Assembly (NCBI RefSeq): GCF_021134715.1
Contig: NC_060021.1
Span: 7,224,501 to 7,288,500, forward strand
DNA: 64,000 nucleotides
DNA from: Daphnia pulex
Lineage: Eukaryota > Arthropoda > Branchiopoda > Diplostraca > Daphniidae
Reading direction: 5' to 3'
The notes beneath the pieces were generated by a model. It had not been told where the DNA came from, ran no database searches, and saw nothing but the letters and a program-made list of their open reading frames with translations. Positions 1 to 64,000 of this stretch are shown piece by piece. A program made the position numbers and the translations under genes. How positions within the stretch are numbered: position 1 is the stretch's first letter; each line of letters opens with the position of its first letter.

Positions 1-2213
1 TCACTGTCCAAATATGTGTGGTTTCCAGTGAAGTGTTCCGTCACGTGGTTGATTTTCATAGGTCGGCCAGCCAATTCGAATCCATTTAATTGTTCCATTG
101 CTTTTTTAGCATCTTCGGCATTTCGGAACTAATTTCAGGAGAACAAGGAAAAAACAGTTAAAAGATTTGCGTCAAACAAATTGAGAAATTTTTCTTTTTT
201 TTACCGTAATGAAACCATATCCTTTCGAGCGGCCCGTTTCCGTATCAATCATGAGCTGCATGTGTTCAATTTTGCCGAAAGGTTCGAAGATGCTGCGTAA
301 CATATCTTCAGTGATATTGAAATGGAGAGATCCGACGTATAAGCGCATGGGGCCATTGGGACCTTTGTTAAACGAGCTCATGGCAGGCATGTTACTTCCA
401 GCCAGTCGGTTCTTTTCTGCTTGAGTTGGCTGAACGACGATTGGTACGCCGCACAATCTTTGACCTGTCAATGCGATCGCCTGTAACAGGATATGTTAAA
501 GGAAAAGAAATTAAAAATGTTTCCACTTGTTTAATCGAAACCAACTTACCAAAGGAACTGATTCCGGTTCAGCAAACTCAACGTAGCAAAGTCCTTTAAA
601 GCGGCGTGTCTTATTACAAGTAATCAACCTCACATCTCGAACCTGAAAATATTCATTAGAGTTAATCTACAACGCAGAAAAATGACAGAATTCAAATTAG
701 TTACCTTGCCAACAGCAGAGAAGAATTCTTCCAAGTCTCTGGCTCGGATTCGCTGGGACAATTGCATACAGAACACAGTTCGGGCATCGCGCTCTTCTAC
801 AGTCATTTCGGTCAATTGTTTTTTAATCGGAGTTGGAGACCGACGACCACGGTTCCTTTCACGATCTTTTCCTCCTTTCGGACTGCGTGATCGCTTCCGC
901 CCATCGCGGTGAGGACTGCGAGATCTCCGGCGCGAATCACGGGGACTACGAGAACGACGCCCACCACGGTCACGACTGCGACTTTTACGGCGGTCTCGAT
1001 CTTTACGATCTCTACTGCGACTTCTGTGTCGATCACTGCGGCCTGACCGGCGGTCTCTGTCCTTTTCCTTTCCTCCATCCTTGTCTTTCTCACGATCCTT
1101 ACCCCTTTCCCTGTCCTTGTCGCGGTCCTTATCTTTTTCTCGGTCCTTATCTTTGTCGCGCTCCTTATCTGATTTCTTTTCTTTGGCGTCGCTTCTAAAA
1201 TAAATAAAAAAAGGTCAATATTTCAATATTTAAACGGAAAGAGAAAAACTACTTTTCCTACCCATTCACTCGGTGGGCAGCGTCTCCGTTGACTTTCCCC
1301 TCAGCTTCGCCCTGGAGTACACAGCAGAACGTGATGAATCAGGCCAATGGAAAGTAAGGGAATGGCAATTGGGTAAGAAGGACAAAAGAAGGGTAAAAGA
1401 AAAAATAAACAAAGATTAAATCGATGTTACAATTAGCTACGATGAAACGACTCGTGCAGACGAAAGCGCAGATTGTACACAGGATGTCCCCATCGAAGTT
1501 TACCTAAAACTTACCTTGCCCTAACCAGAACCACATTCCATTCGCCTTAAGCAATCTGCAACAAATCTTTCAAACGAGAAACAAAAACCCACTCTTATGA
1601 GAACCCTAGTAAAAACATTTCTTTAACCATAAACCTATTAGAAGTTCCAATGACAGAACTTGCTCTTAAATGTTGGCTCGCATAGCACAACTCAAAGTTG
1701 ATATGCACTTGGATTTGAATTTGGAGAGCGAAGGCAGAAAAAGGGACCTGGAAAGATTCAAAGTAATAAAAAATATATATGCCTCCACAATTCCAGATCA
1801 GTGGGTGTTGGCTCTCTCCTCCAACAGAGGCTGGGTCCTAAGACGACAGAAAAAAGGGAACCTTCATTTTTGTGAATTGCGTGGGACTTAAAGAGAGGGA
1901 GGCATTGAAGATATATTTCAACAGAGCATCCTTCTCAACAAGTCATCAAATGACGCTAGAATGCCCGGTTTTCATTTTAAGATACCCTACCTGGGCACGA
2001 TGTTGAAGAGAAAACAACGCAGCACGCGAATTTACATGGCTCTACATGAGGAATAAAATGAGGAATTTTTACATTTCCCAACCTATTCCAGTGTTTCTAA
2101 TTCATACATATTTACAACACTAACATTTAAACTGGACAAACCCTCATCACGCTTTCACTTACCCCTTTCTTATCGAATGCGGCCTCCAACAAAGCATCAA
2201 TATCTTCATCCAT
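1..2213 (-). CDS. RBM39: RBM39/CAPER-like RNA-binding splicing factor (3' end outside window)
   Basis: Six coding exons join in phase on the minus strand: 2163-2213, 1262-1311, 705-1194, 550-642, 205-480 and 1-128, about 362 codons before the window ends. The start MDEDIDALLEA fits the family N-terminus. A long RS/RD/KD-rich segment (residues about 35-165) is followed by RRM1 (RTVFCMQLSQRIRARDLEEF, then VRDVRLI and KGLCYVEF) and RRM2 (RLYVGSLHFNITEDMLRSIF, then SKGYGFITF), ending in the conserved ELAGRPMK stretch. The family acts in the nucleus as a U2AF65-related splicing factor and transcriptional coactivator. The C-terminal U2AF-homology domain must lie to the left of position 1. A 5' UTR intron is likely at about 2238-2296. 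The roughly 850-bp first coding intron (1312-2162) shows no other coding exon I can support. Confidence 0.93.
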
Positions 2214-2995
2214 GGTGATGAACCTTTGAGATTTCCTGTAGAAGAATTTCACATGTTAACACAGTTTTTTTTCACAGAATCAACAAAATTTTTACCTGCA
2301 AAAAATTACACGGACGACGTAAAGATGGTTTCAATTACGCGTCAATAAAAACGCAGTTTACTGCTGCCAGACTCGCGCAAAAGAAAATGGAGGTTCTAGA
2401 AGCTATTCAACGTTGTCATATCACCATTTAGTTTACGTAAACAACAGCGAGCCAGCCAGTCCGCTCCGCACTCCGCCGCGGCGCCCGGCCGCCGCGCCGA
2501 CCACGCAAGGAAAGGAAGGAAGACCACGCAAGGCGAAAATCGTAAAAACAAAAATGATTTTACCATTTAAAAGTAGTTTGATTTTTCCAGTTACAAAACT
2601 ATATTTTTCTCAAAATGTTTGCAAAATTTGGGCTGTATTTCATTAGATTGCGTCAGTTGACTCTGTCAGTTCTCTCCTTGCAGAAATCCGGTTTCAGCCA
2701 TTGTTCAAATCTGAACGAGAAGGTACAGTTTGCTAAAAAAATTAGGAGTTTATTTTTCTATATTATTTCTTTATTTTTATCAGTTTTACATTACAGAAAC
2801 AAAATCCATAATAATCGATTAATCGATTTAATTAAACTTTTGTGTTGGTTCGTCTGCTTGGCAATCCTCATATCAGTTTGTTATTTTCACGAGTTCTTCA
2901 ATAATTTCCCCGTTCAAGCAATACGTTATAACAAGAACAAGAGTGTGTTTAATATTGGCAATCTAAAGACCTGTTTTTAAATATAACTACAAAGA
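2214..2995. promoter_or_regulatory. Shared intergenic/5' UTR region between RBM39 and EIF2B4
   Basis: The two start codons point away from each other across 782 bp, so this is a likely bidirectional promoter. It holds an unusually GC-rich patch (about 2455-2510) in otherwise AT-rich DNA, and a repeated GACCACGCAAGG word just after it. No TATA box is evident. Confidence 0.4.
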
Positions 2996-4876
2996 ATGGA
3001 AGCAGGAAAAAAAGGGCAGGAGAAAACAAAGGAAGAAATTTTGGCAGAGAGAAAGGCCAAGAAAGCAGAAAAGGCTGCTAAGAAATCTCAACCAGCAGTT
3101 AAAGCTACTACTCCTACTCCTGCTGTTCCTGTACCAGTAACAGTAGTTTCAGAACCACCTCAAACTGTCAAGGAAATTAGTATGTTTAAAAAAAGTATGG
3201 TAATTGGCATTGTTTTCAAGTTTGACATTTTCTTAGGTAATCCTGCTAAGGCAGATGAAACTGGAAAATCAAAAGCAGAACTTAAGGCAGAGAGGCGTCA
3301 AAAGCAGGAAGCTCAGAGGGCTGCTAAAGCAGCACCCGCTGCACCAGAAGCAAAGCAATCTGCAGCACCTAAAGCCGCACAAGCAAAGAGAATTCCTGAT
3401 CAGATTCAAGCTGACAGACCAAGTGTGGAGAAGAGACTGGTGAGAAAATGTGTAACCCAAAAGGTGGGTAATAATTATCATTAGAGACTGTCTATTTACT
3501 AATATATAGTGTGAATTAAATTAAAGGTTCCACAGCTTCCTCCTGCTGAAAGAAAAATTCAGTTATTTTCCCATCTTCATCAGCAAGAAAGAAGAATTGG
3601 GCTACTCACAAAAGACTTATCCATAAATCAAAGTAAAAGTTTTAATAACTTATTCTTCATTTGTTTCACTGTAACATTTTTCATAGGCAATATTCATCCT
3701 GCTGTAATTAAACTTGGTTTGCAGTATGCAAGTGGTATCATTTGTGGTAGCAATGCCAGAGCTGTAGCTTTACTGGAGGCCTTTAAGAAGGTTATCTCTG
3801 ATTACTCTACACCAGAGCACAAGGAGCTATCACGAGACCTAGAAAATAGTCTGAAACCTTGCATTAACTTTTTGAAACAATGTCGGCCTATATCAGTTTC
3901 CATGGGGAACGTCATACGTTTTCTAAAGAGACACATCACCAACATCCCTTCCGAGTACAGCGATGTTCAAGCAAAACAATATCTTCATGAACAAATTGAC
4001 AAATATATCCAAGGTACTACAGATGGATTCCGAAATATATTGGTAAAATTACTTACTTAATCTGCGTAATTCTCTCGTTCAATTCGACAATAGAAAACGT
4101 CGAATTAGCAGGGAAGGCGATCTGTCAAGAAGCCAGTAAAAAAATTGCTTCTGGTGATGTCATTCTGACTTACGGCTACTCATCGCTACTGCTGCAAATT
4201 TTGTTGAAGGCATTCAACGAGGATAACAAGAAGTTCCGAGTTGTTGTGCTAGACAGTAGCCCAAGATCAGAAGGCCTTCAACTTCTTCGGCGACTTGTAG
4301 CTGCCAAAATCCCTTCAGTTTACATGCTCATCTCGGGAGCCTCTTACATCATGCCAGAGGTTTGTACCAATCAACTTACACCGTTGATTTACTATTACAT
4401 ATATTGCGCTTATTATTAGGTAACGAAAGTTTTGTTGGGAGCTCACGCTTTGTTGGCGAATGGTAACGTTATGTCACGCGTTGGCTCATCCCAAGTGGCC
4501 CTTGTTGCTAAAGCCCACAACGTGCCGGTGTTGGTCTGTTGTGAGACTCACAAGTTTTGCGAACGCGTCCAAACCGATTCGTTTGTATTCAATGAGCTAG
4601 GTACCTAATTAAATATTAACCTTTCTTCCTCAGAATTCGAGTAATGTTTCCCTCTTGACAGGTGACCCAGACGACCTTGTTGCGGCCGTCAAAGGAAAAC
4701 CGTTCGTTCACTCTATCGCCAATTGGAGGGAATTACCCCAACTTTCTCTTCTTAACTTGACTTATGACGTGACGCCAGGCGATCTTGTTACAGCTGTCAT
4801 AACCGAACTGGGCAGTGTTCCTTGTACGTCGGTCCCGGTTGTTTTGCGTGTTAAGCATGCTGAAACGGCTATATAA
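2996..4876 (+). CDS. EIF2B4: Translation initiation factor eIF2B subunit delta
   Basis: Seven exons keep phase: 2996-3179, 3237-3463, 3527-3632, 3687-4013, 4094-4359, 4420-4600 and 4662-4876, giving 501 residues. The N-terminal about 160 residues are Lys/Ala/Glu-rich and low complexity, as in eIF2B delta proteins. The rest is the conserved alpha/beta/delta regulatory fold, with blocks such as [73 protein letters not shown] and VYDVTP-like YDVTPGDLV. The protein is part of the decameric guanine-nucleotide exchange factor for eIF2 and is the hub of the integrated stress response. The length is close to other animal delta subunits. The first ATG of the conserved frame was chosen. An ORF at 2615-2980 upstream is not supported as coding. 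Confidence 0.95.
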
Positions 4877-4984
4877 AATAGGTTTGATTGGTTTATTATA
4901 AAAAATTTGCTGGTGGTGAGAAAATACAATTTTCTTCTGATAATTTGTACAATTTACGTGATGAGCCATTATGTTATTGTAACA

Positions 4985-5593
4985 TCATTCAACATCTGAG
5001 TCTGAATCAAGAAAACAAGACCATTTCGATATTTTAACTGAGGGGACTCTTACTTGAGATTCTGATTCAACCACATTTCTTTGATCATCCTCATCTAATA
5101 ATTGAAAAATGTAATTTTTAGATTAAAAACGGCTGCTGCATATAAAAAAATTACATACCAGAGTATTCCTCACACAGTTTTCGTTTGTTAGGCACTGATT
5201 CATTTTTTTGGTTTTGGCTAACAGTTTCAGTATTCTCACTTTCTACAGGTTCTGCTGACATACCTTTCACTAAATTTAGTTTCTGTACATGCTCTCGACA
5301 ATCCTTTGCTGATCCCTGTCCAAAAACCTGTGAAAACCTGAACTCAGTTTCTCAATTGTTTCTACATTGTTTACATTTTTAGTACCTTGATGATAGTCTG
5401 TTTTTCTCCACACATCTTGCAGACCCATTTCTTGCTACTCTTTTTAACAATATGAACCTAAAAGAGATAAAGGAGATTTTACAACAAAAGTATAACACAT
5501 TCAGGACTCTGAAAATATAGGCTACAAGGATTCTTGAACCACCTGAAATGTGCTGCAAGAATAACATTTGTAAATACAAAATTCTTGTGGCAT
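4985..5593 (-). CDS. MRNIP: MRN complex-interacting protein (MRNIP)-like
   Basis: Four exons keep phase: 5543-5593, 5386-5457, 5159-5327 and 4985-5094, giving 133 residues. The N-terminus has two CxxC pairs: residues 10-13 (CYSC), then KKWVCKMCGEKQTI and a following FGQGSAKDCREHVQKLN block. That layout is the diagnostic N-terminus of the C5orf45/MRNIP family. The C-terminus is acidic and Ser-rich, ending in DSDSDVE. Vertebrate MRNIP binds MRE11-RAD50-NBS1 and promotes the DNA damage response, and function here is by homology only. The C-terminal half is shorter than the vertebrate protein. The gene lies head-to-head with the NT5C3 gene, with 222 bp between start codons, and tail-to-tail with EIF2B4. 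Confidence 0.82.
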
Positions 5594-5815
5594 ATTGACG
5601 AAAAAAAAAATGAGATCAAATTTGTTTTTCAAAACTATGACGGATTGACGGCTGCAGCAGTCGTCATGGCAACACTTATGTAAGCATCGTCTGCAATTAG
5701 ATAAATTTGAAGTTGATTGCTTGATTTTAGGTTCTCGTTCTCGTTATCACGTGTCAAGGGTACAGACTATTGTTACTAAAACTATTCAAGAAATAACTTA
5801 AGTCGTAATTAGTGA
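5594..5815. promoter_or_regulatory. Bidirectional promoter of MRNIP and NT5C3-like genes
   Basis: The region is the 222-bp gap between two divergent start codons. It has no TATA box. It contains a small ATG followed by a donor-like GTAAGC near 5665, which could be an alternative first exon of the plus-strand gene. Confidence 0.4.
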
Positions 5816-7321
5816 ATGAGTTTGAGGACACCAACAGTTTTCCATGTTATATCTTCTTTCAGGGTTACTGGGAAACGAAGTAAATCAAGCCTAAAAGCGA
5901 CCAAACCCTTCTTAGCAAAGTCCACTGTCACTAATCAGTTACGTCAACCATCAAGGAATATTTGTAACATCAAAATCATGGACAACCTCATTTCCTTAGT
6001 AAACAGAAAAATGAATTTCCTACATGTGGCATGTTCTAGATCTTATTTCTTAATAAATTTCTTTAATGTGAACTTCCTATAGATTCCCAACTTAAAATTA
6101 AGCCATGTCCATGTTAAGGATTGGCAAAATGTTGGGGACAAAATTAACAAACTGATAGCTGGAACCCATGATAAATTGCAAGTGAGACCCAAACCCAGTA
6201 ACTGAATCATAAAAAATAGTGTGAAAAATCTAACTATTTTTTTTTATCCTACGAGGTAATTGCTGATTTTGACTTCACTTTGACCAAATTCCATGTAGAT
6301 GGAGTAAGGAAGTTATCTTGTCATGGTAAGGGACATAACATTAAATGATTAAACTGAGATAAAACCTTGAAAATTTACTTGCTTTCTCAATTTAAGGTGT
6401 TGTTGAAAATTACTCAAAACTGCCTGACCATTACAAACTTAAAAGCAAAGAAATGTTTAACAAGTACTGTTTCATTTTTTAAGCAATCATACCTATAGTT
6501 ATAAAGTCATTATAATAATGAATATTTTCTCTAATCAGGTACTACCCAATTGAAATAGACCAACATATGTCAGTGGAAGAGAAGATTCCTCTAATGATTG
6601 AATGGTATGATGGTGCTCATGAACTGCTGGAGCATAGCAATTTGTATAAACATGATTTTGCTTTAATGGTCAAAGAAAATCCAATAGAGTTCAGGTACCA
6701 GCAATATTCTTAAAAATCTAGTGAATGTAAATTGAAATCCCTTTACAAATTGTTTACTCACATAAAGGGATGGAACATTGCAGTTTATGAAAGACTTGAA
6801 GGCAGCAAACATTCCTATTCTAGTGTTTTCAGCTGGTGTAGGAGATGTCATTGATGAAGCTTTACTTGCCAACAATCTCACACAGGATAATGTGAAAGTG
6901 ATTTCAAACTACATGACCTATAATACTGAAGGGAAATTAGTTGCATTCACTGACAAATTGATTCATATGTACAACAAAAATGAGACATCAATTCCCCATT
7001 CGTCCACCTACTTCCAAGATTTATCACATCGCCATAATGTGATATTACTGGGTGACTCGCTTGGCGACCTTCAAATGTCAAAAGGTGTCGAACCGCCAAG
7101 CACCGTTCTAACCATCGGATTTCTCAACGATAAGGTTTTACTTTAGTCCAACTACCTACAGTTTTCTATACAGTAAATAACCAAGTCCTTTGTTGCATTA
7201 AACCTAGATTGAAGAACGTTTGGAGAAGTACAAGGGAGAGTTTGACATCGTTTTAGTCGATGACCAATCCATGGACATCCCAGATGCGATTCTTAAATCT
7301 GTACTAGCTAACGAATCTTAA
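5816..7321 (+). CDS. NT5C3: Cytosolic 5'-nucleotidase III (NT5C3-type, HAD superfamily)
   Basis: Exons are 5816-5998, 6083-6181, 6256-6325, 6397-6463, 6539-6694, 6768-7134 and 7208-7321, all in phase. The HAD motif I is VIADFDFTLT (DxDxT), motif II is FSAGVGD, and the acidic motif is LLGDSLGDLQM. The blocks YYPIEIDQHMS and VISNYM are family hallmarks. Enzymes of this family dephosphorylate pyrimidine 5'-monophosphates, and the arthropod members also act on 7-methyl-GMP from cap breakdown. There are two start choices. The ATG at 5978 gives 297 residues, matching human NT5C3B. The in-frame ATG at 5816 adds 54 residues that are basic and almost free of acidic residues, possibly a targeting sequence. 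Confidence 0.92.
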
Positions 7322-7358
7322 GAAAACTAGATCTTGTTTCAACTACATGTAATGTAAT

Positions 7359-7364
7359 AATAAA
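7359..7364 (+). terminator. Poly(A) signal AATAAA of the NT5C3-like gene
   Basis: A canonical hexamer lies 38 bases after the stop codon. The converging transglutaminase gene ends at 7675, so the two 3' ends are within about 310 bp of each other. Confidence 0.6.
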
Positions 7365-7674
7365 TATACAAGTGCAAAAGGTTTACTTGATGAAGTTTAT
7401 TCAAACCGATAAAACATCATTCAGAGGTAAAAAATGATAAAACTGCAATTAAAGACCAACACCGTTGGGAAGTGAATGTTAGAATAAAAAGAAGAATGGC
7501 CAGTCATCACTAGAATGCGACTGTCGATGAAAGGGGTGTGAAAGGTGCAGAGAAGGCAAAAAGAATACTTGACTAATTTGCAACAATGTTCCTTGGGCAA
7601 GTCCGAGTTCGTTTAGATGTCGAGATCATGATGTCGAAGGAAATCCATAATCCGGTTTTAGGAAGAATTATATC

Positions 7675-10600
7675 TTAATCACGGACATGGATCGGACGGG
7701 AACCAATAATGTCGCCCAACTCGCGGGAGTTGAAAGTAGCAACAAGTTTGCGCTCACCATTGAAGCGAGGCATGAACTTCTGGACGAAGCTGATCATCTC
7801 TCCCGGTTTCACGTCACTGAAGGAATTTAGTTTTTCCATTATTATCATTTTCGTTAAACGTTATTTTGTTTAAATTTTCGTTTCTGCCAACTTACCGGTA
7901 TTTAACCGTCTGGGCGCGTACCAGACCAGGTCCTTCGAAAGTGAACTCGCACTCGGTCAAAGTGACTGAAATGGGGTTCATGAAACTAAACGTGGCGAAG
8001 CAATCCTGGCCAACCTGGGGATTTCCTCGGATCTAAAGCAAAGTGTTATCGGTATTGGCAGTTTGTGCAAAATTCAATTTCAATCCAATAGATTTTTTTT
8101 TTTTGAAAATTACCTGAACATCCAGCTTGGGTTTCTCAAGCTGGAAGTCCTCTTCTTCGCTCCAACATTGCTTGGTTTCTTGTACGGATGCCATGGCATA
8201 GATCTTAATATGACCATAGTCGACAATTTTGTCGCGGTACTCATCCCAGCTGATACGGATTTGCATAGTTTCTCCTAAAATTTAAAAGTAAAATGTGTCA
8301 GGAATACTTGACACGAAAAAATGGTGTATAATTTGTTGGTATCAAGAGTAACGTACGGCCTCCAGGTTGAAGGACGAACTGACGGTCGCAGCGTCCAAGA
8401 CGGCGAGCGGTAACTCCAGTGTAATAGACGGAGTTAGCGGACAGGATCGTCGTGATGGTCCTCATTTCTTGGGAGCGGTTCTGTAAAATTATTCATTGGA
8501 GGAATTTACAAACAAACTCTTGAAAAAAGAAAAAAATGTAAGTAAAATTCACCTGAATTTGAACTTGGAAGTTGAACGGCTGTCCCCAGGCAACCTTTTC
8601 TTGGTCAATCAAGTCGAAGTAAACATCTTCGTTGGTCGGTCGATGAGCTTCAAACATAGGCTGCGATTTCTCGACGCTGCGAGATGCGTTCATGGCAGAC
8701 AATCGCTCCGCAGGTGAACCAGCTGGATTTGTAGGGCGATAATAAAATGCATAAGATTGAGAAATAGAATAAAAGAAAATTGTAAAAAAAAATAAGTCTT
8801 AAGTACTTGGGAAGAGCTTCATATCCCTGTCTCTCTCACGATCTCTCATATCTGAATAGGACGATGACATTCCTTGATCTTTTAATAAAGAACCAGAAAT
8901 AGGTTAGCTATTAGAAATTGAATTGATAAATACTGAAATTACTAAAGAGAGAGTTAAAGCATCCGTCTCCTTGTTTCTGGTAGCGGGACATGCCATCGGG
9001 GTTCTTGTATAGACTAGAAATATCTTCAGCATCGGCATCACTGACATCATCATCAGCTCCTGGTCGCTTGGTCAAGATCATGCGGCCAACTCTGTGAAAT
9101 GAAAAAGACTGATGAATGAATTCAAATTCTTTAAAAGACTCCATCAGCCTGTTTTTCTCTTACTGATAGTTGTTGACACGGATTTTCCTGAATCCCCAGT
9201 GTGAAGTCTCATCCTCTTGGAAGTGGCTAACTTCAGCGTTGACTTCGGCAAACAACTGAAATGTTCAATGTTCATATCATGTCAAATAGCTGTTTCGAGA
9301 AGGTTTTGGTTATGTTCAGTATTAATTACGTAGGGGGTATCGTAAGCGAATCCAACTTCGCCACGACGAACAGACTCGACGGAAGATGGGCCTCGTCGGA
9401 ATTCTTCAACAGCCCATGGTCCACGGTTCTTCTTGTCTGTGAAATGAAACAACATTTTACTTAACACAAAACTAAAAACAAAAATAGCACATCAACAAAA
9501 TTACCTCCGCCGTTTTTCTGCCAGAACTGAGGAGGAGGAGTGGGGTCAATTGCCTGCCAGCCGTTGAATCCAGTTTGGAGATCGGGGCGTGACATCCATA
9601 CTTCAGTCCTATTTAATCAAATCATAAAATAAAATATACAGAATCAAATCAAGTTCGAAAAACATTACCATGCATGGAAGTTCCACATGGCATCCTGATT
9701 GTCGCCATCTGGGCCACCTTTCATCTCATCGCCAAAGACATCGAAGTACTTGTCGACCGACATGGTGTGGTTGGTGTCGCGGGCGGAAACGAAATTGGTC
9801 ACGGGACGAGATGGGATACCCAAAGCGCGGAAGACTGCAAGGTGAAAAATAGTAGTGCTGTAGAACGTCTAATCTAAATTCTGGGATTTAAGTCCATGTA
9901 ATTACTGGAAGTAGCCACAGCGGCGAACACCCAGCATTGGCCGTATTTGACTGGTTTGGATCCATTGCGCAAGTAGTGCTCGAAGATTTTGGAGCTTCCG
10001 GTCCATACCCATGGGCAAACTCCGTCTTCGAATGAGCCTTCCCATTTGCCTTCCAACAAACCGAAACCATCGGTTGCGTTGATCTGTTGATTAATGTGAA
10101 CAAATGTTTTATAATCGGACAGAAAAGAAACGCTGAATGTCAATTTAAATTACGATTGAGGCGATGGCGCGGACAACTTGGACGGGGTTGCCTCTTTCGG
10201 TTGGGTTGAGTCCAGATTGTTCCAACAAAAGCTGGGCAGCTGGCAGAGCAACGTCAGAGAACTGTCCGTAGATCCAACGACGGCCCTTGGGGCGGTTATG
10301 GGTGCCAACGTATACCTTGCCTGATTCATTCATCAGATACTCCTTGCGAAGTTCTTCGTTGTCCAAGTAAACTGGGTCATCTGTTCAGTCAATACAATTG
10401 CAATTAGCTATTCAAATTGAACTACGGAAATAATCAGAGAAGTAGAAAAACACAAACCTCGGCAGAAGGGGTTGAACAAGATGTAAATGTCATCCTTGAA
10501 ACGGAATTCGTCGACACGGGCGCCTGGAGTCGTGGTGGTGGTTTCAATGGTCACACGCCAAAGTCCGACTAGTGCGTTGGCAGGGATATGGACCTACACA

Positions 10601-11985
10601 ATTGATGGGAATCAATTATTAATTTGCTGAATAATATCCATTCTCAAAACGTGGGTAATTTTTGGAAAATATAACATACTTGGAAAGTGATGTTGAAACC
10701 CTCCTGTTGATGAAGGCGCATGTCCCACTTTTGCGGGGCTCGGTTAAATTCACGTTGGTTCATGCGGAAGGGCAAAACAACTTTGGTTCCCTTGGTAACC
10801 TGAGGATTCGGGCCTGGCAAAAAAATTAAAAAAAATAAATAAACAATAAGCGTTTAGACTCTTTTAAATTTCGACAAATACCAAAGCTGAAGGATGCTCG
10901 GAGGATGTCACGACGGGGATCAAAGTTGCGGTCCTTCATGCGCACAGCCATGAAGAAAGGCTGGCCACGACGAAGAACAGTAGTGGACGACGAAGAAGAT
11001 GAACGGTAGTCCATCGATGACAGTGAGGACATGTTAGTCATCGATCTGGACATAACCATTGAAGATGACGATCCAATGTCCTTTTTTAAAAACCAAACAA
11101 AAGTTAATTTTATTAATTTTTAAAATTGGGTCAAGTCCAAATTACTCGGCCGTTGTCGAGAACCAACTCGTAGCGATCAGTGCGATGCTCGCGGGCGTTG
11201 TCCCGTGCGAACAGCTCAACAGACTCGATCTTCAGATTGTCGGAAGACACTGTTAATTACAAGAGAAAAGCGTGAATATTGCATGGCAATAACAGAATGA
11301 ATAGAAGATGTATTGTTGTATTACTTCCATCGGTGCGGATGTCTTCGACGGCTCGTTCAGCGCGACGACGCCTATCCAAATCTTCGGCGTAGTGCGAGAC
11401 CAGTGAGGCGCGGTAGGCGGCGTTGCTGCCTCCGGGACTGACTCCAACATTGTTTCCCATTCCATCGCGCTCGTTATTACGACGAACGAAACTCGATGAA
11501 TTGGCCAAGTTGTTCAAACCCGAGTTGCCGCTCATTGAACGACGCAACATGCCTGGAGATCCTTGTTGAGTCATCGTTGAACGACGCAACATGCCTGAAA
11601 ATAGTGCAGTTCGATTAGGGTTTGAATTAGAAACGAATTTTTTCACAAGAAATGTTTCAATTACCTGGAGATACTGGTTGTGCCATTGGAGAACTCATTG
11701 TGTCTAGATTGTGAAAGAGAAAAGCAATTTTGTGAATCACAAAAAAGATGAGACTATAAAGTTCAGCATGAATATGATGAGGATCGAAGAGTGCAGTGTG
11801 AACGCCCAAAATTCATTCACCTTAGTACTACTTTGAATTTGGAAAAGGGAACTAGAATGTTCCGCGTGTGTGTAAATAATAGGCACAAGTGCAGTAAATT
11901 ACTTAAAAATGTTATTCCTCGATTGCTTTCTTAAAAGTGGAAATGAATTGTGCGCGCTGTTACCTGACTGCCCGTTTCGACGCAT
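7675..11985 (-). CDS. Transglutaminase (haemocyte/coagulation type), 19 coding exons
   Basis: Nineteen coding exons join without a phase error from an ATG at 11698 to the TAA at 7675-7677, giving 901 residues. An alternative first exon at 11964-11985 (MRRNGQSG) splices to the same exon 2 in the same phase and gives 897 residues. The catalytic triad is visible: Cys418 in GQCWVF, His481 in MWNFHAW and Asp504 in GWQAID. The N-terminal beta-sandwich and two C-terminal barrel domains follow the usual order. The protein cross-links Gln to Lys; crustacean homologues act in clotting and innate immunity. The first about 100 residues are a low-complexity Ser/Arg/Asn-rich extension with a repeated GMLRRS. 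No signal peptide is seen, as in other arthropod transglutaminases. Exon 13's donor (near 8942) is the weakest junction. Confidence 0.94.
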
Positions 11986-14849
11986 TGTCTCTGCAACACC
12001 GGATTTAAAACAATGTTTTATTTTGAGATTTTGGTTTTGTTTTAAGGAACAATAAATTTCCTCTGTTGTTAGGAGAGGTTTTTGAAAACACAAATGAAAA
12101 CCAAAACTAAAAATTTCCTAGATTTTTTTTTTCTTTTTCCCTTTTGTTTCGTACAAGTGGTCGAACAAAACGAAAAGGTGATTTACCCGCAATTATAAAT
12201 ATTACCAGAAAATAGTCTAACTAAAACCTACCCAGTTCAAAGTTGTTTCTTTGGTCGAAATCGGAGAGGACACAGCAAGAGAGATCGGAGCCCGTGGTTT
12301 AACAAACGTGTCTACCTTTATGGGGAAGACAGGTCAGCGCAATATCTCAACTCAAAAGAGATGAAAAGGCTGAATTTGGATAAACTCGAAGAGCTCGCTA
12401 CCAACGACTGTTCACGCAGCTACTGCAAAACCAACACGAATTCAACTTGAGATTTCTTCCGCCTTATGTAGTCGCTTCATGCTTCGTTGATTCTATAAGG
12501 TGAGACAAGACGGAGGACGTCGGAATAAACGCGGATTGAATTACCTCATCCGCTAGCTACCATAGCTCGTGTAGAGGAACGTAGAGAGACAATTCTAAGG
12601 CAAAGGGCGCATGGATATTCAATTTCATTTCTGTCAAGCAGTTAGCTTTTGCCTGTTATCACACTATACGTCCTCTTCATGCTTGACAGTGTGAAACGCA
12701 AATGCCTAAATATATTCCATTGTGTCATTTTCATAAGTAATTTTGCAACATTTAAGTAGATTATAACATGTGTTGGCGTACCTCAATCACCTTAAATGGG
12801 ATAGGCCAACCGAAGTGACATTTTTGTTCAGCTGTCGTCATAAGGAAAAAATTCGATTAATTTTAATAGCATTACTAAGCGAAATTGATTTACCAAACTA
12901 GTCATACACGTTTGGGTTGATAAGTGTTCTAAAGAGCAGAAATCAGCACAAATTAAAAACCAAAATTTACATGACCCACATAAATGTGAAATCACAATAA
13001 TATTTTCGTATTATGAAGGAAATTTAAATGAAATATTATAATTTTACTTTAAAGGGGAATTCAATTTAAGATATAATAATATATACACAAGAGCTATTGT
13101 CTAAGCAGCAAAGCTTGGCGAATGGTGAAATAGCCATCTCACCGACATCTCACATAACAAAGTTGGTACCATCCTGAGAAGGGAAATTTGAGTCATGAAG
13201 TTCAACTTGTGTGACAAGAGTAGCCTAATAGTAGAAACATGTTTGAATGCTCTGATGCCTCTCGTGTATGACGAAAGCATTGTTATAAAAAGGCATAGAG
13301 AAACAGCGCTGTTTCAATCAAAGTAAATTTTTATGTTTAGATCTTTTTAGATAAATAAATAAATTAAAAATATTCTCGTTGGAATATTGGGCCTAGCTAT
13401 TTACCGTCAATAAGTAGTGCCAAAAATTCATGTACCTTACTAACAGCAAAGCTCTCCTGTCCTGAAATTTGTCAGCATTTCAATCCGAACGTGAGTGAAA
13501 TTTGGCAATGGGTGAAACGAAACGGCCTGCATTTCATTTCCATTCCGCCTTCGCTCAACATATTCCAGAAGTAGACCGTTTCCGCATTTTCTCTTTTCCC
13601 ACCATTGTCTGCTCAATGTTGTCTTGAAAGTAAATCGTGTCGTGCAGGCTCACGATGTCTCGAAACTCTGCTAGGCGGAATAACGAAAAATTTTGTACCT
13701 TGGCCGTGAACTCCTAGATTACTTTCTCCATCACGAAACCAATATCTGCCATTTCCTGGTGCAAAAGACAATCCTGAAATAAAAAGTAAACAAATAGTAC
13801 GAGCAATTACTTTATCTTCGATGCAATTTCATTTACACTTTAGGCCTACATGCTTTTTTAAACGACGGACTAGTAATGTATAAAAAAAAAAGCTTAACAG
13901 TACAGTCGCTGAAACCTACGACAATTATCACCAACTGATATTTACCAAGACAAAACAATTTCCATAAACTTTACTGGAACAATCGAACGCAATTTTCACT
14001 ATATTTTAAAATTAAAATTAGTGTTGCCTTTTTTAATTGCATTCTGAATGGAGATCCGAAAAGAATCGTCCCAGATGTGACGATGAACTATAAAACGAGA
14101 TTCTTACTCTTCCAAGACTTGCACTCGGTTTGTTGCTCGATAATTAATTCAATTTAGTAGTTGCTTCAACCTAGTTGTCAAAGCCGACTTTTTTCTTCCA
14201 TTTGTAGAAGAAATTCTTTAATAATCGAATTTTGTCGATTCGGCAATTAAAATCTTATTTAATAAAACTTGTGATCAATATAATGGAATAAATATGAATG
14301 GACTAGTAAGTGAGATTTAATCTAAAACGGTCCACCTCTTTTCCTAACAAGTCGTTTGAAAATTGCGAAACATGGTATCGCTGCCTTTTTTTTACCACAT
14401 CAAACTTTTATGCATAAAACAATAGAATGAGATTACACGAGGATTTCCCTACGGAATCAGTAAAGTAGGCATTTTGAAGCCAACATTCCCCTTAACCTAC
14501 GCTTATTCAAATGGAAGTGAACTATAGTTAGAAATTGCTTGCCTTTTAATGTCCCTCCGACCAGCTCCTATCGTGAATGTGTGGCAACACTAGAGCCGAA
14601 ATTTTGGTTCTGCATCCTGCGAATTAAAATAAGAAATTTGATTTGTTAGTTCGTGTCAAAACGTAATAGATAAGTTACGTTAAAATACCGAGGGAAAAAG
14701 AACTGGTAAAATGTTGAGGTCTTCAAACCGCTGTTGTCGTTATGTCTTTCGTGATGAACTAGCAATTCCGCGAGGTGGACAAAGTGCTGATGGTCCTTAG
14801 ATAAACTTCTATGGGGTCGGGCTAAAGGGCTTTAAAAGCTAATGCGAAA
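11986..14849. other. Intergenic, no gene supported
   Basis: The first about 600 bases hold the probable transglutaminase 5' UTR and promoter. The remainder is AT-rich with short, stop-broken frames on both strands. I see no splice-consistent coding series. Confidence 0.5.
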
Positions 14850-15251
14850 TTAGCGCAAAACTTGATGCGATGCCAATTCTAAATTGGCATGGTTGATCAG
14901 CCTAGCCGTGGAAGGCGGAAATTTATCCATAGGAGTAGCTGGGTGTTAGAACAGAAAGATTATAACATAAAATAATGAAAATTGGTTTTGAAATGATTTC
15001 GAACTAACCGACAGGGACATAATAGGCTGCGGACAAATTTGCTGACTGTGATTGGTAAGCGAAGTTGCTGGGATAACCGTATCCGTAAGAGTACAAGAAT
15101 TGATTCCAAGCATCTTGATCGGGAATTACTTCGCCAGTTGGCATGCAGGATGCAACCCCAGCCCACAAAACCAACTGAAGAACGATCTGTCAATAATAAT
15201 TCGTAAATTTCAATAACTTTGATTGAAGTGGCAACTTACTTTTGAGTTCAT
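14850..15251 (-). CDS. Small secreted Tyr-rich protein, decaying paralogue (C2)
   Basis: Exon 1 (15240-15251, MNSK) and exon 2 (up to 15186) match the C1 gene at 18668-19172: the signal-peptide core, then the MP-x-EVIPDQDA block and the QFLYSYGYGYP motif. In C1, exon 2 ends with a GTAAG donor; here it is GTTAG, which also makes an in-frame TAG at 15004-15006. If unspliced, the product is 64 residues. A recognisable exon 3 survives at 14850-14938 (DKFPPSTARLIN against DKVPASTAKLIT), still in phase and open, giving 92 residues if the weak donor works. Its Tyr/Pro/Gly tail is replaced by unrelated sequence. The C1 TATA box has no good counterpart here. It is either a truncated functional protein or an early pseudogene. 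Confidence 0.5.
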
Positions 15252-15410
15252 GGTGGTGATGAATAAAAGAAGAGAAAATGTTATTGATGCCTATTACGAA
15301 ATTTAAAAAAAATTCTTCCGAAAATTATTTTTCAAACTCACCTGTTTGGCAAAAAATTTTGGTATAAGCATAGTATAGTAACAGAAAGTGATATTAACCT
15401 GAATATTGAC

Positions 15411-15815
15411 TCACCGCACCGCGCACAGTTGGCGCAGTTTCAACGAAGTAACTGAATACAACGAAGCGAGTACAGATGCCAGTTTTACCACACAGATGCG
15501 TCCCCAATAAATATCTCCTTGGTAGAGTCTGTATGCAATTACGCTAGTTGAAGTGGAAGGAAGAACAATTCCTGGAAATATACCAAACAAATTTTATTTA
15601 CTTAAACATGCACAGAAACAACCCGCACAAGACTTACCCAATTTCCGATTATCCTGTGGCTATGGGTTAGTTTCTTAAATTTAAGGTTACTGGTGAGTTA
15701 GAAATGAGTGAAAACGCCGGAAAATTTAGACGAAATCTGGGCTGTTTGCGAACTATACCGCCATTATCGGCGTCGACATTCCAACTCGTTGACGGTTTTT
15801 CTTCAACAGTGACAT
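15411..15815 (-). CDS. Hypothetical small protein with a 16-nt microexon
   Basis: Three pieces fit in phase: 15759-15815 (MSLLKKNRQRVG...), a 16-nt exon at 15638-15653 (GATAATCGGAAATTGG) and 15411-15571, for 77 residues. Acceptors (CCACAG, TTTCCAG) and the GTAAGT donor of the microexon are good. The basic N-terminus is followed by a mildly hydrophobic stretch (SVIAYRLYQ, VVKLASVLASLYS). I recognise no family. A strong GTGAGT donor sits exactly before the stop, so the real gene may continue; one further open exon follows, ending at about 15345. It lies immediately upstream of C2 on the same strand and could instead be an alternative 5' end for it. Confidence 0.35.
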
Positions 15816-16802
15816 TTTGTTGCCAAATTCAACTGTGGTCACTGTTGATCCACACATAGACTGGAGATTGGCAATCCTGCCATTCAAAGGCTAAACACTG
15901 GGTCTAGACCGTCTAGTGTTCTAATTTCAGGTTGGGGTAGGTGTGGTTGACATTGAAAATTCACTGTGTTGTTTAAATTGTCCTTCACAACATTACTGCA
16001 CTAATAAATGCAGACTTTAACTGTTGCACTGATACACTGTCCCTTAAAACAGCAACTGTTGACCAAGGGTCAGTAGTCAAAGATACCAAATTTAAACACC
16101 AATCACTCTTTCAGCACGAAAGCATGGACTTTAAAAGTCAATGCCAGAGAACCAGTCTACCCTTTACTTCACTTCTTGTACTAATGTAATCTGGGAATAA
16201 TAGGTTGTTTTGAGAAATTTTCTTGACTTTTTTCTGCTTTTGCGTCAACCACGTGTACCGGAAACTCACAACACACAGATAGAACACACAGAGACAACTT
16301 ATTAACCATTTTAAAAGCATCACTGAAATTCACTCAAATACAGTCAAACTAATCAATTGATGACATTCTTTTGTTACAGTATGTTTGTTCTCAAACTGAT
16401 GACTTCAGTTCTCACATATTCTACTCTACTTTGTCTCTTCCGTCTACAACCGGAATGGCGGAAGGCGGGAAGACGCAGACAGCAGACGAATGAAGTAGCG
16501 AGCATTGGAACTGAGAAGCGGTGTTGCTAAACTTGCTATTGCTAATTAATATTATTTTTTTTAAATAATAATTCTATAATATTTTATAATTTATGATTTC
16601 ATAGTCAAGGGAAAATTCTGATAAAGTCAACAACAGTAGAAAATACAGGATCCAAAATTTGAAGGATAAAAACACTAAGTTCATCTGTATCTATTATTAT
16701 GTATTTAATTAATCGTTTTCACGTAATCGTATTGGATTGTATACAACATCATAGGATCTGTCACAAACTATTCTAGTATATTTTTGCTTGGGCAAATATC
16801 AC
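15816..16802. other. Intergenic, no gene supported
   Basis: One minus-strand frame at 16138-16323 begins with a hydrophobic, Cys-rich segment that looks like a signal anchor, but no downstream exon joins it. Otherwise nothing is seen. Confidence 0.4.
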
Positions 16803-17579
16803 TTAATAAGCGAGTCCGTGATGGCCGTAGCCGTGTCCGTGACCGTGGGCGTGTCCGTGGGCGTGTCCGTGTCCATGGCTGTTTGATCCGTGGCTCACGA
16901 CTTTGTTAATCGCGGTGTAACCGGAACTGCCGTGGTTGTGTCCGTAGTTGGATCCATAGCCGGCCCCGTATCCAGCTCCATATCCTGTCACATCACATAA
17001 GAAAAATTATTAGCACATAAGACACAAGTAATAGTAATAAAAATTGTGTTATTCCTTGCCTCCGTATCCGCCGTATCCGCCGAGACCTCCATATCCGGCG
17101 CCATAACCCAAACCGTGACCATAAGCTGATTCGACACAAGAGATTCTTACGTTAAGTAATGAGTCATTTTAAAGGCTAAATAAGGAATTGTCGTACCACC
17201 ATAACCAGCAGCTCCAGCATAACCGTATCCTAGACCAGCGCCGTACAGTCCGTTGCCGTAACCGAGTCCGCCATAACCCAGTCCAGCACCATAACCGAGT
17301 CCAGCACCATAACCAAGTCCAGCACCGTAACCGAGTCCAGCACCGTAAGCTCCGTACGCTCCGAGTGTTCCCTCGGCCGTTTGGAGATCCTTGCTGCTGT
17401 CAGAGTCGGCGCTGGCCACCGCTTGTTCCTCGACGGCCTGTTGCTCCTTTTGCTCTTCGGCGGCCAAGGCGACGGCGACGAAGGCAACGGCAAACAAAAC
17501 CTTAAAAATGTCAGGTGATCATTAATTAGTTTGATTTTTTTTTTAATGATTTAAGTCAACTTACCTTGAAGGCAATCAT
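16803..17579 (-). CDS. Secreted Gly/Tyr/His-rich structural protein, copy A1
   Basis: Exons are 17565-17579 (MIAFK), 17197-17500, 17060-17125 and 16803-16984, in phase, giving 188 residues. A signal peptide (VLFAVAFVAVALAA) is followed by an acidic Glu/Gln/Ser-rich spacer (about residues 20-55), a GAGLGYG repeat block (four copies), and a C-terminal His/Gly region with GHGHAHGHAHGHGHG, ending HHGLAY. The third intron starts with GC, not GT (exon ...GGAG|GCAAGG). If it is not removed, the frame ends after GGKE. The same arrangement is present in A2 and A3. Composition suggests a cuticle or other extracellular matrix protein; the His tail could bind metal. Specific function is unknown. Confidence 0.8.
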
Positions 17580-17660
17580 TTTGTTAGTTACAGGAGATAT
17601 TAGTTGTACTGAACACTTGAGTCTTCAAGTCGAGTATGATTTTCCTCCTAATTTGCGCGG

Positions 17661-17668
17661 CTTATATA
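17661..17668 (-). promoter_or_regulatory. TATA box of A1
   Basis: TATATAAG on the minus strand lies about 80 bases upstream of the start codon, in a block nearly identical to the A2 promoter. Confidence 0.6.
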
Positions 17669-17750
17669 CTTGGTGAAAGCCAAAACGTTTGACAGAAAAT
17701 CGCAGATAGGCATAGACTTTGTTTCCCCAACAATACAGATAACAATTGAA

Positions 17751-18667
17751 GTGAAAGGTTTGTATCCTTTAATTTCGTTAATAGAAAGGGTGTTGGACTG
17801 TTGGACCTTCGAGTAAACAACAGAACTTTTCTTCCCGGTCATTCGACCGTGCCATAAAGTAAACGGTGAAATAGCAGTAAATTTCGATTCGACTTTTTCT
17901 ACGTACTGCGCGTGAGAATAATTTATTCGACAGCGTAATACATGCACATAAATTGACACGCAGCCAGCGTTTTACATAGCGTCGACAACGTGAAATCGAG
18001 GAACGAATTTCAATTGATTAAACTGCCGATAAACCACGCCCTCGGTTAATGAGTGAAACAAACTATCGGTTAAAATTGATGTTTCTCATGCACTAGAGAT
18101 TGAAAAGGAGATTGTTAGTCGTTAATTCATTGGGGGAAAAAATTAAAAATTTTAAATGTTATTTGCATTATTGAGTATTACGTCCAACTGTCAATATCAC
18201 CACAAAACAACTTGGGAATCAGGATTCACCCAGAAGGCACTGTAAGTAACCATTTTTAAAAAGCATGCAAAACACACTAATATCATCAGTAAATCAATTG
18301 CTAGAAATCGGCGATAGAGAAGTTAATGTAAGCCAAAAAAAAGCTGATCATTAATTCCATTAATGAAATTTATTGCTGTTACACAATAATGATCCGCTGA
18401 AAACTACTTCTTTTAAAATCAGGTGGGTAACATAGAAAAATTCAAACCAAGAAACCCGTTCCCGGCCAATAATAATGAGATTAAAATTTAAAAAAACCAA
18501 CAATTAATCAAATAAAAAAAAATAAAATAAAGGTATATGGATTATTAACGAGCTTATGTCAGGGCAGTTGCTATAACATCGTGCTGGAGGGTAGGTGGGG
18601 GGAGAAGGGAATATAAAATAAAATACTAATAAAAATAATAAGGTGATGCTGCTGAGTATCGTTTCAT
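17751..18667. other. Intergenic, no gene supported
   Basis: This is AT-rich DNA between A1 and C1 with no coding frame, no strong repeat and several A/T runs near 18480-18540. Confidence 0.4.
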
Positions 18668-19172
18668 TTAGGCTTTGATGGGGTAACCGTAAGCGTAACC
18701 AAAACCGCCGGGATACGGATATCCTGCGTAAGGATAATAGCCGGGATAGGCATAGGCGTAAGCCGGCTGGGTGATCAACTTGGCCGTTGAAGCTGGAACT
18801 TTATCCGTACTAATGGCTAGATATTAGAAAGATTTATATTACACGATCTATACATCATCAAAAGCTAGTTGCATAAATAACACGTAAGATTCGAATCTTA
18901 CCGGCAGGGTAGGTGGCGGCCAAAGGAACTGATGGATAGGCGAAGCCGGGATAACCGTACCCGTAAGAGTACAGGAACTGACCCTCAGCATCTTGATCGG
19001 GAACAACTTCATCGACCGGCATAGAAGATGCCACCACAGCCCACAAAGCCAAAAGAAGAACGACCTGTCGATAACAATAATTCGTACACATAATTTAATA
19101 ACTTTTAATTCAATCAACTCTATAGCTATATGGCAGTACAAAATTTAAATACTAACTTACTTTCGAGTGCAT
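18668..19172 (-). CDS. Small secreted Tyr/Pro/Gly-rich protein (C1)
   Basis: Exons are 19161-19172 (MHSK), 18902-19064 and 18668-18816, in phase, giving 107 residues. A signal peptide (VVLLLALWAVVASS) is followed by MPVDEVVPDQDA, then a Tyr-rich region (YSYGYGYPG), and a C-terminal half dominated by Tyr, Pro, Gly and Ala (YAYAYPGYYPYAGYPYPGG), ending PIKA. A TATA box, a four-codon first exon and the neighbours suggest it is co-expressed with the A and B genes. It is probably an extracellular structural protein. I do not recognise a named family. C2 at 14850-15251 is a degenerate copy. Confidence 0.75.
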
Positions 19173-19255
19173 GGTGATGGTGAGGAAGAAGAAGAGGAAA
19201 TGTTATTGATGCCAGTTGCTAAGGAACTGTAAAGCTTCTCTCAAACTCAACCGAC

Positions 19256-19262
19256 TTTTATA
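19256..19262 (-). promoter_or_regulatory. TATA box of C1
   Basis: TATAAAA on the minus strand lies about 85 bases upstream of the C1 start codon. Confidence 0.65.
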
Positions 19263-21737
19263 CGGCCAAGACATTTGCTGGGCGAGGAATACATGTAGGA
19301 GAAGCCGCGTGAGCATGTAGTAACCTTGACGCTGCCAATGTCAAAGTCACCTCCCGCCGGCGGAGGAGGATCTAACACCACAGAAGGCGAAAACAAAGAA
19401 CGAAACCGCCATCGGTCATCTTCGTGCAAGCCAAAAAATCAACTATACGTATACAATAACAGCAGCAGCAGCTAGCGCTCAATTCGACCGGTTATTCCGG
19501 CAGACCCAGTCCCCACCCATATCGAACGTTGACTCCTGAGGAGTGGTAATTTCACGGAGGCGCCAATGTATACGTACATTTAAAAAGAAAAAGAAAAAAA
19601 AGAATATAAATAACAATCAAAATGTATGTTCTTATATAGATGTGGCCGGCGTGCGGCAAATGATGGAAACATGAATTATGCAGGTTTGATGTAACATTAT
19701 CGACAATGCCGGATATGCGATTCCCGATGGGCGCTTTGGAGTTTGCAACACCACAAAGTCAACACGGCACGGTTGTTGTTGTTTTTAAAAATCAGCAAAT
19801 ATCGTATTCATCGTTGTAAATTCGTGACCGTTCCCTAGTCCACTCTGGCGCCAATTTTCAGAGTCAGAAAAATAACACAACGTATAGTTTAAGATGTTCA
19901 AATTGTATTGTCCGATTTAGTTGATGCAACATAGTAGTAATTGAATAAAATGGAAAGAGGATTGAAGGGCATATTTGGAAGCCCTTCACGCTACAAAGTG
20001 CGTATTAGAATGAATACACTTGGCTGGTTCAAATAATAAATTGTCCCATTGAGAAAACGGATAAAGGATATAAGCGCGGTCGAGTATACAGATGTCCATG
20101 TCTTCTCGGCTGGATTCTATAATAAGCAGCAGCAGCTGAAAGAAAAATTAGCCCTGCAATAATAAAGGTGATTTGACACGTTTTACAGACCATACATGGA
20201 AATTGCAAAGTGAATCAATTTTAATACCTTTTCTGCCATAAAGTTGAAATAATTCATACTGGCTCCGCTACATTAGCCGCAAGGCGTCCAAATGCTAGAA
20301 CTTAATGAGTAAATGAATATTAAACACAACCGGTGATTAGAAAATAATTAAATAAGAAATCGCCGTCATTTATACCTACACCATTGATGCTGGCAGCCCC
20401 GCGTTCTCTTCAAGTCACGAAGAGTCGAGACCGACTGCAAAAAGTTTCGTCGAATTTCGTCGATTAAATACTAGCTCGATTAACCGCAGTCTCAGCATTC
20501 CTACGAGGAAACAATCATCAGGTGTTTGCTCACGATATCATCTTTGATGTCATCTGGCAAGGTGACCCCCTTTTGTCCGAGCCCATATAAAAAACCAATA
20601 AAAAGCGGGAACATTAAATTACAAAATTGCCGAACGTTTTGCAGGACGGCTTTTTTCGTGAAAACGACAACAACAACAACAAAGGAAAAATGGAAGTGAA
20701 TTTTTAAAACCACATCGTCATCACCGCCGCGAGGATTTTTTTTTCAAACCATCGGGGCTCCGCATCAGAGCAATTTCTCACGAATCATTTTTATTTTTCT
20801 CCTTCAGTCACGCGGTCACGCTTGCCTGGATATAAAAGAATATCAAGGTCGTTTCTAGAGAGAGCTTATTCCCAAGTTCAAGTTCTTGGCAAGAAATAAC
20901 AGCAAAACCGCGCCGCCAAAAAATACAAATTTAAAAAAGAAAAAGAATGAAACGACATGGCGAAAGCGCCAGCAGACAAAAGAAGGAAAAGTTTTCTTAT
21001 TTCGCTGTGGGAATTTTGTATTTCTCTTTTTCTTCGCGTTCAATCGCCGCTTTGGAGGGCACCTTGAAAGTCAGTTCGGTCGTTACTCGCGTTGCGTCGT
21101 TTATTCATGAGGACCTTTCCCATGCTTGTCTGGTAAAAGAAAAAGAAAAATGAGAAAGAGATATCTATAAACTTTCTCTGCGTTATTTTTTTTTTGTTTT
21201 TTCACGAATTGAATATACAAAAGACGGGAGCGTGAAGTCAAGAGAGACACAAATGGTGAACCATCGAGCACGGCTCACTTGTACAATTCCCGTGTTAAAT
21301 CAAATATATAAATGCCCTGCTGTGTTATCGTTCTGGCATGAATCTCGACACGTTCATTTGTTTTACCTGTTTATAGTTATACACCTGTACGGATGAGGTG
21401 GATGTTTTTTTTTTTTTTTCACTTACTCAAATTTCGTTTTAATTTGGCTCGACTGTTTGATTTTGGCGGCACAAAAAATAGTTAGACTCATGCAGCGAAA
21501 TTCACCCTGCGGATATCTGTGCAGCAATGCTCGAATTATATGACGAATCACTTTCAATCGTGGAAATTGCGGATCAAAAAAATAGGGGAATCGAATGAAA
21601 CTTTCACCGACATGAATTCGCATACAAAATTTCGCACCGAGCTGAGCAAAATGTTTTGTCGAATGTCACCTGTAAGTAAAACGAATGTTGTCGCGTTACG
21701 ACAAAAGATATTTATAGAGTTGATCATAAGTGTATTT
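19263..21737. other. Intergenic, no gene supported
   Basis: A good plus-strand TATAAAA lies at 20831-20837 but has only short open frames after it. A two-exon minus-strand frame near 20030-20250 (MNYFNFMAEK then LLLLIIESSRED) has splice signals but no homology I can see. Confidence 0.4.
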
Positions 21738-21872
21738 TTCTGACATTAAAACAAAATCCGAACCAATGGATTTTTAAAAAATAAAATAGAATCTCGATGA
21801 AAATGGTTGGCGTGAAATGCGATAAGCGGAATTAATGGGACCGGTGTCAATTAATCGAAATGCGGATGGGAA

Positions 21873-22488
21873 TTAATAAGCAGCGATGCCTCCAACTCCA
21901 CCAAGGGCATGGCCAGCGCTTCCAGAGTGATGTCCACCGGATCCTGAGTTGTGGCTTTGATGGCTGATCACTTTGTTGAAACTCTCGTAATTGGAGTGGC
22001 CCTGGTTGTGGCCGTGGTTCGATCCGTACGCGTTTTTATGGTTAGCGCCGTAACCGGCTCCGATTCCGCCGTAAGCTCCAATTCCGCCGTAAGGCACCAC
22101 TCCAGCTCCGTAGTGACCGGCTCCATATGCTCCGACTCCGCCGTATCCCCCAAGGCCTCCATAACCCCCGTAGCCTCCGTATGCACCAGGATAAGATCCA
22201 ATTCCGCCATGGGCCAGGCCATTGCCGTAGCCGAGCCCATGGCCGTAGAGGCCGTGGCCGAATTGGCCGGCGCCGTAGAGTCCGTTGCCTAATCCGTAGC
22301 CGCCAATGTGCGTCTCTTCCGTCTTCAAGTCCTTTGCGGCCTCCTGTTGCTGCTCCTCTTCCGCCGAACTGACGGCAACTGCCACACAAACGAGGGCCAA
22401 GAAAACCTGCTGACCAATTGCAATTGGGTTATTTTGGGGCATTCACAATTAATCGGAAGCTGATTAACTTTACCTTAAATGCGATCAT
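21873..22488 (-). CDS. Secreted Gly/Tyr-rich structural protein, copy B1
   Basis: Two exons, 22474-22488 (MIAFK) and 21873-22406, give 182 residues. A signal peptide (VFLALVCVAVAVSS) is followed by an acidic Glu/Gln segment (AEEEQQQEAAKDLKTEE), then a long Gly/Tyr region of GYGG, GLGYG and GAYGG units (about residues 40-135). The C-terminal region has YGSNHGHNQGHSNYESFNKV and SGGHHSGSAGHALGG. The first exon, the acidic spacer and the NKVxSH block are shared with the A genes, so A and B are diverged members of one family. B1 has an extra five-residue IGAYG-type unit compared with B2. It is likely an extracellular or cuticular protein; role otherwise unknown. Confidence 0.8.
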
Positions 22489-22572
22489 TTTCAAAATTGA
22501 AGTTTGGAGGGAACTGCTGGGCTGTTGAATGTCCAAGTGAGGATCTGATGGATTCCTTCCACTTCATGTCCG

Positions 22573-22579
22573 TTTTATA
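22573..22579 (-). promoter_or_regulatory. TATA box of B1
   Basis: TATAAAA on the minus strand lies about 85 bases upstream of the B1 start, inside the inverted-duplicate block and identical in B2. Confidence 0.65.
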
Positions 22580-22752
22580 CTTAGGCCTAGAAATGAGAAA
22601 GTCGCCATTAGAGTGTCAAGTGCCATTTCTTTTGACTTCGAGGAAATGAATGCGAACAATTTGATCTGAATGATCTGAGAAGTGAAGGGCAATGTCACCA
22701 ACACATTTTGGGGGAAATATGTTTCGGCGGACCAGAAAGAGTTTCGGACCAT

Positions 22753-23541
22753 AAAACATTTAAAATCTTTTCTTGTTGGGAATCGATCCGTTAAAGAGCC
22801 ACGCCTGGTCCTTTCTCATTAATTTTGCCGTCGTCATCGTTTAGAGAAAGTTGATCAAACAGAATCAAAAATTTGAATTTTGCATTCCACGGTTGTTCAA
22901 GGCCAAACTGGTCATTATCGTATTTTTCTGGGTCAATTCCCGTCAACCAGTAAAAGTTTTTATGATAAAACAAAAGTTAAGTCATAGTATTTTCAAGACC
23001 AAATGAATATGATGTTCGTATTTTTTTTCTTCTAACCAAAAATGAACAAATTTGTTTCGCTAAATTTGTCTCTCAAGTTACACATGGATGAACTGGTTTT
23101 TTTTATTTTTTTAAACTGGGCAATTATGTAACAAATCCTAATAGGCTACTATAGGAAAATTAATGTTGCGTGCGCTTATTAGGTCGCCAATAATTTTTCA
23201 GTCCAAATATTTGTCGAGTTCGTTCATGCTGACCAGCCATGCAGTTTATTATGCACAATTAAACTAAAGCTAATACAGCGTATAAGAATCACCATGGAGC
23301 TTTTTCACATATTGTTAACGTCGTAATTTTTCAGAGTTTTGGTTTTAATATCGCTCTTCAATATCCCCGTATTTTCAAAAAATTTACCAAATTCACTTAT
23401 TTAGAGCAGCAGTAAAATTATACAAGACACGTATGTATGCTTCAATACTATGTATATTTGCGGCTAATAAATTCCAAACAGCTCTGGTTGACAGGTAAAT
23501 ATTATCATAGAGATTTATAGACTCAATTGAATCTGAGGATG
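22753..23541. other. Intergenic, no gene supported
   Basis: AT-rich spacer between B1 and A2 with no supported coding frame. Confidence 0.4.
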
Positions 23542-24258
23542 TTAATAGGCGAGTCCGTGGTGACCGTAGCCGTGTCCGTGGGCGTGTCCGTGGGCGTGTC
23601 CGTGTCCATGGCTGTTTGATCCGTGGCTCACGACTTTTTTGATGGCGGTGTAACCGGAACTGCCGTGATTGTGTCCGTAGTTGGATCCATAGCCGGCCCC
23701 GTATCCAGCTCCATATCCTGTCACATCACATAAGACAAATTATTAGCACATAAGACACAAGTAATAGTAATAAAAATTGTGTTATTCCTTGCCTCCGTAT
23801 CCGCCGTATCCGCCGAGACCTCCATATCCGGCGCCATAACCCAAACCGAGACCATAACCTGATTGGAAACAAGAGATTCTTACGTTAAGTAATGTGTCAT
23901 TTTAAAGGCTAAATAAGGAATTGTCGTACCGCCATAACCAGCACCAGCTCCATAACCGTATCCTAGGCCAGCGCCGTACAGTCCGTTGCCGTAGCCGAGT
24001 CCAGCACCGTAACCGAGTCCAGCACCGTAAGCTCCGTACGCTCCGAGTGTTCCCTCGGCCGTTTGGAGATCCTTGCTGCTGTCAGAGTCGGTGCTGGCCA
24101 CCGCTTGTTCCTCGACGGCCTGTTGCTCCTTTTGCTCTTCGGCAGCCAAGGCGACGGCGACGAAAGCAACGGCAAACAAAACCTTAAAAATGTCAGGTGA
24201 TCATTAATTAGTTTGATTTTTTTTATGATTTAAGTCAACTTACCTTGAAGGCAATCAT
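23542..24258 (-). CDS. Secreted Gly/Tyr/His-rich structural protein, copy A2
   Basis: Exons are 24244-24258, 23930-24182, 23793-23858 and 23542-23717, giving 169 residues. It has the same plan as A1: signal peptide, acidic spacer, GAGLGYG block (only two copies here), then a His/Gly tail ending HHGLAY. The tail is one GH unit shorter than in A1 and has IKKV in place of INKV. The third intron again begins with GC. Nucleotide identity to A1 extends through introns and about 170 bp of promoter, so A1 and A2 are a very recent pair or are being homogenised. Confidence 0.8.
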
Positions 24259-24339
24259 TTTGTTAGTTAGAGGAGATATTAGTTGTACTGGACACTTGAG
24301 ACTTCAAGTCGAGTATGATTTTCCTCCTAATTTTCGCGG

Positions 24340-24348
24340 CTTATATAT
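24340..24348 (-). promoter_or_regulatory. TATA box of A2
   Basis: TATATAA-type element on the minus strand at the same offset as in A1. Confidence 0.55.
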
Positions 24349-24427
24349 TTGGTGAAAGCCAAAACGTTTGACAGAAAATCGCAGATAGGCATAGACTTTG
24401 TTTCCCCAACAATACAGATAACAAATG

Positions 24428-27400
24428 GAGTGAAAGGTTGTTTTTATTTGACTTTACATTGCAGCGTCAACAATGAATATTATGTACTAGAAAACAACGG
24501 ATTCTTTCATTAAAGTCATCCAACCGCGAAAGGTGTCATTGGTATACAGCACCCTTGATGGATATGGAAACGGCTTAAGGTGGGATATTAAACATTATAT
24601 TCATTTAATATAAAGCGCTACAATTGATTGGAAATTGCCTAGAAAACATTCTTTTAATTAATCAGATAATTCCCTTTTTGCTACACTGATAATAGTGCAA
24701 TGACATGAGCAATGCCTCTGAGACATCGGCTCTTGTTTCCCCCCATATGAAAACATTCACAGAAATGATGACGTCACACAGCATAGCTTTTCCTAGTTGT
24801 TCTACATACCTGTACGCAGACCACAGTCAGACCGAAATCAACTTGTCTCAGGTCCATTGCCAGAAACTTGATGGTCGAGTTTTGTGATGGACAGCAGACA
24901 AAAGGGACTTACCAGCAGCGTGACTAAAACTGTGGCACTTGTTGTACGTTGCCCATGGCCCACAGCGATATGGAATGGATGAATGAACGGAATCGTGGCT
25001 CCGTGTCCAGCATCAGCACCGATAGCCTACATACATGTGTCTATAGATAAAACAAGACCGGCAATATGATATACAAGATGACCCGGTTTTCTCTCTCTCT
25101 GCGAGTTGATCGAAAACCGATCGAGATTGCCGTTCAACTAAACACGATCCTTGCACTATTATTCAAACCTGTCACAACGCCAAACTTTCTTCCCATTTCA
25201 GATCGGTTTCTTATAGACACAAAATTGGGGACTCCCGGCTGCTGGAAACTCGACATCCCGGTACGTATACCTTCCGTTATTCAGAATTTTTGTATTTTTT
25301 GTTTGTTTGATTGTTAAAGTTAAACGCAGTGTGCAGCACAATTTTTTAATGTATAACGATGATGGGATCGTGTTTTTATGAGCTGATCCTTATCTTTTGA
25401 CGCGGGTGAGAGCGCCGCTTCCAGGAATTCCAGGGCACCGCAACTTTTTATACATTTCGATTCTGATTCTGGTGAAATCTCCATTTTATTCCATCGCTCT
25501 GTCAAATGTTTGAAAGATGCATGGGGCTGTACAAAAAAAAAAGAAAAAAAATTGACACTCGCACGAATAGACTAGCTGTAATAATGCTGTTTACTAGGAA
25601 ATCACGATTTAGGAACCCAGGAAAAAGGAGAAAGAGACAACCGGTGCTTTTTGTGTGGTAACAATAACACGTCGTGACCAAACATGGGTGGAAATTAAAA
25701 AAAAAAGGTTTGCAAGTGATACCTAATATTCTACAACAGGTACAATGGTGTGCATAATATCGTGCACACGTTTAAATAAAAAAGTAGCAGCAAATCGGAC
25801 AGTTTAGTTTCATTTATATGCCGATCATTATAAGAAAAAAGGAAAAATCTTATTTGGTTGCGATAGTTGCTGGTTAGACTTTCTCTCTCTTTTTCTCGGT
25901 TATTTTATACATGCGTTATTTATTTTTTGTTGGGTTATGTTCGCAGTCGAAAGTTGGACATCGAGACCGTGGCGCGGGAATTTTGTTTTATGGTTGCGCA
26001 CGTCGCACGATGACGTGATCGCCCGCCTATACTCTTTAAGTCGATAAATAAAAAAATTATTCAGATTTTTTAAATATCGTCCGCTAAATGTTACACCAGT
26101 TGATTGGTATAAAACTCAGTGTGTCGATAACTGATGCGAGGGAGAAAAACAAATAAACTGGAATTAGTTCTTTTAAATGATCAAGTTCGAAAGTTGCCAG
26201 CATATTTTTTTTGCGCTAGACGGGTTAGTTGGCGCAATTCAGTTAACCTGTTGGACAACGGGGAAAAACCGTTTGCGAAATTGTGTTACGACGCTACGCG
26301 AATCGGAGAACAACTTTATTGGTTCGAGTAATACAGATTGATGTCAGATAAAGTTCTCCCTGCGGCCATCTTTTGATTATTAGATGAAGGGATAGATAAG
26401 ACAACTCCAAATTCATTCAGACAGCGACGAGAGTATACAAATTCTTTTCTTTTTTGTGTGGAAAATATCAAAAATGTCTATAGAAAATTGAGCCGCATAT
26501 TTCTATCGAGGAGACGACAGACACACAACACGGACTAGGATAGAAGTGAATTCTACTATATAGAGTCTATAGGATCTCTATTTATATATGTGCCAGTCTG
26601 TTGTTCGGAATGAAAATCATGAAAACTTGTTTCCATTCAAGGTAAATTCCTTTGCCTCACCTTGCTGGTGATCGACAGACAGCGACATTATGCATAAATT
26701 AATTCTCGTTTTTCTGTTTTCTTTTTGGCGGGTACAGTTTATTGAAGGTCCTTGATTCTGGCTGCTCTCGTTTGCTCAGTCATGGCCACCGCCACAGACA
26801 CTCCCGTTGGAAATTGCGACGACTAACGGGGGGAACCAAAATAAAATATCACCCAAACAAATCAATCGCATAACTTGATCAGCGCAATTTCCCGATCTCG
26901 CCACAATTAGACTGCTGGGTATACATGCTGGATAAGACAATCAGGATTTGTCCATAAAGAGCTGTTATACAGCAGACGTGGTGCCGGATGCAGCTGTGTG
27001 GGTGGCGGACGGACTTGGCACGCAATCCTATGTGAATAATATAGCTACAAGGTAGATTTCTCTCTGCTCTCTCGGTTTCTACACGACCATTTCTGTCAAA
27101 ATGACCCATATAAATAATCAGCCAAAGCAACGGAGCAGGTGTGCTGGACTTGAAACAATGCCCATGTTATTAGATATTCAACAAACACATCACGAACGAT
27201 TTGACACCTTGAAGCGAAAAATGAAAAGAAGAAAAAAAGAAAAAGAAATTCAAGTCCACTCATTATCCGGTATTTATTATATGCACAGGAACCACCAGGA
27301 GCCACCGGGTACTTGCTCCTAATAAAAGAGGCCAAGGTCCACGGCTGCTCACACTCTAGATGTCTCGTTACACACACACACGTCAAGAAGGTTGGCCGCC

Positions 27401-29693
27401 AGACTATATAGAGGGACTCTCGACATTCATTCATAGATCAGGCACTTTTTGATTTGCTGTAACCTGGTGTTCATTCCCACAGCGTATTAGGGCAACAACA
27501 TATATCCATATAAGCTCATTTCCATCTCGGCTAAAGGTCGACTAGAAAATTGAATTCATTCCAGACAACAAGGCAACTGCAGGTGTAGAGTATAACCAAG
27601 GTTTCTCTGCTGCAGACCTCGTCTGTCTACCAGATATAATTGTATTTTTACACGTTTGAGCTAGTTTTCTGGGGTTTTTTTTTCTCGTTTGAAATTATCA
27701 AAAGTTTTCTGCAGATCGCACGATTAAATAATGGAAAAATAGGTCGCGCGCTCTGTGCAACTCTATAATTATTTAGACATTCGGTGTAAGCCTATAGGCT
27801 TTGCCAAATAAAAGAATCGTGTGTACACCTGTTGTTCGACGGCCTTATATACATGTACGTACCTACACCGTAATATAGAGAGAAGCTCAATCACGCGCCT
27901 AGTTACGTAAAATGACGTGAAAGAAACAAGGCCGGAGCTGCACCCCGCTAGCAGTCAAATATGGTTGAGGTTTTTGATTTTTATTGTCGCATAATAATAA
28001 TAATAATAAAAAATCAGGACCGGCGGCAGTGAGAGGATATCCACACATGGCTCAAACGAGAACCTTGTAACATATTGAAACTATATAACTATATTGTTTG
28101 GACTGCTACTTCATGCACGTGTGTGTCGTAAAAGCCAAAGAGGACACCATTAACATGAAGGTAAAAGGGGGGCTCAGAAAAAAGAAACAATGCAAAAATG
28201 AACTGTCTTATTTAGCCATCCTTGTTAGGAAATTACAATACACAATTTCTTATTTAATATTACCCTGCTGCTGGTTGTTGTGTGTTGCTAAAAAAGGTTG
28301 CTAAAGGGCTCTTGCAGATGTTGGATATTTGTGAAACTCTCGATTTCTCGACGTATTAGTCTATTTTCGTCCGTGAAGCGGATGTGTGTGTGCTATATAA
28401 TACCTGCTGTCGAATAGACGCAACAGGCACCTCGTGCACGTGCCCTGAAAATCAATCAGATGATTAAATGAAAATGGACTGATGGAGGATTCATTCCGCA
28501 AAGAAATAATCAATCCCATCTCAGCAGCACGGTATATATTGGGTGAAATGTGTGTAGGTATTATCGGGCAGCGATACCCGTATTCTGAAAAATGCATATG
28601 CATTATAGGCATTAACCTACTGAGATTGGGGATTGGCTTTCGCAATAATGTAATTTCGCTATCGGGCTCGGATCATTTATATTTTTTCTTTTCCCCTTTT
28701 TCTTCTTCAATCACACTATCACAGAGCCCTTTGGGCCGTTATTAATGTTTTATAGGTCAGAAAAACAATCCCCGCCTACCACAAATTAAAACAATTCGAA
28801 ATGAAATGGCCTGGCCAACGAGCACATATTCAAGGGCATCTCAATCGGCCAGTTATGTAAGAATGAAATATTTCTCTTGTATTGGCCAGCAGCATATTAT
28901 ATTACCAGTGCATCAACTTTGCAAGATTAGATTATAGTCGAAAGAAATAAGAAGGTCCATTTACTCGGATACTCAGAAATTTAGAATTTCGAGATATTGA
29001 ACGCGATTAAATAATTATTAACGTATTACATAACTAAACCGGTTTTCCGAGTATATAAAATCATCCATACACATATAAAGTTATGTCGATATTCCACTCC
29101 AATGAAACAGAAAGTGAATTCGGTTTTTCCGCTTTTATTTTTCCACGAAAAGAAAAAAAAGCCTGCTGGACGGAATCCGGTGACGGCCGAAAATATAAAA
29201 TTCGACATTTAAAAATTTAAAATTTGTGGCGGCTTTTTGAATGAGCCAGACAGTCTCGGTGATTTCCTAACTTTTTCTAAATAAATACTAAAAGAAAAAT
29301 TATGAGTTGGTCATTTTGGAAAGTCATCGCATAGTGCTGCTGCACCTATATCCACACGTCTATGTTGCGTTCGATAAGAGTATCGCATAATAGGCTACTA
29401 CCGGTGCCTCGTTTTTTTTAAAGGTGGAAAACAAAAAAAAAAAGAAAAAGGGAAAAAAAATAACCGAAATCCTGTTTGTTACTTTCTGACGATAGTTGAG
29501 CATGTGGGGTCGGTCTAGTTTTCGCTGGCAGCTTCCTTTCACTCGTCCTTGGTTTCCATCAGCAACATGTGTGTGTGTAGAGAGAAAAAATCAACTCGTG
29601 TGTGTGCTGGATGATATTTCCCCCCTTTTACTGGGGCGGTCGCATATAAGCGTACGGTGCAAAAATGTTTATTTTTTTTTCAGCCGCCGCCAG
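24428..29693. other. Gene-free spacer between the mirror-image arms
   Basis: No supported coding gene is found in 5.3 kb. There is a plus-strand TATAAAA at 26108-26114 followed by a plausible initiator and a 65-codon frame (26134-26331) with no recognisable features. An AAT/ATA microsatellite lies near 27990-28010, and there are many short A or T runs. Confidence 0.4.
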
Positions 29694-29700
29694 TATAAAA
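29694..29700 (+). promoter_or_regulatory. TATA box of gene D
   Basis: TATAAAA followed by GGGAGA lies 120 bases upstream of the D start codon. Confidence 0.65.
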
Positions 29701-29813
29701 GGGAGACCGTTACAATTCCATCGTCACACTTCCACCAGCTCCTTGTTCTCCTGGACATCCATTGGTCAGTCCTCTCTCAGTTTGTTTGAAGAATTCGAAT
29801 CCAGTCAACCAGA

Positions 29814-30707
29814 ATGGCGATTATCAAAGTAACATAATCCACATCCGAAAAAGCTGCTCACATTTTACTTATCGTTTTTGCCCTTAATTTTGTCCTGATT
29901 CCTTCATTGGATGGACCATCTTGTATAGATTGCGTTGGTCTTTGTGACGTTGGCGGCAGTGGCTTACGCCACGGAGGTGGCCGAAGAGGTCGAGGATTTG
30001 GAGTTGGCCGAGTCCAAAGGCAAGAAACACGGTGGAAGCAGCTACGGGTACGCAGCATCCAGCTACGGCTACAGCGCACCCAGCTACGGCTACAGCGCAC
30101 CCAGCTACAGCGCACCCAGCTACAGCGCTCCTAGCTACGGCTACAGCGCTCCTAGCTACGGTTACAGCGCTCCTAGCTACGGCTACAGTGCACCCAGCTA
30201 CGGAAAGGGCAAAGGCAAAGGCAAAGGTGCCAGCTACTACGCCGCCCCCAGCTACGGAAGCTACGGCGGTAGCTACGGAAGCAGCAGCTACGGATATGGT
30301 GGCGGTAAATTTGAATTTGTCATTCGCCAATCGGAATTATTCATTTCTGATTTCTCTTCTTCTTCTTTTTATCTGAACAGCTTCTTACGGAAAAGGCAAA
30401 GGAAAGGGACAAAAGTCCAAGGGAAAGGGTAATGCCTCTTATATCATCTCTGATTAATATCATCCAGAAGAAATTGACCTATAACTTTTTGAATGGTGCA
30501 GGTAACTCTTACGGATATGCCAGCAGCGGATACGGCAGCAGCTACGGCGGTGCTTATGGTGGTGCTTACAGCTCAGGATACGGCAGCCACGGATACGGCT
30601 ACGGAGGTATGAAATTAGCACATTGAAAATCACGAAATGACATAATGGTATTAATGATTTTCTGAAATTTGGATTCAGGCAAAGGAAAGGGAAAGGGCGG
30701 TTATTAA
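29814..30707 (+). CDS. Secreted Ser/Ala/Pro/Tyr repeat protein with Lys-Gly runs (D)
   Basis: Five exons in phase: 29814-29828 (MAIIK), 29929-30304, 30381-30428, 30502-30606 and 30679-30707, giving 190 residues. A signal peptide (IALVFVTLAAVAYA) is followed by an acidic spacer, then tandem GYSAPSY units (about residues 47-95). KGKGKGKG, a Gly/Tyr/Ser region, a second KGKGKGQKSKGKG run, SYGYASSGYGSSYGG and a final KGKGKGG-Y complete it. Small exons 3 and 5 carry little but the Lys-Gly runs, so their inclusion would tune charge. It resembles cuticle, silk-like or adhesive proteins; exact role unknown. The five-codon first exon and TATA promoter match the neighbours. Confidence 0.78.
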
Positions 30708-32559
30708 TCAACCATATAATCCAACCTCCGCATCATTACATGCATCACCTTTCAATATTTGTAATCATGTCTGTCCTATACAATACCCTCCCTCCCGTGT
30801 GAAGTGCAATGAGCTCAAGACTATTTTAATATAAATACAAATGTTAATACACAAGTATTTCTTCCACAACCAAACAAAACAAAATCAAATGCGTTCGCAA
30901 TTTTTTTCTCACGTTCATTTCAAATGCGCACTTTGATTGGCGGACCACGCCCAGCTATTTTTGAAATTGCACCGACGTCATCATTTGGGGTGTGTATATA
31001 CCTATATTACACAGAAACATATGTATACCGAATATAGAATTTCAGTCGGGATTATACTTTCTTCCAGTCAGTTTCAACAGTCGTGGGACTTTGTTTTGAT
31101 TATATTCAGACTTCAATTTTTGTATGTAGGTTGAACCGTCATTTGTAGGGCGACAGCCGACCGAACTTTCTACTTGGCGTTGCTCCGCCCTCTAAATGCG
31201 GACGGCGGATATATGAATGTGAAACGAGACCAGACGAGCTTATATAATGTTGACTGTGAAATGCTGTTTAAATCTTATGCGTGACATTCGGTCGCAAAAA
31301 AATAAATAAATAAATAATAGAGAGTAAATCTTGAAATAACTTTTAGCTGTGTGTCACTCAAGTGATACGTATAAACATATCCCTGCGGCCATCAAAGTAA
31401 AAGCTGTAAAAGTCTAGCGAGGAATTAGACACCCAAACTGCTATGTATAGTATACAGGAGAAATCGCGTTCCTTTTTCAAAGAAATATGTGACGCAATAA
31501 AGTTCTTTTCGGGAAATATACAAGTCTGTCAAAGGGTGTCAACAGCGGAGAAAAGCGAATTGTAAATGGCCACCCAAAAAGTGTCAGACTATGGTAACAA
31601 TGATTTTTATCAACAATGATAGGCTACAAGGTCCGCATGTCCAAGGTTGTATTTGATTTGATTGATTCAGTATTTGATTCAGACGGGGACCTGCGATGTG
31701 GACATGTCTATGTCTTTTTTTTATAAGTTGAGAACATTTCGGAATAACTGGTGCAACCAAACAAGAATGAAATCAACTTTGGACGTCAACAACATGTTTG
31801 CTCACAAGTGCATCACAATCAGGGCTGTATTATGTACACCGGTTTACAATTCATGTTCTGTAACATTGGACTGACGCCAACTAAATACGGTCATATGGAA
31901 CAATTTTTGCCTTGTGTCCGGCGTCCGGCCGATCCCGTCTCGAACACCAAAATCGGGTTCGTTACCTTTACCCACTAATCAAGTGAAACAATGAACTTGA
32001 TCCACTTTCATATACATAGAAAAGATTGTCATCAGGACGTGGGGAAAAAAATAGACTCTGAACGCAATTCATCAAGGACTAATGGTTTGGGAAATAAAAT
32101 TTGTACAGATAACTAAACGTTTTTCCGCGTTTTCCCCAAATATTTTTTTAAACTATAATTGTACCCAACTATTACAAGAATGACGGAAAATTTAAGACCA
32201 AATAGTTTGGCGTATAAAAAAAGTTGTGATTCCGAAAGAACAAAGAAAATTCTCTCGTGAAATTCTACTTTCATGATTAAAATGCCACAACTGTACAGTC
32301 GAGGAAATGAAAGCTGTGGCATGTTGTCGCGTTGACTTTCCGGTCGGATGAACGCGATCGACCGTGATTAAATCACCAAGCAGTTCAATTGTCTTTTGAT
32401 ATTTGTCTGAAATAAGCAAATACACAAAGTGCTGTTACGTAACCCTTCACTTTTCCGTATATCAGGAAACAAAACCAACCGAAAAATGACCAACATTCAC
32501 GAAAACTGAAAAGGTGCCGAACAATCAATTGGCTGTGTCTGTATACGGCTCTGGTTGAG
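30708..32559. other. Intergenic, no gene supported
   Basis: The D 3' UTR is followed by AT-rich DNA. Short frames at 31662-31978 have no supporting structure. Confidence 0.4.
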
Positions 32560-32567
32560 TATATAAA
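32560..32567 (+). promoter_or_regulatory. TATA box of A3
   Basis: TATATAAA lies about 82 bases upstream of the A3 start. Homology to the A1/A2 promoters begins just downstream of it, at CATACTCGACTTGAAG. Confidence 0.6.
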
Positions 32568-32648
32568 CGCTAAGTTTCAGATCACAAATCATACTCGACT
32601 TGAAGACTCAAGTGTCCAGTACATCTAATATCACCTCTAACTAACAAA

Positions 32649-33405
32649 ATGATTGCCTTCAAGGTAAGTCGACTTCAATCATAAATAATTAACAAAAATT
32701 AAATTAAACTCCTGTCATCTGAAATGGGCAGGTTTTGTTTGCCGTCGCCTTCGTCGCCGTCGCCTTTGCCGCTGAAGAGCAAAAGGAGCAACAAGCCGTC
32801 GAGGAACAAGCGGTGGCCAGCACCGACTCTGACAGCAGCAAGGATCTCCAAACGGCCGAGGGAACACTAGGAGCGTACGGAGCTTATGGTGCTGGACTCG
32901 GTTACGGTGCTGGACTCGGTTACGGTGCTGGACTCGGTTATGGCGGACTCGGCTACGGCAACGGACTGTACGGCGCTGGTCTAGGATACGGTTATGGAGC
33001 TGGTGCTGGCTATGGCGGTACAACAATTCCTTATTTAGTCTTTAAATGACTCATTACTTAACGTAAGAATCTCTTGTGCCCAATCAGGTTATGGTCTCGG
33101 TTTGGGTTATGGCGCCGGATATGGAGGTCTCGGCGGATACGGCGGATACGGAGGCAAGGAATAACACAATTTTTAGTTATTGCTACTTGTGTCTTATGTG
33201 CTAATAATTTGTCTTATGTGATGTGACAGGATATGGAGCTGGATACGGGGCCGGCTATGGATCCAACTACGGACACAATCACGGCAGTTCCGGTTACACC
33301 GCGATTAACAAAGTCGTGAGCCACGGATCAAACAGCCATGGACACGGACACGCCCACGGACACGCCCACGGACTCGGATACGGCCATCACGGACTCGCCT
33401 ATTAA
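32649..33405 (+). CDS. Secreted Gly/Tyr/His-rich structural protein, copy A3
   Basis: Exons are 32649-32663, 32732-33017, 33088-33153 and 33230-33405, giving 180 residues. It has the same domain order as A1 and A2, on the opposite strand: signal peptide, acidic spacer, GAGLGYG block (three copies), His/Gly tail ending HHGLAY. The third intron starts with GC at 33154-33155, as in the other copies. The His tail has one GLG replacing GHG. Together with B2 it forms the right arm of the inverted duplication. Confidence 0.8.
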
Positions 33406-34681
33406 CACCCAAAGATTTCAATTGCGTTTATAAATCTTTACGATAATATTTACCTTTCATCCATGGGTGTTCTAAATTTAATAGCCACGATACAAATACA
33501 TAATAGCTAAACGAAACATCTAGAATTTTATTACTGTGTCTTATTGCAGAATTTGTTATCGCGGGTATTTTCAAACACTTTATAAATTTTACGTTTATCA
33601 AATGGCAAAAATAAAAAAGGCATGGTAATTTGCTTATGCGCTTTAATAGAATAATACAGGGACCAGTATAATGCGCAACTTTATTCGGTGTGTTGGAAAT
33701 TTGCATTTCTGTGAATATCACTACTGATTACTGCGATTAAAGAATAATATGCATAGCGAAAGCCTAATTACATATTTGCATTTATAATAGCTAAACCAGA
33801 CGTACCGTACCCCAGATTTGCTCCACATTCTTATGTTGTACGTACTGTAGTCCCCTTTATTCCGCCCTCCACGTCCTGTGTTGAATGACGTACACCTCTA
33901 TTCTTATTCCAACTTTTCACGTCTTGCCAACTCATGCCCTATGGGCTGGTTAGATTTCAATATTCAACACCACTACAATATAATAAGCTTTCCTGGAAAT
34001 CAGAATGACAATTCTCAGTTTTACTGACTTTGAATTCAAAATAATTGTTCGCGTTCGCGCTTCGAAAACTAGTTATTATTGGAGAAACTCGTGAAAATGA
34101 ATGTCATTACACAAACTTTGTTTCCGTTGAAACAACTGTCCAACTGCCTTGTTCACAAATTAGTCATCGCACGTTTATTTGTGAATGAGAATTCTGAAAA
34201 CAGCCCAAGCAGGACTTTGAAAAAATTCCTGCGCATTCATCGGCAGCAAGCAAAGCAGGAAATTAACTGATTACGATTATTCGTTCGCGTGTGATCGGTA
34301 TAGTCGAAAAAGTAGTCTAGAAAACGGTGCCTAAAAATAATTCGATCAAGCGCAAAAACTCGTTTGGTTTTACTTCTGATGGAGCACCTTATCTAAAGTA
34401 GCAAGAGTTGGCACACACACAAAAAAGGCTATTCGAAACAACGCGATAATGACCAAATTGGCCTTGAACAACGGAGCCCTGGAATGCAGAACGAAAAAAA
34501 ATGTCGATTTTCTTTTCTTCACAACTTTCTCTAAAAGGTGATGCAAACGAAATAAGAAAAGAAAGAACCTGATAGGGACCGGCAGGCGTGGGGGCCGCAC
34601 CTTAACGGGCCAATTCCTATCAATAAAAGGAACTAAAAGCTTTGCGAATTGTTGGGGTTTAAGATTGTCAGTTTGTAAAGG
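33406..34681. other. Intergenic, no gene supported
   Basis: No coding series between A3 and the B2 duplicate block. A 63-codon frame at 34079-34270 lacks any recognisable feature. Confidence 0.4.
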
Positions 34682-34858
34682 GTTCGAAACTTTCTCACGT
34701 CCGCCGAAACATATTTCCCCCAAAATGTGTTGGTGACATTGCCCTTCACTTCTCAGATCATTCAGATCAAATTGTTCGCATTCATTTCCTCGAAGTCAAA
34801 AGAAATGGCACTTGACACTCTAATGGCGACTTTCTGATTTCTCATTTCTAGGCCTAAG

Positions 34859-34865
34859 TATAAAA
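34859..34865 (+). promoter_or_regulatory. TATA box of B2
   Basis: TATAAAA lies 85 bases upstream of the B2 start, identical in context to B1. Confidence 0.65.
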
Positions 34866-34949
34866 CGGACATGAAGTGGTAGGAATCCATCAGATCCTCA
34901 CTTGGACATTCAACAGCCCAGCAGTTCCCTCCAAACTTCAATTTTGAAA

Positions 34950-35550
34950 ATGATCGCATTTAAGGTAAAGTTAATCAGCTTCCAATTATTGGCGGATGTC
35001 CCAAAATAACCCAACGATTGCAATTGGTCAGCAGGTTTTCCTGGCCCTCGTTTGTGTGGCAGTTTCCGTCAGTTCGGCGGAAGAAGAGCAGCAACAAGAG
35101 GCCGCAAAGGACTTGAAGACGGAAGAGACGCACATTGGCGGCTACGGATTAGGCAACGGACTCTACGGCGCCGGCCAATTCGGCCACGGCCTCTACGGTC
35201 ACGGGCTCGGCTACGGGAACGGCCTGGTCCATGGCGGAATTGGATCTTATCCTGGTGCATACGGAGGCTACGGGGGTTATGGAGGCCTTGGGGGATACGG
35301 CGGAGTCGGAGCATATGGAGCCGGTCACTACGGAGCTGGAGTGGTGCCTTACGGCGGAATCGGAGCCGGTTACGGCGCTAACCATAAAAACGCGTACGGA
35401 TCGAACCACGGCCACAACCAGGGCCACTCCAATTACGAAAGTTTCAACAAAGTGATCAGCCATCAAAGCCACAACTCAGGATCCGGTGGACATCACTCTG
35501 GAAGCGCTGGTCATGCCCTTGGTGGAGTCGGAGGCATCGCTGCTTATTAA
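34950..35550 (+). CDS. Secreted Gly/Tyr-rich structural protein, copy B2
   Basis: Two exons, 34950-34964 (MIAFK) and 35035-35550, give 176 residues. It is nearly identical to B1: signal peptide, acidic AEEEQQQEAAKDLKTEE segment, Gly/Tyr repeats, and the HHSGSAGHALGG end. It differs mainly by lacking a short repeat unit after VVPYGG and by a few substitutions (VSVSS for VAVSS, LVHGG for LAHGG). Only one of many long frames across this locus is real; the Arg-rich and Ala/Val-rich antisense frames are by-products of GGN codons. Confidence 0.8.
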
Positions 35551-35680
35551 TTCCCATCCGTATTTCGATTAATTGACACCGGTCCCATTAATTCCGCTTA
35601 TCGCATTTCACGCCAACCATTTTCATCGAGATTCTATTTTATTTTATAAATCCATTGGTTCGGATTTTGTTTTAATGTCA

Positions 35681-36217
35681 GAGGATAATACACTGATGCT
35701 CCCCCTTATTAAATATACTTCTAATTTTCTTTTACATATATTTTTTTCGCTAGCAGTACTCAACGTCAGTGTTAAAGGGTTTACTTCGACTCCCCTGAAG
35801 TAAAAATTACGAAGCAAAATTCACTGCTCTAGCCTCTGCCGTGTGATTCAACCTTTGACTCATCACAAAATATAGCTATTGCTCGCTATTGCTTACGTGA
35901 CTGCCGCAGCCAGATTACAGTAGTCCGGACTACCAAGCGTCAACTGCGTTGCATTTTCACGGGGGAGTATCGTGTAACTAATTATCGTAGACTGACCCAA
36001 AGATAAGATACAGCCATTTTTATTTGAAGTGTTGTGCCCTTGAGGCCACATAACAAATTGAGCGCCTTAATTTTTTAAAAAAGGTGAAATCTGTATAACC
36101 ATACCTCGGAGGTGTGACCTAAACATCGCCTTTCCCATGATCAAGTTTTTTTTAAACTTAAAGTTTCCAAATAAGTGTTCAGAATATTTGTGTATCTCAT
36201 TATTACAACACACGTCC
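35681..36217. other. Intergenic boundary between cuticle-like and BRI3-like clusters
   Basis: No gene seen. It probably includes the promoter of the first BRI3-like gene. Confidence 0.4.
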
Positions 36218-36878
36218 ATGGATTCTACCTTGTTGAGAGCAAAAGATTCGTCTTCCCACCTTAGCAAATCAGGTTATACCATATATCGTATATACTTTTG
36301 TATCCACATCAGTCGTAACATATTGGTCAAATCTTTTTTTCTTTTCTTTCGTGGACTAATGTGGAGCCATTAGAGAAGCTGATCCTCATAAAAAGTGTGA
36401 AAGGAGATAAAATTATTGATTAAAAAACAAAAACACTGTTTGATTCATTTGCAGGCGATCCTTCTTGCGGTGCTATCGTTAATTCTAAGCTGTCAGTTAC
36501 AAACGCCAATCATTTGAAGTTTACTCGCCCCGCAAGGCCCGTGCAAGTCCACAAGTCAAACAGCGTTATCTATAGCTCTAAATATCCTGACGGAAAAACA
36601 TTTGATAATACAAGCGATAGTGATGACAACATCTGCTCATACTGTAATGTAGGTATCTTTATTTTATTTTATTTTTTTTTTTTAAATTTCATTCTGACGT
36701 ATATGATACGCAAAAACGGAATCACGTCATCGCTGCAATTAAATAGGTTGGCGTAGTGGAGAACAATTTTACTTTCGCCGGAGTTCTGCTGTGCGTCATT
36801 TGCTTTCCTTTCGGTTTCGCGTGGCTCTTTTGCATGATGGAATCGCAATGCCCTCACTGCGGGAAAATTTATCTGTGA
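36218..36878 (+). CDS. BRI3-like (brain protein I3) membrane protein, divergent copy 1
   Basis: Exons are 36218-36272, 36455-36648 and 36747-36878, in phase, giving 126 residues. The C-terminal module matches the family layout: a CSYC knuckle, then VGVVENNFTFAG, a hydrophobic segment with FPFGFAW, and a second CPHC knuckle just before the end. The final hydrophobic part is encoded in one exon here, while the other three copies split it in two. The N-terminus (MDSTLLRAKDSSS) lacks the PPxY motif found in copies 2-4. BRI3 proteins are small endosomal/lysosomal membrane proteins of poorly known function. Confidence 0.7.
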
Positions 36879-37439
36879 AATACTCCCGCAGGAAAATTTC
36901 TCTCTTTTCTCTCATTAGAGCTTCTTTTGACTGAACATTTGTGAATGTGAATTATGTGATGCATGTTTGAAAATCTTTACCTGATAACTATTTAATCAAG
37001 TGTAATTTTAGGAAATGATAAAGGTTGATTCAAAATAATTGATTTTGACTTATTAATACAGTGGAAATGCTGTAAATTGAATAGATACTACACAGAAACG
37101 TCTCACGTGTCACTGCCAACAAATTACGGCGGACGGTATCAAACAAATGTCCGATAAAAGAAATGCGCACAGTACGAAAATAAAGTTTATCAGTTGATCG
37201 CAATAGATCACGAAGGAATAAGGTTCGACAACGTTTAACGAAAATAAGCCATATGCTCAAGTCTATCATAAAATGACCTTTTCAATTTCCATAGCAACAA
37301 AAAGATAAGGCCTAAGAAGGGAGTTAACGATGTTAACTTATAAAGTATATATCTCGTTCTGTAACTTGTTTCAGTATTCTTGCTCTTATTTCAACTGAAT
37401 ATTGAATTCCTGGACAGTAGGAAAGTAGTAGCCTAAGCA
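36879..37439. other. Intergenic within BRI3-like array
   Basis: No coding frame; it holds the 3' UTR of copy 1 and the promoter of copy 2. Confidence 0.4.
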
Positions 37440-38044
37440 ATGGAACACGGAAAAGAAAATCCCCCGTCATACTCACAAGGTGAATTTCAGTTTAAAAATG
37501 AATTTATTGGAAACGGATTTAAATTAAATGAAATGCTGATTAGCTCCGGCAGCACCATATCCGGCAGCCCCAGCACAGTATCCGCCAGCCCCTCCGCACC
37601 CATCGAATGCCCATACATATCCCCCGAATTACAGCGGTCAAACTGTTATTCAAGTTGAAGCTCAACCGCAGCAAGGTAGAACTCTTGTAGAATTGTGAAC
37701 GTATATTTTTTTCTTGTCGTATTCAATAACATTTTTTTTAGTGGTCATCGTCGGAGGCTGTCCAAAATGCAGAGTATGTCGTGAACAATATCTTCCACTA
37801 AAATAATTTACATGTTATAACTTTCTACGAATAATAGGTTGGTGTTTTGGAAGATAAATTCACTCTTTGCGGATGGTGCTGTTGCTTCTGGTTATTCCCA
37901 CTCGGTACCAAACGGCGCTTAAACATTATATTAGCAATCAACCAAATAATATATTTTTTAAATGTTGATTTCTTCTTGCTAGGTCTAATTTGTTTGTTCA
38001 GCATGAGGCAAAAGAGATGCATCAATTGCCATCAAAGATATTGA
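37440..38044 (+). CDS. BRI3-like membrane protein, copy 2
   Basis: Five exons keep phase: 37440-37479, 37544-37675, 37742-37773, 37838-37904 and 37983-38044, giving 110 residues. The N-terminus ENPPSYSQ contains PPSY, a WW-domain (NEDD4-type) ligand. A Pro/Ala/Tyr-rich tract follows, then VVIVGGCPKCR, VGVLEDKFTLCGWCCCF, FPLGLICLFSMRQ and CINC close to the end (HQRY). CPxC and CxxC knuckles on either side of a short hydrophobic hairpin are the signature of brain protein I3. Length is near that of the vertebrate protein (about 125). The exon breaks at CR|VG and PLG|L are conserved in copies 3 and 4. Confidence 0.85.
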
Positions 38045-38645
38045 GCTTGGCAAAAAAAACCGTACGACTGACACTGAATAGCGTCCGCTACTACGTTACG
38101 TTTCGACGGAAGAAACAACAAGCTTAACTTGGATCTATTTCCCATTTCCTTGGTTGAGCGAACTTGTCAATTTAATCGAAAATAAACAATTTCAAATTAC
38201 AATTTTATTTCGTTCGACGATTCATTAGCGAACAGTTTAATAAGCTCAAAATAATAAAGAGCATGTGAATATGATAATTGTTAATCAACCCGCAATTGCC
38301 CGCAATCACGACAAAACCAGCGATACCGGGGATGTTACTTGACAGGCATATCCAAGTACCATATGCTGCTTTTAGATCTCTTATCTTCATTTATTATTTT
38401 TTTAAAGATGCACAATACTTACACGAGGCAAGGGCAAATGTCAAGCGTTTTATCTGTTTAAATTGTTGTTTAAGTAGTTTTACTTGACTTTTGCCCATCA
38501 GCTTTCTCAACCTCCAACTCGTCTGATTGGCAATGTTCCGGTCAATATAGAAAGGTATTTCCAGATCGAAACTGGCTGTATATTTGGTTAGTTGTTGTTG
38601 TATTCGCTTGAAGGGTCGACTTCTAGACATCACCTTTTAGTTACC
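38045..38645. other. Intergenic within BRI3-like array
   Basis: No coding frame supported; it holds the promoter of copy 3. Confidence 0.4.
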
Positions 38646-39477
38646 ATGGAACCAGAAAATCCACCAAAATATTCGGAAATTATTCTGAGTGAGTTTGTTA
38701 CGTTTTAACAAAATCAACGTTTAACAATGTCTTAGAGAAGAAAATTTTGTTCTGTCCCTTTTCCATTTTATTTAAAAAATGTCTCTCAAACAAACCAGAC
38801 GTGCCGGACTTGCCGTCCGTGTCACCTACAGTGGTGCAGACTGGTTCCGCAGACAACCAACAAACTGGCGTTAATAGGAATCAACATTTTCCGAATTCGC
38901 CATCGTTTTCCGCTCGTACTAAAACAAATGACACTGGAGCTTCTTCCGTTCTTCCGCCAACAGGGCAGTCTGTCTTATCAGACAGCAATCAACAATCCAG
39001 TGGGAATAGAAACCCACATTTCCCAAATTCGCCAACCTTTCCAGCTTCCAGCCCTCCGAACATGGTGACTGTTGTCAATGTTGACAACATTTCTACTCAG
39101 CCCGTTTATCTACCCTCTACCCAACAGTACACTTATAGCCAGCCCGTCGTTGGACATATCGGCGGTGTGTGCCCATCGTGCAGGGTAAGTTTAGCTTATT
39201 AGAAATAAAAAAAAATGGGGAAATTATTTTAAAAATATGGCGTGTGCATCTTTTCATGAACAGATTGGTTATCTTCAAGAGAAATTCACTTGGTTCGGCT
39301 GGTGTTGTTGCTTTTTCTGCTTCCCTATAGGTAACGTGGCACAGTATAATAAAAAAAATGCCATTAAACCAATCACCAAAATAACTTACGGTATTTCTCT
39401 TGTTAGGTCTTATTTGTCTGTTTACCGTGAAGGAGAGGGTTTGCTGCAATTGCGGAATAATTGTAAGAGATTGTTAA
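38646..39477 (+). CDS. BRI3-like membrane protein, copy 3 (long N-terminus)
   Basis: Exons are 38646-38688, 38799-39184, 39264-39330 and 39407-39477, in phase, giving 188 residues. It starts with ENPPKYSE (PPKY motif). The N-terminal region is unusually long, Ser/Asn/Pro-rich, and has an internal duplication (RNQHFPNSPSF and RNPHFPNSPTF). The C-terminal module is GGVCPSCR, IGYLQEKFTWFGWCCCF, FPIGLICLFTVKE, then VCCNCG. It probably sits in endolysosomal membranes like other BRI3 proteins. The extension is specific to this copy among the four. Confidence 0.82.
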
Positions 39478-39986
39478 GGTGTTCGTATTGAATAAAATTT
39501 GGTGTTACTATCGACGATAGTGTGATCAATTTGTAATTCAGTTCAAATCGAGCTCTTGCGCTGTAACGTACTGCTGGTGCAATCAAATCAAAATTTGTGG
39601 TGAAATTTTTCGATAAAAAAAATATGCTTGCGGTTTATGACCCGTGAAACATTGCACTTTATCAGTTAAATGACATTATAAAAACAAAGACGTCATGCAA
39701 AGGAAAGTTGATGACTAAAAACAGTATGGTACCGGTTGGCCTTATCAGCCCTGCCCCAGAGGTGACGGTCGACTAGACTCCACTATCGTTAACTTGAGAT
39801 GAAGCAACGTGTATGCTAACAATAGCTTATCTTTCAGTGTCAGGCGCATATGAACGCTGAGCTTAGTTGTCTGGATTTTCAATGTGCTAGTTTAGTTTGT
39901 GATTCCACATACGGCTTCGCACGCACCATTAGGACTGCGTAATATTTTGAAGTGTACACACCTCTGCAAGTTGCTGAGTAAAAGAA
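39478..39986. other. Intergenic within BRI3-like array
   Basis: It contains TATCGACGATA (near 39508), close to the arthropod DRE consensus TATCGATA. Nothing else is seen. Confidence 0.35.
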
Positions 39987-40645
39987 ATGGATCAGAAACA
40001 TGAAAATCCACCTCCCTATTCGGAAGCGCAAGGTGAGTTCTATCTTTTCCTAGTGGCTTTTAAGTTTAAGTCTTTAAGTTCCTAGCACAGCATCCTGAAA
40101 AAGTTTTGTCAAACTTCAAATTGTTAAAAAGATTTCTCTGATTTTTAATTAGGACCACCACCACCACCTGGTTTTGTACAAACCCAACAGCCTTACCCTT
40201 ATCCTACTCAGCCTCAATCATCGTACCCTTATCCTAACCAGCAAACTTATCCCAATCCATATCCCCCAAGCTACAGCAATCCAACTGTGATCAATGTCGT
40301 TCCGACAAATCAAACTCGCCATCAAGTTCTTGTCGTAGGTGGATGTCCTAGCTGCAGGGTAGGTCAAATTGAAACAAATATTGAATCGACTATTCACGTA
40401 ATAATGGAAAACGACTTTTCTATCAACAGGTTGGTGTCCTGGATGAGAGACCTACCTGCGCTGGTATCTGTTGCTGCATTTTATTCTTCCCTATCGGTAT
40501 GAAAATGGCGACAGATAATAGCAAAGCGCACACAATCCTAATCCAATTTTTACTTCACTTCTCTTTTGCCCTGACTTTAGGTCTCATTTGTTTATTCACC
40601 ATGAGGCAAAAGGTCTGCATCAACTGCGGCGCTCAATTTCACTAA
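39987..40645 (+). CDS. BRI3: BRI3-like membrane protein, copy 4 (closest to canonical BRI3)
   Basis: Exons are 39987-40032, 40153-40358, 40430-40496 and 40581-40645, in phase, giving 127 residues, the typical family length. ENPPPYSEA gives a PPPY motif. A Tyr/Pro/Gln-rich tract (PYPTQPQSS, PYPNQQTYPNP) follows, then VVPTNQTRHQVLVVGGCPSCR, close to the conserved VVVGGCPxCR block of vertebrate BRI3. VGVLDERPTCAG, a Cys/Ile/Phe hydrophobic segment, FPIGLICLFTMRQK and CINCGAQFH complete it. Symbol assigned by family similarity; orthology among the four copies is not resolved. Confidence 0.88.
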
Positions 40646-41137
40646 GGGAATACCCTGCGCATCAAGGTTTTTCTGTAGATAGAAAATTTGACCATTTTGG
40701 GGTTCCTTTAAAAATTTCGGAATACAATTCTAAATCGATTATCGAATCACGAGTCATGTGCTTTCGTTTATGTGATTAGATGACGTCAAGGCGCTGTTTC
40801 AATAACCTATTGCTATCAGTGATTCACGACACTCACTTTAGTCACACGTATCTTCAGACGTGTAGCGGAAGGGTCAGAAAAAAAAAAGATAGCTGCGTCA
40901 ATTTAAAAAAAAAATGACATTTACTGCGTTGGTATAACCACCAGATATAAAACGAATTTTACATATCGATCGAAAAATGCTCCAGAACAATCAAACGATC
41001 AAATACGGATAATATATATATATAGGTAGTCATGGCGAAAAATGCCAACGGGAAACCAATCTGAATTTAGATTGACACGGATTTATCAAATTGACATTGA
41101 GAGGAATTCACACAAGGTTTACGGATGCTTCGAAAGC
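40646..41137. other. Intergenic between BRI3-like array and PARG
   Basis: Converging 3' ends; a short TA repeat near 41010. No gene. Confidence 0.4.
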
Positions 41138-43610
<2,473 letters not shown>

Positions 43611-45624
43611 TGCATAAACTAAGAATTTAAAGGAATCTGAATATTTTTTAAAAGAACAAAGACTTCAAAAATCACTCTAAATAGTAAATAGGTATCACGT
43701 ATCAATAGACCCAACTGTTTTTTTGTTTTCTTTTTAAACAAGATAGCACATGATTTTGTTTAGCAGACTACGCGCCGCGGATGGGATGCTCAGTCCTCAA
43801 TAGTTTCAAAGCCTGAAGAACCTTTTTTGGCTTGGTCCCAAAAAAAGCGCTAGAGTGTATTTGAGCGCCTCTACCGGCCAGTGTTGCTGTTGTCGTGTTG
43901 TCTGCAAAGACTTAAGTCTTTTAGTCTTTTTGTGATGTATTGGTCGGTCGCATGGTCGGTTTTTCCCGCGCAGAAAATGTTCATCCATGTTCCACATAGC
44001 TGCAGTGCAATCCGGGCAATCCCACACGAAATTTGTAGGTAAGAAATTAACAGGTTATCATGTTTTAAGGTAATTGGTTTGAGCTTTATTAAATACCTGT
44101 GCATGCAAACAACACAAAAGTGCATTTGAAGTTTGAAATTAGTCAATTATGTTTGAACTATCTCTAGAGCTAGTACAGGTTTTGACTCTCAATCTATTTT
44201 TTAAATGTAGCTACTGCATGGATGAGATTTGAGTGACAGAAATGAAAGAGATTTGACATGACATTCAAATTTATATAGATCAAAAGTACAAAACATTAAA
44301 TTGTGACACCAAGGACAGCAGCAAGGCAATCAAGAGTGCTTGAGGCAGGAAATCCAATCTCCAGTCTACATGTTGATCAACACGACCACAATTTCCTTGA
44401 CAAATCTGATGGAATTTGCCCCAGTGCACACAGATTGATCCTTAAATCCAAGTGAGTCTTGAGAGGTAAATCAATTCCTTTTAGTTTCATTTATTAATTA
44501 GTTAAATCTGCTACCTGCTCAGTCTTGTTTCCCCCCTTTCATGAAGGCTTCACCTCTAAGGGCTACGATATGAGCCTTGGTATTTTTTGTCTGGTCGTCC
44601 TGTTGCCATCCATAACTAAATTGGATCTTTCACTGTGATCGGCCACTCGCATGGATTGGTAGTTTTCGATTCGAGTTTGCCACGACTCAGATTCCTTTCT
44701 TTAATTTCCCCTCTCTCCCATAATTATCTTAATAAGGACTGCGTTGCTTCGTATCTGGGCGTAGTAAATAACATGCATTTTGGTGTGTCGATAAGAGCTG
44801 GAAAATGTTTCGGGGTATTAAGTCAAATGAATGCAATGAGAAAACAACCTTACTACTCGGGGTGTCCCAATAATCTCTTAAGTTGTTTCCTTGAATTGGT
44901 ATTATTTGTTAGAAATTCGTAATTCCTTCTGCTTTTAGTAAATGGGCAGAATATTTAACATGGGTTTTGAAGTCCACTTCATTAAAGATTGTTTAGGTTT
45001 CCTTCACCATCGATATGGTTTACGTTAGTTTTAACGTAATAACACGTGTTACGTTAAAGTAAACGTAATATTTCGTTAATAAAGAACGAATAGCATCGAC
45101 TAATGTAACCACTCAAAAGGCGCCTCCAATAGTTCGTCACTTTTTTCTTTGTTTAGTGGTACTACAGTTTACTGGGTGCAAGCGAATAGCTACATATAAA
45201 TTTCAGCGTACACGAAATTCGCCGTAATTTTAATTTAACTTGCAGCACTTTAGTAAGTTACATCACTACAAAATTCTAGTAGTTATTATCAGTAATGAAT
45301 TGTAGTGAATATCCTTTTTGTCAACTAGTAGTTGAATCAGTAAAAATTACGCTTTGGACATACCGGTAACATTGTACTATCTTATTGAATAGTTTGGGTT
45401 TTTTTTTTGTATGACGGTGTTTGAACAGTCGTCGTGACTCATGCAATCTCATGTTTCCGCCGTTCATGTTTCGTAAGCAGTGTTTTATCATTTCTTTTTA
45501 AAGATAGTAGTACATATATAGCCTTTTGCACAATGCCATTCTTTAATATGCTAGCGCTGTTTTTTTTTTACTGTACTTCGCTGTTCGTTTGTGACCGATG
45601 GACATGCATAAATGATTAATCGTT
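43611..45624. other. Intergenic between divergent PARG and ZNFX1
   Basis: 2 kb with no supported gene. The PARG promoter side has a GC-richer stretch near 43770-43900. A long imperfect palindrome lies at about 45018-45070. Confidence 0.4.
45018..45070. repeat. Imperfect palindrome centred on CACGTG
   Basis: Arms TTAACGTAA and TTACGTTAA flank ACACGTGT, and outer TTTACGTTAG/AGTAAACGTAA also pair. The core is an E-box. Position is about 550 bp upstream of ZNFX1. Confidence 0.45.
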
Positions 45625-48600
45625 ATGGCGTATAATAGACCTTTTTCATTTTTACAATACGATCAAGGCAAAGTGTCAGAGGAAACTAGAAAAACTGTTC
45701 CGTTGTTGACGCCAAAACCAGCATCTACTGCAGAGAAAAGTGGTTCAGTTACTGTGTCCAATGCCACTGCTTTTTTCAATAGATCTCAGCAATCAACTGG
45801 TTCATCTATAGACAGCGGGCAACATGGAATCCAACAGGGAGCAGGACGAACAAGGTATTCATCAAGTATATATTCCATGCTGTATTAATAAAATTGGTAT
45901 ACTTTTTTTTCCCATATTAATTAGCCAAGATTTCAAAACAACTAACAGAGTGTTCCCATCCAGCAATAGGGAGCGTAACCAACAAAGTATATTCATTAAG
46001 TTTATTCTAGACTGCTTATTGCAACAGTGTACAGCTACAGAGCATTTTTTTTTCACTTCAACAGTTTTAAACTGGAGGACAACAGGTGGCCCTTCAAGAG
46101 AGGCAAGGTTTGTTTAAATCAATGACATGTTGCTGATAAAAACAAACCAGTAATTTATCAATATTTTATGTAATTAAAGTCCCACTTGGAAAACTAATAA
46201 TCTGGATCAGCAGGGTGCAAAACCAAAGCTACAGAATTTGACTGGACAATTTCCTTCGAGAAAAAGCCATGAGTTGTTAACTGAAAGCAATTCCAAACGG
46301 CAAGAAAATCCTCCCAGTCATAGGAAGAATGCCCTAAACTTTTACGGCGTAAAAAAATTGATAGAAAACGACGCTCAACCCGAAATTATTGCTCGAAAGT
46401 TTGCAGAGGCAGAAACTGGACTGAAGCAGTTTTTAGAAAACAACTCTGCAAATTGGGATGCTGTGGAATTGGTTCTCGTGGTCATTGGCCACTTTTGCGA
46501 GAAGAAAGGAGTGGTGTTGTTTCATAACACTTTTATAAAAATCGTTCAAATTTTAGCCGAAGAGAACGTATTTTCGAATCTAAACAGTGTCATCCTGAGT
46601 ATACCAAAATCTAGATGCACCAATCTTGGTCCAAAAAATGAACGCTTCCGCAAACTTATCAAGAGCCTCACTTACCTGACGACGGAAATGCTGACAGTGA
46701 TGCCAGCGCTCACTTGTGACTATCTAGGAGAGCAATTTGTTGAAGATATCTGCGCTCTTAAAAATATTCCTTCCATCCGGGATACGAATGTTGATGAAGT
46801 TTTTAGCACGTTTCACAAAGAAGGAGCGGAACGCTTGAAGGTCGGTAATATCATTTCTTAACTAAAGTGTATTTAACTATATTTTAAAAATTTCTTGTAA
46901 CATCTAGAATGCATGGGAACAACATTCAAAAGCCAAATCGCTCCTAACAAATGAAAGCCATAGGGATGCGATTCGATTCCAACGGCAGGAGCTGATGATT
47001 CATTTGAAACCGCCAGATGACTTTCGACAACTCAGCGTAATGCCTGATTGGGAAGATGTTTGTGCTGACACCGATCCTTTTCTACGCCCAAACCTCATTA
47101 AAGGAAGCTACCCAGACGTGGACACTTATCTCGATATTCAATTCCGGCTTTTGCGTGAAGATTTCCTAAATCCATTGCGCCAAGGACTTGTAGCCTACAG
47201 AACCAAGACAGAAAAACAGCAAAATCAACACATTCGTGTGGACAACATTAGACTGTATTATGACGTGAAGATCAATGCTGACGTCGAGAACCTAGGTCAA
47301 CAACAATTATACACATTGGAGTTTTCAACCAAAGGATTGCAACGGGTTAACTGGGAAGGCAGCAAACGTTTGATTTATGGATCTTTGCTGCTGTTGTCAG
47401 CTGATAATTTCAACTCTTTCATGCTCTTCACTGTCGTCGACAGAAAACCTGAGCAGCTGTCACGTGGTAGAATTAAAGCTAAATTTGAGGGTGAATCTTT
47501 ACCAGTGTATGCCAGTAAAACAAATTTAGTGATGGCTGAAACATCGGTGTTCTTTGAAGCTTATCGGAGTGTGTTAATTGCACTACAGCGTATTAGTCCA
47601 GCTCACTTTCCCATGCAAGATTATATTCTTTGTCGGAATGTTATGCCAACTGAACCGGAATACCTAAAAAAGATTCCTATCGTAAGTTCTTTATCTTGTA
47701 GGTTCACATTTTCACAATTTTCTTTAGGTAATTTTTTTCTAAACATTTTTTAGCCAATAGTCTACGACTTAACTCCTGTGCGAGTTTCGAACTCGACGAC
47801 TGAAAATGGAAATAATGAAGACGATTCTCGTTATGAAAAAGGTTGTTTTGATATTCGTTATACCCTGACGTATGCAATTATTTGGCCTTTTATTTATTGT
47901 TTCTAGGCAAATTGTTGAACCCCGCGCTACATAGGTTGTTGGCGCAAGTGTCGCTATTCGGTCAAAGTTTGCCTGATAACGAAACTCTCGGACTAGATCC
48001 AAGCCAAGCTGACGCCCTTTATGCCGCTTTAACTAGAAAATTGGTTGTTATTCAAGGACCTCCAGGAACAGGGAAAACTTATTTAGGCCTCAAAATTGTT
48101 CAAACTCTACTGCACAACAAACGGTATTGGGTAGACAAACCCAAGCCTACTCCTATATTAGTGATTTGCTATACGAACCACGCGCTAGATCAGTTCTTAG
48201 AAGGAATCAGTAAGTTTACGAAAAAAATTGTCCGGATTGGTGGTCAGTCTAAATGTGAAGCCCTCCAACCATTTATGCTTATCGAATGGAAAAAACAGGC
48301 TGTTGCTCAAAGAAAAAGACCTCTGCAATACCGTCATTGGTTGGCGGAATCTCGCAGCAATTTGAACGAAACGAAAAGGTTGTTAATTTAACTTTCTATC
48401 ATTTAATTGTTTTTAATTTTCGTCTGTTTCATTTTTTACATTAGTGCATTTGAAAGAATTCAAAAGACGCAACGTATTGTCGAATCTTTCGTCATCATTC
48501 ATGAGAACTCCCTACTCAATCTGAAAGTATTATCGCAGATCGAGTATGTTAAAGTGAGAGCGACGACTACAATTTCAAACAGTTCCGCAATCACTCAGTG

Positions 48601-51600
48601 GCTTGGTGTTCAATCGATTCAAACACTCAAGGAAACCCTGAAGGCTTTAAAGAAAATTTTGCCAAAGACAAAAGCGCCTCCAGTTGCAATTGAAAAGGCT
48701 TTGAAGGATGAAGAACTTGTCGAGGAGGAGTGGGACAAAGAAGATGTCGACGAAATTCAGGGTTAGCATTAAAAAATTTAATCTGAAAACTCAATTTGTT
48801 TTATGTTTTTCTTTCTTTACAGGAGAACGTATGATGGACGAAGAAGTACACGTAAGCCAATCAGATTTCGCCGGGCTGAAAATGAAATCAGAAAAAACAA
48901 TGGAATCAGAAGGAAATATCCAATACGCCTTTTCTACACTGACTCTAAACCAGAAGATAAATTCCTTACAGGAATCCTTACAGGAATTAGAAGGGGATGA
49001 TGTCGAGTTGGTTCAGTTTCACATCGCTGAAATCAAGCTACAAAAAGAGCTCTTTCAAGAGATTCTGAAGATCCTCCCTACTGTAGACAAAACAGATTAC
49101 AAGCAATTGATCGAAAGAGACCTTGCGCGTCTTTCTTTTGTGGATCGATGGAAAATTTACTCCTTCTGGAAAGCCGAAATTTCTGACATGTTGACTGCGG
49201 AAATAAACTTGTTGTATGGGCAATATCAGCAACAAACAAACGAAATGAAAGATGTCGAAACAATTGAAACTGCCGAGATTATTCGTGAAGCCCATGTTGT
49301 CGGAATCACAACTACGGGGGCGGCCAAGAATAGAGCGCTATTGGAACATCTGAAATCAAAAATCGGTACAGTATTTGTCAGACCCTTTTCTACCTATCTT
49401 TATCTATTTACTTATTTTGGTTGCAGTCGTCGTTGAAGAAGCAGCCGAAGTTTTAGAGGCCCATATAGTGACCTCCATGTCTTCTTCTTGCGAACATTTG
49501 ATTTTAATTGGTAAGCATGTCTATTGAAATTCATATGTATGTGACTTTCTGACGATTTCGTGGATTCAGGTGATCATCAACAACTGCGACCTCCAACGAC
49601 GGTGTATAAATTAGCGAAGGATTACCACTTGGATGTTTCACTGTTTGAACGATTGATCATGAACGGAGTTAAGCCAAATGTTTTGGGTGTCCAACACCGA
49701 ATGAGACCGGATGTTGCTCGACTAATCGTCCCATCCATTTACCCCCATTTGGAAAACCACGAGTCTGTGTTGAGGTACTGGGATGTTCCAGGAATGGCGG
49801 AAAGTGTATTTTTCCTGTCTCATTTGGAACGAGAAAAAGGAGACCAATCGGATCAAGAAAGCCGCAGTCATTTGAACCCGTATGAAGCAGACATGGCTTT
49901 GGCTCTAGCTCGCCACCTGTTAATGCAAGGCCTGGAGCCCAGTCAAATCACAATATTGACAACCTATTCCGGCCAGTTGTTGCATTTCAAAAAGTTGCGA
50001 AGAAGTCACGCAATTCTCCAGGGCGTTCGCATCTCAATCGTCGACAATTTTCAAGGAGAAGAAAACGACATCATAATCCTGTCTTTGGTGCGAAGCAACG
50101 ACGAGGCTAAAGTTGGATTTCTAAAGACAGAAAATCGCGTCTGTGTTGCACTTTCTCGAGCCAAGAAAGGATTCTACCTGATTGGCAACATGGGCAATTT
50201 AACAGGGAGCAGTAAACTCTGGCGGGAAGTGAACAAAGTTTTGACGTCGAACGGACAGATAGGGCCTCATTTCGACCTACAATGTGAAGTGCATCATACT
50301 ATCATCAAGGTATTAAAACAAACAAATGTTTTCTGTGTTCAAAATAACAACTACATACACATAATTTTATTATAGGCGAATAAAGTGTCCCATTTTCCGC
50401 CAGAGGGTGGATGTTTCGTCCAGTGCCTCACTCCAATGCCTTGTGGACACATATGCCCCAAAATTTGTAAAATTAAACTAATGTTACTAATGAGATTATA
50501 TAATTCATTGTATTGTTTGTTATTCTAGGCCATGTTGAGGATCGTGAGCACACGCGACAAAAATGTCACGAAGCCTGCTTGCGCTCCTGTTCCGTTGGTC
50601 ATCCTTGCCCCAAAAGATGTTATCAGGATTGCAATCCCTGTTTGACGAGAATTCCCAAAATTCTTTTACCATGCAATCACACTCAAATAACTGAATGTTA
50701 CAAAGACCCGGAGAAGGAATATTGTCTTACAAAAGTTGTTAAGGTATTTTTATTAAATTATTTTTCTCCTTATGAATTTCACAGCCATTCGATTGCTCGA
50801 TAGGCTTTACCAATCTGCAAACACACAATGGAACTAGACTGTGGTAAGTCAGTTGAGGAAATCAAATGTCCGGAACAGTGTGGCATGCATCTAGATTGTG
50901 ATCATATCTGCAATCGAATCTGCCACAAGAGAAGCTCCCACGCCAAAATGCCATGCACCCAACCGTGTCGCCGTTTTACCTGCCCTGAAAAACATCCTTG
51001 TCCAAAGCAATGATATGAGGAATGCGGGAAATGTCTCGTTGATGTAGTCAAGAAACTACCTTGTGGCCATGATGTACGTATTTCGATTAAATTTATCTTA
51101 ATTTACTTTAACGTAACGTTTTTCTTTTATAAGGGGGAAATCAAATGCTGGCAACTTCCTAAAGACGCATACTGTAAAGTGAAGGTCGAGAGAATTCTTT
51201 CCGGCTGCCAACATACGGCCTTTTTCGACTGTAGCCAATCCACTGAAGGTTACAGATGCACTCGTATGTGTGGGAAACTGCTATGTAACGATGGACACAT
51301 TTGCCGAAAGCCTTGCTTTGAACCCTGTGGCCCCTGCAATATTCAAGTGAAGCGCACACTAGTTTGTGGCCATGAAACTCAGACGGCTTGTTACAAGGAT
51401 CCTCTGGCAATCAAATGTAAGTTCCCGAAAGTAGTTACTCTACCCGATTGCGGTCACAAGGTTGAAATCGCTTGTAGCGACAATCCCGAAACAGCCTTCT
51501 GCCCAAAGCCTTGTGACACACGTCTCGATTGTGGGCATCAATGCACGGAATTGTGTCATGTCAAAAGCGATCCTCACCATGAAAAGTATCTTTGCAAGAA

Positions 51601-53939
51601 AGCTTGCAATCGGAATAAAATTGATTGCAAACTGGATCATAAGTGCGGGAAGAAATGTCACGAAGAATGTGATCTATGTATCACGAAGATCAATCGACAA
51701 TTACCTTGTGGACATTCTCAAGTTGCTGAATGCTGTTTAGATGATGAAGACATCAAATGCGGGTAATTGCAGCAGAAAAACTGGTGTCTGAATTTTGGTT
51801 GTTTCTAATTTATGGCTTATTTTCTTTGAAGGGTAATAGTCAACAAAACTATTACTGAGTGTATGCATTCGATTCGTGTCGAGTGTTCCACCATTGCCAG
51901 TCGCCAATTGTGCAATCAGCCATGTGTCAAGTTCATGAGTTGTGGTCATCAATGTAAGATGCAATGCAAAGAGACATGCTCACCATTAGTTTGTCAAGAA
52001 CTTGTACGGACTTCAGTGTTAAGTCCCTGTAGACACCCCGTGATGAAGACTTGCAACGATCATCACTTATGTAACACATTTTTAACTTTACACTTATTCA
52101 GTGACAATTCATTTGATTTACGCTCGTAATTATAGCTCCTGTAGTGGAACAGGCACAGGTGGAGAAATTTCTCCAAGAGTGCCCGCATAAGTGTCGCGCC
52201 AACTTGCCTTGCGAACATTCTTGTAAAGGATCCTGTGGGCAATGTTTCAATGGCCGTCTCCACAAAGCCTGCGAGGAAAAATGTGGACGCACCCTAGTTT
52301 GTGGACATAGGTAATTCAATATCAGCGTTCAATCAGTATTTACTTTCTACGTATGTAACGAATTCTTTTCATTTACAGCTGTGGTGTGAATTGTGCCATT
52401 TCGTGCCCTCCTTGTAAGGAAGTATGCCAATATCGCTGTCGGCACAGCAGATGTCGCAAGAAATGTTGCGAGCCATGCGTCGATTGTGTTGTATGTTTCT
52501 AATCTTTTTGTGTGGTTTTTTATTAGATTTAAAAATTTAATTGTTTTAATTAATAGGAACCTTGTGGTTGGAAATGTGAGCATTACTCATGTTCTCTCAA
52601 ATGCTTTGAATATTGCAATCGACCTCGTTGTGATGAACCCTGTCGGAAACGTCTCCCGTGCGGCCATTCATGCGTTGGACTCTGCGGTGAAATCTGCCCT
52701 CCTCTTTGCCGTGTGTGCCACAAAGACCAGCTGACGGAATTTATTCTCTATGGCAACGAAGAAGAAGACGACGCCAGGTTAAGACTTGTTAAATTGTTTA
52801 ACTGCTTCTTTACTAAATTTGTGTTATTGTTCCTTGTATAAAGATTCATCTACTTGGAAGATTGCCAGCATACTATAGAAGTAGAAGGGATGGATCATTG
52901 GATGGAGATGAAAGAGGAGGAAACTCGTGAAATCCAAATGAAATGCTGCCCGCGCTGTAAAACCATCATCCGCTCATGTTACCGCTACGGCAATGTTATC
53001 AAGAAAAATTTCGAAGACATTGTGGAAGTAAAGAGGATGCTTTTGCGCAACCGTGTTAGTTCCAAGGAGATCATAGAGAAGCTCCTTAATCAAATTAAGG
53101 ATTCCGATGCTCTAAATAGCGAACTTGCTGGTAAACTTAACCATGGCATAACTGAAGTCCTGAAGAATGAACTGAAATGCATACGGGACTTTTTGAATCC
53201 AAACATGGTCGGAAAAAGGCAAAAGTATAAAAGTTTGGATGACGATACTCGCTACATGTTTGAAGTCAAGGTTGATATCATTGCGTCTGTTTTGAGCTCC
53301 ATCAAAAATGCTCCCAAAATTGCTTCATCTGAAAGTCCAATAGCGATTGGAACAATGGACCCTGCTTTGCTAAAAAAATTTCTAGGTCGAGCTCAAAACA
53401 TTGTTATATCGCTCTTTCATCGCGAACGGTTTTCTGTCCAGGAGTATGATTGTTTCATTGCTGAAGTCAACCGTTTGGATTTGATTCGAGTCTATTTCTT
53501 GATAAAGAGTGCCTCTCACATGTCCAACAGAAACTCTTTGATAAGTGAAGAAACCCGACTGGTAGAAGATCTGTTGATGAAGAATACGAAACCACTGAAG
53601 AAACAAGAGAGCGAGACAATCAAAGGCATTTTTCAGAGAATTGGCAAAAAGCTTAATACTGGACTTGGCATCAGCGAAACTGAACGGGAGCAAATTGTTA
53701 AAGCTATGGGATTTAAACAAGGTCATTGGTTTAAATGCCCGAATGGTCATATTTACTTAATTGCTGATTGTGGTGGGGCGATGCATGAAGCCAAATGTAA
53801 CGAATGCGGGGAAAAAATTGGTGGAGGAAACCATTCATTGCGTTCAGACAACAGCCTTGCGAGCGAAATGGATGGGGCTCGATTTGCTGCATGGTCAGAA
53901 CATGCTAATAACATGGGCAATTTTCAAATACTGGATTAA
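45625..53939 (+). CDS. ZNFX1: ZNFX1-like helicase with NFX1 zinc fingers and RZ finger; one in-frame TGA
   Basis: Twenty-one exons join in phase from ATG 45625 to TAA 53937-53939, 2353 residues if the TGA at 51011-51013 (codon 1510) is read through. The domain order is: a low-complexity N-terminus (1-110); the conserved [29 protein letters not shown] block; an SF1 helicase with Walker A GPPGTGKT (about 670-677), DEAD-like EEAAE (about 1067), [20 protein letters not shown] and [13 protein letters not shown] long series of NFX1-type Cys/His fingers (about 1350-1980) follows, then a C-terminal RZ finger ([15 protein letters not shown]...[10 protein letters not shown]). Known homologues are antiviral RNA sensors or germ-granule factors. 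The TGA replaces a zinc-ligand Cys: [12 protein letters not shown] occurs earlier, CPKQ-stop-YEECGKC here. It could be a null allele, a sequencing error or recoding. Confidence 0.9.
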
Positions 53940-55377
53940 CCAGCTTTTTTTCGTTTTCAGTCTTAAACTTTTTATTGTAAAATTGTCGTAGCTGTTTTAA
54001 TTTGGCTTAGATTGATTTAGATGTTATGATTAACGCGGCAGATGTGCTAGATGCCAGATTCCTTTATTTGGAGATGGTTTTCCGTATGTTGTGTTTATAA
54101 AATTGATTAATAATATACTGGGAGATAATTCATTGATAAGTTCTCTTCTTACGTTAGCGCTTGCGCCTAGACTCTTCGTATATCTTTTTTCAATTATTTA
54201 TCCGTACGTAAAAAAATCGTAGAGAAAATTCTCGCTATAATTAATATATTTTTTAAAATTCCTATTAATTATACAGTCATCCGTGAACAATATAAACCTA
54301 CTTATTTGTCTTTGCTCTTACTCCGACTTACGCAATATGAGAAATGCAATAGATTGATAGGCCTATGTAAATAGGCTACCACTTTTAAAAGAATTAATTA
54401 AGTGCTGCGTGGCAGAGTGGGTTAAGGCGTCGTCTTATTAAACGACACTCAACACACATTGTGGGAGTGCTCCACCACTAGGCACTCTTCTCTCCGATCT
54501 CGATATTGGTGTCTTTGTCAGATCCTGAAAAAAATATGGTATACTAACAGACGTTGACTAGAAACAAGCTTTTAAAGATGAAGCATTCTCGTTCCTCGAT
54601 GTAGTCCTAATTTGATTATGGGCTGGTAGTACGTGAGTTCGTGGACAGCTTAGAAGTAATGCCTAGTCAAACCCTGAATTTTTATTTGGTAACTTTGGTA
54701 AAAAGTGAAATCAAACGAAAGAAGACAAGTCAATTTTAACTCAACCTTTTATCGCATTTTATCGAATCAAATTTGGTCGTTATATAGCTTAGAACTCCTC
54801 CCATAAGGAGGCGTAGAAAGGATCGTTGATTGTTGCTTTATTTAACACTGGAATAAGTCGTTCATTTAATCTTTTAGTCGCTATTATTCTGGGCGAAAGA
54901 TTATGGCTTGTCCTAAATGAATATATATATATATTTGACATAATTCTTTTATGAAACTTAAAACGAAATTTGTGACCTTCAAAACCCTTTGGGAGTACAC
55001 CCTCATAACCTCGAAAACTGATCATTATCGATCAATCAAGGTCAATTATTTGGATTTTCCAGATTTTTTAAAGATATTTAAACCCTCGATTCAGTTGACT
55101 TCAATCATTCATTCGATCGCCTTCTATCGAGTCATACGGAGTCATACTACCGTACAACCCTGGTACAGATATAATTGCAACTTGAAATGCTAGAATTTAA
55201 GGTAAGCTATTCTTACACACTTATTGAGACATTTGTTTTTAATTTGAAGACACACGTTCTTTGTTAAATGCTGTATAGATAATCGTCGCTTCTACCCTGC
55301 TGTTGTGTTTGTGCGTTCGGAACTCAGAACTTTCTCCACTCCCCCAGTCATGGAGCGATGTTAGTTCGGCGGGTAAA
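53940..55377. other. 3' flank of ZNFX1 and intergenic DNA
   Basis: ZNFX1 3' UTR and AT-rich DNA. Apart from the tRNA-like sequence at 54402-54485 no gene is supported. Confidence 0.4.
54402..54485 (+). tRNA. Degenerate tRNA-Leu-like sequence (probable pseudogene or SINE head)
   Basis: An A-box-like TGGCAGAGTGGGTTAAGGCG is followed by a 5-bp anticodon-type stem (GTCGT/ACGAC), a variable arm and a T-arm-like GTGGGAG...CTCCAC. The 84-nt length fits class II tRNAs. The ends pair only partly (GTGCT/GGCAC), the anticodon loop has 8 bases, and the B box is poor. Most likely not functional. Confidence 0.35.
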
Positions 55378-55812
55378 ATGAATGATCCAACGGCATTCTT
55401 GATCGAAAACGGCGTTACTCAGGAAGAAATTGAAGAGTTTCAACGTCAAAGTACGAAACTCTTTGTTGTTTTAAAATCCGTTATTTAACCAAGTTTCATT
55501 AATTGTTGCAGGTGGTACTTTGCCTCTAACGGTGGAGAGTCAAGACATGGATGAAAGCCAGAGTCGTAGACTCGTAGCTTTGGAAATATCTTACCAACCT
55601 TACGTAGTTCTAAAGGGATAGCCGCAGCAGCAATCGGAATTGGTGCAGCTGCCAAGTTTTTGATAGTTAGTTCAGCTTTCGATAATTTTCGCAATTGGAT
55701 TCATGATCGTAGACGCCAAACAACCAATATTAAACCTATTCCTGTATACATTGTAAAAAATCCGGCTGAATCACCCAGCCACGTATCACCTCGCCCATCT
55801 TATTTCATGTAA
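55378..55812 (+). CDS. Unrecognised small protein with one hydrophobic helix (needs a micro-intron)
   Basis: Exon 1 is 55378-55450 (MNDPTAFLIENGVTQEEIEEF), joined in phase to 55512 onward (GTLPLTVESQDMDESQS). Read straight on, the frame stops at 55621 (60 residues). The other frame is open to the TAA at 55810-55812 and has a strong helix (IAAAAIGIGAAAKFLIVSS), a basic loop (WIHDRRRQ) and a Pro/Ser tail (SPSHVSPRPSYFM). Removing a 50-nt GT-AG intron at 55566-55615 joins them into 107 residues. It is alternatively a frameshifted gene. I do not recognise the family; a single-pass membrane protein is inferred. Confidence 0.45.
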
Positions 55813-56453
55813 AGCTAAACATGTTTGTAGCACACTGTATATATTCTTTATCCTACACACACACCAGCATTATTTTCCATTAACTTTGATCCACGCCAAG
55901 GCTTACTTGGGTTAATTGAATCACTGATGTTTTGTAGCTTTCTAAATGAAAATCTCACTGAAATCTGTGATAACAATATATTGACCTATCAAAATATTGT
56001 GTGTTCTTAGTTCTTACCATCTCAGATATTCATAATTTCATAGAGAGATTCGTAGTGTCAGAAATATTATTTACAATTTACATTTTACACCACCAGGAGA
56101 AGCAATACATTTTTGGCAACGTTGTATTAAACCATTGTTTACTTAAAAGCCCAAAGCCTAATTAAACTTTCATTCATGTTTCAGCTGCTGATTTCTACGG
56201 TTGTTACCAAGTTTAGGATTTTGTAAGAAATGAGATATCTGCTGATGTCCTTATCCCCACGTGGCGCTGTGCTGTAAGTTTTTTAAATGTATTTGTAAAT
56301 TTCACCGTAAATTTCATGTCACTTGAAATTGAAGTTTGTTTAAATCCCAACTATGGATGCTTTATCATTTGTTGATTCAATTGGTCAGATGATTATCTTA
56401 TGGTTCTTGAGCTTATTGCAATTAGCGTGAAGAAAGAATTTGCTTGAACTAGG

Positions 56454-56534
56454 GCGAAATGATGTCCAATCCAAAATCTTTAGTATTTAAGATGTGAAAA
56501 CCACCTTGCTGTATATCCTTTTTAACTGATCATT
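56454..56534 (+). ncRNA. Candidate C/D box snoRNA 1 (intronic)
   Basis: C box ATGATGT (56459-56465), internal C'-like GATGTGA, D box CTGA (56526-56529). The D box is about 26 nt upstream of the 3' splice site. Guide target not determined. Confidence 0.35.
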
Positions 56535-56663
56535 CTTTGAATGTAAGTATAGGCAGGTATTGGCTCGATTGCTCATGATGTATGTGATTCTAATACAAGT
56601 GGTCAGCAGGCAGCTGTGATGAAACCATAAGTAAGTAATACTCTTTTTCAAATTTATTTTGAT

Positions 56664-56744
56664 GTTATTTGATGAAAACAGGATGGTTCGCTAAATTGGG
56701 TATGAGCAACTTTGATTTCAAAACTCCTCGCAGTCTGAAAACTC
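56664..56744 (+). ncRNA. Candidate C/D box snoRNA 2 (intronic)
   Basis: C box TGATGA (56670-56675) and D box CTGA (56735-56738), with a TATGAGC internal box. Terminal stem is weak. Confidence 0.3.
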
Positions 56745-57158
56745 ATGTCAAGTTACAGTATGTTCAATTACAGTGTTTGAATTGTGCAAATTAATTTAGT
56801 ACCTGTTACTGGATTTAACCAACATGCAGGTCTGGCCGTGATGATTTGATGACAGCTGCATCGCTTAATTTTGTATGTGAGTTGTTTTTTACTTTTTAAT
56901 CTTTTTTTATGAATGAGGACAAGTGAAATATGAGACAATTGAGAAAGTCATTGAATTTATGTAATGAAAGGGATTTCTGGTACTGAGAAGTTGGCAGTAG
57001 TGACATTGTTTTATTGCTCTTGGGTTTGTTGTAATTTTTCGATTTCATTGTAGTCGGTACAGGCTGTTGGTTGGCAATTCTGACGGAAACTATTCGGCAT
57101 TGTGTGGATCGGTGTAGATGGTGAGCATAGATCTTCTGTTATTCTTGTTGAGAAATTT

Positions 57159-57237
57159 CGCAAATGATGTAAATTTCAATTCAATGGTTCCTGCCGAGAA
57201 GTGTACGATATCATGTGGAAATGTTTTTCTGATCGCT
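57159..57237 (+). ncRNA. Candidate C/D box snoRNA 3 (intronic)
   Basis: C box ATGATGT (57164-57170), D box CTGA (57229-57232), about 78 nt upstream of the next exon. Terminal stem not clear. Confidence 0.3.
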
Positions 57238-57438
57238 TAATTCAAGCATGAAATGCTATGAAATGTGGTTTTCAATAGAACTGGATATGTGGTTTTTATC
57301 TTTACCTGTAGGAGTGAACTTACGATTGGGTAACGCAAATGACTTCGAAAGCAGTATTCGCCAACACGAGTTTCAGTCCGTTTCAGTGTTTGTCTGTGAA
57401 TTGTAAGTGATTTGTATTCTCCCTTTTTGAATATTTAT

Positions 57439-57508
57439 ATGCTGTGATGTTTTTAGACATTTGAAACCTGAATATGCTCTGGGTGGAAAACATATTTTAC
57501 TGAGCTCT
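57439..57508 (+). ncRNA. Candidate C/D box snoRNA 4 (intronic)
   Basis: C box GTGATGT (57444-57450), D'-like CCTGA, D box CTGA (57500-57503), about 43 nt upstream of the 3' splice site. Confidence 0.3.
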
Positions 57509-58740
57509 TCATTAGACTTGTTTAATTTGCTTTTTGGTAAAATGCAGTTCTTCAGTTTCTGATTTTAAACGTTAGTTGTGATGCTGGCCTGCCTGGAATT
57601 CATCGAATGTGGCGGAATAACTGGTGGACCTTCGAAGGTGGGCTGTGCGGTCTTTAAAAAAAATCAGGTTAGTTCATTTCATTGTCTGCTCAGCACCTGA
57701 ATTCAATATGTTGTCATTTGCATTTGAATGTCGGATTCTCTTCATGTGCTTACATAATATATCAGGAGACAGACACCTGGGTGGTACTGCTTGAACTGTC
57801 CAGATCGGTTCTTCCTGGACAAATAGAACATAATTGCTAACGTTAGCTATTACCGTTTCTCTGCCAGGATATGTTTGTGCTTTCTGACGCAGCAACAATG
57901 AATACTGTCAATCTAAAATTGGGAGGAATAGCATGTGGAGCATACGTGGTGCTTACTGCCTAGTTGAATTTAAGGCGACGTTCGTCAAACTGGGTATTAT
58001 GTTTTATTTTATTAAATAAATTCTTTTACAAAAAGTTATCTTTTTTGTTTTGCAGGTAATAAAAAAAGCTAATAGATAAATTTGGCGTTTTGCCCAAAAT
58101 GCTCGAGCCAAAAAAGTTAATTGGGTTGTTGTTGGAGATGATAGATATACGGTGAAGAATCTTGTCGATAACAGTCGCATTGGAATCTCGTCATGCGGAT
58201 TAGCCTTTAATGTAAAATTCTTTGCGCGCATCCACAAGACAACTTCAAAAAGCAAGGAAAGTACCATTTACATTCGCTGACCCTGCTGGATATGACCGCA
58301 TTCAACCCTCCAGGATTCAATTACCATCCAGGTCTTTCACTCCTCGTACTTGTCGGTTTTAATTATTCTTCATAGGGCGAACACAGTGAAATGATCCATC
58401 ACTTTGTGTACTTTATTAATTGTCTACTTGTCTGTTGTACTTTAAGAAAATGTACCCGTCGTCTAGTCATCGTATTCGAAATGTGGACCCTGTTTGAAGA
58501 ACAAAAAATTGCTCAACAGCTCACCATCTTCAGCTTCATCTGCATCATCCTCACATCTTTGACAACTTCTAACTTTCTTGCCCAAAAATTGTGGCATAAC
58601 ATCTCCGACATGGCAACAACCAGTTCGCAATTATGGGTAAATAATATTTTTATTAAAGTTTAGTTATGTATCAATCTCACTTTTCTATTTGTTAGAATAC
58701 TAGTTATTAGTTATTATTAATATTGAAACTAACTGTTTAG

Positions 58741-59612
58741 TTAACCATAGCGTCGTGCTGCTGTTGGGTGTTGTATGGTTGATGGCTGGGTAGATCACTG
58801 GTGTACCGATGTCTCCCTGGTAAGGTGGACACCAAACCACAACGCCGTTACCTAATATCACAGCAACAACTTACGTTATTACAAGTTACTACACCGAGGC
58901 CCTCAAGTACTACACCATCGAGGCACCGGAGTATTATACCATAACTAACGCGGCCCCGAAGTATTACTCTCCCCCGAGCTACACCACCAAGGTACCGGAG
59001 TACTACACGAATACGTATGCTGCCCCAACCTACTACACCGAGGTTCCCAAGTACTACTCTGTCCTCAGCTACTTACTACACCGATGGCTAAAATAGTACT
59101 ACTCTGTTCCCAGCTACTACAACGAGGCTCCAGCTGATTACTAAACCAAAACGGTTGTAACCTACACCAAAGCGCCCAAGAACTACTCTGCCCCGATCTA
59201 CACAACCACAACTTAGGCGGTCAAGTATTACGCAGCCCTAACTTAATACACAGAAGCTGCCTTTTCGTACTACGATGAAAAGAAATACTACACTGATGCT
59301 CCAGTTTGACACACTGCAACCTATGCTACACCTAGCTACAACACCGAAGCTCCCAAGTACTACACTGAAGAAGCCGCATATTACACAAGTCAACCACGTC
59401 CGCCGCCCTGGTTTACTTCACCGAGGAACTCAAGTATTACTCTGCTCCAAGCTACTACCAAACTAAGGCTCATAAGCATTACACCAGCATCCTGATTATT
59501 ACATCACTACTTACGCTGCTCCGACCTATACACCGAAGCTCTAAAGTATTCCTATGCCCTGAGTTACTAAACTACTAGAGCACCAATATATTACACTACA
59601 ACCTTTCTTCTT
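58741..59612 (+). pseudogene. Dead Tyr-rich repeat (cuticle-like) secreted protein gene
   Basis: A signal-peptide-like stretch (VVLLLGVVWLMAG) is broken by a stop. Roughly 25 degenerate units of the type APKYYT, APTYYTE, VPEYYT and APSYNTE follow, in several frames with stops at many units. The unit pattern resembles Tyr/Pro-rich repeat proteins of arthropod cuticle. Enough signal remains to show strand and ancestry, but no continuous frame exists. Confidence 0.7.
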
Positions 59613-62600
59613 CGGTAATTTTTTGTTTGCATCCAGCATTTCCATTGATGCTAAAGATATTAATGATATTACTTCAATTTGGTTCTAGTTTACTGTTCCG
59701 ATAGTTGCAGTCATGAGGTTTACTATTGCATTATATGTTGGTGAAAGATTTTTGAGCATCAAATTTAATTCTGCGTGTTACTTGGTGCTGGGATTATGTT
59801 TTAAAAGTTACATTCTGTATTTTATTCAATTGGTATTTTGTCTAAATCGTTCGGATGTTAAAATTTAAGAAGAAAGGAGGAGGAAGTTGGGGAGGGGAGA
59901 AAAAATTGTCATTGCCAAATGCTGATTAATGTAGTTACATTAATAAAAATTGGTAAACACCATATTTTATTCTATGTCTGTGTTTACAGTTAAAATATAA
60001 AAAAGAAATTCAATAATGACATCAGTAAAACACAAATAAAATTAATTCTTCATAAATCATGCAAAGACTACAAAACCTCTAATGTTAAAGTTCTCTAAAT
60101 TAAAACTTAATCAAATGTAACTCACCACAACCATTCTGCATTGTCTTCCAATTGTCTTCAAAATAAATAACAGGTAAAAATTAGATCTGGGAAATATAGC
60201 AATATTTTACATATTAACTATAACTATGACTTGAATGCAAAATGTTAATTTGAAATGTTGTACATAAAATGCCACAGTTATAATTTTTAAATCCTTGAAA
60301 AAAGAAAAAGCTAAGTACTTTGTAAATGCAGACTATATAGTTTAGGGAAGACATAGCTTGCATTATTAGATTGTCCCATTTGATCTCTGTTTACACAAGC
60401 ACTAAGACTGCACCTAGGTAAACTTCAGCTGAAATCTTCTGAAAACATTGAGCAGCCAAGAATGCAATAAGAATCATTAGCTAAATTTTGTGTTATTTGA
60501 AACCGGTTAAACTTACCTCGAAATCCTAATCTGAATTTGTTTTTATTTTGTAAAGTTACTTTTGATGTGTAGTTGTGTACTATGTAACTTCTAAAGGAGC
60601 AGACGAAGTATCCCCAAACAACCAGACAACCTGTCACATTCCAATGCTGCTCTCCAATTATCAAGGATCGTAACCTACAGAAAAAAGAAAGATTTATCAC
60701 AAGTACAATGGTGCAGAATTACAGGAAGAAAGTTAAAGGGGTGATTATTAATTTAATTAGATGTCCAGTTCCTAGAGTGAGGATCGAATGAGCCAGTTAC
60801 ATAATGTTATTGTAGGATAGGGTAGTGTGGAAAGAATTTTTCATCTTCACCATCATTTTGAGATTTACTTAACATTTGCTGTTGCCTTGTAGTATGCTAC
60901 GGTGAATAGAAAAGCATTCTGAATAACTGGCAGGAAGCACTGTTGCCCAGGTGCTGAAACATCTGCAATCACTTGCAGACAAGGCACATTCCAATACTGC
61001 CTTGTCTTCAGTGTAGAAGTTGGATTGGTGAAGTTGTGTGGTTGTTGAAGTGTGTAGAAGTTGGACTGGCGTCCATCATCACATTGGGATTTCGTTTTTT
61101 GTGAATTGTGATCTGCGTTGAGTGGCTTCTTGGAGAATTTGGCAGGGAGAACGTTACGTGAGTATCAAAGTTATTTGTTACCTTTTTTTGTCACTTCTTT
61201 CAATTGAGCATCAACGAGCTAGAGCAGACATTGTTTTAATGTTTACTTTTAAACGTTTCTCCTTTCTGACGCTAGACGGCATAGCCCTTTGATCATTTTT
61301 TACCTGTCAGAATCAGTTTAGTTACGTTTACTTTGCACATCTCTGTAGAGATTTCTCAATGCTACTTTAAAAAAATTTTGGGTGATAACTTTCAGTTTCT
61401 GTTCCAGCAACAAAGCTCACTTGTTAGATTTTTAATTATGTGTATTTTTTTTCTACTTCCGGTTTTCTCTTTTCAGTCAGTAGCTCAGTAAATATTCATT
61501 CGACTTAGAAACTAACCACATATTCGTGATCCTCGTCAAATTTGTGGTAAAGTTCATGTTTTGTTTTGTACGTTTTCGTACTTCCGGTTTTGAAAATTTT
61601 CCTGAACTATAGTTCAGGAAAATTCTCGATTTTGGCCAAAATATGGATTTCGTTTAAATTACACTTAATCGACCCCAAATTTTACGTAGATCACGAATAT
61701 TTGGTTTATTTGGTCGGTAGCTCAATGGTTGAGGCGCTATCGCTTACTTCCGGTATACTTCCGGAAAATTTGCATAAAACTAGCAAGTGAGCTTTGTTCT
61801 CTGCACAATTCTAAAGACTCCTTGTCAGTTTCAGCAAACAGAAATGGTCTTTTTGATTACTTTTTTTTACTTTTGTGACTATCTAAAGCCGGTCAGTTTT
61901 GGACGTGTCTAATAGATGGCGTGAAGGAATATTGTGTTGTCAATTGTGGGCTCATGGCGGCTCGTTGTCTAAATCTATCTTCAGCTACAGCTATTTTCTT
62001 CGAAAGTTACAAATGAACACATAGGTTCATTCGAGTGATTTCGTTTTTATCTTGGCGTGTTCATGTGGATAACCTTAGTGTTTTTCATGAACTTACAGAA
62101 GGAAACGTAGCCTACCGTTGACTATTTTGTTCAAAATGTGCCATCGAAATGACACAGGTAACTACCAACACTAGCTTTATTTACAGTATTGTTGAAACAT
62201 ATATTCTTCTCATCTTCTATTAGGATTCATTAGAATTATCTGCTGTAAGAACTGGACTTGCTAGATCACCAAACCCATCACGGACCAATCTCTCATTCCA
62301 TCTTCTAGAGAACCTTGGCTAACTGTTTGGCGGTTTCAAGTGTAAGTTCACTTATCATGTCACTGAACTTTCTTTGTTGGAGTCGAATATGTATTCAAAG
62401 TATTGATCTGCACTCACATCTATCTAATGTTGTAAGACGATTTCGACTGCAGTATACTGATTACTGTTTAATTATTCTTTTAGATCATAGTTGTCATTAA
62501 TGACACAAGTTATTAACAAGGTGACTTAATTTTCTTGTTTTTTATTTTCAGGTTTGAAACTATAGGTTTCTAAATTTGCATGACAGACCTTAAGAAAAGT

Positions 62601-64000
62601 CATGTTGAAGAAAAAAGGACTGACTGACAGTCAACAAGGTATGCTACCTTGTTTGGTAACCTGTTGGCTGCTTCCATTGATTCTCCTGTTTTACTTCCTT
62701 AAGCTTGATTTGAGGTATTGCTTTTTGTCGCTTAAATATTGTTGAAAATTATAGTCAAACTAAAAAATGTTCATTCTGTCTACAGGGTAACTCCGCTACT
62801 TATCATGGACTTCATCCATTGGTGATGCTGTAATTCAAGAGAATGCTGTCATTCAAGACTATTAAATTGTGTAGTTGTTAGATAAAACAGCTAACCATTG
62901 GCCATGTAATCACCCTGGCTGCAGTTAATTAAGGCAGTCTCCCCTGTCTTGATTGACTGTATGTGCGAGTTTCAAAAGCAGTTTATCACCCAAATGAGAC
63001 AAAAGGAGTTGGTTAGGTTTGTTTTATTTGGGTATAAACTGCTTTAAAATTTGCACAGAAGAACATTTGAATTGAACCGGACGCTTTGTTTATTGAATTT
63101 CAACAATTTTAGCTAATATATAATTGGGTTAAATTTAATTTTTTAATTGACTTTAATTTATTTATTTTATCCATTTAATTATTATATTATTTTATAATGT
63201 TTTATTAAGTTAATAAATGTTTTAAAGCTTAAATATTTTATTTTTATTGCAACATTTGTACAGAAAGATTTCAATAGCAAATTTACAAGTATAACAAAAA
63301 ATTGCAGGTTTGACTTTGATACACAAATATTAAGTGAACGAAATAATTAGGGTTGAGGTAATATCATAGGATGACTACAGTTGAAACTTTTGTCACATCA
63401 TATCATAATGGAGAATTCAATCACAAACCTTGAACTTCCATATACTTAGGATGAAACACATATACAGATCAAATTTGTTATCAACTGGTATTTCACCGGC
63501 ACAGCAACATCAGGATGACACCAGAAACAGTTACTGCAGGGACTTCAGCTCGATTCAGGATAAAATCTTGAACTGGAATCAGATTACGAAACCGCTGAAC
63601 ATTTACACGATCCTGTGAAAAAGAAATAAATTTGAATTTAGATTAAGTAAACAGGAACTTCTTTTCACAAAAACTTATGAGCCAATACAATATTTTAATT
63701 GGAATTCAAAACTTCCTAAATTACAACCCAATATCAAAATCAATTTACCATTTCCAGATGACTACGTTGCTATCAAACTCCAGGATGGCGCCAACAATGA
63801 AGATTGCTTACAGAACCTGCAGCTCAACTTGCCTTGAATTCCCTATCAACATCTGGCTGCAAAAAACAACCTGCATGACGGTAATAAAGGTTATTACCAA
63901 ATTCTCAAATTCTTAACAAGATAATTAAAGAAATCTCTTACCCGAACATGAACTGCACACCAAATAGACACCGAAATAAACTCAAACTGACTTTGAAAAC
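59613..64000. other. Gene-poor right end
   Basis: AT-rich. Splice-like exons occur on both strands (for example minus 60519-60674, plus 62222-62341) but no model gives a sustained protein. It holds the fold-back element at 61405-61803. The last 600 bases contain minus-strand segments with good donors that may belong to a gene beginning outside the window. Confidence 0.4.
61405..61803. mobile_element. Fold-back (MITE-like) element with 30-bp perfect palindrome
   Basis: The ends are inverted copies (CAACAAAGCTCACTTG near 61408 and its complement near 61784). Inner segments also pair: TATTCGTGATCC at about 61520 with the complement of GATCACGAATA at about 61690, and GTCAGTAGCTCAGTAAAT with GGTCGGTAGCTCAATGG in degenerate form. 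The centre is a perfect 30-bp palindrome at 61595-61624. There are four ACTTCCGG words. No coding capacity. Confidence 0.6.

Follow-up and report, generated by a model that had tools for sequence, protein, structure and literature searches.

A recent nonsense allele is the probable origin of an in-frame TGA at a zinc-finger cysteine codon of a duplicated ZNFX1 gene in Daphnia pulex

A ZNFX1-like gene of Daphnia pulex carries a TGA where a zinc-finger cysteine is expected, and the reading frame is open on both sides of it. Is this codon a disabling mutation, an error of the reference, or a codon that the animal bypasses or recodes? The window, that is, the whole stretch of 64,000 nucleotides analyzed here, lies on contig NC_060021.1 (C5:7224501-7288500 in a genome searched over 133,188,837 bases and 13 contigs). 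The original prediction described 21 exons and about 2350 codons broken once, and left a choice between a very recent change or sequencing error on one side and recoding on the other. The single break and the codon count (2353) are reproduced by a joined gene model, which has 20 exons instead of 21. The features of this model that matter below, all on the plus strand, are as follows.

45625 to 53939, plus strand: ZNFX1-like gene, joined model (20 exons, 2353 codons, a single internal stop)
47907 to 50309, plus strand: exons 7-11, superfamily 1 helicase core with an intact GPPGTGKT motif, 5' of the stop (Pfam AAA_11, AAA_12, AAA_19)
50529 to 50743, plus strand: exon 13, with an intact earlier finger
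50804 to 51073, plus strand: exon 14, 270 nt, entered and left in frame 0
51011 to 51013, plus strand: TGA in frame (codon 1510), in place of a zinc-finger Cys that the two nearest paralogues have
53712 to 53855, plus strand: intact RZ-type zinc finger, 3' of the stop (PF20173, E 3.1e-22)

The exon borders were placed by eye in such a way that all 19 introns run from GT to AG. Exons 1-3 are the least certain part of the model because they align poorly with the closest paralogue (30-41% identity). The helicase core is recognized by Pfam (AAA_12 at 1.4e-39, AAA_11 at 7.5e-29), and the NFX1-type finger array is seen as seven H-x-C-x3-X-x3-C sites in the window copy and as a match of the closest paralogue to the fingers of a solved ZNFX1 chain (PDB 9q9z, E 5.6e-11); the Pfam NFX1-finger model itself has no match listed for the window copy at E 0.001. 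From its sequence the gene is identified as ZNFX1, with a helicase core, NFX1-type fingers and a C-terminal RZ finger, an architecture that agrees with the one given in the available part of a review (PMC11959080). Unlike human ZNFX1, for which excerpted source text gives 1918 residues, the Daphnia gene has 2353 codons and a stop inside its finger array.

Elsewhere in the window, Gly/Tyr-rich genes for secreted-looking peptides form inverted pairs 8-16 kb apart (21773-22750 and 34681-35650; also 16803-17642, 23462-24321 and 32586-33486). There are 16 such pairs of inverted arms, 13 of them 91-98% complementary and three 81-88%. To the eye the segment 54405-54480 resembles a tRNA; no tRNA is called anywhere in the window by ARAGORN under bacterial settings.

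The reading frame around the stop is HPCPKQ-stop-YEECGKC, and codon 1510 is the sole internal stop among the 2353 codons, with intact splice borders and no second stop or frameshift in the 7062 coding bases. An intron or a wrong frame at the TGA was ruled out, as the alignment with the paralogue continues on both sides of the codon. Within the array the stop occupies the second of the seven sites, the only one in the window copy that lacks Cys at the position X; when the seven sites of each of the two nearest paralogues are added, 20 of the 21 carry Cys there and codon 1510 is the exception. The claim that a TGA at 51011-51013 replaces a zinc-finger cysteine is thus confirmed by the joined model together with the paralogues. 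The intact earlier finger invoked as a local comparison is present in exon 13, and the downstream exons are, as had been said, intact up to and including the RZ finger.

The paralogues, which had no part in the reasoning of the original prediction, supply an ordinary setting for this codon, namely, a duplicated gene with a tract of recent exchange. A search of the genome with the helicase exon gave 20 matches, and six regions (L021-L026) were fetched for comparison. The closest paralogue, L021, lies on the same contig, 2.5 Mb away and on the opposite strand; it has TGT (Cys) at the position of the stop, its frame stays open from the exon-4 counterpart through to the end, and its 6784 coding bases show no frameshift. 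The next-closest copy, L022 on contig C10, also has Cys at this position, as does the ZNFX1 chain 9q9z, which L021 matches. The stop therefore has no counterpart in either near relative and, because all three carry Cys, the TGA base of the window copy is most simply the derived state. Exon 14 differs from that of L021 at 10 of its 270 bases (96% identity), and one of the 10 is the TGA base.

The remaining copies say little about codon 1510. L023 and L024 stop short of it. The finger arrays of L025 and L026 are 22-30% identical where they span the codon, with gaps or various residues and Cys in one of 10 alignments, and they align too unreliably there to support or contradict Cys. Where L022-L026 were matched by tblastn at more than 33% identity over more than 60 positions (L021 excluded), stops fall at intron gaps or close to match ends, apart from one further stop within a weak cross-finger match of L025; since these copies were judged from such matches and not from full gene models, their intactness is not claimed. 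The open frames of L021 and L022 and the constraint on them suggest that these two copies function. No match to a degenerate DNA pattern spanning codon 1510 turned up in genome_contigs or viral_contigs, as expected of collections that hold bacteria, archaea and viruses.

Two features of the family were seen in passing. An intron within the counterpart of exon 7 in L021 (reverse complement, 3174-3251) is absent from the window copy, which amounts to a gain or loss between the duplicates. L023 and L024, about 21 kb apart on contig C8, are short ZNFX1-like genes, 98.2% identical over 7.5 kb; by eye they hold the helicase and about two fingers, and they have no match past codon 1930, hence none to the RZ region.

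The history of the pair formed by the window copy and L021 was read from their silent divergence. Ks is 1.04 over codons 130-1040 and 0.95 after codon 2040, which indicates that the duplicate pair is old. Between these flanks it falls to 0.21 (codons 1041-1509) and 0.25 (codons 1511-2040), and this segment contains the TGA of exon 14.

49300 to 53000 (approximate limits), plus strand: segment of low silent divergence from L021, putative gene-conversion tract (Ks, permutation)

Inside the tract 117 of 939 codons with the same amino acid differ silently, compared with 269 of 809 outside, and none of 2000 permutations gave so quiet a run of 300 codons. The introns show a similar unevenness: introns 9, 10, 12, 13, 18 and 19 are 80-98% identical to those of L021 and introns 4-8 are 47-51% identical, with introns 11 and 14-17, which also lie within the tract, at 61-78%. 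A milder dip (Ks 0.34-0.49) occurs in 100-codon windows starting at codons 500-650. The patchy intron identities and this second dip therefore give a mosaic pattern, which is most simply explained if the copies have converted each other repeatedly or in patches; the sharp local drop in silent divergence between old duplicates was recognized in this mosaic form from Ks, the permutations and intron identity. For comparison, gene conversion was not found among Daphnia Dscam exons, according to the available part of PMC3236188.

If the stop abolished the function of the gene, its age should be visible in the sequence that follows it. Within the tract Ka/Ks between the window copy and L021 is 0.065 upstream and 0.171 downstream of the stop, values which indicate purifying selection between both copies. 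When replacements are assigned by means of L022 as the outgroup, codons 130-1509 hold 40 for the window copy and 41 for L021, and codons 1511-2353 hold 35 and 26, respectively (Fisher p 0.40), an assignment that leaves out 244 sites at which L022 matches neither copy (149 upstream, 95 downstream) and 83 sites without outgroup (76 upstream, seven downstream). The Cys and His residues shared by L021 and L022 are kept in the window copy at 111 of 112 downstream positions. After codon 1330, of the 150 Cys and His common to L021 and L022, two are gone from the window copy, C1510 and C2076 (the latter replaced by Ser); all 148 that the window copy has in common with L022 persist in L021. The loss of C2076 and the higher Ka/Ks after the stop hint slightly at a relaxation that predates the stop, or at a weaker constraint on this part in the two copies alike. 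All gaps relative to L021 after codon 150 are whole codons.

Thus, neither a second disablement nor a significant loss of constraint was found downstream, and the stop must be young if it abolished the function of the gene. As the lack of significant relaxation is what a young stop would leave, the locus is described as a recent allele and not as an established pseudogene. Given that no second disablement is present, the stop would be no older than about 0.003-0.005 substitutions per site if the whole gene has been neutral since it arose, and 0.007-0.014 if the downstream part alone has been so; the calculation assumes 0.05-0.15 indels for each substitution, with transitions given a weight of 2. 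Both limits are smaller than the average silent divergence between two D. pulex clones, about 0.057 in the accessible text of PMC5427498, and the stop is therefore probably younger than much of the variation within the species.

We consider it probable, with good though incomplete confidence, that a nonsense mutation really occurred here, and did so recently, turning a Cys codon into a stop in one of the duplicated ZNFX1 genes. Translation would end after 1509 residues, and the product would retain the helicase core with the first fingers but lack the RZ finger and most of the array. The mRNA would probably also be degraded by nonsense-mediated decay, because six more exon junctions lie 3' of the stop in the model. 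We infer the step from the stop to the loss of the protein. The loss would probably be tolerated because a paralogue without stops remains. The allele would be young and may still segregate, and later conversion from the paralogue could either erase it or spread it.

A precedent comes from Drosophila, where, according to the part of PMC4271532 available, premature stops occur in excess among young genes and among the child copies of duplicates. The Daphnia locus resembles these nonsense alleles in having one stop and a paralogue without stops, and differs from those described there in that the paralogue seems to exchange sequence with the stop-bearing copy. Literature searches on Daphnia ZNFX1 or NFX1-type fingers and on premature stops, null alleles, pseudogenes and gene conversion in D. 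pulex returned no title on this locus.

The main rival to a nonsense allele is an error of base calling or assembly, in which the animal carries Cys and a single substitution in the reference is false. A lone substitution in an otherwise intact and constrained gene is exactly the look that an isolated error would have. However, the TGA does not lie in a homopolymer, and local base quality looks good because neither the window copy nor L021 has a frameshift over its coding length. A mix-up between the two copies would moreover have introduced a Cys codon, not a TGA. An error of this kind is therefore held to be unlikely, although it keeps more weight than any of the alternatives that follow.

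The lack of significant relaxation after the stop, which recency would explain, would also be explained if the stop were bypassed and some long protein still made by skipping of exon 14, by in-frame splice sites or by readthrough of the UGA. Exon 14 is among the four exons of 20 with a length divisible by three, and the frame survives its removal, but 90 residues of fingers would be deleted. Other in-frame options are an AG at 51019 or 51052 used with the exon-13 donor, a GT at 50852 used with the exon-15 acceptor, and 10 GT...AG pairs internal to exon 14; GT/AG pairs in this number, counted irrespective of their strength, are expected by chance. As for readthrough, abundant stop-codon readthrough has been reported for D. 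pulex (PMC5100048, available in part), and the locus resembles the functional readthrough described there for Pancrustacea in that coding sequence continues past the TGA. Unlike those cases, what follows the stop is ancestral coding sequence, and the Cys of the two nearest paralogues marks the stop as a new one, not one conserved for readthrough. Nor does the TGA stand in a described leaky context: it is followed by TAT and not by the CUAG of the efficient motif UGA-CUAG (PMC4132726, available in part), a comparison that concerns the sequence motif alone and not structure-driven cases. Readthrough has no positive evidence, and a bypass of any kind appears improbable. A particular version of it, in which the stop is tolerated since the locus makes two products, a helicase-only protein by ordinary termination and a near-full-length one through in-frame exon 14 skipping or readthrough, with conversion from the sister copy keeping the downstream fingers intact, is a little less credible still.

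On a par with that version stands the possibility, which we regard as distinctly doubtful, that the short form is itself useful, a truncated helicase with its first fingers that works and was selected as a specialized copy. The helicase of the window copy is intact, and short forms do seem to exist in this genome. L023 and L024 align with the helicase and the region of the first fingers, each adding two weak cross-finger matches and nothing past codon 1930 in the 9.9 kb fetched; the frame of L023, read by eye, runs through about two fingers into a different end before it stops. However, the undecayed state of the downstream part argues against a long history of the short form, and transcripts that bear the stop would be expected to be targets of decay.

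The last alternative, that the TGA encodes selenocysteine in place of Cys, was part of the choice offered by the original prediction; the opposition of recent change or error to recoding was well drawn, but this half of the recoding option is not supported. The TGA does occupy a Cys position in frame, as in animal selenoproteins such as the glutathione peroxidases of the same genome, where one reading frame contains NVASK-TGA-GK. A search for tRNA-Sec gave 26 matches, two of them above the curated cut-off, a cut-off also passed by five of 14 control genomes; ARAGORN with bacterial settings reports no tRNA at the two best loci, and the candidates stand on their Rfam score alone. Searched over the genome, the SECIS_1 model gave two matches only, both on contig C1 and below the gathering score (133 of 2653 candidates scored), behind genes with the Pfam domain GSHPx.

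4381 to 4446 and 6416 to 6481 of region L029 (contig C1): SECIS-like elements behind two adjacent glutathione peroxidase genes

These control loci score 30.5 and 29.5 bits. With Rfam at E up to 10, five matches were obtained in 45000-58000 and three in 53900-56500, and none was a SECIS in or behind ZNFX1, which bears out the earlier remark that the 3' flank holds no convincing SECIS element. The same model that finds the controls therefore finds nothing here; moreover, the site is a zinc-finger Cys and, we presume, not a redox site, unlike that of glutathione peroxidase, and the two nearest paralogues have Cys. Selenocysteine is accordingly rejected for ZNFX1 as extremely improbable.

Under the preferred reading, a recent nonsense allele, the TGA of the window has no bearing on the genetic code. 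The pair to which it belongs appears to have exchanged sequence after about one silent substitution per site had accumulated at its ends. If the allele is real, D. pulex would carry a natural loss-of-function allele of a helicase of the antiviral or small-RNA type in an animal open to clonal propagation, and this would be a handy natural knock-out, with the sister copy without stops as its comparison.
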